From Terriglobia bacterium (GTDB lineage: Bacteria; Acidobacteriota; UBA6911), in NCBI GenBank assembly GCA_020072565.1, contig JAIQGI010000054.1, positions 1-36,239 of the forward strand: a stretch of DNA of 36,239 nucleotides, read 5' to 3'. The position numbers and the translations under genes were made by a program. Positions 1 through 36,239 of the stretch are shown piece after piece (position 1 is the stretch's first letter; every line of letters starts with the position of its first letter). The notes beneath the pieces were generated by a model that ran no database searches, was not told the origin of the DNA, and saw nothing but the letters and a program-made list of their open reading frames with translations.

Positions 1-28
1 GCGTGAATTGGATGGTGGAACCCGGCAT
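1..28 (-). CDS. start of the next tail gene (possibly tape measure), cut by window edge
   Basis: An ATG at 28-26 follows the frameshifted tail-chaperone stop after three bases, with an AGGTG Shine-Dalgarno-like sequence just upstream. Only nine codons are visible before the window ends. In long-tailed phages the gene downstream of the G/GT pair is normally the tape measure protein. That is inference from order only; no recognisable sequence is present. Confidence 0.3.
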
Positions 29-31
29 GGA

Positions 32-493
32 TCACCTGATAAAGACCGCTGCGAGCCGCGCGGCGATTATGTTGGCTTGAAGTTCGGCCACATGGACTTG
101 CCGCTCATACTGCACGGATTCCAGCGCCGTTATCTGATCAGGAGAAAGGTCGAAAAGGTCCACTTTTGGCAGAAGCCCGATCTCCCAGTTTGAATGGAGA
201 TCCAAGGCGTCGCGCACCAACTCGACATTCTTGGTCGCCTCAAACACCGCTTCAACGTCCCTCTTCGGATACGGGTTCTCTTTCAGACCACACTGCAGGC
301 AGCACCGAGGGTCTTTTTTGAGCAGACCGCAATGACGGAGGTGCGGAGTTTCGTGCCGGATTTCATCCTGGGCTTTCGGGTCGCCGAGGAGCGGGAAGAG
401 GTCGGCAAAACACTCCTCCCGCCCGCACTTGGCATCATCGCGCAACAGCCGATAGCCGCGAAGGCTCTTACCGAGAACCTTCGCGACTAGCCG
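32..493 (-). CDS. tail assembly chaperone, -1 frameshift extension (GT 'T' part)
   Basis: This 153-codon reading frame lies one base back from the upstream chaperone gene and has no good start of its own; the only internal candidate is a TTG at 445 without a convincing Shine-Dalgarno. It is entered at the A AAA AAC heptamer at 499-493, so the fusion product would be about 408 residues (255 from the upstream frame plus 153). The extension has a Cys-rich patch (CCLQCG) in its middle, and its last third is likely helical. In lambda-like phages the longer GT form, made at low ratio, bridges tape measure and tail-tube subunits; position between tail tube and window edge fits. Family assignment rests on gene order and the frameshift signal, not on recognised residues. 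It ends in TGA at 34-32. Confidence 0.75.
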   Translation of the reverse strand, partial: RLVAKVLGKSLRGYRLLRDDAKCGREECFADLFPLLGDPKAQDEIRHETPHLRHCGLLKKDPRCCLQCGLKENPYPKRDVEAVFEATKNVELVRDALDLHSNWEIGLLPKVDLFDLSPDQITALESVQYERQVHVAELQANIIAARLAAVFIR

Positions 494-499
494 TTTTTT
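457..499 (-). promoter_or_regulatory. programmed -1 ribosomal frameshift signal
   Basis: Read on the minus strand: the heptamer A AAA AAC (499-493) is phased exactly with the upstream frame (codons gtA AAA AAC). A 7-nt spacer follows, containing the zero-frame stop TAG (489-487). Then comes a hairpin with 5' arm 485-474 (CGCGAAGGTTCT) pairing with 468-457 (AGAGCCTTCGCG), 12 pairs including one G-U, around a 5-nt loop. Slipping one base back continues as Lys-Lys-Arg-Leu-Val into the downstream open frame. Heptamer, spacer and stem all match the bacterial -1 frameshift pattern. Confidence 0.85.
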
Positions 500-1257
500 A
501 CTGCCACGCGGCTGAAGACGCGGTTAATGAAGAACAGCTTGTCGCTCAGTTGCAGCTTGGGAAGCCATGCATTCTTGTTGGCTTCCGTACAAGGTTGATC
601 GCCGATCAGGTAGCCGCCCAGGCCTGTGAGCAGCGAGTCCGCGAGCTGTTCAATCGTGTCCCAGTTGATGCGCACGATTTGCCGGCGGCCCTTCGTGACT
701 TGTTTGCCGGCGCGCTTGTGGCGGATCCGATCTTCTTCCGTAACCCGGCGGTGCTTGAAACTCACCGGTATGGCCGTCACGGCGTCAAGTTCCGGCACAT
801 AAAGCGGCCGTTTTGCCTTCACTTCCTGCTCTACGCTTCCGAGCACCAGCTTCAACTTGCCCGTGCCCTCCTCACCAGCCACTATCAGATTGCCGTAGCC
901 TTCCGTATAGACGCGGGCTTTGATCTGCGGATTGGCATCCAGCCAGGCGAGCATCTCTTCCTTTGTGGCCTCGCCCTCAATGCCCTGGATGCCGCGGAAG
1001 TGCTTCGTGACAAATGCCCTCACGCCGACATCATCACCGGCTTCCAGTTCTGTTTCATCCGGCATGTCGGAGGCCTTGGTCTTGGGCATCAGGTCGTCAA
1101 GGAATGCCTTGACCTCATGCGCGCCGGTCTGCGCGTCCATGGCGAAGTAGCCCATAACATCCTGGCCGCCCTGCTCAAACTGCAGCGGGAAGATCACCTC
1201 GTCTCCCGAAAGCTCGTAGAACACTCCATCCTGCTTGATAACTGCGACGTTTCCCAC
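487..1257 (-). CDS. tail assembly chaperone (G-like), zero-frame product
   Basis: 256-residue protein with a GTG start at 1257 and a TAGGAG Shine-Dalgarno 7 nt upstream. It ends ..VAVKNG with TAG directly after the frameshift heptamer. It lies after the tail-tube genes and before the (unseen) tape measure gene, the canonical place for lambda G-type chaperones that coat the tape measure during tail assembly. It is larger than lambda G (about 140 residues). The N-terminal third is acidic (GDEVIFPLQFEQGG), and a basic stretch (KHRRVTEEDRIRHKRAGKQ) near residue 170 is followed by a helical region. The assignment rests on position and the frameshift; I do not recognise a family signature in the residues. 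Confidence 0.7.
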   Translation of the reverse strand: MGNVAVIKQDGVFYELSGDEVIFPLQFEQGGQDVMGYFAMDAQTGAHEVKAFLDDLMPKTKASDMPDETELEAGDDVGVRAFVTKHFRGIQGIEGEATKEEMLAWLDANPQIKARVYTEGYGNLIVAGEEGTGKLKLVLGSVEQEVKAKRPLYVPELDAVTAIPVSFKHRRVTEEDRIRHKRAGKQVTKGRRQIVRINWDTIEQLADSLLTGLGGYLIGDQPCTEANKNAWLPKLQLSDKLFFINRVFSRVAVKNG

Positions 1258-1459
1258 GTGAAACTCCTAAGATCAAAAGCCCGGAGGATCTCCCCGAACC
1301 CATTTCTGGTTGCAAGTGCTGAAACTAAAACAGCCTGCGCCGGGCATGAGCCTGCCCGCCGTTCAATGCCATCCCCCGCGGGGTGCGATTTAAAATGCAA
1401 CTGGCGTGGACTGCCTGCCGTAAGAAGAAGGGGTGCAATTATCAAGGGAGAGCCACACC

Positions 1460-2389
1460 GTGACTTTGAGAACACGTATTGTTCTCCTCATCCTGGGCCT
1501 GGTCGCCACTGCTTCTTTCATTCTTCTTCCCGGCATCTCCAATAGTCCCATCAGCCTCTGGGCCTCCCGCAAGAGCACCATCACCACAAGGTCAGCATCA
1601 GCCGCAAAGTCACCATTAGCCGCAAGCTCAACTTTGAGCAGGGTATCTGCCCTCTCGTCGAGCTCGGAGTCACATGACGTTCTGTCCGGTGCACCCTGGA
1701 CCATTCTCCGGAGAACCGCCCCAAACCAGCGCACCCATGATCCCAACGCGACTTCGATTTTGATGCCGTTCTGGCAGCGGCTTTTGGACGAGTCTTCACC
1801 CCAAGCCCGTGAGCTGTTCGAAACTGGGTTGGCTTATTTGCGAAGCGGCAAATATGGCGAAGCCAGGCTTTCCTTCCAAACTCTCGTTCGAGCTTATTCT
1901 GGCGATAAAGCGGAACCTCTGGGTTATTGGGCGATCGCGCTTAGCCATTATAGAGAGGGCGGAGACGAAAACCTCCTCCTTGCATTGGATGATTTCAGGA
2001 ATTACTTGCTCTTCTTCCCTAACGACCCGAACCTGCAAGAACTTGCAGAAGCCGCGCAAATAGACACGACGGTTATCTATCGTGAACTGATGGATTCTTC
2101 CCTGACCGAGGAGACGAAGCTAGGTGCGACCAGGACAAGCCTTCAAGCGCTAACGCAGTTTCTAAATGGATATCCCAACAGCCCAAGTTCTGACTTGGCA
2201 AAAACTCAGGTGGCACAAATTAAGCAGTTTCTGCCAGCCGGCAGTGCGCCGACCATCGTCCTTAGGATGATGCGTGTCTTTCCAAACTCGACGCAGGGCG
2301 CCCCGATTGAGCAATATTTGGTAAGCGGGCAGGTAAACACGTCGGTTATAGCAATCAAGATCGTCACTCAAAACCAAAACCAAAAGTAA
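1460..2389 (+). CDS. membrane-anchored TPR-like protein (BamD/YfiO-like repeats)
   Basis: 309 residues from the GTG at 1460, chosen because AAGGGAG lies about 9 nt upstream and the product then begins with a basic residue and a 20-residue hydrophobic segment (IVLLILGLVATASFILLPG): a signal anchor or signal peptide. A Ser/Thr/Ala-rich linker (about 30-75) follows, then helical repeats with TPR character (ARELFETGLAYLRSGKYGEA; ALDDFRNYLLFFPNDP; ALTQFLNGYPNSPSSDLAK) like those of BamD-type periplasmic scaffolds. It lacks the Cys of a lipobox near the N terminus. It is on the opposite strand to all neighbouring tail genes, between tail tube and tail chaperone, so it is probably an acquired (moron) or host-derived gene with its own transcription. 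Function unknown beyond a protein-interaction role. Confidence 0.6.
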   Translation: MTLRTRIVLLILGLVATASFILLPGISNSPISLWASRKSTITTRSASAAKSPLAASSTLSRVSALSSSSESHDVLSGAPWTILRRTAPNQRTHDPNATSILMPFWQRLLDESSPQARELFETGLAYLRSGKYGEARLSFQTLVRAYSGDKAEPLGYWAIALSHYREGGDENLLLALDDFRNYLLFFPNDPNLQELAEAAQIDTTVIYRELMDSSLTEETKLGATRTSLQALTQFLNGYPNSPSSDLAKTQVAQIKQFLPAGSAPTIVLRMMRVFPNSTQGAPIEQYLVSGQVNTSVIAIKIVTQNQNQK

Positions 2390-2438
2390 AGGTCCTTCGC
2401 CTCCGAGCCCAACCTCCTGAAATATCAGTAGCGTTCCC

Positions 2439-2852
2439 TTAGTTCGTGCTTCTCGTAATCGGCGTGTTGATGCCGATGTTGATCGTCAGCTCCTCGGCAG
2501 TGCCGACCGCACCGGAAATCAACGGGATCTGGCCCATGAAGCCTGAGAAGGAAAACTCCGGGTTATCTACGGCTTTGACTGCACGTTTGCGCCGCATGAT
2601 GAACGGAACGAGTTGGCCGCGGGTATTCCACAAAAGTTCGTCCACGCTGCCTGCGCCGTAATTCTTGAACATCTTCGCGCTCGCCGTGGGCTTCTCCAGG
2701 CCAGGCACATAGACGTGGCAGCTGTCGCCGCTCGCCGTCGACTCGATCTCATCGAGGGCGAAGTTGAGCTGGATCTCCGATACCTGATCGGAGATGTCAT
2801 TCCCGTCCACACTGAGGAACGGATCTTTGATGACTTCGACCACAGCGGTCAT
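2439..2852 (-). CDS. second, short tail-tube paralogue
   Basis: 137 residues from the ATG at 2852; GGAGG sits 8 nt upstream, so the start is preferred over an in-frame codon further out. The N-terminal about 75 residues align by eye with the next gene (2924-3616): both begin MTA-V-IKD, then a G-D-S beta turn, DS-HV--PGL-K-T and a GxGxVDExL motif. The second half is shorter (NPEFSFSGFMGQIP and a beta-rich tail). Two adjacent tube-like genes suggest a major tube protein plus a minor variant, or a duplication in progress. Tube proteins form the hexameric rings of the non-contractile tail. It ends in TAA. Confidence 0.6.
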   Translation of the reverse strand: MTAVVEVIKDPFLSVDGNDISDQVSEIQLNFALDEIESTASGDSCHVYVPGLEKPTASAKMFKNYGAGSVDELLWNTRGQLVPFIMRRKRAVKAVDNPEFSFSGFMGQIPLISGAVGTAEELTINIGINTPITRSTN

Positions 2853-2870
2853 TGGAAACTCCTCCAAAAA

Positions 2871-2896
2871 TGAAAAAAGCCCGGATCTCTCCAGGC
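2871..2896 (-). terminator. hairpin with U-run between the two tail-tube genes
   Basis: On the minus strand GCCTGG (2896-2891) pairs with CCGGGC (2884-2879), one G-U pair, around a 6-nt loop, followed at once by six T residues and then a second T-rich stretch running into the Shine-Dalgarno of the next gene. It has the form of an intrinsic terminator and would reduce transcription from the first tube gene into the second. Confidence 0.6.
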
Positions 2897-2923
2897 CTCG
2901 TTAATGGTCCACTCCTCACCGTT

Positions 2924-3616
2924 CTATGCGATACCAGCCACCACGAACACCGTGCTCGGACCGACTGCCGTTATGACTGCACGCCATTGAGCGCCGGCAA
3001 TAGGGCCGTCTACTACCCTGTAAAGCGATCCCGGGCCTGCTGTCTGCTCAAACGTGATCTTGTCGGCGCCGTCAATCTGAATGGAACCGCTCGCACTGCC
3101 GTCAAAGACATGCAGGGCAGCATACATCTTCGATCCAGCAGGAACCGCCCCGAGGTTATATGCCGTTCCTTGATGCGCGCCATCGGCGAGCGTTGCCTTC
3201 GCCATGAGAATCGTGCCGCGAATCACTGCGCCGCCCGCCTGGCTCATATTGAAGTCAAAGCTCGGCAATTCTCCCACGGCCATACGCGGCGCATAGCTCG
3301 AACCCCACGCCTTCGTGAAGTAGGCGATCTCTCCCGCCAGGCCGCCCTTCTGCGTTACAGAAACGGGAACGCCGGCCTTGCCCAGCCGCGCCGCCAGCGT
3401 CTCATCCACAAGCCCCTCGCCGAAGCTGACGAATCCCTTCTGATTCAATGTCACCTTGGACAGCCCCGGAGCGTTGACATGCGCACTATCCGGGAACGTG
3501 GTGCATTCCTTCATGTCAAATTCCAGAGTGAGGTTTACCTCGTTCTCGTCTCCACTCAGGTCCACGCCGCCCAGGTACACCTTGCGGTCCTTGATGATGT
3601 TGACAATCGCTGTCAT
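2924..3616 (-). CDS. major tail tube protein
   Basis: 230 residues from the ATG at 3616, with TAGGAGG six nt upstream. It is rich in beta-strand-like alternation and Gly/Ala (GELPSFDFNMSQAGG, VRGTILMAK), with short turns, as expected for tube subunits of long-tailed phages. It follows the tail terminator and precedes the tail chaperone, the usual place of the major tail protein. Its N-terminal region is related to the adjacent 137-residue protein. No Ig-like decoration domain is obvious, though the last 90 residues (from about VPAGSKMYAAL) look like an extra beta domain. Identification is from order, length and the duplicated pattern. It ends in TAG. Confidence 0.65.
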   Translation of the reverse strand: MTAIVNIIKDRKVYLGGVDLSGDENEVNLTLEFDMKECTTFPDSAHVNAPGLSKVTLNQKGFVSFGEGLVDETLAARLGKAGVPVSVTQKGGLAGEIAYFTKAWGSSYAPRMAVGELPSFDFNMSQAGGAVIRGTILMAKATLADGAHQGTAYNLGAVPAGSKMYAALHVFDGSASGSIQIDGADKITFEQTAGPGSLYRVVDGPIAGAQWRAVITAVGPSTVFVVAGIA

Positions 3617-3625
3617 CCCGCCCTC

Positions 3626-3880
3626 CTAGAAAATAGTCCCGCAAGACCTGCATGCCTCTCTGCCGTCCGACGTTGGAACGTGAAACTCAGGCTTCGACCC
3701 GCACTTGGGGCATACCTTTGGCAGTTCAATCCCCGGATCTTCCTCCTGTTGGTGTTTCAGGGCGGCCCGAAGCGAGTGAATCTCGGCCACCAGGGCTTGC
3801 GCAGAGGCAGCGGCCGCCTCCGCCGAGGCTTCGAGCGCTCGTAGATGTGCCGCTGTCAGACTCGTGTGACCTCTCGTCAT
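3626..3880 (-). CDS. small coiled-coil plus zinc-ribbon protein
   Basis: 84 residues. The ATG (3880-3878) overlaps the TGA of the tail-terminator gene as ATGA, so translation is probably coupled. Residues 8-45 form an Ala/Glu/Leu-rich helix (RALEASAEAAAASAQALVAE). Residues 57-81 carry two Cys pairs, CPKCGS and CRSCG, which would bind one zinc. Small zinc-ribbon proteins are frequent in phage late operons without a known role; here it sits between tail terminator and tail tube. Function not assigned. Confidence 0.6.
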   Translation of the reverse strand: MTRGHTSLTAAHLRALEASAEAAAASAQALVAEIHSLRAALKHQQEEDPGIELPKVCPKCGSKPEFHVPTSDGREACRSCGTIF

Positions 3881-4269
3881 AATGTGGTGCGTTCCTTTAA
3901 GACCTCGAAGTTGCAGGCAAAGACCGTGCGGCCCTGCTCGTCCCGCCGCAACACAAACGGCTCATCCAGCGCGGCGATCCATACGTAGCGCGTATCGTTC
4001 AAGGTTTGGTCCGCCAGGCCGTCGAGTAGTTGCTTGATCCCTTCGATCTTCAGACGGCCGGCCTCGTAGTCTGAATCCCGGACCTCGATCTGGAATCTGG
4101 GCTGCTCCGCCGCGACCCCCCCGGACGTTCTGATCGGCGCCTGACCGCGATATTCAAAAACTGCAATTGCCGCATCCGGCATCTCTGGAAGATCCGATTT
4201 GAACAAGTCTTCGCCCTCTGTGCCGTAATCGTTTTCGGCCAGATACCCACAGATGTCATCAAGCAGCAT
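3877..4269 (-). CDS. tail terminator / minor capsid-like protein
   Basis: 130 residues from the ATG at 4269. The pattern of an N-terminal helix (LLDDICGYLAENDYGTEGED), a central FEYRGQAP beta segment, 'RFQIEVRD' strand, 'YEAGRLKIEGIKQLLDGL' helix and a final strand 'VFACNFEVLKE' is typical of the family that caps the tail tube (phage minor capsid / gpU-like terminators). Position between the HK97 gp10-like gene and the tail-tube genes agrees. It would act as the hexameric ring joining head connector to tail. Confidence 0.6.
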   Translation of the reverse strand: MLLDDICGYLAENDYGTEGEDLFKSDLPEMPDAAIAVFEYRGQAPIRTSGGVAAEQPRFQIEVRDSDYEAGRLKIEGIKQLLDGLADQTLNDTRYVWIAALDEPFVLRRDEQGRTVFACNFEVLKERTTL

Positions 4270-4281
4270 TGGTGGTCTCTC

Positions 4282-4734
4282 TTACCTTGGGAAGTTTTTC
4301 TGAACTTCGATCTCGATCTCTTCTGCTATCGTGCCATCGAGTTTCGGCCATGCCTCGTTGATCGGGTCTTCGAGAAACTTCGCCTTTCCGGACGGATGCT
4401 TGGCCGCAAGGTTTTCGTGGACATGTTCTGCATATCCCACCTGCTCCGGCGGCTGTCTTCCTGAGTGAATCCCGACGTGGGTCCCGCTCCCCGCCGGGCC
4501 GCCGTACCCTCCGACGATGGTGACCACGCTGCCCGCAATGACCGGCTTCTGGACGTGCCCCGTTGATTTCAAGGCTCCCGTATCAACCGGACATTCCTTT
4601 TTCGACTGAGTCATTACCTCTTCGTACCAGCCATAGGCGCCGCGCGCTACCGCCTCGGCCTGCCCGCGCTCGAGCTTCTGCAGGCCAGTGATGGCCTGAG
4701 TCAGGCCGACAAACTCGCCTTTGAACTCAATCAC
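4282..4734 (-). CDS. HK97 gp10-like head-tail/tail completion protein
   Basis: 150 residues from the GTG at 4734 (GGAGAG upstream), giving an MIEFKGEFVGL start; longer in-frame starts lie inside the upstream gene. The hallmark is the 'CPVDTGALKSTGHV' segment near residue 55, the conserved VDTGxLxxS motif of HK97-gp10-like proteins, then 'GYAEHVHE' (the Y-A-x-x-x-E/H motif) and a C-terminal helix. The start overlaps the preceding stop by 8 bases. Likely role: joining of head connector and tail. It ends in TAA. Confidence 0.75.
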   Translation of the reverse strand: MIEFKGEFVGLTQAITGLQKLERGQAEAVARGAYGWYEEVMTQSKKECPVDTGALKSTGHVQKPVIAGSVVTIVGGYGGPAGSGTHVGIHSGRQPPEQVGYAEHVHENLAAKHPSGKAKFLEDPINEAWPKLDGTIAEEIEIEVQKNFPR

Positions 4735-5089
4735 GTCTCTCTCCGAACCAAACCTCAACAGCATATGGTTGCCCATCGCTATCGAGAGTCGCCTGAACAT
4801 CGACAATGGGAAGCCGTGAGCCATCAGGCAAGGTGAATACGTCCGTTGGTTTGACCGTCACGTTTTCCGGGATGATGATCTGGGTGCGGCTGACAAGCTC
4901 GGTGCCATCCGCCAGTCTTCGGCGCCGCTCACGATTGACAATCAGCGCCTTCCTGGCCACGGGATCGTTGTACTCAGGCTTCCCGTACCCCGATCTTCCT
5001 TTGAGGGTCTGATGCTGCACGGTGGCGAGCAAACCCTGGACGGTCCGCTTCGCCGTAGCTACAAAATCATGGATGAGTTTTGAGTTCAT
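4727..5089 (-). CDS. head-closure / head-tail joining protein
   Basis: 120 residues from the ATG at 5089, three bases after the upstream stop. The C-terminal half is a small beta-barrel-like sequence: 'SRTQIIIPENVTVKPTDVFTLPDGSRLPIVDVQ' contains the 'V.P.D.F.LPDG...I..V' pattern seen in head-closure (gp16/HK97 gp7-type) proteins. The N-terminal basic region (FVATAKRTVQGLL, NRERRRRLADG) is likely helical. Gene order, after the connector-like gene and before the gp10-like gene, is canonical. No direct functional residue can be named. Confidence 0.55.
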   Translation of the reverse strand: MNSKLIHDFVATAKRTVQGLLATVQHQTLKGRSGYGKPEYNDPVARKALIVNRERRRRLADGTELVSRTQIIIPENVTVKPTDVFTLPDGSRLPIVDVQATLDSDGQPYAVEVWFGERRD

Positions 5090-5091
5090 CG

Positions 5092-5643
5092 TCAGGCTCG
5101 CACCAGATTGATCATGCCGCTTGACCCGTACTTGCGCTCTCCCCAGAGGGAGATCATCTCGTACACGGCCTCGGGAATGACGCGGCGCTTCGGAGAATTG
5201 TTTTGGTTAAAGCCGACCTTGACCGGACCAACGGAAACGTCGCCCAAGCCCTCGGTCGATAGCTCGGCAGTCCGATCATTTGCAATCAGGTACATCGCGA
5301 GCTCCGCCTGCGCGTCCTTCAGCGCCTGGGGGATCTCGCTGTCAGAGAGAAGGCGGCCAACTCCGTCATAAAGGCCGCTGTCTATCGGATCGCCGTCGTA
5401 CATGCCGATGCGAGGCCACTGAAGCGCCTGATTTTCTGGGTCGGTCGGGTAGCCTTCCCACGCGATCTGCCTGTCGAGCAGCCGGGCCGCCCAAAGTAAC
5501 GCCTTGGTCTTTGTCTCGGGCGTCGCTGCATCCCAATCGTTCGTATGCAGCCGGGTCTCGTGATAGGCATTCGCCTCATCAAGCGAACAGTACGAGTTTG
5601 AGTCCGACCCGCCAGGAGTCGCTTTAATTTCCGGGATCGCCAC
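5092..5643 (-). CDS. head-tail connector (DnaT-like fold family)
   Basis: 183 residues from a GTG at 5643 with GAGGTGA upstream. The opening 'GGSDSNSYCSLDEANAYHETR', 'TKTKALLWAARLLDR' and later 'ALKDAQAELAMYLIAND' helices, and the closing 'RRVIPEAVYEMISLW' motif, are the pattern of a family often labelled 'putative DnaT-like' in databases. These proteins sit after the capsid gene and are structurally head-tail connector adaptors. It would form the ring below the portal. Its place between the coat gene and the head-closure gene supports this over a replication role. Confidence 0.7.
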   Translation of the reverse strand: MAIPEIKATPGGSDSNSYCSLDEANAYHETRLHTNDWDAATPETKTKALLWAARLLDRQIAWEGYPTDPENQALQWPRIGMYDGDPIDSGLYDGVGRLLSDSEIPQALKDAQAELAMYLIANDRTAELSTEGLGDVSVGPVKVGFNQNNSPKRRVIPEAVYEMISLWGERKYGSSGMINLVRA

Positions 5644-5651
5644 GTCTCACC

Positions 5652-5813
5652 TCAGTAGGTGCTGATCACCTTGGCGCCACGCTTTATGCGGCGCTTGTCT
5701 TGCCTGGTCGGATTCGGTTCAACCTCGATGCCGCCGACTTTATAGGCCAGACGGATCAAGAGTCTTGCCAGATGCATCCTGATTCTCGTCGTGCGGGAGA
5801 GCTTCACCGCCAT
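5652..5813 (-). CDS. small basic phage protein, start uncertain
   Basis: 53 residues if read from the ATG at 5813; other ATGs at 5819 and near 5777 are possible and none has a strong Shine-Dalgarno. It is very basic (RTTRIRMHLARLLIRLAYKVGG, RQDKRRIKRGAK) and overlaps the end of the preceding gene by about 70 bases in another frame. No family recognised. It fills the space before the connector gene, which suggests a real small gene, but codon evidence is weak. Confidence 0.4.
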   Translation of the reverse strand: MAVKLSRTTRIRMHLARLLIRLAYKVGGIEVEPNPTRQDKRRIKRGAKVISTY

Positions 5814-6135
5814 GTTCATTCTCGGGTTTGATGTCGGTTTGATCGCCTTCACTCAGGTTTGCCCCTTTCCGTTTTTTCGCTGCCCTTGCTGCTGCTTTGG
5901 CTGTTTTTCTGGCAATGGACTCCACCGCCCCCTCAAGCCCAGGAATCGGCGGGGTCTCTGGCCGTTGGCCGTCCTTTGCCGGCTCTTCTTCAGCCTGCTC
6001 TGGTTCTTTGGCAGTCCCGGGTTTCTTGTCGCGGTCCTCCCAGCGCACATAGCGCGGGTCCTTCCCAATGTCCCTCTCGTCCAGCAATAGAAACTCGCCG
6101 GGCTTCTTCCAGTTCACAATCTCTATCAGGGCCAT
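5740..6135 (-). CDS. hypothetical head protein with charged, Lys/Ala-rich middle
   Basis: 131 residues from the ATG at 6135, four bases after TAGGAG. The N terminus is compact (MALIEIVNWKKPGEFLLLDERD), followed by a long Glu/Pro/Lys/Ala-rich segment (EPEQAEEEPAKDGQ; IARKTAKAAARAAKKRKG) that is probably unstructured or helical. It lies directly after the coat gene, where small decoration, head-fibre or unassigned proteins are common. I do not recognise the family. It ends in TAA inside the next small ORF. Confidence 0.55.
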   Translation of the reverse strand: MALIEIVNWKKPGEFLLLDERDIGKDPRYVRWEDRDKKPGTAKEPEQAEEEPAKDGQRPETPPIPGLEGAVESIARKTAKAAARAAKKRKGANLSEGDQTDIKPENEHGGEALPHDENQDASGKTLDPSGL

Positions 6136-6153
6136 GAGCCTCCTAAAATGAAA

Positions 6154-6178
6154 GTGGGGCCGCACGGAGCAACCCCAC
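6154..6178 (-). terminator. hairpin between coat gene and next gene
   Basis: GTGGGG (6154-6159) and CCCCAC (6173-6178) form a perfect 6-bp stem. On the transcribed minus strand it is followed by TTTCATTTTAGGAG, that is, a short T-rich stretch and then the Shine-Dalgarno of the 6135 gene. It may be a weak terminator or an RNA-processing/stability element. Confidence 0.5.
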
Positions 6179-6195
6179 CATCAACAGCAGATAAA

Positions 6196-7332
6196 CTACG
6201 CGGCGTCGCGCAGACGAACGCCCATGTTGCAATTGAGCACCTTCATCCCATACAGGACATCGAGCGCGACCTTGATCGTGCTGTCGTCGCCTTCGTACCA
6301 GATTCGGGAACGGAGCGCCAAGCCGGTAATCGGGTCGGTGATCGTGGAAATGCGCGCGCCCAGGTTGTTGCCGGCCTCGGTCAACGGAGCCATCGCGAGC
6401 GCAATCGCATTGCGGTGGAAACCGATACTCTCGCTGAAGTTGCCCACGATGACCTTCACCACTTGTGCATTGGTAACGGCCAACTGCAAACCGGGCTCAA
6501 TCTTCAACGTAATCGCACCGGCATTGGCGGTCGCATCCTCGGTTATCACATACTTCTGGGTGTGACCCGTGATCTCCAAGACATCGCCAACCTTGACCGT
6601 GCCGGCGGCGGTCAGACCGTCTACGTTGATGGTCTTCGTGCCTGCAGCATATCCAGGGGCATTGGCAATCGCGCCATCGGGATCGGCACAAGCACCGCCG
6701 GTGTGGGTATTGACGTTCTGGTTCGCGAACACCTCGAACCCGAACTTCTGGCCCAGGGTCCCGCGCATCTGGGTCTGAACGCCGGCATCACCGGCGCCGG
6801 ATGCCTGAGAAAACGCAGCCAAGTTCAAGAACTCGCCCTCCAGCGTCCCGTTGAGCATCATGTGCAGGTCGTCCATCGGCACCTTGTTGTTGAAGAGCAC
6901 CGTCCTAGACGCAGTGATATCGGCAACGGCAGCCGGTCCAGTCGCGACCACATAGAACGGGAATAGCTTGTACAGCGCGGCCAACTTCTGATCGATGTCG
7001 TCCGCCAGCGCGTAAGCCGCGGGCCGGATGTGATCGTTGATGATCTTCTCGGTCGTGAAGGTCAACTCCTTGTCGGTCAAAGCGAACTTCACTTCACGCC
7101 AGAAGTTCAAAGCGATCTGCACCTCGCCCGTCTTGATGTCCTGTGCGGTGGACGGAGCGTCCTGAGCGGCGAACGTGCTCGGGATGGAAATGGAAATAAC
7201 AGAACCCTTCTGCTGAGGGCTTTTGTCATAGCCGCGATAGACACGGCCGGCCATCCCCAGGGCCTTTTCCAGGGCGATCAAGCCTTCCTGGGCGTAAAAC
7301 AGGGGATCGTATACGGAAAGAACGTTACCCAT
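6196..7332 (-). CDS. major capsid protein, P22 coat-like
   Basis: 378 residues from the ATG at 7332 (GAGGAG 9 nt upstream). The N-terminal pattern 'ALEKALGMAGRVYRGYD', 'KGSVISISIPSTF' and 'VQIALNFWREVKFALTDKE' is that of the P22 gp5-type coat family, with HK97 fold. An insertion around residues 220-320 (GTKTINVDGLTAAGTVKVGD.. then ..KYVITEDATANAGAITLKI) matches the extra beta-rich I-domain of that family. It ends '..NCNMGVRLRDAA' and TAG. It assembles about 400 copies into the icosahedral head with the neighbouring scaffold. Length is close to the usual 390-430 residues. Confidence 0.85.
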   Translation of the reverse strand: MGNVLSVYDPLFYAQEGLIALEKALGMAGRVYRGYDKSPQQKGSVISISIPSTFAAQDAPSTAQDIKTGEVQIALNFWREVKFALTDKELTFTTEKIINDHIRPAAYALADDIDQKLAALYKLFPFYVVATGPAAVADITASRTVLFNNKVPMDDLHMMLNGTLEGEFLNLAAFSQASGAGDAGVQTQMRGTLGQKFGFEVFANQNVNTHTGGACADPDGAIANAPGYAAGTKTINVDGLTAAGTVKVGDVLEITGHTQKYVITEDATANAGAITLKIEPGLQLAVTNAQVVKVIVGNFSESIGFHRNAIALAMAPLTEAGNNLGARISTITDPITGLALRSRIWYEGDDSTIKVALDVLYGMKVLNCNMGVRLRDAA

Positions 7333-7460
7333 TGCTACTTGCTCCTCGAATGTGATGTGCTTCTCTTCACGGCACACCGATCCCCGGTGCTTCATCACCA
7401 GGACCATCCCGGTCCTCGGTTTCCAGAAGCGCGGCCGTATCTGTGAAGCGATTGAAACGA

Positions 7461-7487
7461 TGAAGGCCCGCAACGTGCGGGCCTTCA
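7461..7487 (-). terminator. perfect 11-bp hairpin between scaffold and coat genes
   Basis: TGAAGGCCCGC (7461-7471) is the exact reverse complement of GCGGGCCTTCA (7477-7487) with a 5-nt loop. It lies in the 183-bp gap between the scaffold stop (7516) and the coat start (7332). No long T-run follows on the minus strand, so it could terminate weakly or protect the abundant coat mRNA 5' end. Confidence 0.55.
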
Positions 7488-7515
7488 GTGGATTGTCACT
7501 CTCTTGCTTGAAAGA

Positions 7516-8313
7516 CTAATCTGCGATCTCGAACGGCAGCCCGGCCTTTTCGGCCTGCGCCTTCGCATTGCGGTACTTCTGTGGGTCTTTCGCCTCCTCG
7601 CGGCTCAGTCGAACCACTTTGGCGTTGCTCGTGCCACCCGAGCTCGGCGGTGTCCCCGCTCCTGCGGACATCTTGAAGAGGTGCGGCGCATCCTGCTGCA
7701 AGCCGTTCACCCACTCATCGATCGAGATCGGCTTGTTCGGATCCTTGCCGTAAATCACCTGGTCGCCCTTCATCGCTGTCGGGGTCTTGTCCTTCAACGT
7801 CCAGGTCTTCTGACCGCGCAGCACCACATCCTCTACGGCATGCTCCAGAACGCCAGCTTTCATAGCCGCGGCGCGAATCGAGTTGTCGATCAGCACCTCG
7901 GCCATGGTCTGGTTGGCGGTCTTCAGATCCTTCTTCAGGTCGAGGATCGTTTTGTTGAAAGCGACGATCTGATTCTCATAATCGGCCTTCATCCGCTCGG
8001 TCCGGAGCTTCAGCAGATCCTCCACCTTCCCGGCATCGAGCAGCTGTTTATCCTCGAGCTCCTGGAGCTTCTTCTGGGCCTCTTTCGCCTTGTCGGGGTC
8101 GATGTCCTTAAACTTGTCGATGGTTTCCTGCAACTGCTTCTTGGCGGTCTTCAGCTCGTCCCGAACTGCCGTCAAGGCATTCTTGAGGCCACTAACATCC
8201 TCAACCCCTTCTGCGTCGAGTACGAACTTCCCGTCCTTCTCGACGTAATACTCACGCAATGCCTCCGGCAGTGCGTCATGTTCCTCCTTTGAGAGGATCG
8301 CCTTCAAAGCCAT
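7516..8313 (-). CDS. capsid scaffolding protein (coiled-coil)
   Basis: 265 residues from the ATG at 8313, about 10 nt after TTTTAGGAG. Residues about 40-150 are a long Lys/Glu/Leu heptad region (DELKTAKKQLQETIDKFKD; KKLQELEDKQLLDAGKVEDL), a coiled coil typical of scaffolding proteins. A region resembling the 'IRAAAMKAGV..AVEDVVLRG' motif of phage minor structural/scaffold (gp20-like) proteins follows, and a short basic C-terminal tail can contact coat subunits. Position directly before the coat gene is canonical. It should be removed or degraded during head maturation. It ends in TAG. Confidence 0.75.
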   Translation of the reverse strand: MALKAILSKEEHDALPEALREYYVEKDGKFVLDAEGVEDVSGLKNALTAVRDELKTAKKQLQETIDKFKDIDPDKAKEAQKKLQELEDKQLLDAGKVEDLLKLRTERMKADYENQIVAFNKTILDLKKDLKTANQTMAEVLIDNSIRAAAMKAGVLEHAVEDVVLRGQKTWTLKDKTPTAMKGDQVIYGKDPNKPISIDEWVNGLQQDAPHLFKMSAGAGTPPSSGGTSNAKVVRLSREEAKDPQKYRNAKAQAEKAGLPFEIAD

Positions 8314-8334
8314 CCGCAACATTCTCCTAAAATG

Positions 8335-8377
8335 GAAACGCCCGAAGTCTGGCACCCGGTCAAATCTCGGGCGTTTC
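8335..8377 (-). terminator. 11-bp hairpin before the scaffold gene
   Basis: GAAACGCCCGA (8335-8345) pairs perfectly with TCGGGCGTTTC (8367-8377), loop 21 nt. On the minus strand it is followed by CATTTTAGGAG, the Shine-Dalgarno of the scaffold gene. It has the same layout as the hairpins at 6154 and 2871. Confidence 0.55.
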
Positions 8378-8442
8378 TGTTCCTCATGTGCCGCCCACCG
8401 GAACCCGTCCGATGGGGCGTTCGCAGTTTCAATCAGAAATCT

Positions 8443-9411
8443 CTACGCGACCTTCTTCATGATGGACAACCTGAGTCCACGCACCTTCCTGACCAGTCCT
8501 TCGCTGCATCGGCAGTTTGGATGCAAGGTCGGTCGGGCAACTCCGTTTGGATAGATGCCGTTGATGTCCCGCCGCATAGTCTCCATCGCCCGGCAACGCG
8601 GACACAGCCGGTCGTCATGCGCCACGATCCAGCAGACTTCCCATCCCTCAAGCCGAAGCAGGCCGTCGCTGACAGCCTGACTCCAGAGTGCCCCCTGGCC
8701 GGCATTCGAAGCGTCAATCGTGAGCGTCCTGGCAATCCCTTGGGCTCGCTCGCGGATCAGCCGATCCCTGTAATTCGCAACCAGCTTGTCAATTCGGTTC
8801 TGCGTTAATCCCTGCCGCGCGATGACATTCGCTGACCGGGCCATCCCGCCGCGCCCGATCTTGTAAAGCGCCGTCTTACTCAAATCGGCAGCTCCGCGTC
8901 CGGCAAGGTCCTCGAAATACTGCCGGTATCGGTCAACGGTCTCCCACTGGTTCGCGGTCAGCCCGACAATGTCCCGGATCTGCCGCGCCATGTCATATGG
9001 ATGCACCCCTTCGGAAAACGCCTTGAACAGCGCATCCCGGATCGCGTTCTCGCTCTCAGCCCGGATCTTCAGGATCGGATTCAGCGTCGCCTCGCGGATG
9101 AAGTCGAAAACCTCCGGGTTCGTCACATTTAGCGATGCCGTGATCCCGCCAGGCAGTGCTGCAACCTCGGCTCCCCCCTCTGCCACATCGCGAATAGTGC
9201 CGGCAATATCGGCCTGAAACCGCTTCTCGAACTCTTGGAGCGGGATCGCATTCAGCACTCCCGCCATATCCCGCCGGCGAATCGCCGCTTCGATTCTGGA
9301 GATCGCCGTCGCGTCCTTGATCTGCTGAATCGTCTGCAGGAAGGCTCTGGCAATCTCGGGCTCCATCTTTTTCGCGATGCGCTGAATGCCCTGAATGTTA
9401 TGGATTGGCAT
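8443..9411 (-). CDS. head morphogenesis protein, Mu F / SPP1 gp7-like
   Basis: 322 residues from the ATG at 9411 (AGGTG five nt upstream). The C-terminal region carries the hallmark of this family: 'VAHDDRLCPRCRAM' and, 35 residues on, 'TLHPNCRCSEGL', a Cys/His cluster likely to bind metal. The N-terminal two thirds are helical with a 'VTNPEVFDFIREATLNPI' segment and a 'GVHPYDMARQIRDIVGLT' stretch typical of these minor head proteins, which are carried in or near the portal. In related phages it directly follows the portal gene; here a PadR-permease unit on the other strand separates them by 3.4 kb. Its own promoter must lie in or beyond that insert. It ends in TAG. Confidence 0.8.
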   Translation of the reverse strand: MPIHNIQGIQRIAKKMEPEIARAFLQTIQQIKDATAISRIEAAIRRRDMAGVLNAIPLQEFEKRFQADIAGTIRDVAEGGAEVAALPGGITASLNVTNPEVFDFIREATLNPILKIRAESENAIRDALFKAFSEGVHPYDMARQIRDIVGLTANQWETVDRYRQYFEDLAGRGAADLSKTALYKIGRGGMARSANVIARQGLTQNRIDKLVANYRDRLIRERAQGIARTLTIDASNAGQGALWSQAVSDGLLRLEGWEVCWIVAHDDRLCPRCRAMETMRRDINGIYPNGVARPTLHPNCRCSEGLVRKVRGLRLSIMKKVA

Positions 9412-9542
9412 TTGGCACCTGTATGAGCGCAATGTCGAATGGATCGTCCAAAGCTCTCTGCCCAATAGTGGTCTTAGAAACGTTAACCTTGGTGATCCCT
9501 CGATTCGGCGCTTGTCTTGATTCCCAGCCAATTGGAATCCAC

Positions 9543-9592
9543 TTGACATTCTAATGGAGTGTCATTATCTTCCATCAGACATTCTAATGGAG
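9543..9592 (+). promoter_or_regulatory. PadR1 promoter with operator-like repeats
   Basis: TTGACA (9543-9548), 17-nt spacer, TATCTT (9566-9571). The 15-bp sequence GACATTCTAATGGAG occurs at 9545-9559 and again at 9578-9592, 33 bp (about three helical turns) apart. The first copy overlaps the -35 box and is flanked by TGACA/TGTCA arms (9544-9548 and 9560-9564). The second carries the GGAG of the Shine-Dalgarno. This is the layout expected of PadR autorepression. Confidence 0.7.
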
Positions 9593-9599
9593 GTACAGT

Positions 9600-9935
9600 A
9601 TGGGCTCACAGAGGTCCGACCTGCTTCAGGGTACGCTTGACCTTCTCGTGCTCAAAACCCTCGACAGCATCGGTCCGATGCACGGCTATGCGATTGCGCG
9701 CCGCCTTCAGCAGGCATCGCATGACTTCCTCCAAGTGAACCAGGGCTCACTTTACCCTGCGTTGCTGCGTCTTGGGAGGCGCGGATGGGTCACCTCGAAG
9801 TGGGGAGTGACCGAGAACAATCGCAAGGCCAAATATTACTCGGTAACGAAGGCCGGGAAAAAGCAGCTGCAGCGGGAAGCTGAATGCTGGGATCGCATGG
9901 CGTCCGTCATTTATAAGGTACTTCAGGGCACGTAG
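9600..9935 (+). CDS. PadR-family transcriptional regulator (PadR1)
   Basis: 111 residues from the ATG at 9600, six nt after GGAGG. The winged-helix signature is clear: 'LLQGTLDLLVLKTLDSIGPMHGYAIARRL' type N terminus, 'GSLYPALLRLGRRGW' recognition helix/wing start, then 'KYYSVTKAGKKQL' and a short C-terminal helix for dimerisation. PadR proteins of this short class are repressors; in Acidobacteriota they typically precede orphan MacB/FtsX permeases. It is followed after 102 nt by such a permease and should repress its own promoter through the repeats upstream. Closely similar to PadR3 at 34969. It stands on the plus strand within a minus-strand phage head operon. Confidence 0.9.
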   Translation: MGSQRSDLLQGTLDLLVLKTLDSIGPMHGYAIARRLQQASHDFLQVNQGSLYPALLRLGRRGWVTSKWGVTENNRKAKYYSVTKAGKKQLQREAECWDRMASVIYKVLQGT

Positions 9936-10037
9936 CATGGCGCGGTGGCGAATCCCAATTTTCTCTTTGGGACTTCGTACGATGGATCGCATTCTGAAAT
10001 CAGGTGCCACTCGATCCGCCATGAGACAGGAGTTGAT

Positions 10038-12641
10038 ATGACATCGAAACTCAGATCGTTGAAGGCTGCCATCGCGGGCCTGTTTAAGAGAAAGCTCGAG
10101 TCTGAGATCGACCAAGAACTGCAATTCCATGTCGACCAACTGGCCGAGGACAATGTGCGCGCGGGAATGAGTAGAGACGAGGCAAGGCGGCAGGCTCTGG
10201 TCGCGATCGGCGGCATAGAGCAGACCAAGGAGGAGTGTCGTGATGCGATTGGTATCCGACTCTTGTGTGATCTCGCCCAAGACCTGCACTACGGATTTCG
10301 CCAGTTGGGGCGCTCCCGGGGCTTCACCGCCGTCGTTGTCGCGACCCTGGCGCTCGGAATTGGTGCCAACACCGCAGTGTTCAGCGCGCTTGATGCCGTT
10401 CTGCTCAGCCCATTACCGTTCCCCGATCAGGATCGACTGGTGTTCATATATGGTTTCGCACTGACAACGGCGAATTTCGAACAATGGAAGCAGGCAAGCC
10501 ACAGCTATGATCGCTTTGCGGCGGTATCGATTGGACCCGCCCAATGGATCGGCGAGGACGAACCGGCGCGCGTAGCGACGGCCGACGTCTCGGTGGATTT
10601 CCTGCCGCTACTCGGCGTAAGGCCGGTGGCAGGACGCTGGTTCGCCCCGGACGATTTCCTGCCCGACGCGGACGCCTCAGTGATCGTCAGCGAAAGGTTT
10701 TGGCGCAGCAAGTTGGGCGGAAGCCCCAATATCGCCGGCCAGCGTGTGAATCTCGACGGCAGGAGTTGTGCGGTAATCGGTGTGATGCCTGCGCGTACCC
10801 CTCTACCTTTTCCTGATCGCGATTTCTGGCTGCCCCTGCGTGCCGGCAGCCGGGCTCGCGGCGTCTATGCCTTGGCGCGGCTTCGATCGGGAACGGATGC
10901 CGAATCGGCACGCAGCGAGGCTCTGGCTTTATCCATGAATTTGGCTCCTCCCGGCCGCATTCCCAAGGGCCATACTCCGATTCAGGTTGTACCGTTGCTT
11001 GACATGCTAGTTGGCGACACGCGCACCGTGCTTCTTGTTTTAGCCGTCGCCGTCGGCTTTGTGTATCTGATTGCGTGCGCCAATGTTGCGAATCTTATGC
11101 TGGCCCGCACTACAGCTCGCAATATGGAAATCTCGATACGAAGGGCACTCGGTGCAAGCCGGAGCCGGCTGTTTCGCCAACTGAGCACCGAAGCCCTGTT
11201 GCTTGCCGCGTTGGGCGCTGGAATCGGGCTGGCCGCATCGAAATGGTTTCTGGATATCATGACGCTCCTGCTGCCATATCGTGTGCCACGCATCGAGCAG
11301 GCAGGCGTAAATCTCCCTGTACTTGTTTTTGCAGCTTCGCTCGCGTTTCTTGCCGCCTTAGCTTTCGGTCTTGTACCCACATTTCAGGGGGGAAGGTCCA
11401 GTTTGCAGGCGACGCTGCGCGAGACGAGCCTGGGACTGACAGATACGCGTCGGAGGAGGACCCTTCGCGGCGTGCTGGTTGTTGCCGAGATTTCGATAGC
11501 TCTCGTTTTGCTTATCGGCGCAGGACTCCTGATCGAGACGTTTTTGCGCTTGCGGCCTGCCAACCCTGGATTCAATCCGCGCGACAAATTGGTGTTGGAT
11601 GTTCGACTTGGTTCGAACCGCTATCCGTCTGCGTCACAGAAGCTGGCGTTCGTCTCCTCGGCATTGGACCGCTTGCGCGCGCTGCCGGGAGTGCTCGGTG
11701 TGGGTGCAGCCTCGGATCTGCCGTTTTCAGGGTCCACCTGGCTCGCTGACATCACAATCGATGGGCAAAAGGTCGCGGGAACCAGCGTGGGCACATTGGT
11801 GTTTTGCAGGGTGATTACGCCTGGTTTCCTTCGCTTGTTGGAGATACCCCTGGCAGCCGGAAGGGAGTTCAATGAGAACGATGCCAGCCACGCGCCAGGC
11901 GTGGCTGTCGTGAACCAAGCGTTTGTACGGCGTTTCTTCCAAACCAATGAGCGCGCAGTTCTCGACCGTAGGATTACAGTGGATGTTGGCGACGGCCGAA
12001 ACGTGGAATTCTCCCTGATCGGCGTAGCGCACGACGCGCGTATGTTCGGGAATTCGTCGGCTGCGCGCCCAGAATTATATCTCCCGCTCGCTCAGGCCGG
12101 CTCCGCGACGCTCAGTTTCGTTATTCACACCGATGCTCCAATGGAGAAGGCACCAATACTGAAACAAGCGCTGCGCGGAGACGACAGGCAACTCCTGATC
12201 ATCACTGTACAGAGCATGGAGGAATTGCTCGACTCCTCAGTCTCCTACCCGCGGTTCAATGCAGCACTCCTGGGCACCTTGGCCGCTCTCGCTCTCTTGC
12301 TGGCTCTCATCGGCACCTATGGCGTCCTCAGCTACACAGCCGGATTGCGGGTCAGGGAAATAGGAATCCGGCTTGCCCTTGGAGCGCACCGGATGCAAGT
12401 CGTCTGGCTCGTTCTGCGGCAGGGCCTTGTTCTTGCCGGTATCGGGATCTTTCTCGGCGCCGTAGGTGCCTGGGGCTTGACCCGCTACCTAGCCAGTCTT
12501 CTGACCGAAGTAAAGCCCACGGATGGGACAACATTCGCCATTGCTATCGCGGCCTGGATGTTTGTGGCCGCGCTTGCCTGCCTAGTGCCGGCAGCCCGCG
12601 CCGCCCGTGTAGACCCTTTGCGCACGCTACGCTCGGAGTAA
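10038..12641 (+). CDS. orphan FtsX/MacB-type permease (ADOP family)
   Basis: 867 residues from the ATG at 10038 (CAGGAG 5 nt upstream). Order: a cytoplasmic N-terminal domain with 'RKLESEIDQELQFHVDQLAE' and 'RRQALVAIGGIEQTKE' (the ADOP N-terminal signature, 15-65); TM1 'VATLALGIGANTAVFSALDA' (about 100-120); a MacB-type periplasmic domain; an FtsX domain with 'ANVANLMLARTTAR' and 'SIRRALGASRSRLFRQ'; a second periplasmic domain; and a final FtsX domain ending 'PAARAARVDPLRTLRSE'. No ATP-binding-cassette protein is encoded nearby, so it is an orphan: either it uses a distant ATPase or it is non-transporting. Co-transcribed with PadR1. Its presence in the window is the strongest evidence for an acidobacterial host. 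Confidence 0.85.
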   Translation: MTSKLRSLKAAIAGLFKRKLESEIDQELQFHVDQLAEDNVRAGMSRDEARRQALVAIGGIEQTKEECRDAIGIRLLCDLAQDLHYGFRQLGRSRGFTAVVVATLALGIGANTAVFSALDAVLLSPLPFPDQDRLVFIYGFALTTANFEQWKQASHSYDRFAAVSIGPAQWIGEDEPARVATADVSVDFLPLLGVRPVAGRWFAPDDFLPDADASVIVSERFWRSKLGGSPNIAGQRVNLDGRSCAVIGVMPARTPLPFPDRDFWLPLRAGSRARGVYALARLRSGTDAESARSEALALSMNLAPPGRIPKGHTPIQVVPLLDMLVGDTRTVLLVLAVAVGFVYLIACANVANLMLARTTARNMEISIRRALGASRSRLFRQLSTEALLLAALGAGIGLAASKWFLDIMTLLLPYRVPRIEQAGVNLPVLVFAASLAFLAALAFGLVPTFQGGRSSLQATLRETSLGLTDTRRRRTLRGVLVVAEISIALVLLIGAGLLIETFLRLRPANPGFNPRDKLVLDVRLGSNRYPSASQKLAFVSSALDRLRALPGVLGVGAASDLPFSGSTWLADITIDGQKVAGTSVGTLVFCRVITPGFLRLLEIPLAAGREFNENDASHAPGVAVVNQAFVRRFFQTNERAVLDRRITVDVGDGRNVEFSLIGVAHDARMFGNSSAARPELYLPLAQAGSATLSFVIHTDAPMEKAPILKQALRGDDRQLLIITVQSMEELLDSSVSYPRFNAALLGTLAALALLLALIGTYGVLSYTAGLRVREIGIRLALGAHRMQVVWLVLRQGLVLAGIGIFLGAVGAWGLTRYLASLLTEVKPTDGTTFAIAIAAWMFVAALACLVPAARAARVDPLRTLRSE

Positions 12642-12793
12642 CCGAGCGGAGGATAGAGAATCCGTTCCTCGCCACAAGGGATGACTGCAGCTGAGGACAG
12701 ACCCTCAATTACTCCTTGTGCCCTTAAACGGAAGGTGCCAGACCCAATCCAGCCCCTTGTTCCAGCACGAATTGCCAAGTGGCTTCTTATTGT

Positions 12794-14161
12794 CTACAGT
12801 ACGGTTCCCGCCTGGACTTCGGCTTGCTCCTGCTCAAAGTCCACACCGGGCCTCGTGAGCCCACTGCGCTCCATGTTGTGGTACAGGGTCGCTTTGGCAA
12901 TCGCGCCGCCCTGCCAGACAGTAACAAGCTCGCGCAACATAGCCGGGTCCATCGTCTGTTCAAAGAACTCGGTGTTCAGCCGGACAGTCACGTCTCCCGA
13001 CACGCCAGCCCAATCGGCAAACCATTGAAGCACGATCGTAAGCGCCAGACCGGCCGTGTTCGCAATTGTCGTCAGCGCAACCTGCTCGCCACCCAATCTG
13101 AGCCGTATTGCCTCGGCGGCTTCCGCCGCGCGCTTCGGATCTTCCAACAGCCGGGCGCCCAGCGCGGCCATCATCGCCTCTTTTTGCGAAAGAGCCTTCT
13201 CTAATGCCCCGAGACCCTGACCTGTGAATTCGAGGATGCCGGCCTTTGCATCCGTGCGGTCGGTAATCCACGCTGTCTGGCTGCCGATCCGTAGTTCCGT
13301 TCCCTCGGTTGGAAACCCAGCCACCCATACCGTTGGCAGTGCCGTGTAATGCCGTCCGTGCTCCAGATCCGCCGAGCTACGATAGTGGGACAGGTTCACG
13401 TCGACCAGGTCTTCGCTCGGCGACTTTTCTACATCCGGCAGGATTGTGTTCGGTCCAATGAAGCAAAATGGGACAAAATCCAGCGGCTGACCCTTCAGCT
13501 TGGGTACGCATTCCGCTACTGGAGACCAGGAATCTGGGTCGTTCTTGTCGATCTGCCGCCACACCCTGACCGTGTACGTATTGAGCGTATCGCCTTCAAG
13601 CGTAAGCACCCGATACTGCTCCACGTTTTTGATCTCGAATGGATCTTCTGGCTGAGGCTCTGCCTCTGATTCCCTCAGCACGACCATTGACAGGACTACG
13701 TCCCCCTGCCGGCGGGCAGTCTGCCAATTGACGATCTGTTCCGCCTTGAATGGAATCAGATACGGACGCCGCTCTGACGAATCCTCAGTGGGCATGTCAA
13801 CCAGAATGCCATAGCGCCCGACCGTAAGGACTTCTTGAAGCGCCGTCTTCGCGAGCGCCTCAATCGGAATGCCGGTCAGAGTTACATCCTGGAGTTGCTG
13901 CTGAATCGTCTCCGGGACAGCGATCTGTGGGTCCTTCCGAAACACACAGCCCAGCCAGCCTTGAATCGTCCGGGCGGTCGCGTTGTAATACAGCGCCCGG
14001 TCCGTGTATGCATCGTAATCGTCGCTATTCTGGCCACCCAGCTTCGGAAGGTATGTCTCGCCCCTCGCCTTGACCGCCTCGCTGCCATCGAAAGCATCCC
14101 GGCATTTCTGCCACTTGCCTTCGTTCTCGGAATACTGCGGATGCTTCGTCGTAACGCCCAT
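12794..14161 (-). CDS. portal protein (DUF4055-like)
   Basis: 455 residues from the ATG at 14161 (AGGGG 9 nt upstream). The opening 'HPQYSENEGKWQKCRDAFDG', 'YLPKLGGQNSDDYDAYTDRA' and 'ATARTIQGWLGCVFRKDP' strings are the diagnostic start of the DUF4055 family, whose members occupy the portal place between large terminase and Mu F-like genes. The dodecameric portal is the DNA entry ring. The middle has the 'NLSHYRSSADLEHGRHYTALPTVW' segment, and the last 100 residues are helical. The gene is complete and ends in TAG; the next structural gene lies 3.4 kb away because of the plus-strand insert. Confidence 0.85.
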   Translation of the reverse strand: MGVTTKHPQYSENEGKWQKCRDAFDGSEAVKARGETYLPKLGGQNSDDYDAYTDRALYYNATARTIQGWLGCVFRKDPQIAVPETIQQQLQDVTLTGIPIEALAKTALQEVLTVGRYGILVDMPTEDSSERRPYLIPFKAEQIVNWQTARRQGDVVLSMVVLRESEAEPQPEDPFEIKNVEQYRVLTLEGDTLNTYTVRVWRQIDKNDPDSWSPVAECVPKLKGQPLDFVPFCFIGPNTILPDVEKSPSEDLVDVNLSHYRSSADLEHGRHYTALPTVWVAGFPTEGTELRIGSQTAWITDRTDAKAGILEFTGQGLGALEKALSQKEAMMAALGARLLEDPKRAAEAAEAIRLRLGGEQVALTTIANTAGLALTIVLQWFADWAGVSGDVTVRLNTEFFEQTMDPAMLRELVTVWQGGAIAKATLYHNMERSGLTRPGVDFEQEQAEVQAGTVL

Positions 14162-14187
14162 GGAATCGCGCCCCTCGAAAAAAGACC

Positions 14188-15609
14188 TCAGAATCCCGTG
14201 ATTTTGCCAACCTTGATCGTTGCCTTGCGGTGCATCGCCCGATAGCGCGTCTCATCTGCGATGTGGTCTTCAGACTCGTCGTTGATGTCGTCAGGATCGC
14301 GCTCGTCCCTGGGCAATACCGGAACGGTGCGAATGAAATCTCGGCAAGTATCGAATACAAACATGCCCGGCGATTCCATCGGTCGATCCAGGCACGCTTT
14401 GAGCCGCTTTCTGAGTTCTTGCCAGCCCGGTTTGCGGCTGTTGTCCGTGCGATTGTCCCAGCGGATGCCAACTGCCGCCATGTCCTCGGCTACACAGTTG
14501 CCGTTCTCCTTGCTGAAGATTGATGGGTCAGCCGGCCCCGGTCGGATCGTATTGCCCTGCACCAGGGTTTTGAGAAGGATGCTTTCCCTTTCACGAATGC
14601 GCCGTGCAATCTCGGGCGCCGTCAGCTTCAAACCTTCGTTTGGATTCCCAGAGCAGCCGTAGTACTCGGAGATTCGAAACAGCGTTCCCCGAGGGTACAC
14701 CTTTCCGTTCGGCGCTTGTGTGCCGTCGCTCTCGGCCCACCAGCCGACACTGAACGGTTTCGCGCTGCCCCAGTCAAACGAACGGTCAACATACCACGTC
14801 TTGGGAACCGTAAAAGGCTGGACCAAATGAACGTCTGGCCGCCAGAGGTCGTCCAACATTCCTCCGGCAACGATGTCCCAGATGCCCCAGCGCCAGGCTT
14901 TGAGCAGTGCCTCGTTTCCTGATACCGACTCCACAACTCGCTGCCAGTACTCCGGGTCTGCATCCAGCAGCTTCCGGTTGTCTTCGAGCAGTGCCGGGAT
15001 ATAGACGCGCTTTCTGATGGCAGTCGAGCCGTCAAGCAGTCTGATCTTCTGGACGTGCGGAACCATCGGCGGTGCCGGATCCACGTACCGTCCTTTCACC
15101 CAGGAATGCCCAGGTCCGCCCGGATTTCCCGTACACCGGAGCATCGTCTTGACGCCCTTCGCACTGCGAAGGGTCGCCTTGATCTTGTCGATCGCGTATG
15201 GGCTCGCCCAGTTCGTGACCTCATCGAACCCGGCCCACGTGTACGAATGGCCCTGGTATTCCTCGGCGTCAACGTCGCGCTCGAGATGCCTGAGCTTCAA
15301 CTGTGCCTCATGCGGCCAGGTGAAAGTCGGCGGCGATGTCTTCCACGTCACCCCGAGCGGCAGGTATATCTCCTTCGCCCGTCGGATGATTTCTTCAAAC
15401 TGCTTGTACCTTTTCCTGAAGAGGATGCCGTTTGCGGCTGACCCATGTTGGATCACGTGATTGAGCCAATCGCCCAGCAGGCTGTCTGTCTTGCCGCCCC
15501 CGCGTCCCCCGCCCAAGAAGACATCGGGAATCCTGCAGCTAATGAGCCAGGCTTGAGGCCCCGGCTGTGGCTCCCAAATCGTCACTTCTTTGATTGCGCC
15601 GGCGCTCAT
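14188..15609 (-). CDS. terminase large subunit
   Basis: 473 residues if started at the ATG 15609; in-frame alternatives at 15645 (ATG) and 15651 (TTG) have no better Shine-Dalgarno. The ATPase shows Walker A GGGRGGGKT (33-41), Walker B WAGFDE (125-130, catalytic Glu 130) and the coupling motif CTGNPGG (159-165). The nuclease domain shows DRSFDWG (Asp 275/279) and later acidic residues (..DESEDHIADETRYR near the C terminus), the expected RNase H-like metal ligands. It pumps DNA into the prohead and cuts it. It overlaps the end of terS by about 70 bases, so translation is probably coupled. It ends in TGA 27 nt before the portal start. Confidence 0.92.
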   Translation of the reverse strand: MSAGAIKEVTIWEPQPGPQAWLISCRIPDVFLGGGRGGGKTDSLLGDWLNHVIQHGSAANGILFRKRYKQFEEIIRRAKEIYLPLGVTWKTSPPTFTWPHEAQLKLRHLERDVDAEEYQGHSYTWAGFDEVTNWASPYAIDKIKATLRSAKGVKTMLRCTGNPGGPGHSWVKGRYVDPAPPMVPHVQKIRLLDGSTAIRKRVYIPALLEDNRKLLDADPEYWQRVVESVSGNEALLKAWRWGIWDIVAGGMLDDLWRPDVHLVQPFTVPKTWYVDRSFDWGSAKPFSVGWWAESDGTQAPNGKVYPRGTLFRISEYYGCSGNPNEGLKLTAPEIARRIRERESILLKTLVQGNTIRPGPADPSIFSKENGNCVAEDMAAVGIRWDNRTDNSRKPGWQELRKRLKACLDRPMESPGMFVFDTCRDFIRTVPVLPRDERDPDDINDESEDHIADETRYRAMHRKATIKVGKITGF

Positions 15610-16141
15610 ATTCCTCTTGGCTTCGCTTGGCCCACTCGTCGTCATCCTCAACAGGTGCCGGCAGCCTTACCACTTTCACCTCACCCGAATGATCCGCAGC
15701 CACGTTGTCCGTCGGCTCGCCCCTGGCCAAACGCTCGATCTTCACGCCAACCTCAAGCAACCGCGCAATCACGCTTGGCGTAATCTCAACGTCCTTCCTG
15801 ACTTGGCCGGTCTGGTCAAGCAGGTTCTTTACTCCGCCCATCGCGATGTTTTGGAGCGTCACGCCTTCTTTGGCCTGGCGCTCCGCCATTTCGATGCGGG
15901 CTCTTTCCTGCGCAGCCTGCTTCAATCGCTGCATGTGGAGGTCGTACGCCTCGGCACGCTTCAGCCAATCCCATTTGGAACTGAGATCCCACATCATCCG
16001 GGCAGACCGCCCGACCTTCTCCGCGACTTTCTTGACCGACCGTTCCAATTGGTCCGTGTCTCGGTACAGGCAGAAGTACGAATACGCCCGCACCGACTCA
16101 AACGGCTGCCGCTCCCATTCCTCAATTTCGATCTTCGCCAC
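15539..16141 (-). CDS. terminase small subunit
   Basis: 200 residues from a GTG at 16141 (no strong Shine-Dalgarno; the N-terminal MAKIEIEEWERQP is plausible). An HTH-like segment 'SVKKVAEKVGRSARMMWDLSSKWDWLKRAEAYD' (about 34-67) is typical of the phage small terminase that recognises packaging DNA. Residues 70-105 are a helical oligomerisation region (KQAAQERARIEMAERQAKEG). The Asp/Glu/Arg-rich C-terminal tail probably contacts the large subunit. It precedes terL in the same operon. It ends in TAG. Confidence 0.75.
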   Translation of the reverse strand: MAKIEIEEWERQPFESVRAYSYFCLYRDTDQLERSVKKVAEKVGRSARMMWDLSSKWDWLKRAEAYDLHMQRLKQAAQERARIEMAERQAKEGVTLQNIAMGGVKNLLDQTGQVRKDVEITPSVIARLLEVGVKIERLARGEPTDNVAADHSGEVKVVRLPAPVEDDDEWAKRSQEEYERRRNQRSDDLGATAGASSLAH

Positions 16142-16156
16142 GACACACCAACCGCT

Positions 16157-16336
16157 TTACTTCGTATGCGCTTCCTGCTGCGCTGCAACTATTTCCGCGA
16201 CTACCTGTCTCGCTAGTCGATCAAACGCCTCGACGTATTGCTCGATTGTTTGGATGCGCTGTTTGATTTCGGGCAACCGCTTGATTGATTCGAGAAATGC
16301 GGTCGACAGAGCGTGAGAAGGAAGCGATTGAGAAAT
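16157..16336 (-). CDS. possible small coiled protein with non-standard start
   Basis: A minus-strand frame, open from beyond 16400, ends at TAA 16159-16157 just before terS. Its last 59 codons read like a real helical peptide (AFLESIKRLPEIKQRIQTIE; YVEAFDRLARQVVAEIVAAQ). The frame contains no ATG or GTG; a TTG lies too late. An ATT at 16336 with AAGG upstream is the only reasonable initiator. It may instead be a decayed gene whose N terminus was lost when the cassette array was joined to terS. Confidence 0.35.
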   Translation of the reverse strand: MSQSLPSHALSTAFLESIKRLPEIKQRIQTIEQYVEAFDRLARQVVAEIVAAQQEAHTK

Positions 16337-16359
16337 GTTGCCCTTAGGTGAACGATCGG

Positions 16360-16404
16360 GAAAACTCTGTTTATTGACAGGGGTGGGCCTTACAAGAGTT
16401 AGAC
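16360..16404 (-). other. possible degenerate attC site after the zinc-ribbon cassette
   Basis: GTCTAAC (16404-16398, minus strand) has the form of an attC R'' box and contains the TAA stop of the upstream ORF, as in many integron cassettes. It is followed by AACTCTTGT pairing with ACAGAGTT (16370-16363, one bulged T). The distal box reads GTTTTCC, which departs from the GTTRRRY consensus, and the element is short. It could equally be a simple terminator. Confidence 0.3.
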
Positions 16405-16788
16405 GTCCTTTTTCTTTCGAGCATCTCCATGTCCCTCGTGCTCGCGGAGCGGCTCCTCACACTTGTGGATGATCGCGCCTGTCTCAGGGTCAGTCACAAT
16501 CTCCTGGTAGAGATCCTTGCGGCGGTCAATACGCATGAGTCGCTCCACCCACTTCTTCGCGTCGCGAAAGTAGGACGCGCCGCTGAGCTGCTCTAAAAAG
16601 GGTTTGCGGCGACCAGCCTCCGTGGCCTTTAAGCCTAGCGAGCCTCGGGGTGTTACCGTTGCGGCAAGGCCCTGCTCGAACAGGCGCGAGGTCGACCCGC
16701 ATGTTGGGCACGGAACGCGTGAGCTCGCTGGAGTCTGCGGCGACTCGCTCAGCGGTCTCTTGCACTGACCACAGCGCACGGTATCCAC
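16399..16788 (-). CDS. zinc-ribbon hypothetical protein (cassette ORF)
   Basis: 129 residues from the GTG at 16788; GGAGG four nt upstream decides the start. The N terminus has a two-pair zinc ribbon: C6-x2-C9 (CGQC) and C27-x2-C30 (CPTC). The rest is basic and helical (YFRDAKKWVERLMRIDRRKDLY) with a Lys-rich end (ARKKKDV). No family recognised. The start lies just downstream of an attC-like site and the TAA stop lies inside GTCTAAC, so the ORF looks like an integron gene cassette. Being last in the array, it abuts the terS region. Confidence 0.6.
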   Translation of the reverse strand: MDTVRCGQCKRPLSESPQTPASSRVPCPTCGSTSRLFEQGLAATVTPRGSLGLKATEAGRRKPFLEQLSGASYFRDAKKWVERLMRIDRRKDLYQEIVTDPETGAIIHKCEEPLREHEGHGDARKKKDV

Positions 16789-16802
16789 GGTGCCTCCGCA
16801 AT

Positions 16803-16897
16803 GTCTAGCGCCATGCCGCTCAGCAGCTAGCGGCGCAAATGTCCCGCCGAATCAACCCGCCGCACCCGCGCCGCTCGCCGGCTGCGGCCTTTTAGTA
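16803..16897 (-). other. attC-like recombination site (cassette junction)
   Basis: On the minus strand: R''-like TACTAAA (16897-16891), then GCAGCC and CGAGCGGC, a shared GGCGGGACATT tract, CGCCGCTAGCTGCTGAGCG and R'-like GCTAGAC (16809-16803). The inner blocks CGAGCGGC, GGCGGxACATT and CGCCGCTAGCxGCTGAGCG recur in the site at 17505-17604, so the two belong to one family. The boxes are one or more bases off the RYYYAAC/GTTRRRY consensus. The upstream ORF runs 46 bases into it. Confidence 0.55.
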
Positions 16898-17475
16898 AGG
16901 GGGCCTCTGCCGATCTTTTTGACTGACTTGCCTGCTTCCAGTCGTACCAGGCGTTCGACTCGCCTCACGAGATCCGAGACGTCACTCACTATGATCCGCA
17001 CTTTCCTGATGCTTCTGCGAACTGGCGAGCTACGCAAGTCTGAAACAAACTTCGTGAGTAGTCGCTCCAACCGGCTGTATTTCCGAACCTGCTGCCCCCT
17101 CCTGCTGACGGTTAGGGCGACGATCATAGTCGCGTCATGAATCGGGTAAGACCTTCCCTGAACGTGGATTCTCCTCGCCAGTATCGTACCGAATATGTCG
17201 CCAAGTATAATCTTGGGTCGCACCGAAGATTCTTCTACCTCCACCACTACGAACACATTACCCTTCTTGAGGAGCACGATGTCCACTCCGGAGAGAGTCG
17301 CATCCGCGCCATACCGGCGACCCATATAAGAGGTGGGCTGGCAGACGTCAACATCCGTGGAATCGCCATGGTCATAACGCACATCGATGTCCCCATAGCG
17401 CCCAGGATTGTTGCGCAACCTTCCGCGCAGCGTCTCAGCAATCTGCCTCGTTTTCTCGCCTTGTCGCTGTGTCAT
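16852..17475 (-). CDS. PD-(D/E)XK-like hypothetical protein (cassette ORF)
   Basis: 207 residues from the ATG at 17475 (GGAG seven nt upstream). The core is 'GVDIVLLKKGNVFVVVEVEES': Asp 65, a turn, then a hydrophobic strand ending in E79-V-E81. That is the layout of a PD-(D/E)XK nuclease active site with Glu in place of the usual Lys. An alpha-beta region follows (IVALTVSRRGQQVRKYSRLE) and a basic C terminus. The last 15 residues (LTKRPQPASGAGAAG) are encoded inside an attC-like element, so the original stop may have been lost. It sits between two attC-like sites. A restriction-type or DNA-binding role is possible, but catalytic competence is doubtful. Confidence 0.5.
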   Translation of the reverse strand: MTQRQGEKTRQIAETLRGRLRNNPGRYGDIDVRYDHGDSTDVDVCQPTSYMGRRYGADATLSGVDIVLLKKGNVFVVVEVEESSVRPKIILGDIFGTILARRIHVQGRSYPIHDATMIVALTVSRRGQQVRKYSRLERLLTKFVSDLRSSPVRRSIRKVRIIVSDVSDLVRRVERLVRLEAGKSVKKIGRGPLTKRPQPASGAGAAG

Positions 17476-17504
17476 GAAGTTTTCTCCGGCCCTGTGATTC
17501 CCGC

Positions 17505-17604
17505 TTCCAACGGCCTTGGCGCTCAGCCGCTAGCGGCGAGAGATTAATGTTCCGCCAAGCTGCCACCAGGCGGGCCGCTCGATGGCTGCCGCGCCGTGTT
17601 AGAC
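17505..17604 (-). other. attC-like recombination site (best-formed boxes)
   Basis: On the minus strand R'' GTCTAAC (17604-17598) matches RYYYAAC exactly and contains the TAA stop of the preceding ORF. R' GTTGGAA (17511-17505) matches GTTRRRY in six of seven positions. Near the ends GGCGCGGCAGCC pairs with GGCTGAGCGCC (revcomp agreement with one gap), giving the long imperfect stem and extrahelical base expected of attC. Length 100 bp. It shares internal blocks with the site at 16803-16897. Confidence 0.65.
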
Positions 17605-18387
17605 GGCCCCGTGCTGCGATAACCGAACCAAGTGTTTCACGAATGACGATGTAAGTTCGATTACGAACTCAACTTCTTCTTCCACAACCGCATCGTCCTG
17701 CTTCACATACGTATTCTGATACTTCGTGTAATATTCGATCAGCTTTACAAACATATTGGTGAATTCCGGAGAACCACCCCGTGCCTTCACGAATTCTCCC
17801 ACCGCCGGAATCTGGTTTTCCAGGGAGCGGCTATTGCCGAGTAGATCCTGAATGGCCTTTTCTAGCGACAAACGCAAGTCGTCGAGGACATTTCTTTGGA
17901 AGACTCCGTGTTTGTGTTTCGCCAACGCGTCATTGTAAAGTTCAAGCGCCCCTGGAAACGGATCGAGCCAGTGACGAGTCTGTTCGATCAATGCTTTATT
18001 TACTTCAGCTCCTATCGCGTCGGGAGCAAGATGGCTATACCGCGTGATTAGCAGCAGCTAAACTTTCTGTATGCCAGCCCGATTTCGCTGCGCGATCGTT
18101 GGGTGGTCGCACAGTTCTTTGATGATTTGGTAACGCTGAGGTTCTTGAAACGGCATTATGTTCTCAGCCAAAGCCGTCCTTATATTGACTGCTTCATACG
18201 GAAATGTCGGGTGAGGAATGTCGACAGCGTATTCAGTCGCGTACGCGCGACATGCCCTAACGATCTCTTGAGCACTCAGACCGCAGTTCGATCCACCCAA
18301 GACATCGGCGGCATGGTTAACAAATGTTGCTGATAGGGAGTTTGGCATAAACGCGATCTTTTTCTGGCCATGATAGAGTGCCGTCAC
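17599..18387 (-). pseudogene. HEPN / Abi-C-like abortive-infection protein split by in-frame TAG
   Basis: Two ORFs in the same frame, 18387-18058 (109 residues) and 17991-17599 (130 residues), are separated only by TAG (18060-18058) and 22 sense codons without ATG. Read through, it is one 262-codon gene. The first half has 'VNHAADVLGG', 'YAVDIPHPTFPYEAVNIRTAL' and 'QRYQIIKELCDHP'. The link 'RYSHLAPDAIGAEVNKAL' looks conserved. The second half is an Abi-C-like HEPN helix bundle ('SLEKAIQDLLGNSRSLENQ', 'KLIEYYTKYQNTYVKQDD', 'EEEVEFVIELTSSFVKHL'). The 'KQDD' segment has Gln where I would expect the His often seen in the family. The GTG start overlaps the nuclease stop (GTGA). Either a recent nonsense mutation (AAG to TAG is one change), a suppressed codon, or two separate proteins. 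Confidence 0.6.
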
Positions 18388-19604
18388 ACACGGTCGAACC
18401 TCACGTCTTCGAACGCCAACAAGAGCAATGAAGCTAGCGACTCGTTGCCCGCGACCAGTTCATGGATTTCCTTTTGGCTCAGTACTAGGATCGCGGTGCG
18501 ATCCTGAAGATACTCCTTGCTGATCGCCAAGCATGCGCCGCTTCTCTTCGTTCTCGGTGTGGACCCTGAGATCCCTTTGCTCGAAACTAGCACGCCAGTC
18601 TTCACCGCAGCCGCTTGAAGGCGACCAGCCATTTCACGGACGGTCGGCGCGCGGACCTTCTTGCCCCAGTTCTTGCACTCGACAAGTAGATAGTCACCGA
18701 CGGCCGCAATCGCCGCGTCATCATGGCCGTTTCTGACGAGGATGTCGTTCTGGGCGTCTGGTGCTTTGCTCGGGCCAAGAACCTCGAAACCTCGCTCTGC
18801 GGCAAACAGGTAGGTTATCAAGGCTTCGAGCGCATCCCCTTTCTGCTTGGCCGTTTGTCCGGGAGACCCAAGTCTGGCAGCCATACTTGCGGCAAGTCCC
18901 TTCAAGAAGAGGAGCGGGGCACGCGTGAACCGCCTCTTGTGAGGGAGCAGGGCGAGCCATATGGACTCTGGCTCAGCTGGAGACCAGGAACTAGCCGCGC
19001 ACATTCGAGCTGCCTCACGACCAAGACCGTCGACGACGACGGCAGCCATCTGCTGACCGTTTACGAGCGAGTCCCTTGCAGGTAGATTCTGCCAAGTTGA
19101 TGCGTCCGTGCGCACATCCTCGATCATCGCGAGGAGAAACCAATTGCGTGCCTCGTCATCGCGGCGTAGGGCTTGGCGCGAGCGCCCGATCCACCAAAGA
19201 ACTGTGCCTTTCAGAAACCGAGTTGGCTGAGCAACTTGGGCGACCTCAGCTTCCCTTACGAACTGGTACCAGCGCAGGAAGACCTCTCCGGCCTCATTGG
19301 GGAATCCACTGTTCAGGAGAGTCACGCCGAACTTGAGCCACTTCTGTTCGTACTCCTGGAGGGTCGCAAGAAACGGCCCGGCTCGGAGTGCCGCAGCCGT
19401 GTGCACAGAGAACTCGGCGAGAAGTCCACCGAACCATCGAAACAGATCGGGCAACGACTGGAACAGGAAAGGGAATACTCGATTCTCCCATCGGACGGGC
19501 GCATGAAGGTAGAGGTGCACTATGTGGGAGAAACTGCCGTGGGCGTAAGAAGCGCCGGTGACGCGACATCGGCGCTGAATCGCTTGCGGAGCGGCTCTTG
19601 CCAT
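18384..19604 (-). CDS. restriction-endonuclease-like protein with ECK motif (cassette ORF)
   Basis: 406 residues from the ATG at 19604 (GGACACC upstream); a TTG at 19625 would place the start inside the attC box. Residues 1-245 are a helical region of no recognised family. Residues about 254-350 form a PD-(D/E)XK nuclease core: 'KGDALEALITYLFAAERGFEV' (Glu 260), 'QNDILVRN' (Asp 287) and 'DYLLVECKNWG' (Glu 309, Lys 311), like Mrr/RecB-like endonucleases. It is immediately followed, with a GTGA overlap, by the HEPN/Abi-C-like gene; the two probably act together as a defence unit, carried as one cassette between attC-like sites. A stand-alone restriction role is the alternative. Confidence 0.7.
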   Translation of the reverse strand: MARAAPQAIQRRCRVTGASYAHGSFSHIVHLYLHAPVRWENRVFPFLFQSLPDLFRWFGGLLAEFSVHTAAALRAGPFLATLQEYEQKWLKFGVTLLNSGFPNEAGEVFLRWYQFVREAEVAQVAQPTRFLKGTVLWWIGRSRQALRRDDEARNWFLLAMIEDVRTDASTWQNLPARDSLVNGQQMAAVVVDGLGREAARMCAASSWSPAEPESIWLALLPHKRRFTRAPLLFLKGLAASMAARLGSPGQTAKQKGDALEALITYLFAAERGFEVLGPSKAPDAQNDILVRNGHDDAAIAAVGDYLLVECKNWGKKVRAPTVREMAGRLQAAAVKTGVLVSSKGISGSTPRTKRSGACLAISKEYLQDRTAILVLSQKEIHELVAGNESLASLLLLAFEDVRFDRV

Positions 19605-19624
19605 GGTTGAGGTGTCCTTTGCCA

Positions 19625-19702
19625 ACCTAACGGCATGCGCTTAAGCTGCGGCACCTCCTATTCTTGACGGGCGGCGCCATCGGCTGCAAGCGCTTATTAG
19701 AC
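19625..19702 (-). other. attC-like recombination site between Mrr-like and ECK-nuclease cassettes
   Basis: On the minus strand R'' GTCTAAT (19702-19696) and R' GTTAGGT (19631-19625); the latter matches GTTRRRY exactly. Next to them GCGCTT pairs with AAGCGC, and GC-rich inner arms (GATGGCGCC / GGTGCCGC) continue the imperfect stem. Length 78 bp. The following ORF starts about 20 bases downstream, as expected in cassettes. Confidence 0.65.
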
Positions 19703-19719
19703 CGCACATGCTTCGAATT

Positions 19720-20430
19720 TCACATCCGAACGGGCTCCTGGCTGCGCAATTTCAGCAACCATTGACGAAGTTCATCTCCATTCTTGAGTTCTAGCCGATA
19801 CGGCATAAAAGCATTGAGCCCGCTGTCCTTGTCAATTCCTGGCGCGAATCGGCTCGTTGTAGTAATCAAACCCTTTGAGACGTTGAATTCTGCCGAAAGA
19901 ACGCCAAGCATCGAGCGCACCTCATCGGCAGTAACCACGTATCCCTGTCTGTAGGCCTTGATTTGGTCGATGATTCGCACTGAGCCCACCCCAGGTCTTG
20001 TCGCAATCACATCTCGGCCGCGGTCTCCACTCCGAGGCGTCAGGATAACTTCCGGCCATCCCGCGCGGGTATAGGCGCCGGCAATAATCTCCTCAAGCTT
20101 CCGCCAGGGGATCTTGAAAAGGAACTCAGGATCTCGCTCAAGTTGGCTGATGATTTCGAACCAGGGCACGGCCAAACCGGCAACCACTTGGCCTTCTTTG
20201 TGTCGATCGCCAAAAACTACAACAGTGGCCTGCACGAGAACTTCAGGGTATACGCTGACGGCTGGGGGATGCCCTTTGAGGTTGAGCTGACCTGTTGGAA
20301 CCTCGATGACTACGGATGTTCCAGTCTGAGCAGGAAATGTCGCGATCCGACTACGCCAGTGCTCCACCAGACTTGGTGTTGCAGAGTCTTGTGGTAGCCA
20401 ATCCATCTTTGTGCTGTCGTCTTCATCCAT
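19720..20430 (-). CDS. Mrr-like restriction endonuclease (first cassette ORF)
   Basis: 236 residues from the ATG at 20430; no clear Shine-Dalgarno, as is common for cassette genes read from an external promoter. Residues 105-200 match the Mrr catalytic domain: 'RKLEEIIAGAYTRAGWPEV' (Glu 113/114), 'TPRSGDRGRDVIATRPG' (Asp 140), 'VRIIDQIKAYRQG' (Q156-x-K158) and 'SKGLITTTSRFAPG'. This DxD...QxK arrangement is the Mrr-type PD-(D/E)XK centre, typically active on modified DNA. The N-terminal 100 residues are an unassigned beta-rich domain. It is followed after 18 bases by an attC-like site. Upstream (20431-20688) I see no gene on either strand. Confidence 0.8.
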   Translation of the reverse strand: MDEDDSTKMDWLPQDSATPSLVEHWRSRIATFPAQTGTSVVIEVPTGQLNLKGHPPAVSVYPEVLVQATVVVFGDRHKEGQVVAGLAVPWFEIISQLERDPEFLFKIPWRKLEEIIAGAYTRAGWPEVILTPRSGDRGRDVIATRPGVGSVRIIDQIKAYRQGYVVTADEVRSMLGVLSAEFNVSKGLITTTSRFAPGIDKDSGLNAFMPYRLELKNGDELRQWLLKLRSQEPVRM

Positions 20431-20688
20431 GAATAACCCGTTATGCGCCTCTTCGTCGGTCCAATTTTGAATTGCGCCGGTCTATATAAACGGATACACC
20501 GTCCGTGCATCACGGTGCCACTTTTGCGACTTTCTACCCAAATGTCTAATGATGAGTATCTTACCACGCTTTAGGCTCGCAGCGTATTTGGATACACCGC
20601 CATGCTGGTCTCGCCAATCGGTTAATGGCCGCGAGAATCGATCAATTGGCATGCCCTCTACGACGACATGCTTGCTGCGCTTGGCCGA

Positions 20689-21072
20689 TCATGCAATCTT
20701 CTCGCTTCGACCGTGCTCGGCAATCATCTTGGCAATTCTTGGTGGTTCCCAGTTGTCAGGCTTCAGAATCTTGCCGTCCTTGCGTGTTCTGCCGCCTTCC
20801 TTCGACATGTTCGTGCGGTGAACCTCGTCAATGAACTGGTCGAGATTTTTGATTCCGAAGGTCAGCGCCGCGCCGTAACAGACATAGATCAGATCACACA
20901 GTCCATCGACCGCCTCAACAAGGTCGCCGCGCCGGATTGCCTCAATCGTTTCCATTGCCTCCTCTGCGATCAAGCTGGCCCGAAGGCCGCCCTCGCGGAT
21001 CGCTGGAGTGTCGCCAATTGGCACGCCGAATTTCTCGTGAAACTCCCTTACCTGCTCCTGTACTTTGCTCAC
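20689..21072 (-). CDS. MazG-like / PRA-PH-type nucleotide pyrophosphohydrolase
   Basis: 127 residues from the GTG at 21072 (GAGG seven nt upstream); a GTG at 21096 is in frame but lacks a Shine-Dalgarno. The all-helical motif EExxE ... ExxD is present as 'SLIAEEAMETIEAIRRGD' and 'EAVDGLCDLIYVCYGAA'. The tail 'EVHRTNMSKEGGRTRKDGKILKP' is the usual C-terminal signature of phage members. These enzymes hydrolyse (d)NTPs or alarmones to monophosphates and may sanitise nucleotide pools or counter starvation signalling. Transcribed with the phage middle genes. Confidence 0.85.
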   Translation of the reverse strand: MSKVQEQVREFHEKFGVPIGDTPAIREGGLRASLIAEEAMETIEAIRRGDLVEAVDGLCDLIYVCYGAALTFGIKNLDQFIDEVHRTNMSKEGGRTRKDGKILKPDNWEPPRIAKMIAEHGRSEKIA

Positions 21073-21104
21073 CAACAAACCTCGCTTGAAAGGCACCGTA
21101 GGAA

Positions 21105-21449
21105 TCAGGATCCCTGGTTCGCCCGGATGCTTTCGTACACCGGCACTATTCCACCCAATTTCGCCTTTCGCGTCCTGGCCGCGTTCTCCGCATGGAGCTT
21201 CGCGTCATATGTCAGGTGACAACGCTGGCACCAAGCCCTCAGGTTTCCCCTGTCGCAGTTCTGCGTATTGTGATCGAGATGGGCTACTGTCAGAACAACC
21301 TTGCTTCCGGTTTCTGGATGCGGCTTCCCGTTCTCAGCCCGGCAGTTTGGATACCGCGGGCTCCCTTCGCATTGGTATCCCGCTCGCTCCAAGATCTCCT
21401 GGCGTATGGCTTTCCAGTTTGGCGGATATTTCCGGTAGTCGATTGTCAT
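21105..21449 (-). CDS. HNH endonuclease-like protein
   Basis: 114 residues. The ATG (21449-21447) overlaps the stop of the upstream gene as ATGA. The HNH core is 'TVAHLDHNTQNCDRGNLRAWCQRCHLTYD': His 57/60, Asn 69 and a C74-x2-C77-H78 knuckle, preceded by 'GYQCEGSPRYPNC', which supplies further Cys ligands. A basic 'NAARTRKAKLGG' tail follows. Free-standing HNH proteins in phages serve in packaging, homing or recombination; here it is in the replication/nucleotide region, so the specific role is open. Confidence 0.8.
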   Translation of the reverse strand: MTIDYRKYPPNWKAIRQEILERAGYQCEGSPRYPNCRAENGKPHPETGSKVVLTVAHLDHNTQNCDRGNLRAWCQRCHLTYDAKLHAENAARTRKAKLGGIVPVYESIRANQGS

Positions 21450-21775
21450 TCTTGCGCAGGGACGTTCGCTTGTTCGTAAATGATCTGCTTGCCGAGCTTC
21501 GTTGTAACGACATGCTCTTGGCGGGACCCCACGCTCTGTTGCCAGTTGGGTAGCATTACGATCACATCGGAACGCTTCACAAATTCCAAGTCTCCGTTTA
21601 GCCAGGTCTCATCCGGGCAGGCGCCACCAAGAAACGCAGTGTTCTTGTGCGGACAGATCACGGCATAACCGAGTTGCCAATATTTCAGGGCTACGCGCTC
21701 GGCTTGGCGAATGTTCTCCAATACGTAGAATTCCGACGGTGCTCTATACGGTCCCGCGATATATGCAATCTTCAC
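21446..21775 (-). CDS. DUF4406-like (nucleoside deoxyribosyltransferase-like fold)
   Basis: 109 residues from a GTG at 21775 with GAGGAG upstream. 'KIAYIAGPYRAPSEF' at the N terminus, 'GYAVICPHKNTAFLGG' in the middle and 'DVIVMLPNWQQSVGSRQEH' (Ser 84, Glu 87) are the three conserved blocks of DUF4406. The fold is that of nucleoside 2-deoxyribosyltransferases, so it probably binds or edits a nucleotide or a modified base. It is translationally coupled to the HNH gene. Confidence 0.8.
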   Translation of the reverse strand: MKIAYIAGPYRAPSEFYVLENIRQAERVALKYWQLGYAVICPHKNTAFLGGACPDETWLNGDLEFVKRSDVIVMLPNWQQSVGSRQEHVVTTKLGKQIIYEQANVPAQE

Positions 21776-21785
21776 GCGCTACTCC

Positions 21786-22148
21786 TCAAGCGGCCAGGGC
21801 TCGCATTTCCGTCTTGAGCCATTCCCGGATTTCCTTCAGGTCGAGCTTCACGATCTGGTTCGCCCGTCTTGCGAGCGCGTCGTAGCGCTCCTGGCCGATT
21901 TGCATCAGCTTCCAGATCTTATGTGCAGTTGGGTGATGGTCCAGATACCAGTGGCATTCCCAACAAAGAGGGGTGGCATTCTCAAAGTCGAAGCGCGTCG
22001 ACTTGTTTCGCCTGCTATGGAAATGACTGCAATGAAGCCGGTCCCTGTCTCCGCTGAAGTCCCCACAGCATCGTGCGCATTTCCAGTTCGCCCGGGTCCG
22101 AACCAGGAGCGAAAATTCGCGGTCCAGCCTGTCGAGCCCTATTGACAT
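21786..22148 (-). CDS. NinG/Rap-like recombination nuclease
   Basis: 120 residues from the ATG at 22148 (AAGGGAAG upstream, giving MSIGLDRLDREFSLLVR). Key pattern: 'NWKCARCCGDF' (C24, C27), 'RLHCSHFHSRRNKSTRFD', 'ENATPLCWECHWYLDHHP' (N57, C62, C65, H66): a zinc-bound HNH-like core as in lambda NinG (Rap), a Holliday-junction/recombination nuclease. The C-terminal helix 'QERYDALARRANQI' is also typical. The start lies 134 bases inside the neighbouring small gene (22015-22341), in another frame. Confidence 0.75.
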   Translation of the reverse strand: MSIGLDRLDREFSLLVRTRANWKCARCCGDFSGDRDRLHCSHFHSRRNKSTRFDFENATPLCWECHWYLDHHPTAHKIWKLMQIGQERYDALARRANQIVKLDLKEIREWLKTEMRALAA

Positions 22149-22341
22149 TCGGCTTCCCTTCGTTGGGCGGCTTCGCTTCAAGCGAAACCTCGTGGGGCTC
22201 GGCCAGCGCCTCATGAAACTCCTGCTCGCAGACATCCCTGCCGTTCAGGTAGTAGTGCACTGGCCCTGGAACGTAGGTTATGGATCTTGCGTCCGGCTTG
22301 GTGTTCTCAACCATGTCGACTTCAGCCAGGACCTTGTGCAT
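22015..22341 (-). CDS. small hypothetical phage protein overlapping ninG-like gene
   Basis: 108 residues from the ATG at 22341 with AGGAG four nt upstream, just after the clamp gene stop. Residues 1-60 look like a genuine small domain ('YVPGPVHYYLNGRDVCEQEFHE'). The rest (from about PPNEGKPNVNRARQ) lies in the region shared with the ninG-like frame and looks low in information. The overlap of 134 bases is unusually long. No family recognised. It ends in TAG. Confidence 0.5.
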   Translation of the reverse strand: MHKVLAEVDMVENTKPDARSITYVPGPVHYYLNGRDVCEQEFHEALAEPHEVSLEAKPPNEGKPNVNRARQAGPRIFAPGSDPGELEMRTMLWGLQRRQGPASLQSFP

Positions 22342-22348
22342 GGGACTC

Positions 22349-23461
22349 CTATCTCTTCATGGGCATCAGCACGTATCGGTACTCGAACTCAGACTCGCCC
22401 GCCGGCCTCAGTTCCGCCTGGGTTTCGCCGTCCTTCAACCCAACTGTCACGTTCGCCGACCCGCAGGCGCCCAGGAAGTCGAGAACGTATTTCGGGTTGA
22501 ATCCGATCTCGAGCGCATCTCCCTCGTATTCCAGAGGAAGAATCTCGCAGGCTTCCCCGATCCCGACTGAACTTGCTGTAACCTTCAGAGTTCCGGCGTC
22601 GATTGCGAGCTTGATGCACCGAATGCGGTCGTCGGTCATGATGCCGGCCCGCTTCACTGCCTTCGCAACATCTGCCACGGGAACCGTGATCAGCTTGTCA
22701 TTGGCCTCGGGGAGCACCATTTCGTAGTTCGGGAATCTCGCGGTGAGCGTCCGACTGATAAGCCGCTTGCCCTCGACCGCGAAGAACAGCTTGTTCTCGC
22801 TTGTCCCGAATCCAACGACTGGGTCGCCATCGCCGATCAGCCCCTGAAGCTCCGCGAGCGCCTTATACGGAATTAGGGCTCTGATCTCTGAATCGACTTG
22901 GGTGAGGTCTACGCTCCTGGTCACGATTGCCAGTCGATGACCATCAGTCGCCACCATTCGCATCTGGGTAGGCGTCAGAATCAGCAACGCACCCGACAGC
23001 GAATAAGCCGAATCCTCTCTGGGGACGGCAAACGTCGTGCGCTGAATCATCGCCCTGAGCGCCGCCCCGGGAAGCGCGACTATCGTGTCGCTCGGGAAAT
23101 TCGGGATCTGCGGGAAGTGTTCGACAGGCAAGCCCGGCATCTTATATTCGGACTTCCCGGCCTTCAGTCCGACAAAATCGTTTTCGAGGAGCTTGATTCG
23201 GATCTCGGCGTCTTCCGGCTGAAGTCGCACAATGTCGAACAGGCGCTTCGCGGGGACGGTTGCCGCGCCTTCGTCCTCTGCCTGGACATCGCAACTTGCC
23301 TGGATCGAAACATCGAGGTCCGTGCCGGCAATAGTGAGTTTCTGGCCCTCGACACGTAGCAGAACATTCGCCAGGATCGGGATCGTGCTCCTTTGCTCGG
23401 TCACGCCCTTTGCCAGATCCAAGGGTTTTAAGATCTCGTTTCTCGAAACGATGAAGTCCAT
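22349..23461 (-). CDS. dnaN: DNA polymerase III beta subunit (sliding clamp)
   Basis: 370 residues from the ATG at 23461; an in-frame GTG at 23476 lacks support. Full bacterial clamp: domain 1 with 'STIPILANVLLRVEGQKLTI' and 'GTDLDVSIQ', domain 2 with 'SGALLILTPTQMRMVATDGHRLA' and 'LIPYKALAEL', domain 3 ending 'YRYVLMPMKR' with the C-terminal M-P-M-(K/R) that lines the protein-binding pocket. It would form the dimeric ring that holds a replicase on DNA. A complete clamp amid phage genes suggests that the phage brings its own processivity factor, probably acquired from a host chromosome. Its context (MazG-like, HNH, ninG-like) is phage. It ends in TAG. Confidence 0.93.
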   Translation of the reverse strand: MDFIVSRNEILKPLDLAKGVTEQRSTIPILANVLLRVEGQKLTIAGTDLDVSIQASCDVQAEDEGAATVPAKRLFDIVRLQPEDAEIRIKLLENDFVGLKAGKSEYKMPGLPVEHFPQIPNFPSDTIVALPGAALRAMIQRTTFAVPREDSAYSLSGALLILTPTQMRMVATDGHRLAIVTRSVDLTQVDSEIRALIPYKALAELQGLIGDGDPVVGFGTSENKLFFAVEGKRLISRTLTARFPNYEMVLPEANDKLITVPVADVAKAVKRAGIMTDDRIRCIKLAIDAGTLKVTASSVGIGEACEILPLEYEGDALEIGFNPKYVLDFLGACGSANVTVGLKDGETQAELRPAGESEFEYRYVLMPMKR

Positions 23462-23478
23462 GTTGTCCCTCTTCACAT

Positions 23479-23496
23479 CCTGGATTTTGTTCCAGG
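23479..23496 (-). other. short hairpin before dnaN
   Basis: CCTGGA (23479-23484) and TCCAGG (23491-23496) form a 6-bp stem with a 6-nt loop, about 20 bases before the clamp start. It may affect translation or mark transcript processing; there is no T-run of note. Confidence 0.4.
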
Positions 23497-23583
23497 GTTC
23501 CCGGCGCCAAGCCTTGGCTGCTGGGTTCGCGCCGTTCTGTTACTGGGCCGTTTACCTTTTCGCCGCGCCGCATTGCACGTGGG

Positions 23584-23823
23584 CTAATTCAGGTCGGGCC
23601 GCTTGCTTCCGACTGGGGTGGGGAAAAGCCTACTTGCGGGACGAGCCAGGCGAGAATCTGCTGTGGCTGTTTCCATCGGCTTTGGCATTTGCCGCATCAC
23701 GTTGCCGATCCCATTAAGTATCACCAGCGCAACACAGAGCATCCCGATCCCCAGGAACCAATTGTGCGCACCGAACGAGATCAGCACGCAACCGGCAATA
23801 AGCATCAGCAGATTCACGATCAC
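23584..23823 (-). CDS. small two-helix membrane protein
   Basis: 79 residues from a GTG at 23823 with AGAGGGA upstream. Two hydrophobic segments (IVNLLMLIAGCVLISFGAH, then WFLGIGMLCVALVILNGIG) occupy residues 2-42, followed by a basic, proline-containing cytoplasmic tail (SRLARPASRLFPTP). Small bitopic proteins of this size in phages can be holin-like or superinfection-exclusion proteins, but nothing diagnostic is visible and no endolysin lies beside it. It ends in TAG. Confidence 0.5.
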   Translation of the reverse strand: MIVNLLMLIAGCVLISFGAHNWFLGIGMLCVALVILNGIGNVMRQMPKPMETATADSRLARPASRLFPTPVGSKRPDLN

Positions 23824-23939
23824 AGTCCCTCTCCTCGTGACCCTGCTCGGCGGCCAGCAACACTCAAGGTAGTCGCCAGCCGCAGGCAGGGCCGTGTTTT
23901 CCAGGTCTTGAGCATCTCGCTCAGCACAGTCCCTGCGAA

Positions 23940-24152
23940 CTACTCGTTTGTAAAGTCTTCGAGTTGCGCCAGCACGTGGAGCGTGTCGCCGTTCATCATC
24001 GAGATTTCCAGGATTGGAGGTTCGTCCGGGTCGGGGCGGATCTCCCGGATAGAGGAAACTTGGTCGCCGGCAATCAGCGCCTCGCGGATATGAGGATCTT
24101 CCGCGCCGTCGCCATAGTCGAAGTAGTGCACTCGGTAAAAAGTTCGATCCAT
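23940..24152 (-). CDS. small acidic phage protein
   Basis: 70 residues from the ATG at 24152; AGGGGAAGG upstream is a good Shine-Dalgarno. Acidic throughout ('DYGDGAEDPHIREALIAGDQ', 'EIRPDPDEPPILEISMMNG'), net negative, suggesting a DNA-mimic-like or regulator-binding protein, but this is only a composition remark. No family recognised. The 116-base space to 23823 shows no gene. It ends in TAG. Confidence 0.55.
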   Translation of the reverse strand: MDRTFYRVHYFDYGDGAEDPHIREALIAGDQVSSIREIRPDPDEPPILEISMMNGDTLHVLAQLEDFTNE

Positions 24153-24167
24153 AATCCTTCCCCTAGA

Positions 24168-24677
24168 ATGGCAAAGGCCGCCATTTCTGACGGCCTCGTT
24201 ACTGTTTCTACTCTTGGCAGATTAGCTCATGAGGGAACTGAAGCCGCATCAGTTCCCGTGCATCAGCAACGCTCGTACCTCGGGTGCGATGGCCCTGCGG
24301 TTAAGCTCGCGCCCCAGTTGTGGGTCAGTTCGAATTCTCATGCTGTTGACTTTGGCTCGATAGTGGACATACTGGAGGCGTCATTCCTGAGCGGCCAAAA
24401 GCTCATCTGCGAAAGGTGTCAGCCGATCATGAAAACTTCGTACTTCTGTGTTAAGTGCAAGATGGCGGGATGCGGCTACATTCCATTGCTTGAGTTCAAC
24501 CCTGAGTTACACCTTAAACTGCGGGATCTGCAAGCATTTAAGGCCGTCCACGCAAAGTGTGGATTGGAGTTCATCTATGAGCCCGAGGACGTGGACCGGA
24601 AAGACTTAGACCACGTTCCAGATTTCACGCCCAATCCTGCCTTAGTGGCAGTTTTAGTGCCAAGAACCTCAAACTGA
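24168..24677 (+). CDS. possible plus-strand ORF with Cys-pair cluster
   Basis: No minus-strand gene fills 24200-24700, and this plus frame is open across it (169 residues from the ATG at 24168; the true start may be one of several GTG/ATG codons up to about 24430). The second half is the most gene-like: 'LICERCQPIMKTSYFCVKCK' holds two CxxC pairs, then 'LLEFNPELHLKLRDLQAF' and an acidic end 'YEPEDVDRKDLDHVPDF'. The first 60 codons are unconvincing and include a hairpin. It opposes all neighbouring genes; not recognised. Confidence 0.35.
   Translation: MAKAAISDGLVTVSTLGRLAHEGTEAASVPVHQQRSYLGCDGPAVKLAPQLWVSSNSHAVDFGSIVDILEASFLSGQKLICERCQPIMKTSYFCVKCKMAGCGYIPLLEFNPELHLKLRDLQAFKAVHAKCGLEFIYEPEDVDRKDLDHVPDFTPNPALVAVLVPRTSN
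24175..24196 (-). terminator. hairpin upstream of the 24152 gene
   Basis: AGGCCG (24175-24180) and CGGCCT (24191-24196), 6-bp stem, 10-nt loop. On the minus strand it is followed by TTGCCATTCTAGGGG, the Shine-Dalgarno of the 24152 gene: same arrangement as the hairpins in the late operon. Confidence 0.45.
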
Positions 24678-24713
24678 CGCACTACCCCCACCAGGCGCCT
24701 TCCCTTTTTGTCA

Positions 24714-25130
24714 TTATGGGGATGCTAGGATTGCTGTCTCGCCGGACTCGTTTTCCGGCAGTTCCGGCGCGTCCTCAGCTGGCGGGTCCACATCGGCTCC
24801 TGACAGATATTCGGCGAACGCGAACTCCAGGGATTGCCATAAATTTGTGTCGCTGATGTCGCCGTTGAGCTTCATCAGGTTTATGGCCTGCTCGATCATC
24901 TCGCCAACGGCCTCGGGCACTTTCGCTGTCTTGAAGATCCTGCGCAGGGGAATCCAGTCTTCCTGTCCCTCTCTCGGAAAACGCTTTCGCCGCGGCTTTG
25001 CCGCATTCGGATTCCCCCGTCCAAGGATCTCTCTTGCAAGGGCCCGGTCCTTTGGACAGAACATCTTCAGAATTGCCTCGTGGTCCGAGCAGTCATCCGT
25101 CACCTCGACCGTCAACGTCTCCTCATGCAA
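24714..25130 (-). CDS. hypothetical protein sharing a C-terminal domain with the ParB-like gene
   Basis: 138 residues from a TTG at 25130 with GGAGG six nt upstream. The region from about residue 58 to 110 ('DWIPLRRIFKTAKVPEAVGEM', 'NLWQSLEFAFAEYLSG') aligns by eye with the last 60 residues of the upstream ParB-like protein ('NWVPLATIFDGDSVPEAAAKV', 'NRWQAIELWAADHLSG'). It is probably a duplicated interaction domain that lets the two proteins share a partner. The N terminus (TDDCSDHEAILKMFCPKD) and acidic C-terminal tail are unassigned. It ends in TAA, three bases before the ParB-like gene in gene order. Confidence 0.6.
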   Translation of the reverse strand: MHEETLTVEVTDDCSDHEAILKMFCPKDRALAREILGRGNPNAAKPRRKRFPREGQEDWIPLRRIFKTAKVPEAVGEMIEQAINLMKLNGDISDTNLWQSLEFAFAEYLSGADVDPPAEDAPELPENESGETAILASP

Positions 25131-25133
25131 CTG

Positions 25134-26048
25134 TCACCTCCCGGATAAATGATCAGCGGCCCAGAGTTCAATTGCTTGCCAACGATTTTTGGCGCCAACG
25201 TTCCCGTCAGCCTCCATTTTGTCCACTGCCTCCTGGATGACCTTGGCCGCGGCTTCCGGTACGGAATCGCCATCGAAAATGGTCGCAAGGGGCACCCAGT
25301 TCTCGCCGGCTTCCGCCTGCCCTCGCTTCACGAGGTAGAAATGGACGATGTCCAGGAGCCGCGCCATGATTGCCGCGGCGTTCACGACCTGATGCAAGCT
25401 GGAGATCTTCTGGGCGGCATCCTTGAAGCGGTCGAAATCCGCTTTGTCCGCGATGTAGATGTGGGCGTCGGACGAGAGCAGTTCGAGCACTTCCTTGAAT
25501 CGCTGAAAATCGCGGTCCACAAACAGGATGTTCACCAGTTCGTAGTCGATGTCGAACATCACCGGGTCGGCCTTGACGTCCACGTTCGGGATTTCGATGT
25601 CCAGGTCCGTCAGCCCGCTCTCGATCTTGGCGTTGATATCGTCGATCTCTTGATAAAGTTGCGCCAGGATCTGCTTGTCGTCATACCCGTTCAACGAGTT
25701 GTGCGCCAGCTGTTTGGCAACTACATCCGACCTTTTCAGCGGCGTCTGATCGTTCAAGACATAAATTTCCGTCAGGCCGGCTTTCCTGCTCGCCCTCGTG
25801 CGATGATGGCCGCTCAGGATCATAAACTCCGAGTTTGGGTCCTCCGGGCTCGGGTTGCAGGTAAACGGCAGCGATTCCAGCCGACCGCTCTGCTTGATGT
25901 TCTGCGCCAGCCGCTCAAATTTCTCGGGTGCCATGATCCTGGCGTTCTTGTCTTGCTCGCGCAGACAATCGAGGTGAACCCGCCAGATCGAAAGCCCGCT
26001 CTCGAGGTCACAGACTTTCTGCCGTTTCGATAGGTTTGGATGCGCCAT
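25134..26048 (-). CDS. ParB/Srx-like nuclease or DNA-binding protein
   Basis: 304 residues from the ATG at 26048 (overlapping the upstream gene by 40 bases). ParB N-terminal-like domain: 'FERLAQNIKQSGRLESLPFT' then 'EFMILSGHHRTRASRKAGLTEI' with the GHHRTRA box (80-86), the nucleotide-binding motif of the ParB/sulfiredoxin fold. 'RSDVVAKQLAHNSLNGYDDK' follows, then a central alpha-beta region and a C-terminal domain (about 243-303) repeated in the next gene. Phages often pair such proteins with DNA-modification enzymes, as here. CTP-binding, nicking or kinase activity cannot be told from the sequence. No ParA partner is present, so plasmid-like partition is unlikely. Confidence 0.75.
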   Translation of the reverse strand: MAHPNLSKRQKVCDLESGLSIWRVHLDCLREQDKNARIMAPEKFERLAQNIKQSGRLESLPFTCNPSPEDPNSEFMILSGHHRTRASRKAGLTEIYVLNDQTPLKRSDVVAKQLAHNSLNGYDDKQILAQLYQEIDDINAKIESGLTDLDIEIPNVDVKADPVMFDIDYELVNILFVDRDFQRFKEVLELLSSDAHIYIADKADFDRFKDAAQKISSLHQVVNAAAIMARLLDIVHFYLVKRGQAEAGENWVPLATIFDGDSVPEAAAKVIQEAVDKMEADGNVGAKNRWQAIELWAADHLSGR

Positions 26049-27480
26049 ATTTCGCCTTGAACTCCTCCAGGTACGCCCGCAGCGCCTCCTGAAACGACTG
26101 GTCCCGGAACTCACACTCGTAGCGGATCTTGTATAGCCCGTTCGATTCCTTTTCCCGGCTGACGAGCTTGAGCAATCCGCTGTTCAGCTTCACGTGCCGG
26201 TATTTCGCCAGGCAGGTCGTCTTCAGGCCGGTCAGCGTGTAGAAGCGGTTGGCCTTCGAGAGGTCCCGCCGCAACACCGCGCCCATATCCCGGCAGGTGA
26301 TGAGACACATCAGCAGGCGGTTGATGTTCGGATAGCGCCGCGAAGGAGCCGAGAATCCAAAGGTCTCCTCGATCTTGTCCGACTTCAGGCGGAGCAGGTT
26401 TGAGGCGTGAAATCCGACCGTGCCAAACACCTTGCTGTCAATCAGGATCAGGTAATACCGCTCCGACTTGGTCACGCCCAGGCGGTGAGCCCACAGCTCC
26501 CGGTAGTACAGAGCCTGTGGCATCTCGACCGGAACGAACCGCACGATGCTCTCGGGATAAAGCTCGTCGTCAGGTCCCCAGATGCGCAGGTTCTTGTAAG
26601 GCTTTAACTCCTTGTCGTTCGTCCACGCAATCGTGCCCTTGATGTCCAGGCCGTCGAGCAGTTCGGGCTTGGTCAGGAGCCAGAAATCAAAGCGGTCTTT
26701 CTTGTACCGCTTTGCGAACACGCAGTCGGCGCCAAGCCCGTCCAGGGAATACCCAAACTTCCCCCAAAAGGTAGGGAACGGATACTGCTTGGTCTGGGCG
26801 TACAGCCGCAGGTATTCCTCTTTCATGTCGAACTGGGCGATGCCGGGATCCCATTTGACGATTTGCTCAATGGGGCCGAACATCTTGTTGTACCCGCCCT
26901 TGTACGCCGGCGGGTTCACCAGGAGGATTGTTTTGTCTGTGTGCGGCCGGGCGATCACATCGCGTAGGTCGGCCACTTCATAGGACATCCCCTGATAGGT
27001 CGCGGCTGCCTTGCGCAGTACGTCCTCCAGGCCGGCGACGTATCTTTCCCGGTTTGCCAGAAGCTCATCATGGACCACGCGCTCGTAATAAAGGTGCGTC
27101 CGCAATTGCCTGAGCTTGATCAGCCAGAGCAGGTAGGCGGCTTTCTTAAAATCGTCCTCAAGTGCCTCATAGCGTTCCCGGACGGGCTCGACTCTGGAGC
27201 CCACTGTCGCTGATTCCACGATTTCAAATCCCAGCGACTCCAAAGGGCGGCCTGAGTAAAGGCATCCCAGCATCGACGAGAACACGGAGATGTCGCTCGT
27301 CTCGATGGCTTTCGCCGGGAAGCCGGCTTCGATGGCGCATTTGGGAAGCGTGAATTGCCCGGCCGCGACAACACCGATCCGGTCGAATCCCTTTGCGCGG
27401 AGATGCCGCAGGGCTGCGATAATGAACTTCCGCTGCTCTGGCGGAGTGACGCCCAGGAATACTTTGTCGAGTTGCTGCAT
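26008..27480 (-). CDS. putative DNA-base modification enzyme (adenine-MTase-like N, GNAT-like C)
   Basis: 490 residues from the ATG at 27480. The N-terminal part resembles D12-type adenine methyltransferases: 'KFIIAALRHLRAKGF' and 'VVAAGQFTLPKCAIEAGF' then 'IETSDISVFSSMLG' (45-72) as a motif X/I-like region, and 'TILLVNPPAYKGGYNKMFG' (184-202) as a motif IV-like NPP box (Ala where NPPY has Tyr). The C-terminal half (about 300-490: 'SERYYLILIDSKVFGTVGFH', 'TLTGLKTTCLAKYRHVKL', 'GLYKIRYECEFRDQSF') has the strand-turn pattern of an acetyltransferase-like domain; a similarity to Mom-type enzymes is only suggestive. It is followed by, and overlaps, the ParB-like gene. It could be a phage anti-restriction modification enzyme; methyltransferase-only is the plain alternative. 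Confidence 0.5.
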   Translation of the reverse strand: MQQLDKVFLGVTPPEQRKFIIAALRHLRAKGFDRIGVVAAGQFTLPKCAIEAGFPAKAIETSDISVFSSMLGCLYSGRPLESLGFEIVESATVGSRVEPVRERYEALEDDFKKAAYLLWLIKLRQLRTHLYYERVVHDELLANRERYVAGLEDVLRKAAATYQGMSYEVADLRDVIARPHTDKTILLVNPPAYKGGYNKMFGPIEQIVKWDPGIAQFDMKEEYLRLYAQTKQYPFPTFWGKFGYSLDGLGADCVFAKRYKKDRFDFWLLTKPELLDGLDIKGTIAWTNDKELKPYKNLRIWGPDDELYPESIVRFVPVEMPQALYYRELWAHRLGVTKSERYYLILIDSKVFGTVGFHASNLLRLKSDKIEETFGFSAPSRRYPNINRLLMCLITCRDMGAVLRRDLSKANRFYTLTGLKTTCLAKYRHVKLNSGLLKLVSREKESNGLYKIRYECEFRDQSFQEALRAYLEEFKAKYGASKPIETAESL

Positions 27481-27597
27481 GGTTCGCCGCTGAGGGGATA
27501 TTATTTCGTTAGTAGACCCGGTGTCTGCGCAAGCGATATGCTAAGATCGCGTTTCTTGTAGGCGGATCAGCTCTTGTCGCCTCAGACCAGGGGGTGA

Positions 27598-28347
27598 ATG
27601 CCTTTTATGCCTACTCAAGAAGAAACTGCTGTTCAACCACTCAACAAGGATTCCTCGTTCGACAATAAGAGCAGCATTGTCCGGCGTGCGCGCATCAAGA
27701 CGGCCATTGGGGATGCCGTCCTGGGAATCGTTTTGTTCGGTGCGGCGGGAGATCTGGTCTGGCTGCAGGGGTGGGCTTACATGGCGGTTCTCCTTGCCAG
27801 CACTATCTTGTCGTTATTCGGTCCGTTTCAGATCGACGCAGGCCTGATGCAGGAGCGAATGTCGAAAAAGCCGGACGCAAAACAGTGGGATTGGTTTTTC
27901 GTCGCCCTGGTGGGTATTCTGACCTTCGCCGAACTGATTGTCCCCGCATTCGATCATCGCTGGGGATGGACACACCAGCTACGCCCTTGGATGAGCTGGC
28001 TCGGCCTCGCCATGGTGGCCTTAGGAACCCTGATCCTAATCTGGAGCATGCGTGTCAATCGCTTCTTCTCAGCCGTCATTCGAATTCAGAGTGACCGCGG
28101 ACACCACGTCATATCGACAGGGCCGTACCGCAAGGTCCGCCATCCTGGCTACGCGGGTTGGGGCGTACGCACCTTGGGAGTCCCGCTGCTGCTCGGATCC
28201 CTTTGGGCTTTTATCCCCGCGAGCCTGTTCGTCGCTTCCTTTGTTATCAGGACGAGTCTTGAGGATCGGATCCTCCAGGCAGAATTGCCGGGTTACTCGG
28301 AGTATGCGTCAACTGTGAGAGCCAAGCTTCTGCCGGGAATTTGGTAG
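27598..28347 (+). CDS. isoprenylcysteine carboxyl methyltransferase-like membrane protein
   Basis: 249 residues from the ATG at 27598 (an in-frame ATG at 27607 is also possible). Several hydrophobic segments ('AVLLASTILSLFGPF', 'WFFVALVGILTFAELIVPAF', 'SWLGLAMVALGTLILIWSM', 'LGVPLLLGSLWAFIPASLFVASF'). The C-terminal signature 'STGPYRKVRHPGYAGWG' and 'EDRILQAELPGYSEYASTVR' is that of the ICMT/PEMT-like family, which uses S-adenosylmethionine at the membrane. Substrate in bacteria is unknown. It is on the plus strand between minus-strand phage genes, so it is host-derived or a moron. Convergent with the DUF488-like gene, 85 bases away. Confidence 0.8.
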   Translation: MPFMPTQEETAVQPLNKDSSFDNKSSIVRRARIKTAIGDAVLGIVLFGAAGDLVWLQGWAYMAVLLASTILSLFGPFQIDAGLMQERMSKKPDAKQWDWFFVALVGILTFAELIVPAFDHRWGWTHQLRPWMSWLGLAMVALGTLILIWSMRVNRFFSAVIRIQSDRGHHVISTGPYRKVRHPGYAGWGVRTLGVPLLLGSLWAFIPASLFVASFVIRTSLEDRILQAELPGYSEYASTVRAKLLPGIW

Positions 28348-28432
28348 GCCGGAGGCCCGCACCGCTCTGTGCCAGAACACGCATCAAGAAATGCCGCGGT
28401 CCCCTTCGACGCCACGGCCCCTTGCGTGGAGA

Positions 28433-28867
28433 CTACAACAGACGCAACTGCGGCTTCTTCTTCGTTTGTGCACCCGGTTGCTTCGCCGCCCAGGTCGGAC
28501 TCAGCGGCATCGCATGATACGCAGGCACCTCGCTTCGCTGAAAGCCCATCTCGCTGATTTCGATCCCAAGCGCGGCTTCCAACCATTCGGCGACCAGGCG
28601 CCGATGACACTTGTGCCAGTGCGGGGCAGGGTTCTCCCAGCAGAGCAGAATCGCGTCCATGCCGAGATCTTCGAACACCTTCCGCGGATCCAGCTTTGAG
28701 AGCAGTTCGGAGTACATCCGATCGAATCCCTCATCACCAGCCCGCAGCATCTCGCGCGTCGGCCTCAGCGGCTCGTAGACCTTGCCGTCGTAAAACCTGG
28801 GCAGGCCCCGCGAGATCGCCCACGCATCCGGATTTCCTTTCGTTCTGAAGAAATTGCTTGTCAGCAT
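28433..28867 (-). CDS. DUF488-like protein
   Basis: 144 residues from the ATG at 28867. 'NPDAWAISRGLPRFYDGKVYEPL' with 'ILLCWENPAPHWHKCHRRLVAEWL' and the 'GIEISEMG' end are the DUF488 pattern: a conserved C-W-E ... C-H-R box (Cys, Glu, Cys/His). Activity is unknown. The C-terminal 25 residues are Lys/Gln-rich (AAKQPGAQTKKKPQ). It is transcribed with the tRNA from the promoter at 29023-28994. It ends in TAG. Confidence 0.7.
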   Translation of the reverse strand: MLTSNFFRTKGNPDAWAISRGLPRFYDGKVYEPLRPTREMLRAGDEGFDRMYSELLSKLDPRKVFEDLGMDAILLCWENPAPHWHKCHRRLVAEWLEAALGIEISEMGFQRSEVPAYHAMPLSPTWAAKQPGAQTKKKPQLRLL

Positions 28868-28885
28868 CCTTTCGCCCGTTAGAGT

Positions 28886-28961
28886 TGGCTGAGGGGCGAG
28901 GTCTCGAACCGTCGATTTCCGGGTTTAAGGCCCAGCGTCCTGCCTGTTAGACGACCCCTCA
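28886..28961 (-). tRNA. tRNA-like gene with UUA anticodon (candidate ochre-reading)
   Basis: 76 nt including CCA encoded at 28888-28886. Acceptor TGAGGGG/CCCCTCA (7 bp), D stem GTCT/GGAC, anticodon stem CTGGG/CCCGG (one G-U), loop CCTTAAA, discriminator G. By standard numbering bases 34-36 are UUA, which pairs with UAA. Two oddities: base 33 is C where U is near-universal, and the T stem CGA-GG/CCTCG needs one bulged C. The D-arm/acceptor style resembles tRNA-Glu. It could be a phage suppressor tRNA, or a degenerate tRNA. It lies 30 nt downstream of a predicted promoter. Confidence 0.6.
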
Positions 28962-28993
28962 AAATAGATGGACATGAACCTTTCATGGTGTCA

Positions 28994-29023
28994 ACTATAC
29001 ATCAGGTGACAATGCATTGTCAA
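28994..29023 (-). promoter_or_regulatory. sigma70-like promoter P1 with palindromic operator
   Basis: On the minus strand TTGACA (29023-29018), 18-nt spacer, TATAGT (28999-28994). TGACAATGCATTGTCA (29022-29007) is a perfect 16-bp palindrome overlapping the -35 box, a plausible repressor site. It would transcribe the tRNA and the DUF488-like gene. The -35 box overlaps the stop codon of the upstream gene. Same TTGACAATGCATTG string as P2 at 31064. Confidence 0.75.
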
Positions 29024-29445
29024 TCGCAATGCAACGGACGACGCGGTTGCCTCTCTATGCTTTTGCCGCGCAGCCTTCGAATGCTGTCCTCGCTTGGTGC
29101 TGCGAGCCCCGATAGGTCTGAGCCGAGCGTGGTCAGTATTCGGTTTGGACGGCCGCTGTCTCTCGATGGGCCGCCTTCGCCGCATCTCGCCGGGTTGATC
29201 GCGCGAGCCGAAGGCACCGGCTTGAACTCAGGACCGCACTTCCATAGGTCCATCAGCGATGCAGCCAGGTCCGTAATCTGGTAGAGCCGTTGAGGCCTGT
29301 TCCAGACAATGGCCTTGATCAGTTCGCCGCTGCCCTGGTCTCGTACGGCCGTCCGGGCCAGCTTGTCGAATACCTGGTCCGTGATGAAGATGCGCTCGCC
29401 TTTCGGATTCAGGATTTCGCCGTAAAACCGATGTTTTGGACGCAT
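29020..29445 (-). CDS. hypothetical phage protein
   Basis: 141 residues from the ATG at 29445 (GGCGGAG just upstream). The first 75 residues are gene-like ('YGEILNPKGERIFITDQVFDKLAR', 'LIKAIVWNRPQRLYQITDLAASL'). The C-terminal 60 are low in information and Arg/Pro-rich and may be read-out. No recognised domain. Its TGA overlaps the P1 promoter palindrome. Confidence 0.5.
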   Translation of the reverse strand: MRPKHRFYGEILNPKGERIFITDQVFDKLARTAVRDQGSGELIKAIVWNRPQRLYQITDLAASLMDLWKCGPEFKPVPSARAINPARCGEGGPSRDSGRPNRILTTLGSDLSGLAAPSEDSIRRLRGKSIERQPRRPLHCD

Positions 29446-29523
29446 AGCTCCGCCTTATGGCTCTCCGGGATTTTTGCGACTCCGGGGATGTCGTACTGTT
29501 TGGAATTGGAAAAGGTAAATTGT

Positions 29524-29934
29524 TTAAGTGCGTGCCTTGCGGATCTTCCTTTCGATCACCGCCTCAATCCTGGCGAGCTGGCCGCGCTCAAGGCCGTAGT
29601 ACTCCGTGATTTCCTGGCGCGGCCACTCATCCATGAGGGCGCCGATGATCTCCCGCTCGTCTGGGGTCAACTCGGCGCCCTCTACAAGTCGCTTTCTCGC
29701 AGCGTCGCGCTCGCTTAACATGTCAAAGGTCTGGCCGTTCGTATCCGCCCAATCGCCAAACCACCGTGCGAGTATCTGCCGGCGATTGACCTGCCAAGCC
29801 GTGAGCTTTTCCGCCTCGACTACTAAATCTTCTCTGGGCGGGACCATTTCCGGATGGTTATGTAACCATTGCTCTGCCTCCGTTCGTTCTTGTTCGTTTC
29901 TGAACCTGTATCCACGAGATTCCAGGAAACCCAT
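29524..29934 (-). CDS. helix-turn-helix protein, paralogue of the 30329 gene
   Basis: 136 residues from the ATG at 29934. N-terminal 'RFRNEQERTEAEQWLHNHPEMVP' mirrors 'VFSSEQEKVQAEQWFKRHAHEIP' of the 30329 protein, and 'LTPDEREIIGALMDEWPRQEITEYYGLERGQLARIE' is a sigma-region-4/LuxR-type HTH like the one there. Probably a phage transcription regulator or a remote relative of late-gene activators. The start has a poor Shine-Dalgarno. It ends in TAA. Confidence 0.6.
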   Translation of the reverse strand: MGFLESRGYRFRNEQERTEAEQWLHNHPEMVPPREDLVVEAEKLTAWQVNRRQILARWFGDWADTNGQTFDMLSERDAARKRLVEGAELTPDEREIIGALMDEWPRQEITEYYGLERGQLARIEAVIERKIRKART

Positions 29935-29941
29935 GTTGCCT

Positions 29942-30259
29942 TTATGGCCTCACAATGTCAGCCGCAAGCGATGCAGCTCTCGGAGATCGACACATCCATT
30001 GCGCCGGCACTCTGGATCGGATCGGATGATGCTGAGGTGAGGCGTTCCAGCCTTCCATTATGTCGTCGGCTACGAAACGCAATCCTCGGCTCACGTCATC
30101 GCTGTCTCGAAGAAATGCCTCATAACCTGGCCTGCACCGAACGCAGTGACCCGCCACCGACCAGTTGCGTGCGCGACTTCCTCCCCTGGGCACCTTCAAG
30201 GTCGCCCTGTGTGGCCTGCCGCATCCCAGGCATTTCGTCACCGCCAATTGATTGGCCAT
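29942..30259 (-). CDS. small protein with two Cys pairs
   Basis: 105 residues from the ATG at 30259; an earlier ATG at 30325 gives 22 more residues of poor quality. 'KCLGCGRPH' (C10, C13) and 'HCVRCRPGY' (C39, C42) make a zinc-binding site around a basic linker ('VPRGGSRARNWSV'). The C terminus is Arg-rich. Lies between the two HTH paralogues; function unknown. It ends in TAA. Confidence 0.5.
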   Translation of the reverse strand: MANQLAVTKCLGCGRPHRATLKVPRGGSRARNWSVAGHCVRCRPGYEAFLRDSDDVSRGLRFVADDIMEGWNASPQHHPIRSRVPAQWMCRSPRAASLAADIVRP

Positions 30260-30328
30260 TGAATGTTTCGTTTCCCTCCCATCGGTACAAATTGCGGCTC
30301 GACTTACAACGCATTGATTTCGCATTGT

Positions 30329-30751
30329 TTATGCCTCCCGAACCCGCAATCCAATCTTTTTGGCCGCTGATTTCGCCGCCCTGATCACGGCAAAGGGAGT
30401 CATGTTTAGCGTCGATGCGATCTCCTTCTGCTTGGCGCCAAGAGCCGACAGTGCCAGCACCCACGCTTGCAGCGGCGTCAGGTCGGCCTCGATCACGGCC
30501 TTTCTCAGCAATTGGTCCACAAGCGTGTTTCTGGGCTCCTCGCCTAGGTGCAGGTCGATTTCAACCTGGTCGGACATCAGTGCCCTGAGTTGCCATTCTT
30601 CGGGAATGCCGAGATAGATAATCGGATCGCCGTTGATTTTGAGGCCGGCATCCATGCTTGGAATCTCGTGGGCGTGCCTCTTAAACCATTGTTCGGCTTG
30701 AACTTTTTCCTGCTCGCTGCTGAAGACGTAGCCTTCCATCGGATCGGACAT
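30329..30751 (-). CDS. helix-turn-helix regulator, first gene of the P2 operon
   Basis: 140 residues from the ATG at 30751 (GGAG six nt upstream); a longer in-frame ORF has no start of comparable quality. Two parts: 'SSEQEKVQAEQWFKRHAHEIPS' plus a beta segment with 'DPIIYLGIPEEWQLRALM', and a C-terminal HTH 'LTPLQAWVLALSALGAKQKEIASTLNMTPFAVIRAAKS' (about 95-135), sigma-region-4-like. First gene after promoter P2 and a 280-base leader, so it may regulate the whole early region. It ends in TAA. Confidence 0.6.
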   Translation of the reverse strand: MSDPMEGYVFSSEQEKVQAEQWFKRHAHEIPSMDAGLKINGDPIIYLGIPEEWQLRALMSDQVEIDLHLGEEPRNTLVDQLLRKAVIEADLTPLQAWVLALSALGAKQKEIASTLNMTPFAVIRAAKSAAKKIGLRVREA

Positions 30752-30827
30752 CAAAACTCCTTCCGGTAACGGTCGGCCTGGTTTTTGGGGATTTAACCCT
30801 GTGGGAAGGGAAAAAGACACACCATGA

Positions 30828-30859
30828 CCGACCACGTTAAACGTTTGGGTTGTGGTCGG
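30828..30859 (-). other. hairpin in the long leader of the P2 transcript
   Basis: CCGACCAC (30828-30835) and GTGGTCGG (30852-30859), 8-bp perfect stem, 16-nt loop. It lies within the roughly 280-nt untranslated leader between P2 and the first gene (30751), where a TTCCGGTGGC string also occurs at about 30870 and 31000. It could be an attenuator or anti-terminator element. I see no gene on either strand in 30752-31144. Confidence 0.4.
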
Positions 30860-31034
30860 GCACGGTTTGTTCCGGTGGCCCGAGATCCCGGCGAGGGCCG
30901 GGGTCGGTTGCACTGTCCTCTTGGAACCGTTGCGGTTCACGAATGCGAGGAGGGCGCCTTGGTGCTGCTGATTTACTGCCCAGATCATCGCGCGGTTCGT
31001 TCCGGTGGCTCCGATCCTGGGTTAAAGCGGACGC

Positions 31035-31064
31035 ACTGTACTCCTAGCCTCAATGCATTGTCAA
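31035..31064 (-). promoter_or_regulatory. sigma70-like promoter P2 of the early region
   Basis: On the minus strand TTGACA (31064-31059), 18-nt spacer, TACAGT (31040-31035). The first 14 bases (TTGACAATGCATTG) are identical to P1 at 29023 and contain the palindrome CAATGCATTG. It would start the phage early transcript leading into the 30751 gene. Confidence 0.7.
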
Positions 31065-31144
31065 CATCATTTTTCGATGAATCTTTATGATGGATTTCCT
31101 GATTGCAGCCTATCCATGACGCAGTGGCCCGTTCTAAATATTGC

Positions 31145-31181
31145 TTGACTCCAAATCTATGGCCGCTTAACATGTGGCCAT
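31145..31181 (+). promoter_or_regulatory. PadR2 promoter and operator, probably leaderless transcript
   Basis: TTGACT (31145-31150), 17-nt spacer, TAACAT (31168-31173). ATGGCC (31159-31164) and GGCCAT (31176-31181) form an inverted repeat over the -10 region and the start. A start site 7 nt after the -10 falls on the ATG at 31180, so the message would have no leader. Confidence 0.6.
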
Positions 31182-31533
31182 GCCACCTATCAACATTACG
31201 ATATTTGACCGCGAATTAAAGAAGGGGAGCGCCGAGCTTTTGATCCTCTCGTTAATCGAGGGCCGGCCTCGGCACGGCTATGAGATCTGCAAACTCATCG
31301 AGCACCGCTCAGGCGGAACGGTGCGCTTTTATGTGGCTTCCCTCTATCCCCTGCTCTATCGGCTGGAGAAGCGCGGCTGGATCAAGGGCCGCTGGGTTGA
31401 GAAGGCCGGACAGCGCCGGCGCCGGTTCTACCGCCTGACGGTTGAGGGGCGAGTAGTTCTCGCGGCTCAGCGGCGGGGCTGGAAGGCTTTTGTCGACGCA
31501 ATCAATCGCATCACGGAGGCCGAGCATGCCTGA
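31180..31533 (+). CDS. PadR-family transcriptional regulator (PadR2)
   Basis: 117 residues from the ATG at 31180; a GTG at 31174 is in frame but lies inside the predicted promoter, so the ATG is preferred. Signature: 'LKKGSAELLILSLIEGRPRHGYEICKLIEH' then 'FYVASLYPLLYRLEKRGWIKG' and 'RRRFYRLTVEGRVVL'. It is less similar to PadR1 than PadR3 is. It overlaps the permease gene by 8 bases, so the two are coupled. It would repress its own operon. Confidence 0.9.
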   Translation: MPPINITIFDRELKKGSAELLILSLIEGRPRHGYEICKLIEHRSGGTVRFYVASLYPLLYRLEKRGWIKGRWVEKAGQRRRRFYRLTVEGRVVLAAQRRGWKAFVDAINRITEAEHA

Positions 31534-34180
31534 CTGGAAAGGAGAAATCACTGAGCGGCTCGCGGGCCTGAAAGTTGATCCCGTCCGCGAGGCTGAGATC
31601 TGCGAGGAACTGGCTCAACACCTCGAGGATCGATATCAGGAACTGTTGCATGGCGGTAAGACGCACGAAGAAGCTTATCAGGCGATCCAGGCCGAGTGGG
31701 GCCAGGGCGGGAAGCTCATGGACGAGCTCAGGAAAATCGAGCATATTGCCAAGCATGAGCCAATCGCTTGGGGCGCCCAGATGGGACGGAATGTGCTCAG
31801 CGCTTTCGTCTTCGATTTTCGATCTGCGGTTCGCTCGTTGGCGCGGTCACGCTGGTTTGCCGTAGGTGCGGCACTTACTTTCGCACTCGGCATCGGAGTC
31901 AATGTGGCTGTGTTCTCGGCCGTCGACCGCGTGCTTTTTCGATCTCTGCCTTACGACCATCCGGATCAAATCTACGAAATGGGCGAATATGAGGCGGGTT
32001 CGGACAGAAGCTACGGCACGATGCCCGCCTCCTGGGTGATCGAGTCCCGCCGTCTGTCGAGCGTCGACGACATATGCGTTGCCGGATTCACGAGCAGCAG
32101 TTACTCGATGTCGAGCGATCCCGCGGATGACAGCGCGATTCGTCTGACGGACGCATCGTTCAACACTCTGGCCGTTTTGGGTGTCCGGCCTTTCATGGGC
32201 AGGGATTTCACTCAAGAGGATGTTCGAGAGAAGCGGGCATGCGCCCTCATCAGTTACAGCCTGTGGCGAGGGAGGTTTAACGGCGCTCCCGACATTGTGG
32301 GCCGTAGATTGTGGCAGTCGGCCTCGCACCCCGTGGATATTATCGGCGTTCTTCCCGCTGCGTTCATTTCTGCCTCCTACTTTTTCGATCCTGCATCCGA
32401 TGGTCTTGCGCTTACGTCCGACACTCTCGACGCTGCAAAATTTGGAGAGCGGTTCTATCGATCCTACGTGCGACTCAAGTCCGGCGTATCGCTGTCCGTC
32501 GCCCAGGCCCAGATCAATGCCGTCGTGGAGCGTCTGGGTCCAGAAGAATCCCGCGCGCCGAAAATGGTCGTGCGGCTGGTGCCTCTGAAAACAGCCTTGT
32601 TCGGCAGGTACGCATCCTACTTGTGGCTGGTCGTGGCCGCCGCCGGGCTCGTACTCCTCGTGGCCTGCGCGAACCTGGCAAGCCTGCTTCTCGTACGCGG
32701 CCGGTCACGTGAGCATCAGGCGGCGGTGCGGCTGGCTCTCGGCGCCTCGACGTTTCGCCTCATGCAGACAGCATGGATCGAAAGCCTGATCCTGTCATGC
32801 ATAGGCACGTTCATTGGCCTTCTGGTTCTTGCCTGGACCGGCAAGGGGATGCAGGCGCTGCTGCCGGCGGTCTTCAGCCGATTCTCATCCCCGGCATACG
32901 ACGGGCGCGTGATCGTCCTCTCGATTCTCGCTGCATCTTTTTCGGCGCTGTTCGCGGGCATTCTGCCATGCCTCCGATTATCGAGGATCGACATATTGGC
33001 CTCTCTGCAGCAACTTGCAGGCCGTGGCAGGACGGGACGGTTGCGCGGCGGCCGAAGCCTGCTCGTCGTGGAAGCAGCGGTCAGCATCGCACTTGTGGCG
33101 GGAGCAACAATGGCAGCGCGCAGCTTGATGGGCCTGACGAGCAACAATTTGGGATTCAAACCTGATGGTCTTTACAATGTCGGAGTCCGGCTTCCGCAGA
33201 CGCAGGATTCTCACGTATATTACCAGCGAAACCTGGCAGTGCTGGACGAGTTGCGGCGTATCCGCGGCGTTCAGTCGGCAGGAGCCGCATTCGTATCGCC
33301 TATCAGTGCCGGGGCTCCAGCCGGCAGGTTGGGAGCCGGCACAACAAAGGCCTCTCGCTGGCAAATAACGGATGGTTTTATTGAAGCGATGGGCATGCGT
33401 CTCGTGTCCGGGAGAACCTTCACGTCCGCCGACCTGTCCCAACCTGAGAGTGTCGGAATTCTGAGCGAGATGGGACTCCAGCTGGTGTGGCCAGACCTCC
33501 GGCCGGCCGAAGCGGTCGGCCGGATGTTGGAATCCACGGGTGAGGTGCCTCGCCGCATCATCGGCATTGTATCCGACGTGCGTTCGGCATATGCCAGCCT
33601 TCCGTTGCCCTCGTTCTACGTGCCTGTAACCCCCCGGCTTCCCGGCAGGGACTTTGCAGCAAGATTGCAGAACGGCTCTGTGTTATCCGCAGCTGAACTC
33701 CGCGACAGAATTCAAGCACGGGTTGCGCCGCCGTTGTCGATTAGAATCACCTACGAACCCGACTTACTGAGCAGGAGCCTGCTCAACCAGAAGTTCATCA
33801 CCATGTTGTTTTCCGCGTTCGGCATTGTGGCATTGATTCTCGCTGCGGTCGGCCTCTATGCCGTGGCGTCCTTCGAGGTAGCGCTGCGGCGCTCGGAGAT
33901 GGGCCTGCGTATGTCGCTCGGCGCAACTCCCGGCAACGTCCAGCGTCTCGTGATCCGCGAAGCTCTCGGCCCTGTCGTCATTGGCCTCGGGGTGGGCATC
34001 ATCGGAACCTATTGGGCGTCAAAGTTCGCACAATCATGGTGGTACAAGATCGACTCGCGTGATCCTGTCACCTACCTGCTCGCAGCCACGGTGCTGATCG
34101 CGGCGACTGCTCTGGCGGCTTGGCTCCCGGCGCGTCGCGCTTCAAGGATCGATCCCATGGCCGCGCTGCGCTGCGAGTAA
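31526..34180 (+). CDS. orphan FtsX/MacB-type permease (ADOP family)
   Basis: 884 residues from the ATG at 31526, which overlaps the PadR2 stop. N-terminal helical domain ('AEICEELAQHLEDRYQELLHGG', 'EEAYQAIQAEW', about 20-65), TM1 'GAALTFALGIGVNVAVFSAV', a MacB-like periplasmic domain, FtsX domain with 'ACANLASLLLVRGRSREH' and 'AVRLALGASTFRLMQ', second periplasmic part, final FtsX 'FGIVALILAAVGLYAVASF' and 'MGLRMSLGATPGNVQ', ending 'PARRASRIDPMAALRCE'. No ATPase gene adjoins. It is host-like and lies just outside the probable phage region. The TM and FtsX pattern is shared with the copies at 10038 and 35325. Confidence 0.85.
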   Translation: MPDWKGEITERLAGLKVDPVREAEICEELAQHLEDRYQELLHGGKTHEEAYQAIQAEWGQGGKLMDELRKIEHIAKHEPIAWGAQMGRNVLSAFVFDFRSAVRSLARSRWFAVGAALTFALGIGVNVAVFSAVDRVLFRSLPYDHPDQIYEMGEYEAGSDRSYGTMPASWVIESRRLSSVDDICVAGFTSSSYSMSSDPADDSAIRLTDASFNTLAVLGVRPFMGRDFTQEDVREKRACALISYSLWRGRFNGAPDIVGRRLWQSASHPVDIIGVLPAAFISASYFFDPASDGLALTSDTLDAAKFGERFYRSYVRLKSGVSLSVAQAQINAVVERLGPEESRAPKMVVRLVPLKTALFGRYASYLWLVVAAAGLVLLVACANLASLLLVRGRSREHQAAVRLALGASTFRLMQTAWIESLILSCIGTFIGLLVLAWTGKGMQALLPAVFSRFSSPAYDGRVIVLSILAASFSALFAGILPCLRLSRIDILASLQQLAGRGRTGRLRGGRSLLVVEAAVSIALVAGATMAARSLMGLTSNNLGFKPDGLYNVGVRLPQTQDSHVYYQRNLAVLDELRRIRGVQSAGAAFVSPISAGAPAGRLGAGTTKASRWQITDGFIEAMGMRLVSGRTFTSADLSQPESVGILSEMGLQLVWPDLRPAEAVGRMLESTGEVPRRIIGIVSDVRSAYASLPLPSFYVPVTPRLPGRDFAARLQNGSVLSAAELRDRIQARVAPPLSIRITYEPDLLSRSLLNQKFITMLFSAFGIVALILAAVGLYAVASFEVALRRSEMGLRMSLGATPGNVQRLVIREALGPVVIGLGVGIIGTYWASKFAQSWWYKIDSRDPVTYLLAATVLIAATALAAWLPARRASRIDPMAALRCE

Positions 34181-34232
34181 GCTTGCATCCGATCACAGTC
34201 CGGCAGAAGGGATGCCGGCGATGGAGGAAATC

Positions 34233-34667
34233 ATGTTGGGCCGAATGGTAGTGCTCATGATGAGTTGGATCGTTGCCTCTGGAAACGCCATTCAAGCGCC
34301 GCCTACGCCGACATTCTTTGTCGGTACATGGACGAACGCTTCAGAACGCTCCGGGGGACCGGCGTCCTTCACTGTTGTTTATCGGGACGACAAGACGTTT
34401 ATAACGATACGTCCGCAGGCTGAGTCAGAGTTTACTCTGCCGGAGTTGGAAGCAACTGCCTATCGCCTGATATCGACCGGTTCTGGTCCCCTCCAAAATC
34501 TGGAGCCCAGCGCACTCGTGGCATACACGGAACAAATACTTTACGTCTTCAAACGGACCGACGCCGGCAAGGTCGTCCTGGAGATATTCACAAAGCCCGG
34601 GCCTGGGAGAGGAGGGCTTGGACGGGGACCCTACTACTCTTCCGAGCCATACGACAAGAGCAAGTAG
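34233..34667 (+). CDS. small secreted hypothetical protein
   Basis: 144 residues from the ATG at 34233, placed 5 nt after GGAGG; an in-frame ATG at 34212 is poorer. The N terminus 'MVVLMMSWIVASGNAIQA' is a signal peptide, cut near AIQA. The rest is a beta-rich domain ('FFVGTWTNASERSGGPASFTV', 'VLEIFTKPGPGRGG'). It lies 52 bases after the permease, so perhaps in the same operon, which would suggest an exported partner. No family recognised. Confidence 0.6.
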   Translation: MLGRMVVLMMSWIVASGNAIQAPPTPTFFVGTWTNASERSGGPASFTVVYRDDKTFITIRPQAESEFTLPELEATAYRLISTGSGPLQNLEPSALVAYTEQILYVFKRTDAGKVVLEIFTKPGPGRGGLGRGPYYSSEPYDKSK

Positions 34668-34865
34668 CTCATCCGACGCAAAGCGCAGTACCTGCTGCGG
34701 ATTCACAATTCGGAGGTGATTTCCACCTTCTTCGGTGATGACCTCGTTGAAGATTGCCGTCTTCGGCCACCAGAACCGTCCGAGCCACGCGAGTCAATCC
34801 TACTGAAGCATTGCGCTACGAATAAGGCCTTGCAGATGCCCGTGGATGGGCACTTACTATTACTG

Positions 34866-34913
34866 TTGACATTCAACATGAACAAGCTATACTTGTGTTG
34901 GACTTCAACATGA
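34866..34913 (+). promoter_or_regulatory. PadR3 promoter with operator-like repeats
   Basis: TTGACA (34866-34871), 16-nt spacer, TATACT (34888-34893). TTCAACATGA occurs at 34872-34881 and 34904-34913, 32 bp apart, nearly the spacing of the PadR1 repeats. ACAAGCT (34882-34888 region) is mirrored by AGCTTGT (about 34913-34919). The rest of 34668-34865 shows no convincing gene. Confidence 0.65.
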
Positions 34914-34968
34914 GCTTGTCAAACAACAGATCCGACTTCAAGTGATCTGAGATCGGATGGAGGCTGCC

Positions 34969-35301
34969 GTGCCGGCCAAGACGGATATCCTTCAGGGAAC
35001 TCTCGACCTCATGATTCTGAAGACCCTCAAGACGCTGGGCCCGATCCACGGCTTTGGCATCGCGCGCCGGATCGAGCAGGTCTCGGAAGATGCGCTTCAA
35101 ATGAACCAGGGAACCCTCTATCCCGCGCTCGTGCGCCTCGAGCAACGTGGTTGGATCGCCTCGAAATGGGGAATCTCAGATAACAATCGTCGGGCCAGGT
35201 TTTACTCATTGACTGGGGCAGGCCGGCGGCGACTGAAGACAGAGACGGAGAACTGGCTGCGCAGCTCCGCAATCATGGCGAAGTTTATCGAGGTGCAATA
35301 G
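34969..35301 (+). CDS. PadR-family transcriptional regulator (PadR3)
   Basis: 110 residues from the GTG at 34969, five nt after GGAGG; the ATG at 34957 contributes its own bases to that Shine-Dalgarno and has none upstream. 'DILQGTLDLMILKTLKTLGPIHGFGIARRIEQ', 'NQGTLYPALVRLEQRGW' and 'ARFYSLTGAGRRRL' are nearly collinear with PadR1 at 9600 (LLQGTLDLL, NQGSLYPALLRL, KYYSVTKAGKK), so the two are close paralogues. It precedes a permease by 23 bases and would control it. Confidence 0.9.
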   Translation: MPAKTDILQGTLDLMILKTLKTLGPIHGFGIARRIEQVSEDALQMNQGTLYPALVRLEQRGWIASKWGISDNNRRARFYSLTGAGRRRLKTETENWLRSSAIMAKFIEVQ

Positions 35302-35324
35302 GCCGGATTCAGGTGGAGGGAGCG

Positions 35325-36239
35325 ATGAGTCGGCTTCGAGCGGTTATTTCCCGTGCACTTGACATGTTTCGGATGGGAAGCCAGGAAAGACGCCTGAAGG
35401 AAGAACTTCAGAGCCATCTCGACATGCTTATTGAAGACTATGAACGCTGCGGCCGAACGCCTGCGGAAGCCTCCAGGGAGGCCCGCCTCCGCCTGGGCGG
35501 CATCGATCAGACGAAGGAAGCAGTGCGCGACGCGCTTGGGATTCGAATGGTTCGTGACCTCCTTCAGGACGTGCACTATGCGTTCCGGGGATTTCGGCGC
35601 TCACCTTGGTTCTCTGCCGGCGTCGTCCTCACCCTCGCCCTGGGAATCGGGGCCAACGGCGCCGTTTTCAGCATCCTGCAAGCCGTACTCCTCCAGCCAC
35701 TGCCATACCGCGATCCGGATCGCCTCGTCATGGTGTGGCGCGCCCCGAAGCAGGCGCCTGCCGGTGAGCAGAACCAGATGCTTTGGGGATCGGGTTGGCA
35801 GCGGGGAATTCTCACGCGTGAGATGGTGTTCGACTGGCGAGAGGAATCCGCCAGCGTGTTCGATGGCTTCGCGGGCAACTCGGGAGCCCAGTTCGATCTC
35901 ACGCTCGGCGACCGGGCAGAGCGGCTGCGCGGGGCGCTCGTCACGCCCAACTTTTTTGATGTGCTGGGCGTCAAGGCCGTGGCAGGGCGGTTGTTTGCAG
36001 CGACCGACGAGACGAGCGCTGAGCCACTGCTCGTGCTGAGCGATCGCCTGTGGCGCCGCGCCTTCGGCGCCGACCCGGGAATTGTCGGCCGGCGCATCAC
36101 GCTCGTGGGAGACACTCGACCCCGCCGGCCGCGGACGTTCGCGGTGATTGGCGTTCTGCCACCGGCATTTCGATTCACCTATCCCGACGAAACCGAGGCG
36201 TGGGTTCTGGAGCCGTGGCGTGATCTGGCGCGCCAACCG
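35325..36239 (+). CDS. orphan FtsX/MacB-type permease, 5' part only (window edge)
   Basis: 305 codons open from the ATG at 35325 (GGAGG five nt upstream) to the last base. 'QERRLKEELQSHLDMLIEDY' and 'SREARLRLGGIDQTKEAVRD' match the N-terminal domain of the 10038 permease, with the same 'RLRLGGIDQTKE / ALVAIGGIEQTKE' box, then TM1 'GVVLTLALGIGANGAVFSIL' and the first periplasmic domain ('VAGRLFAATDETSAE'). The rest lies outside. Closest in the window to the phage-embedded copy. Confidence 0.85.
   Translation, partial: MSRLRAVISRALDMFRMGSQERRLKEELQSHLDMLIEDYERCGRTPAEASREARLRLGGIDQTKEAVRDALGIRMVRDLLQDVHYAFRGFRRSPWFSAGVVLTLALGIGANGAVFSILQAVLLQPLPYRDPDRLVMVWRAPKQAPAGEQNQMLWGSGWQRGILTREMVFDWREESASVFDGFAGNSGAQFDLTLGDRAERLRGALVTPNFFDVLGVKAVAGRLFAATDETSAEPLLVLSDRLWRRAFGADPGIVGRRITLVGDTRPRRPRTFAVIGVLPPAFRFTYPDETEAWVLEPWRDLARQP

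Follow-up and report, generated by a model that had tools for sequence, protein, structure and literature searches.

Defence hotspots in phage genomes turn over fast, and the sources of the genes that they hold are mostly unclear. Clusters of attC sites without an integrase (CALINs) are known from phages; those described by Qi et al. 2023 (PMC9892861) include some that carry DNA methyltransferases, and attC sites from phages were shown there to recombine with IntI1. Integron cassettes that serve as anti-phage libraries are the subject of Darracq 2025, Kieffer 2025 and Getz 2025, as cited in PMC12409362 and PMC12444791. Phage cargo loci with nucleases, STAND NTPases and genes of no known function were described in a 2022 paper (PMC9122126), in which the word "integron" is absent. 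Each of these three elements (phage CALINs, integron cassettes for defence, and phage defence hotspots) is thus already known; their combination, as found at the locus described here, is new.

The window (the whole stretch of DNA that was analysed, 36,239 nucleotides from a soil-type Terriglobia bacterium) contains, between positions 16360 and 20430, a CALIN of about four cassettes on a single strand (minus), located within a phage genome (Table 1). All tests applied support this assignment. A CALIN should have at least two neighbouring attC sites, and here two lie 2.0 kb apart, with a third decayed; no match to the integrase model TIGR02249 was obtained in the contig (C54) at E <= 10; and there are one or two genes per attC, with the ORFs and the attC top strand all on the minus strand. 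We consider it probable that this CALIN is exchangeable cargo in a prophage hotspot beside the terminase genes, that it is now decaying, and that it serves restriction-type defence.

Table 1. Features of the cassette array and its surroundings (window coordinates; attC sites and gene functions are predicted)
Feature	Position	Strand	Evidence or remark
Hotspot B, portal/head-morphogenesis gap	9550..12793	.	PadR and FtsX/MacB-type permease in the window, + strand
Portal protein	12794..14161	-	PHROG 145, 1.4e-136
Terminase large subunit	14188..15651	-	PHROG 979, 3.7e-27; 50% identical to phage record
Terminase small subunit, flanks array	15539..16141	-	PHROG 6299, 9e-18
Hotspot A	16234..21803	.	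C21:63756-66426 in sister; blastn collinearity, ORFs, Pfam, flank alignment
Array edge, terS side	16387..16405	-	Orphan R''-like box GTCTAAC, 4 nt, then GTAAGGC
Last cassette gene, 129 aa	16399..16788	-	CxxC zinc-ribbon-like N-terminus; stop in GTCTAAC box
Decayed attC, sibling of 17505-17604	16803..16897	-	TACTAAA ... GCTAGAC; R1 4.4 bits
Cassette gene, 207 aa, no family match	16852..17475	-	3' end runs into decayed attC
attC of two-gene cassette	17505..17604	-	GTCTAAC ... GTTGGAA; R1 21.8 bits, E 0.0017
PDC-S32 HEPN-like gene, same cassette as gene 2	17599..18387	-	PADLOC PDC-S32, 1.5e-48 and 7.1e-11 (halves)
Cassette gene 2, C-terminal Mrr domain, 413 aa	18384..19625	-	Pfam Mrr_cat 4.9e-7
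attC of cassette 1, intact	19625..19702	-	GTCTAAT ... GTTAGGT; R1 37.8 bits, E 1.4e-7
Cassette gene 1, Mrr-type restriction endonuclease, 236 aa	19720..20430	-	Pfam Mrr_cat 1.8e-14
Array edge, far side	20431..20688	.	Between cassette gene 1 and phage nucleotide pyrophosphohydrolase
PRA-PH/MazG-like gene (nucleotide pyrophosphohydrolase)	20689-21096		Profile match

A home-made box-and-arm score ranked two of the attC sites first, but shuffled DNA scored nearly as high; a covariance model, R1, was therefore built instead. A pattern search of the bacterium's own genome was likewise rejected as attC evidence, for although it returned one true site, its matches stayed at the level of its control. 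R1 was made from 21 attC sites taken from genomes of this phylum that have IntI; the genome under study supplied none of them. The alignment shows strong covariation, with a score of 0.406 versus 0.116 in shuffles and 14 pairs changed on both sides. The model was run over the whole window with filters off. An earlier note on this DNA, made from the sequence alone, had recognized an integrase-less array beside terS with three attC-like elements, and had proposed a covariance scan of the minus strand. That scan retrieved two of the three above background (the third-ranked match in the window reached 12.4 bits), so the array stands with two attC sites, the element at 16803-16897 being without its boxes. 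The element at 16803-16897 aligns to 17505-17604 with a score of 72, and the maximum in 500 shuffles was 48 (0 of 500 reached the real score). The former is, by this alignment, a decayed attC homologous to the latter. Single-strand folding, also proposed in the note, gave no signal, as the plain folding energy of none of the three elements was better than that of shuffles; the evidence for attC identity is therefore the match to the covariation model of relatives, not stability. The sites are predicted substrates of IntI recombination.

Read from the sequence, the L''/L' asymmetry (a 2x1 loop) places the canonical attC top strand on the minus, i.e., coding, strand. A simple orientation score favoured minus for 19625-19702 only and neither strand for the other two elements. 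As the note had stated, the ORFs between the attC sites all lie on one strand, and two stop codons (16399-16401 and 17599-17601) fall within GTCTAAC. No attC was found by R1 at the terS-side edge, which is perhaps the scar of an attC that has lost its hairpin, or at the far edge. Since neither edge has a clean attC or attI junction, insertion by IntI is not favoured.

Both nucleases that the earlier note had described as Mrr-like and ECK-type exceed the Pfam cut-off of 21 bits for Mrr_cat. The product of cassette gene 1 scores 54.3 bits, is also matched by PADLOC PDC-S02 models and contains the Mrr core D...QIK; that of gene 2 scores 30.3 bits and contains D...ECK. Both accordingly have the Mrr_cat domain with a D...(Q/E)xK core expected of Type IV/Mrr enzymes. 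The TTG start of gene 2 at 19625 falls within the attC, and an in-frame ATG is present at 19604. At its other end gene 2 overlaps the PDC-S32 gene by 4 bp. The two ORFs annotated there (18058-18387 and 17599-17991) are a single gene split by one in-frame TAG at 18058-18060, so the frame is not intact, though both halves match the profile; the final stop lies within the GTCTAAC box. One of the five genes of the array is therefore cut by a premature stop. An intact homologue of 240 aa is present in L036; the halves share 62% and 41% identity with it, and its structure model showed weak likeness to the HEPN protein 2hsb (E 0.25, probability 0.99). The HEPN-like ORF of the note is retained as a PDC-S32 match in a broken gene. 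The note's PD-(D/E)XK-like assignment of 16852-17475 was not confirmed: Pfam, PADLOC, NCBIfam, PHROGs and PDB gave no match, and the single-sequence structure model (pLDDT 34.5) was unusable. For the zinc-ribbon ORF at 16399-16788, the CxxC N-terminus is present, and zinc-ribbon family matches are all sub-threshold.

The genes around the array belong by profile match to the terS, TerL, portal, scaffold, head and tail families of phages, and PHROG matches lie on both sides of it. The genome contains a second, sister prophage (C21:46775-74221), which is collinear with the window up to position 31070 and mostly 87-91% identical; the array is absent from it, and an ORF of 683 aa with a HATPase_c domain takes its place at hotspot A. 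The array is thus inside a prophage, as had been claimed. At hotspot B, where the window has a regulator and a permease (Table 1), the sister carries DUF3800 and a PNP-STAND NTPase that resembles Avs4/PN effectors, the related contig L077 has two genes of no assigned family, and in the related viral contig L113 the space from portal to head gene is taken up by ORFs and two attC sites. When R1 was run on 80 viral contigs with a portal gene (912 kb), these two sites were its sole matches at E <= 1. No attC was present in L143, L144 and L145, prophages that are more distant but have a related TerL. Conserved genes thus enclose variable cargo at two sites, and since the cargo differs between the window, the sister, L077 and L113, the lineage has two exchangeable cargo hotspots. 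Judged by the predicted attC sites, the hotspots were filled by integron cassettes at least twice in this phage lineage, which suggests that phages of this kind may draw part of their weaponry from the bacterial gene-cassette pool.

IntI is present in 75 of 247 genomes of the phylum. Outside the window the host genome contains some 35 more attC sites, of which a single contig (C57) accounts for 30; its own IntI is represented by fragments only, the remaining hits being other tyrosine recombinases, and TIGR02249 gave nothing above cut-off in any of its contigs. The sites of the host's main array score up to 63 bits versus 37.8 and 21.8 bits for those in the window, which differ from the array's main type and are not close to any host attC compared. 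The host's present array is therefore not the obvious source. A search for the same cassettes elsewhere, as suggested in the earlier note, found no relatives of the cassette proteins among the viral contigs; for two of the proteins, 396 phylum members were also searched with no relative found, and no donor array emerged. Homologues of the first Mrr protein were weak matches only. PDC-S32 homologues occur in Lysinibacillus and in one Cloacimonadota genome, with no attC found near them by R1, and one partial match is on a Lactobacillus plasmid.

The cassettes may stem from the integron pool that is common in the phylum and may have entered the phage in one of two ways: a host integron integrase could have worked in trans on an attC and a secondary site, or illegitimate recombination could have copied part of an array in the chromosome. 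As passive cargo the row would then have decayed, leaving one attC without boxes, the attC at the terminase edge reduced to one box, and a premature stop in the HEPN-like gene, formerly part of a two-gene cassette. The cassettes and the phage late genes read in the same direction, and the cassettes are presumably expressed. The two Mrr-like nucleases would probably defend the lysogen against other phages by restriction. That attC sites occur in two hotspots of related phages points to the integron cassette pool, widespread in the phylum, as an identifiable source of hotspot genes, and makes the route testable. A broader proposal, that the lineage repeatedly recruits defence genes as cassettes into both hotspots and that pool and hotspots exchange genes directly, possibly through host integrases in trans, we regard as possible but somewhat doubtful.

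Could the attC-like elements be chance or unrelated inverted repeats, such as terminators, between ordinary phage accessory genes? The folding energies and the 4.4 bits of one of the three elements would fit this, but two sites conform in boxes, spacers and asymmetric loop to a model that was derived from independent integrons, the third element is homologous to the second, and related phage DNA, about 1 Mb in all, has nothing comparable save in L113; we find the idea barely credible. A piece of a host chromosomal integron might instead have been joined to the prophage by rearrangement or assembly error, given that the host has several small attC arrays besides a large one and that the assembly consists of 135 contigs. 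This, too, is quite improbable: the array is bracketed by phage genes collinear with the sister, which carries another insert at that very position, its attC sites are unlike the main type of the host array, and attC cassettes also occur in L113.

That the cassettes are anti-defence genes, genes of benefit to the phage, or idle hitch-hikers, and not a defence of the lysogen, has more in its favour. Of the genes in the array, the HEPN-like one is broken and two fall into no known family, and late-region genes can serve phage development. We nevertheless think it unlikely, because restriction is indicated by two Mrr-type nucleases with intact cores together with a PADLOC candidate, and because the sister has a STAND NTPase of Avs-like type as its alternative cargo. 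Two predicted Mrr_cat domains, one PADLOC candidate and the other defence-like genes that relatives have at these sites support a defence-like cargo. The note's proposal of defence cargo captured into a phage is retained as a CALIN with defence-like domains in a phage, in which the HEPN-like gene is broken and the PD-(D/E)XK component unconfirmed.

The locus resembles the hotspots of PMC9122126 in having small variable cargo amid conserved genes of the phage, close to those for packaging; unlike them, it belongs to another phage lineage, the sites are others, and part of the cargo has attC sites. As in the anti-phage cassettes of PMC12409362 and PMC12444791, small defence genes, among them type IV restriction genes in shortened form, lie in attC cassettes. 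Those arrays are chromosomal or mobile integrons, whereas ours is phage cargo with no adjacent integrase and with predicted activity. With the phage CALINs of Qi et al. 2023 (PMC9892861) it shares attC clusters without integrase, cassettes mostly on one strand, and GTTRRRY edge motifs. Cargo hotspots and the comparison with a same-site sister prophage are absent from the part of that paper considered here; the present locus adds new examples in its host phylum and in its nuclease cargo.

R1, a covariance model of the integron attachment site attC, was built from 21 aligned sites surrounding integron integrases of the phylum (TIGR02249 integrases were found by profile search in 75 of 247 phylum genomes); none came from the window's own genome (7.46 Mb, 135 contigs). 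In that assembly the window makes up all 36,239 bp of contig C54. Strong covariation was seen in the arms of the 21 sites. The boxes, coordinates, ORF directions and two stop codons within GTCTAAC described in the earlier note for 16360-20430 are all present in the sequence, and scanning for attC with R1 recovered, on the minus strand, two of the three attC-like elements it had proposed; the next-best match in the window scored 12.4 bits. The third element scored only 4.4 bits, yet it is homologous to the second across most of its length and looks like an attC from which both R boxes are gone. Folding of each single strand did not separate the three elements from shuffled sequence. As a control, R1 was run on 912 kb from 80 viral contigs whose portal genes are related; its only matches at E <= 1 were two in one contig, L113, and no attC was retrieved from 119 kb of other prophage loci.

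Features of the cassette region, in window coordinates
Feature	Position	Strand	Basis
Mrr-type nuclease	19720-20430	-	Mrr_cat above Pfam cut-off
attC	19625-19702	-	R1, 37.8 bits, E 1.4e-7
Second Mrr protein, gene of two-gene cassette	18384-19625	-	Mrr_cat above Pfam cut-off
PDC-S32 gene, partner in same cassette	17599-18387	-	PDC-S32 match in two pieces
attC	17505-17604	-	R1, 21.8 bits, E 0.0017
207-aa protein	16852-17475	-	cassette gene
Decayed attC (putative)	16803-16897	-	homology to 17505-17604
129-aa zinc-ribbon-like protein	16399-16788	-	cassette gene

The two Mrr-type proteins bear out two of the nucleases previously proposed for the array. Read through, the PDC-S32 pieces translate as one frame with a single TAG (18058-18060); an intact homologue has a stretch of conserved length opposite this codon. 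The predicted structure of this homologue is all-helical (pLDDT 81), with a weak best structural match to a HEPN protein. Family and profile searches gave no match for the 207-aa protein, and a search of 396 phylum genomes found relatives of neither it nor the second Mrr protein.

As the earlier note supposed, the array lies among phage genes: terS, TerL, portal, scaffold, major head, connector and tail genes to its left, and nucleotide-metabolism, HNH, NinG-like and processivity-factor genes to its right. A second prophage of the same kind (TerL 96%), on contig C21 of the same genome, is collinear with window positions 1 to 31,070 at 78-91% nucleotide identity per segment. Homology stops to the right of 31,070, so the prophage likely ends near this point. 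The array is missing from C21, where the counterpart of window 16233-21803 (C21 63756-66426) contains a single 683-aa HATPase_c ORF on the opposite strand. With this ORF there and no array in C21, we conclude that the array is peculiar to the window's prophage copy, as either an insert or a replacement. The attC sites are located in a prophage, at a site of cargo exchange. The HATPase_c gene (C21 64089-66140) is itself a candidate defence system. Two further window inserts without a C21 counterpart run against the phage gene direction: 1257-2443 (+) encodes a TPR/YfiO-like protein, and 27481-28474 (+) an ICMT/PEMT-type methyltransferase. Rfam places a tRNA within the prophage at 28889-28961 (-; 44.9 bits) that ARAGORN did not report.

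Cargo also varies in a second hotspot, the gap between the portal and head-morphogenesis genes, where the inserts of the window, C21 and a related phage ~87% identical to the window (L077) start at identical points in the flank alignment. The window (9600-12641, +) has a PadR regulator and an 898-aa FtsX/MacB-type permease, a pair that recurs in the host flank (31174-34180). In C21 the gap holds DUF3800 and a 1449-aa PNP-STAND NTPase similar to Avs4/PN-effector (55145-60232), a candidate defence system. L077 has two genes without any family match (2102-4569; 456 and 366 aa), a possible new cargo pair. In the more distant L113 (TerL 60%, portal ~50%) the gap contains attC sites at 6167-6232 (23.2 bits by R1) and 7000-7096 (29.8 bits), adjoined by ORFs 6247-6996 and 7105-7785. 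Taken together, the window array and the L113 sites show that both hotspots of this phage lineage hold integron cassettes, in different phages. The L113 TerL (1653-4178, 841-aa frame) has an insertion with intein-like ends.

R1 did not find the clean attC expected at the terminase edge of the array, nor any attC at its right edge. The sequence GTCTAAC-TCTT-GTAAGGC at 16387-16405 might be the scar left when an attC lost its hairpin, which is suggestive only. Either a trans-acting integrase or illegitimate recombination probably brought the cassettes in. The host assembly has no intact integron integrase, only fragments (C96:165-317, C77:4876-4965 and C18:6568-6723). Further translated stretches are shared around two of them (C77:4801-5900 and C18:5901-7700), as if this debris were carried by a repeated element. 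R1 also found ~35 more attC sites in the host genome, 30 of them in C57:2662-23625, where they are well conserved and accompanied by small genes. The window's attC sites show more divergence than the C57 set, so the C57 array is not an obvious donor. In several integrons of the phylum (e.g., L060, L062 and L070) intI is followed on its own strand by the attC array, which differs from the usual divergent layout.

Once acquired, the cassettes would provide the lysogen with restriction-type defence. Phage attC clusters without integrase (CALINs), with sites that IntI1 recombines, have already been described (PMC9892861). Integron defence cassettes are summarized in PMC12409362 and PMC12444791, and prophage defence hotspots are known near cos in P2 and P4 (PMC9122126). 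In the open-licence literature we found no report uniting the three; the hotspot comparison made here suggests where some phage defence cargo originates.
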